Virus record (IMG/VR): IMGVR_UViG_3300017720_000037
Span: 1-31,742 of that record
Reading direction: 5' to 3' (one strand)
DNA: 31,742 bases
Origin: a virus
Made by a program: the position numbers and the translations under genes. The notes under the pieces are model-generated. The model ran no database searches and was not told the origin of the DNA. It saw nothing but the letters and a program-made list of their open reading frames with translations. Below, piece by piece: positions 1-31,742 of the stretch (positions are counted from its first letter, which is position 1; the number at the start of each line of letters is the position of its first letter).

Positions 1-2
1 AA

Positions 3-38
3 GCTATGAGTGAAGATTGTATTGCCTGTGACGGATAA
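3..38 (+). CDS. Possible 3' end of a convergent plus-strand gene
   Basis: Frame 3 of the plus strand is open from the window edge to a TAA at 36-38, reading AMSEDCIACDG with a CxxC pair. It ends 8 bases before a hairpin that separates it from the minus-strand operon, as expected for a converging gene. Only about eleven codons are visible and the other frames are also partly open, so this rests on position alone and could be non-coding. Confidence 0.2.
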   Translation, partial: AMSEDCIACDG

Positions 39-46
39 AAACAATG

Positions 47-72
47 AAGGGGACCTCGTTTGAGATCCCCTT
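47..72 (-). terminator. Rho-independent terminator closing the minus-strand late operon
   Basis: The arms 47-57 (AAGGGGACCTC) and 62-72 (GAGATCCCCTT) form an 11-bp stem with a 4-base loop. The single imperfect pair, C54 with A65, becomes G-U in the minus-strand transcript, so the stem is complete only in that RNA. Reading leftwards, the stem is followed within a few bases by a TTTTT run. It lies 48 bases past the last minus-strand stop at 120 and could also separate two converging transcripts. The 47 bases between it and the stop hold no gene that I can see. Confidence 0.7.
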
Positions 73-119
73 CGGTTACAGGAACTTTTGGGTATGGTAC
101 GCCCAGTTATCTTTGTTCC

Positions 120-470
120 TTATTCATCATATTTTTTTCTATATTCTTCTCTTTTAGGCTTTATTTCTCTTTGATTTTTTCTAATTTCTCTTTTAGCCTT
201 ACCTTTCATTTTACCACTTTTTCTATAGTTGTCTTCATTTTTCATAACATCTTCTATGTTATTTATTCCAACTTGTATGTCTGCTTTATCATTAAGTTTT
301 TGTCTATCTTCTACAGATATTTCAGTAGAAAATGGAATTTCGCTAGCAAAAGGAGTTGGTGACATTCCTGGCATAGCGCTAATAGCGCTTTGTATAGTTT
401 GTGCAAAATTACTATACTTATTAGCCGCGCCTCTTTTAGCTGCTCCCCTTAAACGGTTTATACTTTTCAT
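120..470 (-). CDS. Small basic protein of unknown function, last gene of the operon
   Basis: This 116-residue protein is not recognised. Its N-terminal 20 residues are basic and Ala/Gly-rich (KSINRLRGAAKRGAANKYS). The middle holds a Pro/Met-rich stretch around MPGMSPTPF. Roughly the last 40 residues are almost all Lys, Arg, Glu, Gln and Asn and should form a highly charged helix. No signal peptide or membrane segment is seen. The ATG at 470 lies two bases beyond the stop of the 46-residue peptide gene upstream, and the gene ends just before the terminator. Expression as the last cistron of the late operon is inferred; nucleic-acid or membrane-surface binding is possible but not shown. Confidence 0.65.
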   Translation of the reverse strand: MKSINRLRGAAKRGAANKYSNFAQTIQSAISAMPGMSPTPFASEIPFSTEISVEDRQKLNDKADIQVGINNIEDVMKNEDNYRKSGKMKGKAKREIRKNQREIKPKREEYRKKYDE

Positions 471-472
471 AT

Positions 473-613
473 TTATTTCTTACAAACGCATTTTGCTACT
501 GGACAATCTTTAACATCTACAATTAATTTAGATACTAACCAATTCCATTTGCACATTAGCTTTAACCAACAAGCTTGCATCCATAATCCTAATTTTACTA
601 ATAATTTTCCCAT
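473..613 (-). CDS. 46-residue Trp/Cys-rich peptide, possibly membrane-active
   Basis: The frame opens with ATG at 613, three bases after the stop of the holin-like gene, and ends with TAA at 475-473, two bases before the next ATG. It encodes 46 residues. The first 33 or so are amphipathic and hydrophobic, with four Trp and two Cys (MGKLLVKLGLWMQACWLKLM followed by CKWNW). The tail is VDVKDCPVAKCVCKK, with three Cys in a CxxxxCxC spacing. The tight packing argues that it is a real gene. A role in lysis beside the holin and amidase is inferred from position only; a membrane peptide or a Cys-cluster metal binder are both possible. Confidence 0.6.
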   Translation of the reverse strand: MGKLLVKLGLWMQACWLKLMCKWNWLVSKLIVDVKDCPVAKCVCKK

Positions 614-616
614 AAT

Positions 617-778
617 TTATTTATTTTTTTTATTGTTAATTTCTTTCCATTTTGATATAGTATAGCCTATAGTGACTAGTAAAAGAACTATTTTTAATCC
701 CATTTCTATTTTAGTAAATGTTGTTACGCCCAAAGTTGATCCGTTGATTAAGTAGAGTTTAAGTTGTTGTATATCCAT
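617..778 (-). CDS. Holin candidate, single membrane segment
   Basis: The ATG at 778 overlaps the TAA of the upstream gene (TAATG). The 53-residue product has one clear membrane segment at about residues 28-44 (LKIVLLLVTIGYTI) followed by a short Lys/Asn-rich tail (SKWKEINNKKNK). Small size, one transmembrane helix, a charged C-terminus and placement about 850 bases downstream of the amidase gene fit a small holin. Such a protein would permeabilise the inner membrane and release the endolysin. No family signature is certain; it could instead be a spanin-like or other small phage membrane protein. Confidence 0.65.
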   Translation of the reverse strand: MDIQQLKLYLINGSTLGVTTFTKIEMGLKIVLLLVTIGYTISKWKEINNKKNK

Positions 779-1332
779 TATGTTTTACTTACTACGTTTT
801 TATTTGTTTTTAAGGTGTTGTAGGCGGTTTTAGCTACATCTTTAGCTATCTTTGGATTTTTAATTACTTGTTTTACACCAGGTATTTTGTTTAATTTTTT
901 AGTAGCTAATGCAGCAACATCACCACTAATAGCATCAGAAACTGTTTGAGCCGTTAAAGCAGCTGGTACCATAGAAGAAATAGAATTAAAAGTGCTTGAT
1001 CTATTCAAAGCTTGTTTAGTTTGTTGGTCTTCCGAGTCATTAGCTCTTCTTAAATTAGTAAGACTACCATAAACTCCATCTCTATCGCCTTGATCACTTA
1101 AACCAAAAGCTTCTCTTATATCTCCTCTTGCCTCGTTTACCAAAGCTCTAGTGCCATCAAACGGATTACTAACAAAGGTTTTAAATTGTTGCCAAGTACT
1201 ATCTTCAGGTGTAGGAGCGGATATAGTAGCTTGACTACCTCTAGGCGCATCTTTTCTTCTGAGTTCATCTAGTGGTGTAGGATTAGCCGCACCCATATGA
1301 AATCCTTTTATTCCTCTAATTTTATCTCTCAT
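778..1332 (-). CDS. Hypothetical protein, 184 aa, in the lysis region
   Basis: I do not recognise this protein. Residues 1-60 are polar and Pro-rich, the middle is charged (DQGDRDGVYGSL), and about residues 115-150 are Ala/Ser/Thr/Val-rich and mildly hydrophobic (MVPAALTAQTVSDAISGDVA). The C-terminal 40 residues are Lys-rich. The hydrophobic stretch is too polar for a confident membrane helix but could pack into a virion or membrane surface. The start overlaps the upstream stop as ATGA, and its own stop overlaps the holin candidate start as TAATG, so translation of three consecutive genes is probably coupled. It may be a minor virion protein or a lysis accessory. Confidence 0.7.
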   Translation of the reverse strand: MRDKIRGIKGFHMGAANPTPLDELRRKDAPRGSQATISAPTPEDSTWQQFKTFVSNPFDGTRALVNEARGDIREAFGLSDQGDRDGVYGSLTNLRRANDSEDQQTKQALNRSSTFNSISSMVPAALTAQTVSDAISGDVAALATKKLNKIPGVKQVIKNPKIAKDVAKTAYNTLKTNKNVVSKT

Positions 1333-1616
1333 TTTTCTTTGTGTTTATTACAAAAAGTTCTAGCAGCTGCAACACTACCAAACCCCCATTTTTTTAAAGC
1401 CATTGCTTTTTTAGTTGGTTCGCCTTTAGCATCTTTCATTGCGCCTGCCATACCAGCAAATCTACAAGCAAAAGAAACTCTACGCTTTCCAGTTCCAGAC
1501 GTTTGTCTTGATCCTAGTTTTTTACCAGTTTCAGCAGTATAATCTTTACGCATTTTCCTGTTTTGCTTTTCGTAAGCTTTTTCTTTTATAGCAGGTCCTT
1601 TTACTTTATAAGCCAT
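1329..1616 (-). CDS. Small basic Cys-containing phage protein of unknown function
   Basis: This 95-residue protein is strongly basic. Its C-terminal half has the pattern SFACRFAGMAGAMKD-x-KGEPTKKAMALKKWGF. I recognise the layout (Ser-Phe-x-Cys/Ala-Arg, then GMxGxMKD, then ALxxW) as recurring in short uncharacterised proteins of marine phages, without a known function. A second Cys lies near the C-terminus (FCNKH). No membrane segment is visible. It sits 10 bases after the amidase stop and overlaps the next gene as ATGA. Basic charge suggests nucleic-acid contact or virion packing, which is inference only. Confidence 0.75.
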   Translation of the reverse strand: MAYKVKGPAIKEKAYEKQNRKMRKDYTAETGKKLGSRQTSGTGKRRVSFACRFAGMAGAMKDAKGEPTKKAMALKKWGFGSVAAARTFCNKHKEK

Positions 1617-1626
1617 TTTTTAATAT

Positions 1627-2052
1627 TTATATATTACAGTATTCTTTATTAGCATCGAAACACGGGCAGCTCTTCGCCGCAAACTCGTTGTGGCCATGTA
1701 TTGTAGCTTCTACATGCATCTTCTTTAATGTTTTAATTAACAATAATAAACTTTCTTTTTGTTCTGGTGTTCTAGTATCTTTAGCAATCCATTTGCCATT
1801 AGACCCACGCTCTGATTCAACGCCTCCAATATAGCAAATTCCTATAGAACCTTCATTTTCACCTTTAACATGAGCGCCTTGTTTGTATATACTACGACCA
1901 TACTCTATAGTACCGTCTAATAAAACTACATAATGGTAACCTATACCGTTCCAGCCTCTTTTTAAATGCCAACGATTTATCTCTGCAGCATCTAAATCTC
2001 TACCTTCTTGTGTAGCTGAACAGTGTACTATTATTTTATTTATCGTTCTCAT
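1627..2052 (-). CDS. N-acetylmuramoyl-L-alanine amidase, T7-lysozyme-like endolysin
   Basis: This enzyme should cut the amide bond between N-acetylmuramic acid and L-alanine in peptidoglycan, releasing progeny at the end of infection. The 141 residues follow phage T7 lysozyme along their whole length: IIVHCSAT, RGWNGIGYHYVV, GAHVKGENEGSIGICYIGG and HGHNEFAAKSCPCFD. By that match the zinc ligands are H10, H121 and C129, and the catalytic pair is Y39 and K127; all are present. There is no signal peptide, so export needs a holin, and a candidate lies at 617-778. The start overlaps the stop of the giant virion gene as ATGA, implying coupled translation. T7 lysozyme also inhibits its own RNA polymerase; nothing here shows that role. 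Confidence 0.95.
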   Translation of the reverse strand: MRTINKIIVHCSATQEGRDLDAAEINRWHLKRGWNGIGYHYVVLLDGTIEYGRSIYKQGAHVKGENEGSIGICYIGGVESERGSNGKWIAKDTRTPEQKESLLLLIKTLKKMHVEATIHGHNEFAAKSCPCFDANKEYCNI

Positions 2053-5000
2053 TCGTTATAAAGTTTATCTAGTTTTTCCATAGCTTTTTCTATAGCGCTA
2101 TCTATTTTTTCTTGAAACTCTTTGTCCTTCTTAAGATCATACTCTAACTTTTGATCCTCACTCATGTTATTGTATTTTTCTTCTTCTAGTTTTTTAAGTC
2201 TTGCTTTTTCTTGAGCTTTTCTTTTTCTAGTTTCTTTAGCTTTTATTTTACCTTCTTCTTTTCTACGAATTTTAGCATCTGCTTTTATTAAATCAAATTC
2301 TTCTATTTTAGAATTAACATCCCATGTTCTGAATCCTAAAGCTAAAGCTACTCTTTGGTATATAGTATTTCTATTATCAAAAGCTTCTGTAATAGCATTT
2401 ATCTCTGCAACCATTCTATCCATTGGTATATTAGCAGCTCCAGAAACTACACTACCAACAACTTGATATGACGGGCTTAATTGAAATCTACCATCAATTG
2501 TAACACTAAATCCTTTTTCAGCTATAACATCTCTTTCAAACTTCTTTGTTTGTATAGCAGAATAAATTTTTCTTAATTTAGACCCTAACGCTGGAGATAA
2601 ATTTGCAAGCTCTAATACCGTGTATGTATGATCAGCTGTAAACCCTTTCTTTTCTTCAAAGTTATATCTTCTTATAGCGTTTTTAATAGTAGATATAACA
2701 GCTCCACCTACACCAGAACCTCTTAATATAGTATCTATCATACTATTTGCTATTCTATCTTCTTTTTTACTTAATACTTCACCGTATTTTTTTAACTGTT
2801 CTTCTTCAGTTAGCTCATCGTCTGGTTCATCAAAGCCAGGTATCATAGCAAACAAGGCGTTTTGTAATGTTGAGAATATTAAATTCTGAACTATACCGTA
2901 GTAAACTATTTTTGATATATTAGTTTTAGCATCGCCTCTACCGTTCACCAAATCAAGTCCAGCTTTTTTCATCAACCTCGTGTACTGCATAGGTGTGTTT
3001 TGAAAGTTAAGTAAAAACCTACCTAACATACCAGCTTGCTGCTGTGATATCATAGAGGGATCTGCTGACTGCTGAGATTCTTCAGATGTTCTAGAAAAAT
3101 CTTCAAATGCTTTGGTCTCTGCCTCTGTTTGACTTAGCCCTTGTTTTTTATACGTATTAATTCTGTTTCTATAAAATGTTGCACCACCAGTTGCTATAGC
3201 CACACTATCTGCTACTTGAGTAAATACAAAACCGTTTCTTAATAATATACTTATAAAGGTACTCATTTTGTTTTTAGAACCTTTAACTGCAGCTGCAATT
3301 TCAGCTTCATTAATATCACCTTTTAAACCAGCTCTACGTTGCTTTAATTTATCAGAATTAAATAACATTACTACGTCAGACCAGTATTGATTTTGATTTG
3401 CAAAAGCTTTACCAGCCATAAAAGGATTATTGTCAGACCAGTTTATAAAGTTAACACTAGATATTAACTGTAGTAAAGCTGATCTTCTATTAAAAAACAT
3501 TATAGCACCTATGGATCTATTCAACCAATTCATCCAAGCGTTTGTCTGCCTGTCACTACCTTTTGGTCTATTGGTTCCATTTTTCATTCTCCATATAATA
3601 TTTTCTAAAGACTCTCTAACTCTAGAACCGTATACAGCTTCTATTTTAGTTAAGTTTTGTTCGCTAAATATTACATCTACATTCTCATTAAACTCAGATA
3701 GATACTCTGCTCTATTTACTTTTGTTGTTATAGTATTTAAATCACCAAGTATTGTTTGGCCTTGCCAATAAGTAGGAGGTTCAACATAAGTATCTTTTTT
3801 AGTAATCAAAAGAATTCCATCAGCAAATGATTGCAAGTTAGGATCTTCTCTTACTATTTTAGTTAGTATGTTTCTATCTCTATTAGATATACCTGGTATT
3901 TCAAAATCAGCTTGATCCCATAAATAAACCCTAACAGCTTCGTCATAAGTAAATTGCTCACCTGGTATTTTGCTTCTTAATACTTTTTTAATTTCAGGAA
4001 AGTTAGCCATCAAGTTTCTATAATCATTAGATACTCTTTGCTTGGCAGTTTCTATAGCCGCAACAGCTGAGGTGTAAGGTCTTATTAAAGCTTTATCAAA
4101 AAAGTCTTGATCCATTTCACCTTGCTTACCTTTACCAGCAAACATGTAAGATGTTAAACCTTTAAAGTCTTCTGCTGATGGCGGTAAAAACAAATTAAAT
4201 CTTTTCTTATTTTTACCTAGTCTTTGAGCTACAACTTGAGAATATCTAGCTTCTGCTTTTACGCCTTTGTTTCGTTCAATCATTTTATTAAACTCAAAGT
4301 CTAAATCTTTTTGAAACTTAACTCTAGCTATTTGTACTCTAGACTTAACATCTAGAACATCTAAAGCGTCTTTAACTGCTTTAACATTTTTAGTAGCGTC
4401 ATCAGTAAAGTAAAAGTCATTATAGCCTTCTGCAAATTTATTTATAACCCAATCAGCTTTAGCTTGAGCTTTACCATCAGCTAAACCTGTAATGTTTTGC
4501 AAAGGTATATTTAAACCTACTGAAGCTAAAAACTCTTGTATAGGTCCAGCAGCATCTTGAGGTCTAGCTGTTAATACAAATAAATCTTCTGAACCTCTTG
4601 CGTCTGCTATTTTTTTAGCAACATCAAACAAAGGTCCTTTTTTACCTTCAACTACTTTGCTAAACTCCGCAAAATCAAAGACAGCTCCTTCGCTTTCTAG
4701 CCTAGCAGCATCTGTAGCAAATTCAGTAGCGTTTATTCTACTGCTACTACCATCTGGCATGTTTACTATAACCATACTTTTAGATTGAGCTAGTGTATCG
4801 TCAAAATCAAAAATTCTAATCTTTTTTAATTTCTTAGAATCCTTAAGACTTTGTCTAGCTTTTTCCATCGCTATATCAGCATTGTTATTTTTATCAATAA
4901 CTTGCTGAGCATTTAAAGAAACACCAGTTGTTCCGTTGGTTGAGTTATAAAAATCTTCAAACTCTTGACCCACAACATCTCCAGTTTCATAAGACTGTAA

Positions 5001-8000
5001 ACCAAAAGGCATTTTACCTTTTGTAAATATATTATAATATCTTTTCCACCACTCTTGCTTGCCAGGTTGATAACCTATAAGCATTGACTGCGTGAAACCT
5101 GTATTACCTAAGACATCGTCCATTTCTTTAACAGGAATAATAGTAACCCTGTAATCATCTTTAAGTAAGTCTAGATCAATTTCTTTGTTACCGTTAAATA
5201 TAGATTCATACGCAAAAAACAAAACAGCTCTAGCAGGTATAGCATGCTCATATCTATAAGCAGGTTCATACTTTTGTTCACCATTAGGTTTTTTTACTAA
5301 CTTACCATCTCTTACCATAGGTATCTTAAGAGTGTCATATGGCATTTTAGTAGATCTACCCCATACAGGAGCGGCTAACCTAAGAGCGCTATTATTGCTA
5401 CCATTCATAACACCCATTAATAGTGATGTAGTGTTATTATCTAATCCCGAGGCATTCAAAGCCTTCATAAAGTCTATGAAAAAATTCCAAGCTAAATCAG
5501 CATCTAATTTGTTTTTATTTTGTAAAGACACTACTGTGTTACCGTCTTTGTCTTCAGTGTTTTCTTTACTTTTTTCAAACTTACCATTTACATACTGCAT
5601 TAAAACATCTGCACTAGTATTTATGTCTACTTTTCTATCAGGTCTACCGTCGTTAAACTTTATAGTTTTATCACTAATACTTACAACCCCGTCGTCTATT
5701 CTTTGAATTAATCTAAGAGTGTCAGACATATCTCCAAATATACCTGCTCTTACACTCATATTAGAAGGATTACGAAGTAAAGTATTATTTGGTTGAGGCG
5801 TAAAACCACCTGCTTTTTTCATACCATTACTGAAAGATGGCGGAACAAAAGCAACCATCATGTCTAAAGCTCTTTCAGAACCATAACTTGCTTTCAAAGC
5901 TTTGTATAAATTAATTTCTACAAAATCTCTAGCGTTTTGCATAGTACTCATATCTCTTAGAGATACTGAATTAGCCTGCTCCGCGCCTGTATATTTAACA
6001 ACATTTTCTACATTGTCAATATTTGTTATTACAGTTTCTAAATAATCAAACCATTCTTGTTCTGTCTCTAATACACCTGTTTTTCTTTGCGGTACAAGCA
6101 AGTTACCAAATTGATTTGCTACACCTATGTGTTGTTCATTTGTAAACCTATCACCATAAACAGCTTTATGAGCATTTTTTAATTTTGTTTTAATCTGCGT
6201 AGAAGTTAACTCTTGTAGGTTTAATCTTTTAACTTCGTCGTAAAACCTAGTTCTATTATCCAACCAGTCTGTTCTTTCGCCATCAGTAAATAAAGCTAGT
6301 TGATCTTTAACACTTGGTCTAGAAACATCATACATTAATTGCTCTACGTAGTTGTCTAGTATATCAGCTCCAAAAAACTCTTGACGTTCTATAAAGTCTC
6401 TTCTTATTTCACTATCAACATCTTGTATCTGCTCATTAAACATGTCTAATCCTATCTCTTGAGCTATTTGTTTAGCTAAAGCTTCCGTAGGCATTTGAGG
6501 TATTTTTAACTTACCATTATCAAGTTTAATATATTTAGATTTAAATTTAGCTAAAGGTATAGCGTTTTTAATATCTTTTACTCTTCGTATTTTTTGATTA
6601 CCAGCGGTGCTACCGGCCATAGGACCTAGTTCAGTAGACCTGTAAAAATCTACTTGCCCGTCTTTACTACCTTTTGTTCTACCTTTCCATTTATCATACT
6701 TAACCCAACCCATGCCGTTAACATACTTTTCTACAGCTAAAGGAAAAGCTTTTGCTAGATACGTAGTTGTAAGACCGTTTGGCCCTAACAGTGTAGCATA
6801 GTTTTCGTTTAAAAATTGCTCGTATAGATTTATGGTTTTATTTCTAGCACCCATTGCGTCTATAACAATTTTAAAAGATCCTTGCATTCCTTTTCCTAAC
6901 TCATTTACAAAATCAGTTTTTTGTTTTGTAGTAGTGTCGGCATTATATTTAGGTAATCTATATCTAATTTCCTTACCTAGTTTTTGTTCTAGTTTATTTT
7001 CTACTTCTGCTTGATTTGAAAACTTTACTTTTTCTTTTAAAGTAGGTTTTACTTCTTTAGCTTCTACTTCGGCTCTTCTGTTTAAAGTTTCCGTATTGTC
7101 TGTTGACCGCACGTTTTCAGCTGCATTGTCTTCACCTATTCTAACGTTGGCTTTTCCTTTTGGAACACCCAAATCTGTAGCAAATGCGTTAGCTCTCTGC
7201 ATTCCTCTATTTGCCATAAAACTAGGAAAAGTACCTAATGAAGGATCCCATTTTAACGCTATCTCACGAAGTTTACTTTTAGCATGATCTAAGTATGTTC
7301 TTCTACTGTAATGTACTTCTCTTATATTAAGCGGTACTCCACTACCAAATCTAGTCCAGGCTCTATTAGCAACTTTATTAACCATAGTATCTACGTCCTT
7401 AGGTAGAATAGGTTTAAAGTTTTCTTTACCTTCAAATCTAATGTTTATTCTATCAGCTATTTGCTTAGAGTCATTAACTCCTTGTCTAGGTTTAATACCT
7501 TCTTTACCTACCTTTGCTCTAACTTGAGAAGTAAATTCACCTCTTCTAAAAGCTGCATTGTTTCCTATTAAATAACTTAAAGCTTTTTCAGGTGTATTCA
7601 CTTTCAGTCCAAAGCCAGCTCTATTAGCTAACTTACTTAGTATATTTTGAGTACCATAGGTATCTTCTAAGTTTAATTCTTTTTCTAAAGCATAGCTAAG
7701 TGATTGCATTTCTGCAGCATATTCTATTTTAAAAGTATCACCTCTTTCGTTAAAAGGAAGTAATTCGCCTTTATCATTTCTAGCATCATTTGAATACTCT
7801 TCATTACTTAACAAAGCATTTTCAACCTTTGTATTTAAAGATCTTAATACGGGGTTTTCACTAGTCGATGTGGCTTTGTAGAGGTTGTCTGTATACTTAT
7901 TAAACTCTTCTTTAGTATCAAAATAAGATTCATCTATAGCATGACTGATCTCGTGGTATACAACAACGCCAGCTCTAATGTCTCCATTTTTCATAGCTTG

Positions 8001-11000
8001 ATCTGCCGCCTCTTTATTTATTGTAATATATTCATTGTCTACAATAAAACCATTTCCACCTTGTTTTAACTTATCCGTGAAAAGACTTATGTCTTTAGGG
8101 TTTATCTTACCGTTCTCAGCTAGTGTATATAAGTAACTTATCTGATCTTCTATGTTAGGTATTTCAATTATTTTTAAAGCGCCTATGTTTTCACGAGCCA
8201 TTAATTGATCTGCCTTAAAGTCTATATCACTAGATACAGTTACCACTCTAGTGTCTTGATCAAATAAAGCTCTACCACTTTGAGCATAGAAAGCATCTTG
8301 TAAAGCGTTTATTTTTTCTTTATATTCTTTTTTTCTTTTATCACCTTCATATTTAGAAGCTGCATTTTCTTTTAACTGCTCCCACTCTTTCTGTATTTCA
8401 GTATCTTCTTTAGCCTTATTGACATAAGACTCAGTCTCCATTCTATGTATTTCTTCTACAACCTGCGCTAACTCTTGTCTCTTATCTAGTTTACCGTTCC
8501 AGTTAGGAGTGTTTTCATCTAAGTTTAATCTAGCTTTTCTACCTGCATCACCTAACAACGTCTCTACATTGTCATAGTTTTTATTACCTTCTTTTATAGA
8601 GTTTATGTTTGTATCTAAGCTGTTTAAGTTTTGATCAAACCTTTCTGCCTCTACGTTAGTTAACTTTTCTTTTTTATAATTATCAATTTGGTTTTGAGCT
8701 TGGTTAGAATCCATATCAGGAGTAACGCCAGCTTCACTAAGCAAGTTATTTTTTAGTACATTTAAACCTACTAAGTCAACTACATTTTCAGAACCCAAAG
8801 CAATTACATCTACACCTAAAGCTGTTTGCTCAGCTCCTATATCTATAAGCTTTTGTTTTATAGCGGCGGTGAATGTTTTTCTTTGATTTTGACTAACACC
8901 TGGACCATTCATTAGGTTAACCATTTCTTGTACCTCAGATGTAGCTTTGTTTATTTTTTCTCTAAACTTTTTAGTAGCCGACATTTGAGTTATAGCTGAT
9001 GTAGCTATTCCAGATGTGTTTGCAAACCCAGCTGTTATAAGAGTAGCTAAAGTAGTGTCGTCAAACTGAGACCAATCAGCGTCTCTTTGTAATATTAAAG
9101 ATTCAGATATACCTTGTGTTCCACCATATATAAGATTTTCTTCTACTAGTTCACCACCAATTCTTTTACCACCTTCTATTGCAAAACTTCCCCAAGCGTT
9201 TAAACTTGGTTTGTTAAATAAATTATATATATTAATTTGACCTTGCCCTTTAACGTCTTTTAAAAACTTAAAGGTGTTATTAGCAGAACCTATATATCTA
9301 GTAACCCCACCCTCTATTATACCTGTAGCAACTGAAGCAGCACTTATTTGAAACGGTGTCATTTCCCCCATTGCTATAGTTTTCTCTGCATCAAGTAATC
9401 CTTGAGAGTAATCAAATTGATCTATTCTACCAGCCTCCCATAAACTATTAAGAGTTTCAACTTGTTTGTTTGCCATGTCTAAAAGATCAGCTTGAACGCT
9501 AAGATTCCTATACATGTCTGTACCAGAAGTCACACCAAACGTAGACGCTATAGATGTTTTAACTAAACCATCACTAAGCTTTAAAGCATTACCTGCAGAT
9601 CCAGTACCAATAGCTAATATTATATTTGGCGCTTGTTGAAATAAAGTTCTTACAGAATATAAACCAAATTCACCTTCACCAAACGCATCATCATATGCTG
9701 CTGATGATTTATAATATTCTTCTTTTCTTTGTAAAGCTTTTTGCTCATTAATAGCCCATTCAGAATTAAATAAAGTAGGTAAAGCTAAAGCTATATTATA
9801 ACTAGCGTCTGTAAAGTCTTTAGCAACCAAACTACCTATTTCATATTCTTTAAAAACACTACCAAATTCGTTTAGTATATTTCTTTTTACGTCTTTACCT
9901 TCTTCGTCTTTACCAACAACAACATTAGTGTCTTCTCTAAATTGAGAAGCTTCAGCAACGTGATTAACGTAATTTTCTATTGTTTTTTTGTAATCAGATT
10001 CTAATCTTCCTAAAGTATTTTGTAGGGTTATTAAACGTGCGTTAGCCTCGTTGTATACCTGCTGTTGATCCTCTGTTAATTCTTTTGTAGTTTCTAAATT
10101 AAAAAATAAAGTATTATCTACAATACCATCTGTCTTAGTATAACCTATTTTAGCTGGTATATCTTTTAAGCTATTAGCTATTAAATTTATTTCACCTTCT
10201 ATAATAGAACTTGTTGTGTCATTATAGTTTTGAATTATTTTTGCTTCGCTTTTAATTTCATCTTTTATAATGTCATAACCAGCGTTTTGTACAAGCAAAC
10301 CTATTCTAACTAACTCTCTTTCTCTTCTATCATAATCATACATAACAGATTCAGCAGCTGTTTGTTTTGCTTTAGCAATCGCTCCTTCTCTTTGTGTTTT
10401 AACAGAATAGTCTATAGCATTAGACCATAAGTTATTATTTAAAAGTTTTTCTTTTAAAGCAGCATTATCAATTCTAACCCCTTCATCAGCGAACTGCATA
10501 GTATCTAAAAAATCTAGATTACGTACATAATCTAATTGCTCTTCAGGCGTAAGCATTACTAACTCGTCCTCTGTAAACACACTTCCAGAGTCTACATATT
10601 CACCCCTTCCTTCGGGGTTAGCAGAAAACTTAAGCATATAATCTATTGCTTTTTGTTCTGCCTCTGTAAAATACTCTTTATTTTTTAATATATCTGCAAG
10701 TTTAGAGAACTGTCCAGATAAAACATCATAATCAAAAAGTTCTTCGTCTGGCTTGCTATTTACAGCATCAATACGTTTTGTCTCTTCAAGATCTAAAGTT
10801 TTTAAATGAGTAGACAACAAAGGGTACATGTTGGCCATAGACTTAGATAAATCTTCTTTAGTGAAGTTTTTAGCTATATAGTTTTCTATACTATCCGTAT
10901 TACCTATTCTTACTGGACCTTCTATTTCTTGATTAAATATATCACTAGCTACTACTTGTCCGTTTTGTTTTAATTCATAACCTATCACAAGACCCTCTTG

Positions 11001-11795
11001 TTCTACAGGTTCAAATGTATAAGCGGTATCTTTTAAGTTATCATTAACGTCTTCAACGTTTAAAGCTCCGCTATCAAAAGCGTTCATTATATTAGAAAAC
11101 GCACCTTGTTCAAAAGCGTTCTTGGCTTTAATTGTTTTTTCGTATTCTTGTATTTTCTTATAATTCTCAAAGAATTCTTTTTCACCTTTTTCAGTAAGTG
11201 GATTTAAGTCTAATGTAACTTTATCACCACCTAGATTAGCTGTAATTTTATCATCTAAAAAATAAGAGTTATCATCAAAAACAATACCTGAAAATTCACC
11301 TTGTAAAGCAAGTATAACTTCTTCATTACCTTTTCTTATTATAGTCTCAGGTATTTCTAAGTTTATATCTCCTTGCTCTATTTTAGTCTGAGCGTCTTTA
11401 ACTAGTTTTTCTAATTTTTTTCTTTGAGCTAAACCTGCTCTACCATTATTAGGATCAAATAGTTCGTTATTAAAATGAGCTAGATTAGCCTTAGCTTGTT
11501 TTAATTCTTTAAAAGGGTCTTCATCAAATACATCTGTGGCTGAAGCCAAAGAAATATTTTCCAAATCTAATTCCGTATTCTCGGGTGCTGGATCTATATC
11601 CGTCACTACACTTGCACCCGCATTTGGTACAGTGACTTGTTGAAAATCTATGTTTTCAGTTTCAATCTCCTCAACATCGCCTAGTTCAGCTAGGCCATTT
11701 TGGCTTATATATTGATCAACAAGTTCTACACCACCAGCTAGACCCACTAGCTCGTCATACGTGTATCGTTGTCCCGTTTCTGGGTTTACATACAT
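2049..11795 (-). CDS. Giant multidomain virion/ejection protein (polyvalent type): zincin, sigma-2-like, HAD
   Basis: A single uninterrupted 3248-residue frame. The N-terminus (MYVNPETGQRYTYDEL) begins about 700 mostly helical, acidic residues. A Gly/Ala/Ile-rich region with mild hydrophobicity lies near residues 720-960. HEISH at 1281-1285 with EYAAE at 1358-1362 fits a zinc metallopeptidase. WDPSLGTF at 1516-1523 resembles sigma-70 region 2. A complete HAD phosphatase set follows: DFDDTLA 2330-2336, VLTARP 2407-2412, FTDD 2463-2466. Residues about 2750-3000 hold conserved-looking Trp/Asn/Gln-rich and hydrophobic helices (FQNTPMQYTR, NLIFSTLQNALFAMIPGF), and the end is a Lys/Glu coiled coil. 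The position after two internal-virion-like genes and before the amidase matches T7 gene 16, so packaging in the head and ejection into the host are inferred. No lytic transglycosylase motif was found. Confidence 0.85.
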   Translation of the reverse strand: MYVNPETGQRYTYDELVGLAGGVELVDQYISQNGLAELGDVEEIETENIDFQQVTVPNAGASVVTDIDPAPENTELDLENISLASATDVFDEDPFKELKQAKANLAHFNNELFDPNNGRAGLAQRKKLEKLVKDAQTKIEQGDINLEIPETIIRKGNEEVILALQGEFSGIVFDDNSYFLDDKITANLGGDKVTLDLNPLTEKGEKEFFENYKKIQEYEKTIKAKNAFEQGAFSNIMNAFDSGALNVEDVNDNLKDTAYTFEPVEQEGLVIGYELKQNGQVVASDIFNQEIEGPVRIGNTDSIENYIAKNFTKEDLSKSMANMYPLLSTHLKTLDLEETKRIDAVNSKPDEELFDYDVLSGQFSKLADILKNKEYFTEAEQKAIDYMLKFSANPEGRGEYVDSGSVFTEDELVMLTPEEQLDYVRNLDFLDTMQFADEGVRIDNAALKEKLLNNNLWSNAIDYSVKTQREGAIAKAKQTAAESVMYDYDRRERELVRIGLLVQNAGYDIIKDEIKSEAKIIQNYNDTTSSIIEGEINLIANSLKDIPAKIGYTKTDGIVDNTLFFNLETTKELTEDQQQVYNEANARLITLQNTLGRLESDYKKTIENYVNHVAEASQFREDTNVVVGKDEEGKDVKRNILNEFGSVFKEYEIGSLVAKDFTDASYNIALALPTLFNSEWAINEQKALQRKEEYYKSSAAYDDAFGEGEFGLYSVRTLFQQAPNIILAIGTGSAGNALKLSDGLVKTSIASTFGVTSGTDMYRNLSVQADLLDMANKQVETLNSLWEAGRIDQFDYSQGLLDAEKTIAMGEMTPFQISAASVATGIIEGGVTRYIGSANNTFKFLKDVKGQGQINIYNLFNKPSLNAWGSFAIEGGKRIGGELVEENLIYGGTQGISESLILQRDADWSQFDDTTLATLITAGFANTSGIATSAITQMSATKKFREKINKATSEVQEMVNLMNGPGVSQNQRKTFTAAIKQKLIDIGAEQTALGVDVIALGSENVVDLVGLNVLKNNLLSEAGVTPDMDSNQAQNQIDNYKKEKLTNVEAERFDQNLNSLDTNINSIKEGNKNYDNVETLLGDAGRKARLNLDENTPNWNGKLDKRQELAQVVEEIHRMETESYVNKAKEDTEIQKEWEQLKENAASKYEGDKRKKEYKEKINALQDAFYAQSGRALFDQDTRVVTVSSDIDFKADQLMARENIGALKIIEIPNIEDQISYLYTLAENGKINPKDISLFTDKLKQGGNGFIVDNEYITINKEAADQAMKNGDIRAGVVVYHEISHAIDESYFDTKEEFNKYTDNLYKATSTSENPVLRSLNTKVENALLSNEEYSNDARNDKGELLPFNERGDTFKIEYAAEMQSLSYALEKELNLEDTYGTQNILSKLANRAGFGLKVNTPEKALSYLIGNNAAFRRGEFTSQVRAKVGKEGIKPRQGVNDSKQIADRINIRFEGKENFKPILPKDVDTMVNKVANRAWTRFGSGVPLNIREVHYSRRTYLDHAKSKLREIALKWDPSLGTFPSFMANRGMQRANAFATDLGVPKGKANVRIGEDNAAENVRSTDNTETLNRRAEVEAKEVKPTLKEKVKFSNQAEVENKLEQKLGKEIRYRLPKYNADTTTKQKTDFVNELGKGMQGSFKIVIDAMGARNKTINLYEQFLNENYATLLGPNGLTTTYLAKAFPLAVEKYVNGMGWVKYDKWKGRTKGSKDGQVDFYRSTELGPMAGSTAGNQKIRRVKDIKNAIPLAKFKSKYIKLDNGKLKIPQMPTEALAKQIAQEIGLDMFNEQIQDVDSEIRRDFIERQEFFGADILDNYVEQLMYDVSRPSVKDQLALFTDGERTDWLDNRTRFYDEVKRLNLQELTSTQIKTKLKNAHKAVYGDRFTNEQHIGVANQFGNLLVPQRKTGVLETEQEWFDYLETVITNIDNVENVVKYTGAEQANSVSLRDMSTMQNARDFVEINLYKALKASYGSERALDMMVAFVPPSFSNGMKKAGGFTPQPNNTLLRNPSNMSVRAGIFGDMSDTLRLIQRIDDGVVSISDKTIKFNDGRPDRKVDINTSADVLMQYVNGKFEKSKENTEDKDGNTVVSLQNKNKLDADLAWNFFIDFMKALNASGLDNNTTSLLMGVMNGSNNSALRLAAPVWGRSTKMPYDTLKIPMVRDGKLVKKPNGEQKYEPAYRYEHAIPARAVLFFAYESIFNGNKEIDLDLLKDDYRVTIIPVKEMDDVLGNTGFTQSMLIGYQPGKQEWWKRYYNIFTKGKMPFGLQSYETGDVVGQEFEDFYNSTNGTTGVSLNAQQVIDKNNNADIAMEKARQSLKDSKKLKKIRIFDFDDTLAQSKSMVIVNMPDGSSSRINATEFATDAARLESEGAVFDFAEFSKVVEGKKGPLFDVAKKIADARGSEDLFVLTARPQDAAGPIQEFLASVGLNIPLQNITGLADGKAQAKADWVINKFAEGYNDFYFTDDATKNVKAVKDALDVLDVKSRVQIARVKFQKDLDFEFNKMIERNKGVKAEARYSQVVAQRLGKNKKRFNLFLPPSAEDFKGLTSYMFAGKGKQGEMDQDFFDKALIRPYTSAVAAIETAKQRVSNDYRNLMANFPEIKKVLRSKIPGEQFTYDEAVRVYLWDQADFEIPGISNRDRNILTKIVREDPNLQSFADGILLITKKDTYVEPPTYWQGQTILGDLNTITTKVNRAEYLSEFNENVDVIFSEQNLTKIEAVYGSRVRESLENIIWRMKNGTNRPKGSDRQTNAWMNWLNRSIGAIMFFNRRSALLQLISSVNFINWSDNNPFMAGKAFANQNQYWSDVVMLFNSDKLKQRRAGLKGDINEAEIAAAVKGSKNKMSTFISILLRNGFVFTQVADSVAIATGGATFYRNRINTYKKQGLSQTEAETKAFEDFSRTSEESQQSADPSMISQQQAGMLGRFLLNFQNTPMQYTRLMKKAGLDLVNGRGDAKTNISKIVYYGIVQNLIFSTLQNALFAMIPGFDEPDDELTEEEQLKKYGEVLSKKEDRIANSMIDTILRGSGVGGAVISTIKNAIRRYNFEEKKGFTADHTYTVLELANLSPALGSKLRKIYSAIQTKKFERDVIAEKGFSVTIDGRFQLSPSYQVVGSVVSGAANIPMDRMVAEINAITEAFDNRNTIYQRVALALGFRTWDVNSKIEEFDLIKADAKIRRKEEGKIKAKETRKRKAQEKARLKKLEEEKYNNMSEDQKLEYDLKKDKEFQEKIDSAIEKAMEKLDKLYNE

Positions 11796-11810
11796 ATTTA
11801 TTTATTTTTA

Positions 11811-13577
11811 TTATAAGTCAACGTAATCTGTTAACTGCACTCTTTCATCGTTAGTAAATGAGGATTTTCCATTGTGTTTTGAAGTTACCCAAGCACCAGC
11901 GCCTGTTACACCTTCTGAACTAGAATTCACCCATATCATTGGTTTCCAATTATCTCCAGAAGACGTTATTTTTCTATCACCAGCTTGTGGTTTAGATAAT
12001 CTACCAGACATAGCTGCGCTAAATATATCACCTCTAAAGTTTGTATTTTCAAATCTATTTACTTGAGCGTTTTTATTAGACAAGGCTGTTTGTTGAGCGG
12101 CACTTAAACCTCTATTACCTTGCGGAGCATAAGACATAGATGGATCTGATTCTTTGAAGTAACCATAGTCACCAGCTTTGTAATTAGTAAGACCTCTTTC
12201 TTTTAGTTGCTTTATGTCATCGTCTGTTAATTCTCTTCTAACAAAACCAAAGCCAGGCGTTTCACCCACTTTATCTTCAGCTTCTTTAAGAGTATACTTT
12301 TTATTAGTATCTGGATTTGTACTTTCCATTAGCTGTTCAATATTCATAGAGCTAGTTAATCCGGCATCTTCTCGTATTTTATTTATTTCAGCTAACCTTA
12401 ACCACGCTTTTTGTTGGTCAGGATCTAATGTAACAAAGTCCTCCATCTTAATATCACCCATTTCTAAGCGTTGTTCCATATAAGCTTTCTTATCTCTAGG
12501 TGGTAAAGCATATAAACCAGCTAATCTTCCCTCTAATTGTTTTTCTAAAGCCTTGTCTATGCCTTTCATATCTATAAATTCAGAAGCAACTAAAGTTCTA
12601 ACTTTACCAGCAGCTGTACGTATGGTATCTCCAACAGGCGTCCAAGCTGTTTTAAAACTAGCTGTTATTTCACCTTTTGATTTATCTAGTATATTAGCAT
12701 CTACCAAAGTTTGATTTCCATCAGTGGCTGGTTCAGTTGCTTTTAATAACTGACCGTCCCAGTTTTTCATGTTTTTCTTCCACGTAAAAGTAACACTACC
12801 ATCGTCATTTATTTTATATACATTATTAGCATCTTTGTTTTTAGCCTTTGTTAACCAACCCTCTTCTCCTAAACCACCTTTTAATATTTCAGAACCTTTT
12901 GCAACTGTAGTTACAACTTCTACAACTCTATCACCGTTACTTAATCTCCTGTAATCTTTGCTATCAACAGTCGTTCCTTCAGCTGAAATGTTCGATAAAC
13001 CAAAAGCTGCTAGTTGAGTACCTAGTTGTTCTTGAAAATTACCACCTTCCCAGTTTGATTCACGACCTGGACCTGGCCCATCTTTATATAATTCTACATC
13101 TTGTACGTCTGATAATATTATACCAGCATCGTCTTGTAGATCTCTTAAGTTTTTATTTGCAGCAGAAACTATATCACTATAATCTTTTCTTTGTTCTTTT
13201 GTTAAACCTCCTCTAGTTTCTAAAATAGTTTTAGCTTCTATAGATCCCATTACATAATCATCGTCACCAGGTTTACCAACACCCTCCATTAATCTAACTT
13301 GTATTGCTTTAGCTTTATCTATTATAGAGTTTTCTAAACCAGCGTCTTCAACATCCTCATATATCTGGTCAGCAGATTCGTAAGCTTTTAACGAAGCTTT
13401 GTTCCAAGCTAAATCAAATACATCTTGTTTTTTCTTAGCTATTTCAGCGTTTTTAATTTTAAAATCTACATAATTCTGATAACCTGTAACTACAGCTTGA
13501 CTGACTTGCTGTGCTGCTGCCGCCCAACCTAGAGCTGATTTATCGTTTATTAATTTAGGATTGTCGTATGCACTCAT
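11811..13577 (-). CDS. Internal virion protein candidate, 588 aa (T7 gp15-like position)
   Basis: No catalytic motif is recognised. The first 180 residues are helical and charged, starting with an Ala/Gln-rich segment (LGWAAAAQQVSQAVVTGYQN). Later parts are mixed helix and strand with many Asp, Lys and Gly. The C-terminus (about 510-588) is Ser/Gly/Trp-rich (SSGDNWKPMIWVNSSSEG). No signal peptide or membrane helix is seen. It lies between the small Gly/Ala-rich virion protein gene and the giant protein gene, with gaps of 12 and 15 bases. That is the place T7 gp15 holds between gp14 and gp16. A role in the ejection complex is inferred from order and composition. Confidence 0.75.
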   Translation of the reverse strand: MSAYDNPKLINDKSALGWAAAAQQVSQAVVTGYQNYVDFKIKNAEIAKKKQDVFDLAWNKASLKAYESADQIYEDVEDAGLENSIIDKAKAIQVRLMEGVGKPGDDDYVMGSIEAKTILETRGGLTKEQRKDYSDIVSAANKNLRDLQDDAGIILSDVQDVELYKDGPGPGRESNWEGGNFQEQLGTQLAAFGLSNISAEGTTVDSKDYRRLSNGDRVVEVVTTVAKGSEILKGGLGEEGWLTKAKNKDANNVYKINDDGSVTFTWKKNMKNWDGQLLKATEPATDGNQTLVDANILDKSKGEITASFKTAWTPVGDTIRTAAGKVRTLVASEFIDMKGIDKALEKQLEGRLAGLYALPPRDKKAYMEQRLEMGDIKMEDFVTLDPDQQKAWLRLAEINKIREDAGLTSSMNIEQLMESTNPDTNKKYTLKEAEDKVGETPGFGFVRRELTDDDIKQLKERGLTNYKAGDYGYFKESDPSMSYAPQGNRGLSAAQQTALSNKNAQVNRFENTNFRGDIFSAAMSGRLSKPQAGDRKITSSGDNWKPMIWVNSSSEGVTGAGAWVTSKHNGKSSFTNDERVQLTDYVDL

Positions 13578-13589
13578 AGTAATTATTTT

Positions 13590-14318
13590 TTATGCTGTTG
13601 CAGCTTTATAATTTAAACCAGCTGAAGCCATGCTTGCTACACCTGATATAGCAGATCCCCATGCTCCAGCCTCAGCTTGCGCCGCGTTGGATTGGGCTTG
13701 CATAGCGTTAGCTAGATTACCAGCTTCATACCCTAAGTCTGCATTAGACCTAGCTTCTTCCATTTGCATTTGGAAAGTCTTGCCAGCTGCTTCACCAGCT
13801 TGTAATCTTTGACCTTCTGATATTGCTATACCTTGTAGTCTCTGTTCCTCTGAAACTTTCATAGCTTGAAGTGATGCTTCACCTTGTGCTCTTAGTTGTT
13901 CGTTCTTAGCTTCTTGAGCTTCAATATCTGCAGCAACACCTTTTTTGCTTGCTAAAGCGGCTTGAGCTAAAGCAGTCGCGCCACCAGCACCAGCACCTGT
14001 AGATTTTATTGTGTCTAACGTATTTGCTAAAGCTATATCAGCTTGTTCCATTTTAATCTCTGCAGCTTGCGTTGCTACGCCTAAACTAGAGAATGGATTA
14101 TTCATCATACCTGACAAGTTTTCAGCTAACCCAGATAGATTAACTTGATTTGCATAAGGATTAACTATATCAACTCTAGCGGCTTTAATTGCTGCTATCT
14201 CTGCTCTAGCTCTACGAGCATCATTACGAGCTCCTTTACCCGCTTTTCTTGCCTGGTTAGCTGACACTGCTCCTCCAATAAGGGAAACTCCAGCTCCGAT
14301 TGCTGCTACTGCTGCCAT
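13590..14318 (-). CDS. Gly/Ala-rich internal virion protein candidate, 242 aa (T7 gp14-like)
   Basis: The protein has hydrophobic Gly/Ala-rich ends (AAVAAIGAGVSLIGGAVSAN at residues 2-21 and WGSAISGVASMASAGLNY near the C-terminus). A long Ala/Gln/Glu-rich helical body lies between them (for example ALAQAALASKKGVAADIEAQ). This layout is that of small ejected virion proteins such as T7 gp14 and P22 gp7, which insert in the envelope during DNA delivery; the function here is by analogy. The gene begins one base after the stop of the GNAT-like gene and is followed 12 bases later by the 588-residue protein gene. Confidence 0.75.
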   Translation of the reverse strand: MAAVAAIGAGVSLIGGAVSANQARKAGKGARNDARRARAEIAAIKAARVDIVNPYANQVNLSGLAENLSGMMNNPFSSLGVATQAAEIKMEQADIALANTLDTIKSTGAGAGGATALAQAALASKKGVAADIEAQEAKNEQLRAQGEASLQAMKVSEEQRLQGIAISEGQRLQAGEAAGKTFQMQMEEARSNADLGYEAGNLANAMQAQSNAAQAEAGAWGSAISGVASMASAGLNYKAATA

Positions 14319-14319
14319 A

Positions 14320-14733
14320 TTATCTTATTTTTTTAATTATTTCATGTGATGGATTTTCATCCACCGTGTACCCTAATTTCTTGTGTTTATCTATTAGACT
14401 TTTGCTTCTACCTATACTAAGTATTAATTTAAAACCTCCATCATAAGCCCATTGCTCTAATGAATCTATTAATAATAATATAGCTTGCTCTCTGTCTTTT
14501 TTAATTCTATACTTTGGATTTGATATAATCCATTCCATCCAAGCTATTTTTGAATTTGTTCCGTATAAAAAACCTGCTACTATAGGTTCACCTTCTTTTT
14601 CTATTATAATTCCACCTGTACCGTTTTCAGGTAACATTTCTTGTGCCAAAGGCTCCCACTCTGGCCAAGACTTCCACCATTCTACGATAGTGCTATAGTC
14701 TTTTTCAGTTAGTCTTCTTGCTGTTAATTTCAT
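14320..14733 (-). CDS. GNAT-like acyltransferase-fold protein in T7 gp13 position
   Basis: The 137-residue protein has the layout of the GNAT fold. It opens with the N-terminal strand MKLTARRLTEKDYSTIVEWW. A central strand pair follows with a small-residue turn (IIIEKEGEPIVAGFLYGTN), then a helix after IKKDREQAILLLIDSLEQWA. A late strand-helix comes next (FKLILSIGRSKSLIDKHKKLGYTV). The acetyl-CoA loop, normally R/QxxGxG/A, appears only as RIKKDREQA, so catalysis is uncertain. T7 gp13 (formerly DUF2833) also belongs to the GNAT-like fold and sits just before genes 14-16, as here. It may be a virion assembly factor with a degenerate enzyme fold rather than an active acetyltransferase. Confidence 0.75.
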   Translation of the reverse strand: MKLTARRLTEKDYSTIVEWWKSWPEWEPLAQEMLPENGTGGIIIEKEGEPIVAGFLYGTNSKIAWMEWIISNPKYRIKKDREQAILLLIDSLEQWAYDGGFKLILSIGRSKSLIDKHKKLGYTVDENPSHEIIKKIR

Positions 14734-14747
14734 TTAATTGTATTTGA

Positions 14748-16313
14748 TTAATAAGATGATCTATTGAATTCGCTAGAAACTGCGAATAATTCTCTTTGTG
14801 CTGACTGGTTTGCTGTTGGAACAGTAAACTTTACTTCAGAAGTAAAACCTTTAACGCCTGTTATAGCTTGTCCAAATAAAACCTCACCTTGCTGTACAGC
14901 TGTTAGGTTTAATAAATTAGCAAAATATTTATTTTCTTTTCTTTTAAAATTATTAGTAAACAAAGATGTTTGTAAGTCAGCTAGTGTTGTTGGTAGTTGG
15001 TATTCTGATATTTGTAAAGCAACATCTTGATCTGTTGTTAGCGACTCCATTATCCAACCACTGCTACCTTCATAGTTAATAGTATTAAAGTTTTTAACAA
15101 CTGAAGGTGATGGATTAAGCACTAAATTAACACTAGACGTGTAAGTTGTATTATAAAACTGAGCTCTGTTTACGCTCGTAGAATAATGCTGCCATATTTC
15201 ACCTTCATAATAAGTGTATAGATTATTTCTTAAACTACCTATAGCATCTGGAAAATAATCAAATCTACTAGTCCAACCTTTTACCGCTTCATCAAAAGCA
15301 ACAGTTTCAGGATCAAAACCATTTTTAACTAAACCTTCAGCTCCACCTATAGAAACAATGTATTGCTTATTATGCATGTCATAACCGCCGACTATTGGTA
15401 AACTACCTGCGCCAGCTAAGTTATCTCTAAAGAAATCAATCATACCATACATAGATATTTCAGTAATACCGTCTTGTGATAATCTTAATATTAGATTTTT
15501 AGTTCTATCTGCAAAGTATTTTCTATATCCAAATACACCAAAGCTTTCTGGGTTTGTACTTATTCCGTATTCACCAGCGTAAGGTACTATACCGCCTATT
15601 ACTACATTTGAAGCCGCTTGTAATGGTTGACCTTCTTGAGTATATATAGCGTCTTTATCTATAAGTGCTTTACTTACTTTTAATTCTTGAAATATAATTA
15701 AGTTAGTATCTTCTGCGTAAAGTTTTTGTATAGAGCCATAAGATGGGTCTACGCTTCTACTGATATTTTCTGCTACAGAAAACTGATTAGTATTGTTAAC
15801 ACCCGTTCTAGAATTAAAAACTCCAGAATATATCATAGAATTAAATCTATTGTTTTGAGAGGCGTTATCTTCTACTAAGTAGGCTTTTACACCTAAATCT
15901 ACATTTGTATTATTGTAACCTCCTCTTATCCTAGCTTCTTCAGCATACCAGTCTGATGGATCACTTGAATAAACTCTAGGTATTTCAGTAAACAATTCAA
16001 TAGGACCAAAAATTAAAACATCAGTAGCCGTTAAATTAACAGCTCTAGATAAAGTAACTGTGTAAGGTGATGCGCTCATTGAAGAAGATATCAAATAAAC
16101 TCTACTTGGAAATCCTACCACATCAACCCCGTTTGCATCTTTAGCATAAACTCTTTGTCCATAACCTAAGTCAGGAACGTAAGTAGTAATTGTTTGAGTA
16201 ACACTATCAGCATCTACACTTATTATACCCGTATTAGGTCTAACCTCTGCTATAGAATCCATCTTCTTTATCCAAAAAGAGTTAAAATAGTTTATTTCAA
16301 TAGTTGCCGCCAT
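14748..16313 (-). CDS. Tail/muzzle distal-half protein, P22 gp10-like family, 521 aa
   Basis: The middle of the protein carries the pattern I associate with the distal part of P22 gp10-like tail needle-adaptor or muzzle proteins of Bacteroidota podoviruses. That pattern is GSIQKLYAEDTNLIIFQE, then KDAIYTQEGQP, GISTNPESFGVFGYRKYF and LSQDGITEISMYGM. The N-terminal 90 residues form a Thr/Val-rich beta domain, and the C-terminus is beta-rich. It should sit in the short tail next to the 1783-residue protein, whose gene ends 29 bases upstream in another frame. Both genes have proper stops and starts, so this looks like a natural two-gene version of a family that is often one chain. The tail location is well supported; the exact subunit is inferred. 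Confidence 0.75.
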   Translation of the reverse strand: MAATIEINYFNSFWIKKMDSIAEVRPNTGIISVDADSVTQTITTYVPDLGYGQRVYAKDANGVDVVGFPSRVYLISSSMSASPYTVTLSRAVNLTATDVLIFGPIELFTEIPRVYSSDPSDWYAEEARIRGGYNNTNVDLGVKAYLVEDNASQNNRFNSMIYSGVFNSRTGVNNTNQFSVAENISRSVDPSYGSIQKLYAEDTNLIIFQELKVSKALIDKDAIYTQEGQPLQAASNVVIGGIVPYAGEYGISTNPESFGVFGYRKYFADRTKNLILRLSQDGITEISMYGMIDFFRDNLAGAGSLPIVGGYDMHNKQYIVSIGGAEGLVKNGFDPETVAFDEAVKGWTSRFDYFPDAIGSLRNNLYTYYEGEIWQHYSTSVNRAQFYNTTYTSSVNLVLNPSPSVVKNFNTINYEGSSGWIMESLTTDQDVALQISEYQLPTTLADLQTSLFTNNFKRKENKYFANLLNLTAVQQGEVLFGQAITGVKGFTSEVKFTVPTANQSAQRELFAVSSEFNRSSY

Positions 16314-16342
16314 ATTATATTATCACTTATTTTTTTAATTTA

Positions 16343-19300
16343 TTACGTACAAACTGCACTTTGAACACCTGACATTGAGGCTTCTCTTAATACCGGTATA
16401 CCTTGCACTTGTTGATCAGTACCACGTACGTCAGGATATCCATCAAATCTTTGTGCCAAAATAACAGTTGCTGAATCAGCCGCATAGGGACTGTATGTTG
16501 TATAACCATTCACTAGTTCACCAGATGCGCTAAATTTTCCTTTATAAACTACTTTACTACCAGTTTTGTGGTTATAAGGCTCCCACTCATTCGTATTGAT
16601 ATTAAAATCCCAATTAGCAATAAATGGATTTGTACATACAGCACTTACAGAACCTAATACGCTCCAATACCCTACTCCTGCTTGACAACTTGAGCCTGTG
16701 CATTTTTCTTGTTGAATTAAACCTCCTTCAAAAGTGTGATACAGACCTCCTTGTACACCAGAATTTGGTTCCCATGGGGTTAATAAAGTTGAATCACTAA
16801 AAAACTGCCTAACAGTATTACCATATTTTGCATGAGCATACACTGTCTCTGGGGTTCCTATTGGTAAAAGATTTACATTTGGAAATGAGCTAGTTGATCC
16901 ACCGTCTCTTTGAACTGTATATGGGTAACTATATAAAACACCTTGATCTTGAGCTCCTGACATGTAACTGAAATTAGCATCTTCGGCTGTTATAGAAACA
17001 TAACCTTGATACGCGCCTTGAACGCCGTAACCTGAGTCACACGCACAGCAACCAGAAGCTGAGATTTGAGTACCATTACCCTGAGTTACTTTTACAGCTA
17101 TAAAGTATTCACCAGGTAATTGATTTGCATCTATATATATTATACCTTTTGTTAATGCTTGGTTAGAATTCGTGCTGGCAGATCTAGTAAATACATTAGC
17201 TTGTAAATTAAAAGCTGGTGAATTAGAAATAGCAGTGGTAGTAGACGCGTTATTAGCGTCGCCTATTTCAACCCAAGAGTTTTGATTTGGCGTATTTGTA
17301 TCAACTGCTCTATGGAATATTCTAATATATTGAATTTCAGCATAATTTTCTCTTTGTCCACCAGCACCACCAGCTGAAGGACAATCCATTATATTTTCTA
17401 AATTTATTTCTACAATCATAGCACCACTTGTTAATGCTACAGGTGTTAAACCAGCGGTTGTGTCACCTCCTACAAGTTCAACTGAATTATATCTATCATA
17501 AGTACCTGTTCCAAGAGATGGTGCTTGATTATTAGGTCCATTTGCAATAATTGGCGCGTTACCAACACCGTTTTGTCTTGGGCCAAAATAATAACCACCA
17601 ATACCAAAAAACGTATCACCTGAACCACCGGGTCCCACTGGATTTATTGCAACGCCTGTACCAGCGCTGTTAGTAGAAGGATCAATAACACTTGGTGAAA
17701 AGCCCATATTCCAGCAAGAAAATCCACTTGTGCTAGCGCAATTGGTAGAACCTGGCTTAAACTCTTGTGTCCAAATATTTTCGCTACTGGTAAAGTTTCC
17801 TTGATAATAAGGTGGAACCATTTCAGGACCTACTGTTATTGTGAATGAGCACGTTGTTTGCATTGTTGCGTACTCAGGCACTGCATTAGTGAGAGGACCA
17901 CCAGTGCTAGTTAAATACGCATCTCTTACTCTAACTGTTAAAGGGTAAACTCCTAAAGGAACATTTTGACCTAAGGTTTGATTTAAAGTAAGTACACCAG
18001 TCAAACCATCTAATACAAAATAATTATCACCAAAGTCTGTTACTTGGTCCGTAGTTATATCAAAAAACAAATCTGTTGCTGCTGAGCTAGTTAGTGTTGT
18101 CCCGTTAACTGCATCAAAATCTATAACAGTACCTGTTTCTGTTTGACTAGTTACAGTTATATAATCACTACAGTTAGCAAGTGAGAATGAAGGTGCAAAG
18201 TTTTGTAGTCTACCAGGGAAAGTTCTTGTTGTTACTTCTCCATTATAAGTTATAGCTAAAGAGAAAGTAAAACTTTCTACAGTTGCCGCTGAATTTAAAA
18301 AAGCGTGATTGCTGGTTATAAACTTAACTCTATAACCACCTGCTTCTTGCTGTGAAGATTGAGGCACTTGTTCTAATTGAAAATCACCAGAAACATTATC
18401 ACCAGCAAGATTTGTAACAGTCATAACTGCTGTTGTGTTCGTAAGATTTACACCTGTATTATTACGAGGGTAAAATATATCTGTTATCCAGGGTGAATTT
18501 GATGCACCTGTAGCACCAGTTAGTATGTTGTTATCAGCTCCATCAAAGTTTTGATTTTCTATAAATTCAAAACCTACAGCTGAAAAACCACCTGGCGCGT
18601 CTGATCCAGCTTCTACATCTTGATTGATGTCTGAAATATAATTCCAACCAGTTGTGCTTTCCCAAAAAATATCTAACAATGAATCTACTGGCGCTGTTTC
18701 ATATATACTCAACCAAGGGACCATGTCAGCGGCTATAACACCTAGCTTTTGATTAGTAGAAAATCTAGCCACAATAGGGTTTGTTTCTAGTTGGTACAAG
18801 TTTCTAGCCGCGCTACCATTAAAATTATCTACTGAATATTGATAAAAACCTAAGTCATCTGCAGTACCTACTGTAGAGGCAATATCAGGTTTTTGCGTAG
18901 GGTAATACTGTTCGTTATCACCATACTCTATTATTATATTATCAGCGTCTGCTTTAATAGCACCACCTGGACTAAATGTAACTGTTGTTTCATCTGCAAC
19001 CGCATCATACTCTACCTTAGTAATAAGAGTTGCGTTAGAAAAGAACTGAGGATCTTGATAAGCAGGAGGGTTACTAGTTGGTGTACAGTCTGGGTATTGC
19101 ACTTCACATTTACCCATTAACAAGGCCATACCTGGTTCTAATGCTTTTTCTTGACCCGTGCAAGAACCTGTTGGGCAAAATACCGTTGTGTTTGTAGGAT
19201 CATTTACACCAGTGAATTTAATTTCATTTACTTGATCAGCACCAGGACCAGCAGGTGAACCACCAGAATGACTCCAGTTTGTTATATTAAATTTACCCTC

Positions 19301-21694
19301 GTAGTTGTTTACTCTACCAAATAGTTCTACACTACTTCTATATTGTTTTTGATCAGGTCCTACTTCAGATAAATCTCTAGGTATTTTATTTATATTATCG
19401 TTTATTAAAACAGCGTGAGCAGTATCATCTAATTCACCACCTGGAAATAAAATTTCATTTATACCATTAGCGTTTGCTGCATAAGAATAAGCGTCACCTG
19501 CTGTGTCTGTGCCTACCACATATTGAATTTCGCTACCTTGAGTCATTTGCTCAGGATATCCATCTAAAAACCCAGGTAGATATGCATTATAATAATCTTG
19601 TTCTCTTTGTTTAACTACTATTTTATAAGAATACCAACCTAATGGATTTATAGAATATGCAAACTTAGTATCAGTATCTGTATTTTCTATTAAATATAAA
19701 TAATAACTGTTCGGCTTATCAAGCGTTGTAATGCTAGTTACCCCTGCCGCGCTACTAATACTTAGTATTTGAGTGTAGTCTACATATTCACCTCTTAAAT
19801 ACATGTCTGTTGTAGGTAAAGAACCTATAGTTGGTGTAGAGAAGCTTAATGTCCACCTATTAGTACCTGCGTTGTAAGTTAAAGAATCATTAGTGCTGTT
19901 GTCTACAACCCAAGATGTTTGAGGTTCTCCATATATACCTGGAGCACCCGTAGCTAAATTACGGTCTGAAGATCCTATTGTAAAATCACCTATTGTTTGA
20001 TTTAATAAAAGCAAAGCTGCATCACCAAACCAAGACTTTACATCTAGCGAGTCATTAGCATCATAATATGGGTGAAAAACAGTTGACCCACCAAATATAG
20101 TACTACCCTGAGCCGAGGAAAGCGTGTCGTATGTAGATAGAATAACTGAAGATTGTCTTCCAAATTTATCTGCTAAAACAAAACCTATTTGATAAGTTCT
20201 GTTTTGTTTTATTGTGTGATTAGGATATTCTGCCCAAGAAGTATATAAGTCATTTTTTTCTTGAACCGTACAGTTATAGTCAAGTGTATTGTAGGGTGTG
20301 TGTTTGTCTTTAAAATTACCATATATAACTCTATTACCAGCAATAGATTGAGCTAACGCTCTAACTGGTACTTTGTCATAAACTCTAGTTGTTTGTCCTT
20401 CAGTAAGTGTTTTATATGGTTTTTCAGATTGATATTCATAAACATAAACCTCCTCGTCCATTTCAGCTGCCATAGTAGTACCTGATATAGTCTTTAAAAC
20501 TTTAACTACTAAGCCATTTGATTCTTTATATAGTATGTCTATATTTTGTATTTTATATTCTGTAAGAACATTCTTAGAAACACTACCTCCTAAGTTTACA
20601 TTTGTACCAACTCCGGGTAAAGATATTCTTAATTTAACGTTATCTACATTGTTTTCAAACCATTTAACAATAGTACTTTCATAAGCCTGTGTTTCATTTC
20701 CGTTTAGAAAAAATCCAGATTGTTGAGGTATAAATGCTATCTGAGTAAAAGGAGACATTAAAGAATACTCACCATCATCAAATTGAAATCTATATGCAAA
20801 CCTAACATACTTATCTTCTAAATATCTAGGATCACCAGGCCAACTAGTGTCATCACTTTCGTTTGTCATTGTGGTTTCAATAAACCTAAGTCTTTGCCCG
20901 ACAACAACAGCGGTAGAAGGATCTGCATTAATAGTTACTGTATTTGTAGTTGTATCTATAGCTGTCACTCTTATGTACTCACTACCAAGTATGCTTTCTG
21001 ATCCTACATTTTGAGCAGCATTAGAAACTACAAACATATCAACAGATATACCAGTAACTGTTTCTAATATAAAATTCTTAGTATTTGTAACTGTTATAAC
21101 AGTAGTGTCTACTTCCTTGTAAAGCTCAGGAGCTTTTTGTGGCATGTACTTAGCGACAGATATTTGACTTTCCTCGGTGTAGTAATTAGGATTACCTATA
21201 GCTGTTGTTACGTTTATTTTTCTAGGTTGATTTCTATTGTCTGTCCAAAACAATAAATCTTCTACTAAATTTATTCCTGTAACTTGCCAGCATCTATTTT
21301 TAGCAAAATTTAAAAACTTGCCTTGAACTAAGGTACTATAAGTGTTATTGTTAAGATCAAAAACAGTTATTTTCATTTCTACAGCTGTAGATGCTGATGG
21401 GTAATTTACGGTTTGGCAAGTTGCATCTGCGTCTGTGTAGTCTGTTAATATTTGAAATATTCTATTGCCAACTTCATCTTCAAACTTACCTATACATTTT
21501 AAATTAGCATTGCTAGAGGCTGTAGCCGCTATTAAAGAATTACCTAATATATTCTCAAGCGAACCAACATCATTGTCTTCTGATCTACCTACAGATATAT
21601 TTAGAGCATCTCTATATTCACCGTTAGGTAATATTCTATCATCAAGATCTTTATTCATCTTGGATTTTAGAAAAGTATTTTTAGCTTCTGCCAT
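16343..21694 (-). CDS. Large tail muzzle / tail stabilisation protein (P22 gp10-like) with cadherin-like domain
   Basis: The 1783-residue protein starts with a strongly recognisable block, MNKDLDDRILPNGEYRDALN at residues 13-32. DVGSLENILGN follows, and then LLFWTDNRNQPRKINV near residue 150. These are hallmarks of the P22 gp10-like beta-propeller tail proteins called muzzle in Crassvirales. The central part is strand-rich and long compared with simple family members. Residues about 1168-1290 read as a cadherin-type repeat (FVLDGLTGVLTLNQ, then VPLGVYPLTVRVRDA). A Cys cluster, CCACDSGYG, lies near residue 1550, and CTGSSCQAG near 1685. The C-terminus ends in AVCT followed by tandem TAA codons. 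It should form the tail tube end below the ring proteins and may contact the host. Confidence 0.85.
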   Translation of the reverse strand: MAEAKNTFLKSKMNKDLDDRILPNGEYRDALNISVGRSEDNDVGSLENILGNSLIAATASSNANLKCIGKFEDEVGNRIFQILTDYTDADATCQTVNYPSASTAVEMKITVFDLNNNTYSTLVQGKFLNFAKNRCWQVTGINLVEDLLFWTDNRNQPRKINVTTAIGNPNYYTEESQISVAKYMPQKAPELYKEVDTTVITVTNTKNFILETVTGISVDMFVVSNAAQNVGSESILGSEYIRVTAIDTTTNTVTINADPSTAVVVGQRLRFIETTMTNESDDTSWPGDPRYLEDKYVRFAYRFQFDDGEYSLMSPFTQIAFIPQQSGFFLNGNETQAYESTIVKWFENNVDNVKLRISLPGVGTNVNLGGSVSKNVLTEYKIQNIDILYKESNGLVVKVLKTISGTTMAAEMDEEVYVYEYQSEKPYKTLTEGQTTRVYDKVPVRALAQSIAGNRVIYGNFKDKHTPYNTLDYNCTVQEKNDLYTSWAEYPNHTIKQNRTYQIGFVLADKFGRQSSVILSTYDTLSSAQGSTIFGGSTVFHPYYDANDSLDVKSWFGDAALLLLNQTIGDFTIGSSDRNLATGAPGIYGEPQTSWVVDNSTNDSLTYNAGTNRWTLSFSTPTIGSLPTTDMYLRGEYVDYTQILSISSAAGVTSITTLDKPNSYYLYLIENTDTDTKFAYSINPLGWYSYKIVVKQREQDYYNAYLPGFLDGYPEQMTQGSEIQYVVGTDTAGDAYSYAANANGINEILFPGGELDDTAHAVLINDNINKIPRDLSEVGPDQKQYRSSVELFGRVNNYEGKFNITNWSHSGGSPAGPGADQVNEIKFTGVNDPTNTTVFCPTGSCTGQEKALEPGMALLMGKCEVQYPDCTPTSNPPAYQDPQFFSNATLITKVEYDAVADETTVTFSPGGAIKADADNIIIEYGDNEQYYPTQKPDIASTVGTADDLGFYQYSVDNFNGSAARNLYQLETNPIVARFSTNQKLGVIAADMVPWLSIYETAPVDSLLDIFWESTTGWNYISDINQDVEAGSDAPGGFSAVGFEFIENQNFDGADNNILTGATGASNSPWITDIFYPRNNTGVNLTNTTAVMTVTNLAGDNVSGDFQLEQVPQSSQQEAGGYRVKFITSNHAFLNSAATVESFTFSLAITYNGEVTTRTFPGRLQNFAPSFSLANCSDYITVTSQTETGTVIDFDAVNGTTLTSSAATDLFFDITTDQVTDFGDNYFVLDGLTGVLTLNQTLGQNVPLGVYPLTVRVRDAYLTSTGGPLTNAVPEYATMQTTCSFTITVGPEMVPPYYQGNFTSSENIWTQEFKPGSTNCASTSGFSCWNMGFSPSVIDPSTNSAGTGVAINPVGPGGSGDTFFGIGGYYFGPRQNGVGNAPIIANGPNNQAPSLGTGTYDRYNSVELVGGDTTAGLTPVALTSGAMIVEINLENIMDCPSAGGAGGQRENYAEIQYIRIFHRAVDTNTPNQNSWVEIGDANNASTTTAISNSPAFNLQANVFTRSASTNSNQALTKGIIYIDANQLPGEYFIAVKVTQGNGTQISASGCCACDSGYGVQGAYQGYVSITAEDANFSYMSGAQDQGVLYSYPYTVQRDGGSTSSFPNVNLLPIGTPETVYAHAKYGNTVRQFFSDSTLLTPWEPNSGVQGGLYHTFEGGLIQQEKCTGSSCQAGVGYWSVLGSVSAVCTNPFIANWDFNINTNEWEPYNHKTGSKVVYKGKFSASGELVNGYTTYSPYAADSATVILAQRFDGYPDVRGTDQQVQGIPVLREASMSGVQSAVCT

Positions 21695-21697
21695 GTA

Positions 21698-22198
21698 TTA
21701 ATTTTTAAATTTTCCGTCTGGTAAATATTTTTTTAATCTATCTAATATTTTAGTGCTAGTGTTTTTAGAAAACAAAGATCCAAGTGAACCTACAAAATTA
21801 TTAGTTGCATCTTCTACTGATTCTAAAATAGGTCTGCCTTCTCTTATATTTTGAGCTTCATGAATTAATCCACCTACATTAGAACCTACTATACCAGCTA
21901 CTCTTTTTGTAATAGGACCAAGATACTTAAGTTTATTTTGTATTGCTCTAGAAGTTTGATCACCAGCAAAATAATGTCTAGCCGTATCGCCGTGCTCAAA
22001 AGAGTTTTGCTCTTCCATTAAACCATCTTTGTCTGGAGTAATACTTAAATACTCATCAGTTCTTTGTCTTGCTTTTTCTTGTGGAAAGTTTAAAACCTCT
22101 TCAGCTTTATGTTCTATGTTTGACAAAGCATTAGACTGGTTTGGTGGATCTTGTTTGTTAATAGGGTTTTTACCCGTAAATTTTGATGAAAAACTCAT
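21698..22198 (-). CDS. Hypothetical 166-aa protein in the tail module
   Basis: This protein is not assigned to a family. The N-terminal third is polar (KFTGKNPINKQDPPNQSNAL). The centre has a helical block with regularly placed acidic, His and Arg residues: FEHGDTARHYFAGDQTSRAI, then GSNVGGLIHEAQNIREGRP. The D-x-x-R-H followed by H-E recalls uncharacterised helical domains in phage and toxin-related proteins, which could be a metal site, but I cannot name it. The C-terminus is Ser/Lys-rich. It lies 5 bases after the ring protein gene and 3 bases before the large tail protein gene, so a tail assembly or virion role is likely from context. Confidence 0.7.
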   Translation of the reverse strand: MSFSSKFTGKNPINKQDPPNQSNALSNIEHKAEEVLNFPQEKARQRTDEYLSITPDKDGLMEEQNSFEHGDTARHYFAGDQTSRAIQNKLKYLGPITKRVAGIVGSNVGGLIHEAQNIREGRPILESVEDATNNFVGSLGSLFSKNTSTKILDRLKKYLPDGKFKN

Positions 22199-22203
22199 GT
22201 GAC

Positions 22204-23460
22204 TTAATGTTTAATCCATTTAGATTTACCTCTCATTACTTGTACTATTTCTTCAAGCTTTATATTAGATAATCTTATTTTTGCGTTTCGCAATTTTGAA
22301 CTCTTGTCTTTTCTTAGTCTTTGAACTACATACTCTTGTTGGTTTGCTCTAGTAGATATTATAGAATAAAGTATATAAGCGTACATTGCCTCTTCAGCAA
22401 GCTTAGGTAGCTTAGTGTCTAAATCAGTAGCTAAGCCGTCTGATATGTATTCTAAAACAATTAACTTGTCTTTTAAGTTTGCTGAAAAAGATACTTTACC
22501 TTCTCTTTCGTTCATATTAAACCAGCCATTGTACTGTGAATACTGAGGATCCATTCCATACATTTGACCTCTTGTTGCACCAAAGAAAGAACCTGGGTAG
22601 TCCCAGTTGTAAGCCCATAAATCATTAGTGAAATCTTGCATTGTCCAACTACCGTTTATTAACTTGTCATTAGCACTATGCCACCTTTCTTGAACTATAG
22701 ATGTTCCTTCTAAATCATTACCAAAATTATCTTGTGTGGGTATTCCTTGACTATCTTGTAGCTGAGTGTTGAAAGGACTTATTGTTAAATTATTAGCTGG
22801 GTATATAGGCCTTTTTACTCCTTGCCCATCGATCCAAGACATACCTACATAGTTAACGTAGTCTTGAGGGAGAACAAGAGTTAAACCCTCTGGTATTGTT
22901 AACTCAGAAGATTTAATACTTTTTAAAGTATCATAACTAAATTCTTGCATACCTCTTTTTGCATGAAAAATAACATCTGTTCTTTTAGCATCTGGTAGTA
23001 ATTTACCAGTGCCAACATATCCTACCAAAAAGTTATTTACTATATCAACTAGTTTTACATATTTATAACTACCATAATTATCTTCTACGGCTTGACCATA
23101 TGCTTTTTCAGCAGGTGTAGAGCCATATTTACCACCATCTAATATTTTTAATTGAACTACTATATACAGACCATTAGCAGGTATTGCATTAGCCGGAAAG
23201 ACAATTGAATTACCTGAAATAGAAAACTCTGTAATGTATTCAGACCAAGATCCAGGAAAACCACTTGTACTAGTATACACTTTAAAATTATTTAACGCGT
23301 AGTTTTCAGCACTAGGATTCCAATTGCCTAAATATAAGTCAGTATCAAAAGTTGTAGGAAAAGTTCTATTAGCCCCATCACCTACAAAACCTTCAGCACC
23401 TTGGTAGTATTGTTGACCAGTTTCGTTTAGTAATCCGTTATTTGGAGGTTGTATAGCCAT
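22204..23460 (-). CDS. Ring / head-tail adaptor protein, P22 gp4-like
   Basis: Residues about 132-222 show the pattern of the P22 gp4-like adaptor, the ring protein below the portal: YVKLVDIVNNFLVGYVGTGK, LLPDAKRTDVIFHAKRGMQE, FSYDTLKSIK and LPQDYVNYVGMSWIDGQGVK. Related ring proteins are found in Crassvirales and marine Bacteroidota podoviruses. In front of it, residues 28-105 form a separate beta domain (GDGANRTFPTTF up to GLYIVVQLK), an addition not present in P22 gp4. The C-terminal 190 residues hold Tyr/Trp-rich strands and a basic helical tail. Its neighbours are a second connector-type gene 3 bases upstream and the tail genes downstream. It likely seals the head and docks the tail. Confidence 0.8.
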   Translation of the reverse strand: MAIQPPNNGLLNETGQQYYQGAEGFVGDGANRTFPTTFDTDLYLGNWNPSAENYALNNFKVYTSTSGFPGSWSEYITEFSISGNSIVFPANAIPANGLYIVVQLKILDGGKYGSTPAEKAYGQAVEDNYGSYKYVKLVDIVNNFLVGYVGTGKLLPDAKRTDVIFHAKRGMQEFSYDTLKSIKSSELTIPEGLTLVLPQDYVNYVGMSWIDGQGVKRPIYPANNLTISPFNTQLQDSQGIPTQDNFGNDLEGTSIVQERWHSANDKLINGSWTMQDFTNDLWAYNWDYPGSFFGATRGQMYGMDPQYSQYNGWFNMNEREGKVSFSANLKDKLIVLEYISDGLATDLDTKLPKLAEEAMYAYILYSIISTRANQQEYVVQRLRKDKSSKLRNAKIRLSNIKLEEIVQVMRGKSKWIKH

Positions 23461-23463
23461 GTT

Positions 23464-24393
23464 TTATATTTTTTCGTTTTGATTATCCATAGCAACTTGT
23501 TGAGCCGCGCTTTGTATTAATTGTGGATCTTTAACTATGACACCAGCATACATTAATATTCTTAGCACTATTTCAGTTTGCTCTGTTGGATGTAATTCAA
23601 AGTTTACAGAACTACCAGCGTTGTAAATGTATTGATAAGCTGGAGCTGTTGCTGTAAAATTCCACATTGGATTTAGTGGTTTTCTTAAGTACGTACAAGA
23701 CAAGTCACTTTGTATAGTTGATGGTGATACAAATATCTGTCTATCTTTATATCTATAAACAGGAAAAGAAGTAGATGGTTTTGTTATAGGTGATAAATTT
23801 AGTTCTAATAATTCGTTAGGTTGAACATATTGAACAGGTGTTTCATCTTTGTGTATAACAGTTCCTAGTTTGTAAAAATCAAACTCATTTACTGTTAATA
23901 TTAAAGCTCTACCAGCTGTAGGTACATTAGTTAAACTAAGCGTAAGACCAGATATAGTCCAGTCAGTAAATTCAGCTAAAGGTTGTTGAACACCGTTTGC
24001 ATCTTCTAACGTAACGCTTGGTTGCCCAGCGTCTAATTCATCTGCAGTAATAGTAGTTATTATATACTGCTGAGCTGTAGTTGTATTGAATGTTTGAGAT
24101 GTGGTAGTACCTGATACTGTTGGTACACCGAAATAAGGACCTACGTAAGGACACGTGCCTGATTCTTGGAAGAGCGCAATTTTTTCTTGCGTATTTTTTA
24201 TACGATCTGAGTATTCAGAGTCGTTGTCTGGCACACGTAATTGTTGATTTAAATCTTCAAAATAAGACTCGAATATTTCAAGCTGCACTTGTGCGCCTAT
24301 TCTATTAAATTCATCAGGAGTTAAATATCCCCTTTGTTCTTTATTGAGAATAAGTAAAACTGTTTGATAAACTTGATTTACGTTTATTGCCAT
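23464..24393 (-). CDS. Connector/ring-type structural protein, 309 aa
   Basis: The N-terminal 55 residues (LILNKEQRGYLTPDEFNRIG, then AQVQLEIFESYFEDLNQQLR) match a segment common in structural proteins next to the ring genes of Bacteroidota and marine podoviruses. A beta domain occupies about residues 95-170 (VTLEDANGVQQPLAEFTDWT up to ALILTVNEFDF). It is similar in plan to the N-terminal domain of the following gene product. The C-terminal part has strands and a helix (YRYKDRQIFVSPS, and LRILMYAGVIVKD). No catalytic motif is seen. Position between capsid and gp4-like ring protein suggests a second ring or head-tail connector. The role is inferred from context and the recurring N-terminal pattern. 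Confidence 0.75.
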   Translation of the reverse strand: MAINVNQVYQTVLLILNKEQRGYLTPDEFNRIGAQVQLEIFESYFEDLNQQLRVPDNDSEYSDRIKNTQEKIALFQESGTCPYVGPYFGVPTVSGTTTSQTFNTTTAQQYIITTITADELDAGQPSVTLEDANGVQQPLAEFTDWTISGLTLSLTNVPTAGRALILTVNEFDFYKLGTVIHKDETPVQYVQPNELLELNLSPITKPSTSFPVYRYKDRQIFVSPSTIQSDLSCTYLRKPLNPMWNFTATAPAYQYIYNAGSSVNFELHPTEQTEIVLRILMYAGVIVKDPQLIQSAAQQVAMDNQNEKI

Positions 24394-24413
24394 TGTATAT
24401 TTTTTTTTAATAA

Positions 24414-24440
24414 TTAGGTGACCACAAAGTGATCACCCAT
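24414..24440 (-). other. Eight-codon mini-ORF coinciding with a hairpin (possible leader peptide)
   Basis: Between two structural genes the minus strand reads ATG at 24440, then GGT GAT CAC TTT GTG GTC ACC, then TAA ending at 24414 (MGDHFVVT). The seven codons after ATG are exactly the hairpin 24417-24437. Such an arrangement could let ribosome transit open or close the stem, but an 8-codon frame can occur by chance. Confidence 0.25.
24417..24437 (-). promoter_or_regulatory. Intergenic RNA hairpin upstream of the connector gene
   Basis: The arms 24417-24425 (GGTGACCAC) and 24429-24437 (GTGATCACC) form a 9-bp stem with a 3-base loop. The only imperfect pair, C24422 with A24432, becomes G-U in minus-strand RNA. 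Downstream on that strand is an A-run, not a T-run, so it does not look like a terminator. It sits 24 bases before the ATG at 24393 and may be an mRNA processing, stability or translation-control element. Confidence 0.55.
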
Positions 24441-24455
24441 TATTATAATCACCTG

Positions 24456-25220
24456 TTAAATCATTTTTTTCTCTATTGATTTAAATACTTCTACACCTTC
24501 GTCTGTTTTTAAATAAGCAGCAAAAGCTGAATAAGGATTTTCATCAAACGGAACGTTCATTAGTTTTCTACCGTTAGACGCCCAGGATATTTGCCTTTGA
24601 TCTTGAGACAATAAAATTATTCCAAGTTCAGCTGATCTAACCGCAAAGTTTCTTAACATTACGTTTTCGTCATTAGCTAAATCTAAGAATAACTTAGGAT
24701 TGTTTTTAGCAAATATTAATAAATCTCTTTTAAGTTCTTTAGAACTCATCTTATTAACCTTAGAGCCAATCTCTACTCTCATGATTGCTTCAGCTTGATC
24801 TATTTCTATTTCTCTAGCAGCATTTAATGCATCTATTTCTATATTTAAATCAGCTAATTGATCTTGAGCGATTGCTTGAGGTTTGTGTTCTAGGTATTTT
24901 CTACCTAATAAAGGGTGATATATAGATAACATTTTTTGCAAAGCTTGTTGTTCTTTTGGAACTTGCAAGATGCCATCAGTAAAAGATATATGCCCCATTG
25001 TTGCTTCACCTTTTTGTTCATCTACGAATACTGACGATTGATTTGTAGCATATCTTAATTCTCTTTGAGATCCTGTTTCATTGTCAAACCATAGTAAAGC
25101 ATGCTTTTTTGTATGCTTGCTAGGTATTGTTAGTGTTAGTGGTGAAGAGTTATCTTTTAAAAAATATCTTCTATCTTTTATTTCCCAACCAGTTTGTTGG
25201 ATTTTTTCTTTTTTTGCCAT
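24456..25220 (-). CDS. Unknown 254-aa protein following the capsid gene
   Basis: The product is not recognised. Residues 1-95 are strand-rich (GWEIKDRRYFLKDNSSPLTL, HALLWFDNETGSQREL). A helical, acidic and Ala-rich stretch covers roughly 110-160 (LADLNIEIDALNAAREIEID). A compact C-terminal half follows, with LKRDLLIFAKNNPKLFLDLA and a last segment, SWASNGRKLMNVPFDENPYSAF. No membrane or signal segment is visible. It lies directly after the major capsid gene but is isolated by a hairpin on each side, the only gene here so flanked. A head decoration, minor capsid or head-completion role is plausible from position; amounts different from its neighbours would fit the hairpins. Neither is shown. 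Confidence 0.7.
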   Translation of the reverse strand: MAKKEKIQQTGWEIKDRRYFLKDNSSPLTLTIPSKHTKKHALLWFDNETGSQRELRYATNQSSVFVDEQKGEATMGHISFTDGILQVPKEQQALQKMLSIYHPLLGRKYLEHKPQAIAQDQLADLNIEIDALNAAREIEIDQAEAIMRVEIGSKVNKMSSKELKRDLLIFAKNNPKLFLDLANDENVMLRNFAVRSAELGIILLSQDQRQISWASNGRKLMNVPFDENPYSAFAAYLKTDEGVEVFKSIEKKMI

Positions 25221-25253
25221 GATATAATATAATAAAATTAATAAAAGTAATAA

Positions 25254-25280
25254 TTACCCCCGTTGATATAACGAGGGTAA
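25254..25280 (-). terminator. Hairpin after the major capsid gene, possible (partial) terminator
   Basis: Arms 25254-25264 (TTACCCCCGTT) and 25270-25280 (AACGAGGGTAA) form an 11-bp stem with a 5-base loop. The single imperfect pair, C25260 with A25274, becomes G-U in minus-strand RNA. On that strand the stem is followed by a T-rich but interrupted stretch. It lies 16 bases past the capsid stop, so a leaky terminator or 3' stabiliser for abundant capsid mRNA is likely. Confidence 0.6.
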
Positions 25281-25284
25281 GAAT

Positions 25285-25296
25285 TACATTAATGTA
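25285..25296. repeat. Perfect 12-bp palindrome beside the capsid stop codon
   Basis: TACATTAATGTA reads the same on both strands and lies between the capsid stop and the hairpin at 25254-25280. It could be a binding site for a dimeric protein or extend the 3' structure of the capsid mRNA. In AT-rich sequence a 12-bp palindrome can occur by chance. Confidence 0.35.
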
Positions 25297-26769
25297 CTAG
25301 ATACCTTTGAATAATACAAAGTTGTTTCTAGCTTGAGTTACTAAACATCTTTCAGATAAGAAGTTAACTTCCATTGCATCTAACGTAGAAGTAAACGCAC
25401 CACCAACTGAACCAGTTAGCCATGATTTCATTCTTCTGTCATCAGCTTGAGAAGCTCTGTATCTTACGTGTAAGAAAGGACGTCTAATGTTTGTACCTAA
25501 GATTTGGTCATAAACAGTAGAAGTACCTGCAGGAACTAATACTCCTTCAATTGAAGCAGGACCAGTCATTGCACCACGCGTTGAAGCGTCGTTTAAGTAT
25601 TTCCAATCTGTCTTATAGAAATCATAAGAACCTCTACGGAATCCTGAGAATCCTAAGTTCAATGCCATTTCTTCAGAGTTTTCGAAAAGACCAAAAGCAG
25701 TACCACCTGCATAACCTCCAGATATAGAAGCTAACATATCGTCAAAATCAAGAGCAGTGTTTCTGTTCAAGAATAACATGTTTTCTTCAATAGCTCCTTG
25801 AGTATCTAGGTTTTTAAGTATTGCATCAAAAGCGTCGATACCAGCAGCAGCAGTAAATCCTACTTCTACGTTACCTCCATTTTGAATAGCAGCAAATAAA
25901 CCTTCAGTACCAATGATACCTACACCAGCAGCTCCAGCAATAGGAGATACAGCAGCGTTTTTAAGTTCACCTTCAACCATAGACATTTCTAAGTAATCTT
26001 CGAAACGTAGTCTAGTTTCAGACTCAGCTTTTAAATACCATAAGTAACCACCTGTTCCATCTTCAGTAGCAACTTCTACCCAACCGATCTGAGCAGTGTC
26101 AGAACCATTGATAGAATATTGGCTTCTAATGATAATAGGATTGTTGCTAAAAGTAGTAAACGCAGGGTTTACAGTAACCATAGGGTTAGCAGCTCCAATC
26201 GCGTTTGCACCAAGTGCAGCAGCAGGTTGAATCGTGCTCTGTCCTTTTTGGAAATCAGAACCGTATACAAATACTTTCACTAAACCAGTTAAACCAGCTA
26301 AGCTAGCAGCAGTATAAGGTTGTACAGATATAAGACCATTTGCGCCATTTGAAGCATCTACGAAACATTTTAATTCACCACCAAAGTCGTCCATAACGAC
26401 AACTGTTGCAGCTGGAGAAACAACGTTTGATACTTGCGTATTTGCACCACCATTAGTTATATCAATACCTAGATTAGCAACACCAGCAGCATTAGCAGTG
26501 ATCGCGCAATCAGCGTAAGATATATGTAATCTATTTTGTTCAGACCAAATTACTTGATCAGAAGTCATAGGCATTTCAGCGCCTACCATTCTTAAAAATC
26601 CGGATAACGTTCTGTTACCGTATCTTTCTACTTCAGCTTCGTAAAGCTCTGGTAAATATTGCTGAGCAAAATTTCCACCAGCAGCACCATCGAATGTAAG
26701 ATAGTTCTGTTGAAGTAATTGTTGAGTTTGAGAAGGTACTATACTTCCAAACTGTGGGGATAAAGCCAT
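25297..26769 (-). CDS. Major capsid protein
   Basis: The 490-residue protein sits after portal and scaffold-like genes, where podoviruses of this kind keep the major capsid gene. Its length fits the HK97-fold capsid proteins of Bacteroidota podoviruses. The N-terminal part (FAQQYLPELYEAEVERYGNR, then TLSGFLRMVGAEMPMTSDQV) suits the N-arm and long helix of that fold. Ala/Gly-rich strands fill the middle, and the C-terminus (RCLVTQARNNFVLFKGI) is a plausible final strand. Sampled lines of the gene are about 40 % G+C against about 33 % elsewhere, with more regular codons, as in highly expressed genes. A hairpin follows the stop. The call rests mainly on position, length and base use. Confidence 0.85.
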   Translation of the reverse strand: MALSPQFGSIVPSQTQQLLQQNYLTFDGAAGGNFAQQYLPELYEAEVERYGNRTLSGFLRMVGAEMPMTSDQVIWSEQNRLHISYADCAITANAAGVANLGIDITNGGANTQVSNVVSPAATVVVMDDFGGELKCFVDASNGANGLISVQPYTAASLAGLTGLVKVFVYGSDFQKGQSTIQPAAALGANAIGAANPMVTVNPAFTTFSNNPIIIRSQYSINGSDTAQIGWVEVATEDGTGGYLWYLKAESETRLRFEDYLEMSMVEGELKNAAVSPIAGAAGVGIIGTEGLFAAIQNGGNVEVGFTAAAGIDAFDAILKNLDTQGAIEENMLFLNRNTALDFDDMLASISGGYAGGTAFGLFENSEEMALNLGFSGFRRGSYDFYKTDWKYLNDASTRGAMTGPASIEGVLVPAGTSTVYDQILGTNIRRPFLHVRYRASQADDRRMKSWLTGSVGGAFTSTLDAMEVNFLSERCLVTQARNNFVLFKGI

Positions 26770-26784
26770 AATTTTTAATTTTAA

Positions 26785-27996
26785 TTAGTTAAACTTTTTT
26801 GTTTTTATTTTTAATTTTGATGAATCTAAACCACTAATCGACTTTACTTTTAATCCATTTATAAAAACATTTCCATCGGCAACTTGCCTAGGTCCGTCTT
26901 GTGCTGGATTTTTAGAATTTGTAATAACACCTTTGATGCCATCAGCTTTTCCTTGTTCATAAAAATGATGAGCTAGTTTATCAGCATTCATTGCAGCATA
27001 CATAGCCTTGTGATACCCACTTGGATCTGTCATATTTCCGTCTTTGTCTAAATACTTACTTACGAAATTCTGAACATCCACTTGAGTTTCACCTACCTTA
27101 GCCGGGTCTTTAACACCGTATCTAAATTTCTTATCCCCCACATTAAAATCAAAACCTTTGAATTCTTTATTGAATAATTTTTTAGTACGATCTCTAAAAT
27201 CACCGTGTTGTGCTTGAGCTTTTTCTTGCTGCTCTTTATATCGGTCATAAAAGCTTAACGCCTCTTGTTGCTCTTGAGTTACGCCCGGTCTCAACTTGAT
27301 CTCGTCGTAATATTTACTCTTAGAACTTTCTAAGTATTGTTTTGCTTTTGCAACTTCTTCCTTATAAGCGAGTTTCTTTTTACGTATAGCTCGCTCTTCA
27401 TCTACATCCTCATCATACTTAAAATTATCTTCCATTAAGAAAGCTATTTCTTCTAAGTCTAAGTGTGGTTTGGATTTAAGATAATATTCTTTTAAAACCT
27501 CTGAACTATTAAGTTTAGAGTAATCTTTGTTTAATGCCACGTAGTCTTCTACGCTTCCACCTGTTTCTTCCATAAAAGAAACTAGTTTTTCTACATTTTC
27601 CGGTAAAGGCTTTCCTAAGACCTGTTGATCTCTTACGGCTTCTTGAGCCTCTTGTTTAACCTCTTTAACTTCTTCATCGGTTATTTCTTGGAGTGGGGTG
27701 ACTTCTTCAACAACCTCGCTGGGCTCTTGTATTTGTTTGTCCACTTCAACCAAATCTCCGGTTTGTTTTTCTTCAGGAACATTTCCTGTTTCTCCGATAC
27801 GAATGGCATTGTCTTCTTTTGGTATTTCAACCTTTACAACATCTGGTATAATTTCACCTGTTGCTTCTGGTTTTGTTAAATCTACTTTTACAGGATCATT
27901 ACCGCTAAGGTGTCCTAAGTTTTTTGGTGTTTTTTTCTTTTTAATTTTAAAATCACCTTCTTGTTTGACCTCTTCGGTCTTTGTGTTTTCTGACAT
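26785..27996 (-). CDS. Scaffolding-like protein between portal and capsid
   Basis: This 403-residue protein is dominated by Glu, Lys, Asp, Val and Gln with few aromatic residues. The first 130 residues are probably disordered and acidic (VEEVTPLQEITDEEVKEVKQ). Long helices fill about 150-290, rich in Lys/Glu/Gln (KKKLAYKEEVAKAKQYLESS). The C-terminus is basic (VKSISGLDSSKLKIKTKKFN). Composition, helicity, a basic C-terminal tail and the portal-scaffold-capsid order are those of phage scaffolding proteins, which guide capsid assembly and then leave. No protease motif is seen. The leader before its ATG is only A and T and includes three tandem 8-bp repeats. Confidence 0.7.
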   Translation of the reverse strand: MSENTKTEEVKQEGDFKIKKKKTPKNLGHLSGNDPVKVDLTKPEATGEIIPDVVKVEIPKEDNAIRIGETGNVPEEKQTGDLVEVDKQIQEPSEVVEEVTPLQEITDEEVKEVKQEAQEAVRDQQVLGKPLPENVEKLVSFMEETGGSVEDYVALNKDYSKLNSSEVLKEYYLKSKPHLDLEEIAFLMEDNFKYDEDVDEERAIRKKKLAYKEEVAKAKQYLESSKSKYYDEIKLRPGVTQEQQEALSFYDRYKEQQEKAQAQHGDFRDRTKKLFNKEFKGFDFNVGDKKFRYGVKDPAKVGETQVDVQNFVSKYLDKDGNMTDPSGYHKAMYAAMNADKLAHHFYEQGKADGIKGVITNSKNPAQDGPRQVADGNVFINGLKVKSISGLDSSKLKIKTKKFN

Positions 27997-28005
27997 AATA
28001 TAATA

Positions 28006-28029
28006 TAATTAAATAATTAAATAATTAAA
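28006..28029. repeat. Three tandem copies of TAATTAAA before the scaffold gene
   Basis: The plus strand carries three perfect 8-base units of TAATTAAA, which overlap the portal stop codon at 28025-28027. On the minus strand they read TTTAATTA and are followed by TATATTATATTATG, the scaffold start. The array could act as an A/T-rich translation leader for a host that does not use Shine-Dalgarno pairing, or as a protein site. Confidence 0.7.
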
Positions 28030-30436
28030 CTTTAGGCATTAACTCTTCTATGTTAAACCCTAGGTTGTTTTCTCCTGTACTTTCAAAATCAACAGGATTA
28101 GAGTCATTTTGTCTCTGTTGTATCAATTTACTCTGTTGAGTACCTTGCATTTTTAATCTTTTATCTTTACGATCTTCAATTTCTTTTTCCTTAGAACCTT
28201 CAGCTCCTGTTTTTATTTGAGCTAATTGAAACTGATAACCATACTCTTGTTGCATTAGCTTAGCTTTTATTTGCATTTCAGTTTCCATTCTACTTATTTC
28301 AAATTGAGACTTAGCTTGTTCTATACTTACTTTCTGCTGAGTTAAAGCTGCTTGTTTTTGAGTTTCTGCTAACGCAGTTTGCTCTGCTGTCTTAGCTGCA
28401 GCTTCACCTTGAGCAGCTATCATTCTTTCTTGATTTGCTCTTTCTCTAGCTAGTTTCTTTTTACGTTTTTGTTTTAGTAATTGATTTGCTAGCTTTAAAT
28501 TTTTAATTTGACGAATATCAATTGCGTCTTCTAAATCAATACCTCCAGACTGCAAAGCAACCTGTATATTTTGTTCTAACTGTGCTTTCTCTTCATCGTC
28601 AGGTTCTAACTCTAAGAATATACCAAAGTCATGTAGATTTAAATTAGATATTTCTCTTAATGTTTCTACATTATATATAGATATACCTTCTATCAAAGCG
28701 TTAGCTGTTAAAGGATAGCTTAAAGCATCTGCTAGTTTAAGAGATATATTTTCACATATTTTTAAAGCAATATATAAACTACCTTGATTTATATGTTTTG
28801 TGGCTATGTTAGATTGGTTTGCTGCCATTTTAGCAAGACCTACTAAAGCGTCTTTATCAGGTAAACTACCATCTCTAGCTTCATTAAGACCTGTCACGTC
28901 ACGTATCATTTGTAAATAGTATTGATACGTTTGTATTAGTGCAGCTAGTTTTTGACCGCCTGCAGATGACTGTAATTCTTGAATAGGTACTTTACCTCTA
29001 TTAGGATCACCATCTTGTGTAAGTGATCTACCAACAATAGAACCAGTTTGAAAATACATATTTAATGCTTCTGCTGGATTGTAATTTGTACCATTACCTA
29101 AATCAACCTCTGCTAGACCGTCCATGTCTAAGAATACACCGTCTGGCACCATCCTAGCTAATACTTGTTGCATTTTTAAATGCGTTAACTGTATCATGTC
29201 TGCAAAACCTGTACATCTACTTACAATAGATTCTATTCTACCTTTGTACATTCTTGGTGCAACTATAGAATAATTCATTTCTACTTTAGTAGTATCAGCG
29301 GCTGGTCTTGTCATATTTTCTGCAAGTTCCCACTTAAGCATTGTATTTGTTCCTAATACTTTAGCTCCAGTGTATAATACTTCTATACTTCTACCGACTC
29401 TTTCAAATCCATCATTTGGTGGAGGATTAAATTCATCTGTTTTTTCTATTATTTTCTCTAATCCGTTTTCAGTTCTTTTTAATTTAAAAACTTGATTCAT
29501 GTAAGTTTTATATTCAAAATACATTACTTGAACCGTGTTGTTGTCATAGTTGCCCCAGCCAGTTATATATTGTCTATTACCAGGCATTTCTTGAATTCTT
29601 TGTAATTCTTCTTCTGGAATATTAGGAAACTGTTTTTTAAGCTCTGGTATAGTTATTGATTTAACTTCACCGACATAGTATATGTCTTGAAAATTAGGAT
29701 CTTCTGTGTAAGAATATACTAAATAAGAAGGATCAACGTAGTCTAAAGTTATACCATTAGCTACATTAAAATTAGTTTTAGCACACGCTATTCCGCATAC
29801 AACAAGGTCTTCATTTAATCTTCTTTTAGTAAGCTCCCATTTATTTTTAGCTAAAGTCTGTGTTATAGCTTCTTCTTCCGCTATTTCAATAGCTTGCTTA
29901 TAACTTAACTGTAAATGTAATTCTAATTCTTCTTTTGTTTCTGGTAAATCTGTTGGAGGAATACTAGTTCTTTGTAATTGAACTCCTAGTAGATCTTCTG
30001 CAGCTTGCATTTGTTCTTTAGCAAACATATCTTCCGCAACAGCAGTTGCATACATAGTTCTTTTCTTTACAGAAGCAGGATCTTGAGAATAAGCTTTTAT
30101 GTCGTATTCTTTACTAGATATACCGTTTACAACAATATCAACAAACTTAGATAATATAGGAACTGGTTTCCAGTCTAGATTTAAGTAGCTTAAGTCACCG
30201 TTTATTGATAGTTCGTCTTTGTATTTTTGAACAGGTTGTTCACCTCTAGCATATAATCTTAAATGATGAAAATTATTAAAACTAGTAAGATATCTATTAC
30301 CATTAGTTCGGCCTTGATTAAACCACTCTGTCTCAATAGCTTGCGCCACTTGTGAACCATATTCTAACGAAGCTTTTTCATAATCCGGTACTACCTGACT
30401 AGGAAAGGCGCTATTTGAGTTAGTGTACATTTTCAT
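28025..30436 (-). CDS. Portal protein
   Basis: This protein should form the dodecameric ring at one capsid vertex through which DNA enters and leaves. The 803-residue length fits portals of large podoviruses of Bacteroidota. The body includes the portal-type core with LDYVDPSYLVYSYTEDPNFQ near residue 230. A helix-loop around 510-535 (GLNEARDGSLPDKDALVGLA) resembles the conserved region of crAss-like portals. From about 655 to 760 it is a long Gln/Lys/Glu/Ala coiled coil (KKLARERANQERMIAAQGEA), which can form the barrel. ATG 30436 directly abuts the terminase stop; M3 is an alternative start. Terminase upstream and scaffold downstream confirm the head module. Confidence 0.9.
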   Translation of the reverse strand: MKMYTNSNSAFPSQVVPDYEKASLEYGSQVAQAIETEWFNQGRTNGNRYLTSFNNFHHLRLYARGEQPVQKYKDELSINGDLSYLNLDWKPVPILSKFVDIVVNGISSKEYDIKAYSQDPASVKKRTMYATAVAEDMFAKEQMQAAEDLLGVQLQRTSIPPTDLPETKEELELHLQLSYKQAIEIAEEEAITQTLAKNKWELTKRRLNEDLVVCGIACAKTNFNVANGITLDYVDPSYLVYSYTEDPNFQDIYYVGEVKSITIPELKKQFPNIPEEELQRIQEMPGNRQYITGWGNYDNNTVQVMYFEYKTYMNQVFKLKRTENGLEKIIEKTDEFNPPPNDGFERVGRSIEVLYTGAKVLGTNTMLKWELAENMTRPAADTTKVEMNYSIVAPRMYKGRIESIVSRCTGFADMIQLTHLKMQQVLARMVPDGVFLDMDGLAEVDLGNGTNYNPAEALNMYFQTGSIVGRSLTQDGDPNRGKVPIQELQSSAGGQKLAALIQTYQYYLQMIRDVTGLNEARDGSLPDKDALVGLAKMAANQSNIATKHINQGSLYIALKICENISLKLADALSYPLTANALIEGISIYNVETLREISNLNLHDFGIFLELEPDDEEKAQLEQNIQVALQSGGIDLEDAIDIRQIKNLKLANQLLKQKRKKKLARERANQERMIAAQGEAAAKTAEQTALAETQKQAALTQQKVSIEQAKSQFEISRMETEMQIKAKLMQQEYGYQFQLAQIKTGAEGSKEKEIEDRKDKRLKMQGTQQSKLIQQRQNDSNPVDFESTGENNLGFNIEELMPKV

Positions 30437-31742
30437 TTATTCAATTATTTTTGACATTGTTCCTTTATTATTATATCTTTTAAAACCAAGATCATAAGTT
30501 TTTCTTGTAATTGTAGGTATGGGTCTATATTTATTTTTATTGCAGGCCATTATTGCTAAGCCAGAACTTATAGAAGCATCGTGTTTTGTTCTGTTATTTA
30601 TATTAAATTTAGACCAATCGTTTAATGTTCTTTGAAAGTAAATATCTCCGTATGTTCCATTTTGTTTTAAACCTACAAAATCTTCTATATATGATTCTAT
30701 AGCAGCTGCGTGAGCTTGCTTAATATCTTCTGATGAATTAGGTATTCCACCTATCTCTCTTTCTGTAATAGATAGTTTTAATTTATCTGGTCTATTCATT
30801 GCAAAACCTCTGTAACCTCTTCTTTTAAAATGATACAGTAATCTGGGTTTGTTATTTTCTGCTAGTATAGGCATGCCATAAAAAATACATGCCATTAAAA
30901 CATCTTCAAAAAACATTTCAGCAGTTTGAGGTCTTGCTATATATTCTAGAAAAAAATGATTAGCAGGAGCATTTTCCATACTAAACTTAGTTAAACCATG
31001 TAAAGATCCATTAGAACCTCTACCGTCAACTGTTCCTGATATATCATAACTATCACAGCCAAAAGCACCCATGTGTTCATTAGCTGGATATTTTATACCT
31101 CTCTTTATTATAATGCTATTTTGTTGACTAACATCTGGTACCCATGATAGGTAAAACTTACCGTTATTTTTAGGCGCAAAAAGAACTCTTGTATCTTTTA
31201 TTCCGTTTTCCCAGTAAAAATCTCCTCTAGTTACTAGTTTTGTTTTGCCAACATCACCGTTATAATCTATTTGCTCGTAAATTTTAGTTAAATTAAACAA
31301 TGAAGATTTGGCTTCGTCTCTGAAAGCGTGTTCTTCAGTTCTTGGAAATTGTCTATAAAACTCGTTTAAAGCGTCTTGATCTTGCTTTAAACCATCAACT
31401 TCGTTTTGCCAATACTCTATTACACCTTGTTTTATTTTGACTCCGTGAGGATCTTCAGCCGGGGTTTTTGGTGTGTCGAATACAGGTACGCCATAAGAAT
31501 CAATGTATCCTTCGTAGTTCCATTCCATAGGTATGAACAAAGAATAGAGTCCGCTGCGAGTCTGTCCATTGGCGTTTCTTTCTGTAACATCTGAATCATA
31601 GTATAGTTTTTTGAAGTTATCACCTCCTTTGTCTAAAGCGTTAGATGTTGATCCCATCATGCACTTTCCAATAATTCTACTACCTAATCTAAGACAGGTT
31701 TTTGTTACCCGCCAGTTGTTTAGTATATTATCAGGTCTCTCC
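30437..31742 (-). CDS. terL: Terminase large subunit, C-terminal part (gene runs off the window)
   Basis: The terminase motor pumps DNA into the procapsid and cuts the concatemer. The frame stays open to the window edge, reading ERPDNILNNW, RVTKTCLRLG and SRIIGKCMMG before the internal Met at 31660, so that Met is not the start. Visible parts are the end of the ATPase domain (MGSTSNALDKGGDNFKKLYY) and the RNase H-like nuclease. Probable nuclease acidic residues are Asp in FGCDSYDISG near 31055, Glu in ILAENNKPRLLYHFKRRGY near 30860, and Asp in HDASISSGLAI near 30580. Walker motifs lie outside the window. About 435 codons are present. The stop touches the portal start, as in a head operon. Confidence 0.9.
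   Translation of the reverse strand, partial: ERPDNILNNWRVTKTCLRLGSRIIGKCMMGSTSNALDKGGDNFKKLYYDSDVTERNANGQTRSGLYSLFIPMEWNYEGYIDSYGVPVFDTPKTPAEDPHGVKIKQGVIEYWQNEVDGLKQDQDALNEFYRQFPRTEEHAFRDEAKSSLFNLTKIYEQIDYNGDVGKTKLVTRGDFYWENGIKDTRVLFAPKNNGKFYLSWVPDVSQQNSIIIKRGIKYPANEHMGAFGCDSYDISGTVDGRGSNGSLHGLTKFSMENAPANHFFLEYIARPQTAEMFFEDVLMACIFYGMPILAENNKPRLLYHFKRRGYRGFAMNRPDKLKLSITEREIGGIPNSSEDIKQAHAAAIESYIEDFVGLKQNGTYGDIYFQRTLNDWSKFNINNRTKHDASISSGLAIMACNKNKYRPIPTITRKTYDLGFKRYNNKGTMSKIIE

Follow-up and report, generated by a model that had tools for sequence, protein, structure and literature searches.

The giant open reading frame of the window, the 31,742-base IMG/VR virus record analysed here, probably encodes an ejection (cargo) protein in the gp16 position of an uncultured short-tailed phage with a probable Bacteroidota host, which would be injected carrying a zincin and a HAD phosphatase as cargo. 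The protein is judged to be of a known kind, the polyvalent or ejection proteins, with a new architecture in which a zincin and a HAD domain are combined. The frame extends from 2049 to 11795 on the minus strand as a single open ATG frame of 3248 aa without interruption, as the initial annotation had described without giving the strand, and the HEISH motif (residues 1281-1285), the DPSLGTF block (1516-1523) and the HAD motifs (2330-2466) listed there are likewise present. Relatives with 94% identity share the start and stop codons. A comparison with the locus L003 yields an overall dN/dS of 0.084, with values of 0.050 for the zincin, 0.051 for the HAD domain, 0.044 for the C-terminal core and 0.146 for residues 1560-2295; the frame is under strong purifying selection. 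A Pfam search of 17 whole giants returned a single match, to the CEP192 Aurora-A binding region in one member (E 6e-4), which is probably a chance match, and no paper on the family was found in the openly accessible literature.

Gene neighbourhood and place in the virion

The window also contains a partial TerL, a portal gene (28025-30436, on the minus strand, like the muzzle and cassette genes), a virion structural protein (phrog_13704), tail-type genes, a muzzle with crAss_MUZ_C, the cassette and an amidase. The portal and TerL proteins match only phages of Flavobacterium (elemo), Cellulophaga, Tenacibaculum and Maribacter, in addition to uncultured and environmental records, which points to Bacteroidota as the likely host phylum and supports the earlier description of a short-tailed phage related to Bacteroidota phages. 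The host phylum is an indirect reading, as the MAGs containing the related genome contigs are mixed and some are probably misbinned. Four giant-bearing contigs (L167, L170, L172 and L173) are binned into Alphaproteobacteria or Woesearchaeota MAGs and are probably misbinned phage contigs.

A conserved gene cassette ends with the giant. The muzzle consists of an N-terminal part (16343-21694; phrog_14478, split over two ORFs) and a C-terminal part (14748-16313; crAss_MUZ_C), and its domain is related to the crassvirus muzzle. Across 14748-21694, phrog_14478 (1474 positions) extends over two neighbouring ORFs (1783 and 521 aa), as it also does in L003, and in L127 both parts are joined in a single 1018-aa ORF. 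Downstream lie a 137-aa GNAT-like protein (14320-14733), for which Acetyltransf_1 is recognised in 6 of 14 homologues, a 242-aa protein in the gp14 position with an N-terminal hydrophobic segment (13590-14318), a 588-aa protein in the gp15 position (11811-13577) and the giant. The order of muzzle, GNAT-like protein (where present), a protein of 200-330 aa, a protein of 330-690 aa and the giant recurs wherever the loci reach far enough upstream, with homologues of the 242-aa gene in 79 of 109 loci and of the muzzle in 70 of 109. Upstream of the muzzle lies a gene for a 166-aa protein (21698-22198), whose homologue in L083 and L093 is found just downstream of the giant gene.

This order, together with the size pattern, corresponds to the gp14-gp15-gp16 operon of T7-type phages, in which gp14 has approximately 200 aa, gp15 is variable, and gp16 is large, varying at its N-terminus and keeping its C-terminal helices (PMC8954989), a distribution of variability that the giant shares. 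The recurring layout therefore agrees with the T7-like ejection cassette that had been proposed. However, the giant is more than twice as long as gp16 and has no match to a peptidoglycan-hydrolase family or to solved ejection proteins. PDB profile searches with the 242-aa family and the core detect no sequence homology to T7-type ejection proteins, and the 242-aa family matches neither T7 gp14 nor any other solved ejection protein. A further parallel exists in crAss001, in whose virions mass spectrometry identified the cargo proteins gp45, gp46 and the 262-kDa gp47, encoded directly after the muzzle gp44 (PMC10172136). The cassette of the window occupies the same slot behind a muzzle with crAss_MUZ_C, whereas gp47 is RNA-polymerase-associated and the giant has no such similarity.

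The record of Cellulophaga phage phi40:1 carries the remark "experimental MS/MS proteomics" for gp97-gp101, which is the whole syntenic cassette. By profile, gp98 and gp99 are homologues of the 137-aa and 242-aa proteins (E 1.5e-12 and 1.5e-7, respectively), and gp100 matches the 588-aa gene in position. No sequence match is detectable between gp101 and the giant, so that this slot is matched by position only. The same slot is occupied by gp74 of Tenacibaculum phage Gundel_1, gp18 of Flavobacterium phage elemoE and a 3859-aa protein of Manatee Spring phage (with gp101, from Pervagoviridae, Pachyviridae and Elemovirus). The core profile matches Gundel_1 gp74, annotated as a structural protein, with E 2e-12, and the zincin profile matches the giants of elemoE (E 4e-8) and Manatee Spring phage (E 1e-4). 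The 137-aa proteins of the latter two phages are contained in the 137-aa profile, which therefore matches them by construction; the other links are independent. These slot-equivalent giants differ from the giant of the window in that none has a HAD motif or profile match, and overall they are not alignable by blast. The synteny with the MS/MS-detected cassette supports the earlier designation as a virion protein and strongly suggests that the giant is packed in the virion, from which it would be ejected into the host.

The C-terminal core and the HAD domain

A tblastn search of 50,697 named phage records with the giant yielded nothing at 1e-3, the best weak match being the Gundel_1 structural protein (E 6e-3), while IMG/VR contains 44 relatives of the C-terminal segment and 558 of the HAD segment. 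The giant may thus represent a common environmental injection protein that lacks a cultured model. The assembled set comprises 105 distinct giants with lengths of 1000 aa or more. Of the 89 complete ones, 88 contain the C-terminal core, 86 the HAD domain and 82 HExxH. Many members were fetched with the HAD domain, which biases these counts; among those fetched with the core only, HAD and HExxH are each present in 26 of 29. The N-terminal approximately 2300 aa often lack blast similarity even where the core is approximately 60% identical, as in L077. By sequence comparison, this N-terminal part is swapped freely, and the HAD domain and the approximately 640-aa core are common to approximately 100 environmental giants.

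The core (residues 2525-3170; 2286-4223) is predicted to be helical (pLDDT 76.6). In an alignment of 56 sequences, the core together with the HAD domain (residues 2295-3170) is never less than 44% identical to the query. A Foldseek search of the PDB with the whole core gives chance helical matches only, and a PDB profile search with its alignment finds nothing significant, as holds for fold and sequence matches of all modules tested against the PDB. In BFVD, the close matches of the core are four uncharacterised virus proteins (31-44% identity); less similar matches cover a wide range of phage giants, several of which are named large polyvalent protein-associated or PolyVal-ART (E 1e-4 to 1e-7, 10-14% identity). 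The predicted core fold thus supports the kinship with polyvalent proteins that the initial annotation had pointed to, and the presence of at least two functional domains, zincin and HAD, in one polypeptide among virion genes is in keeping with it. The hydrophobic C-terminal region reported earlier is less evident: only two windows in it reach a Kyte-Doolittle value of 1.2 (maximum 1.28), the whole giant has fewer such windows than shuffled sequences (5 versus 9.2), and hydropathy reveals no clear membrane helix in the helical core.

In the survey of polyvalent proteins by Iyer, Aravind and colleagues in 2017 (PMC5512222), zincin is named, and the terms haloacid, HAD superfamily and phosphatase are absent from the text. 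The giant shares with the surveyed proteins a multidomain organisation among virion genes, the zincin as a hub and the core fold, and differs from them in that its core is fused to a HAD phosphatase. The suggestion that this combination may be new therefore holds against the survey text, but the combination is not unique to the window, being found among approximately 100 distinct giants. Profile searches recover the HAD domain and, moderately against Pfam, the zincin, but no sigma factor, and none of the Pfam LPD families matches the giant.

The HAD-superfamily phosphatase domain (residues 2322-2510; 4266-4832) displays motif I (D2330, D2332 and T2334 of DxDxT), motif II (T2409), motif III (K2446) and the acidic pair of motif IV (D2465 and D2466) in a Rossmann-like order, and strands and helices alternate in this region of the predicted model. 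These residues (D36, D38, T40, T115, K152, D171 and D172 of alignment A1) are invariant in 56 of 56 diverse homologues. The family phrog_415, annotated as polynucleotide kinase, is matched by 23 of 37 HAD members and by the query alone with E 1.2e-5, DUF2608 by 24 members (best 2.7e-7) and Pfam HAD by 9 (best 0.0016), whereas a PDB profile search with the HAD alignment gives no significant match. The HAD phosphatase of the initial annotation is well supported by these comparisons. Relative to its homologue in phrog_415, the domain is fused within a virion-type giant, and no kinase domain is seen.

Free-standing HAD relatives of approximately 170-190 aa (L179-L185) occur in MAG and single-cell contigs, several of the latter from Bacteroidetes. 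In L116, L131 and L134 the HAD domain precedes the zincin motif, and the giants of L026, L028 and L054 lack it. The change of order, the HAD-less giants and the free-standing forms indicate that the HAD domain moves as a module and is by now almost fixed in these giants. In L020, L027 and L125 the domain carries long extra insertions soon after motif I, in the flap or cap region.

The zincin-like module and the DPSLGTF segment

The zincin-like metallopeptidase module (residues 1160-1430; 7506-8318) contains the HEISH zinc motif (7941-7955), of which H, E and H are invariant, and downstream the sequence EYAAE (residues 1358-1362; 7710-7724), whose E1358, invariant in 18 sequences, is the probable third zinc ligand. 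In the family, the pattern reads HE.lH and then EE.lt.fsda, the counterpart of EYAAE, and both the motif and the Glu are helical in the model. A profile made without the query's group recovers the query with E 1.8e-6, where the best-scoring among 200 shuffles reaches 0.2, and with 97.1% in hhalign; as for all custom profiles, the E-value refers to a small target set and is to be weighed against shuffled and positive controls. Matches to known zincin families are weak, namely Peptidase_M78 in 7 of 40 family members (best E 0.0012) and M91 (best 4e-4; query alone 0.01). The poor model of the zincin and DPSLGTF region (pLDDT 60.5) has no Foldseek match, and the PDB profile search with the zincin alignment finds nothing significant. 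The zinc peptidase noted initially is therefore supported through its own family and the conserved HExxH and Glu, and only moderately against Pfam.

The segment that had been called sigma-like is a real module (residues 1454-1551; 7143-7436) that is conserved in 21 giants and has 10 relatives in IMG/VR. Its resemblance to sigma is confined to the eight residues WDPSLGTF (1516-1523). The module has no match in Pfam, none to PF04542, although controls were detected, and none in a PDB profile search, and hhalign against sigma region 2 gives a probability of 0.2%, within the range of column shuffles, versus 99.4% for the positive control. These four independent tests lead us to reject the sigma-factor reading and leave a conserved module that has no Sigma70_r2 profile similarity.

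Proposed action and alternative explanations

According to the proposed mechanism, the giant would be packaged in the virion alongside its 242-aa and 588-aa partners and, by analogy with T7 and crAss001, would exit at adsorption ahead of the DNA through the portal and the muzzle. The helical core, judged from its universality and gp16-like position, would be the structural, ejection-machine part, and the remainder of the giant would be cargo. The zincin, if active, probably cleaves the giant itself or host proteins inside the cell, and the HAD domain, whose nearest family is phrog_415, probably strips phosphates off nucleic-acid ends or nucleotides, which would protect or prime the incoming genome. 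It is a tentative and rather doubtful extension that a major aquatic lineage of short-tailed phages injects an active HAD phosphatase fused to its ejection machine for early action. If so, the targets of the enzyme during the first minutes would be either 3' ends of nucleic acids or host (defence) nucleotide signals, and its activity would form a class not described for polyvalent proteins. The giant would tie ejection machinery to injected enzymes in a testable manner, with one conserved core, N-terminal cargo that can be exchanged and a phosphatase that is almost fixed.

A serious possibility, short of an even chance, is that the packaged giant uses its zincin in virion assembly or on itself, as a maturation protease that frees domains, and not on the host. 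Polyvalent zincins have been proposed to process their own multidomain polypeptide (PMC5512222), and the zincin separates the variable N-terminal region from the HAD domain and core, but no conserved split is seen. The giant genes of L024 and L117 are broken inside or just before the HAD domain by what look like frameshifts, probably assembly errors, so that neither is likely to represent a natural split there. It is improbable that the giant is a scaffold or inner-core protein in which both folds survive as structural relics without catalysis: approximately 10% of the core-fetched giants lack HAD and approximately 10% lack HExxH, yet every catalytic residue is kept in all 56 aligned HADs, HExxH and the downstream Glu persist beside flanks at approximately 20% identity, dN/dS is approximately 0.05 and free-standing HAD relatives exist.

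A role in launching transcription, whether as an N4-like virion RNA polymerase or as a sigma-bearing protein, is highly improbable for the giant. N4-like phages eject a virion RNA polymerase of approximately 3500 aa with a zincin (PMC12633501, PMC5512222), and the DPSLGTF block resembles sigma region 2; however, profiles detect no sigma similarity, and the RNA polymerase reading finds no family match in the giant. Somewhat less remote, though still quite unlikely, is a late product outside the virion with a role inside the infected cell, such as lysis together with the adjacent amidase (endolysin; 1627-2052, minus strand), whose start codon overlaps the stop codon of the giant. In many relatives, however, the muzzle and the 242-aa neighbour are retained where the amidase lies elsewhere or is not detected, the syntenic phi40:1 cassette is virion-borne, and the core homologue of Gundel_1 is annotated as structural; an ejected virion protein remains the preferred reading. 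Separately, a 95-aa basic protein encoded at 1329-1616 matches the C-termini of phage families whose members are far larger (phrog_10346 and phrog_3477); 24 of 109 loci have it close to the giant.
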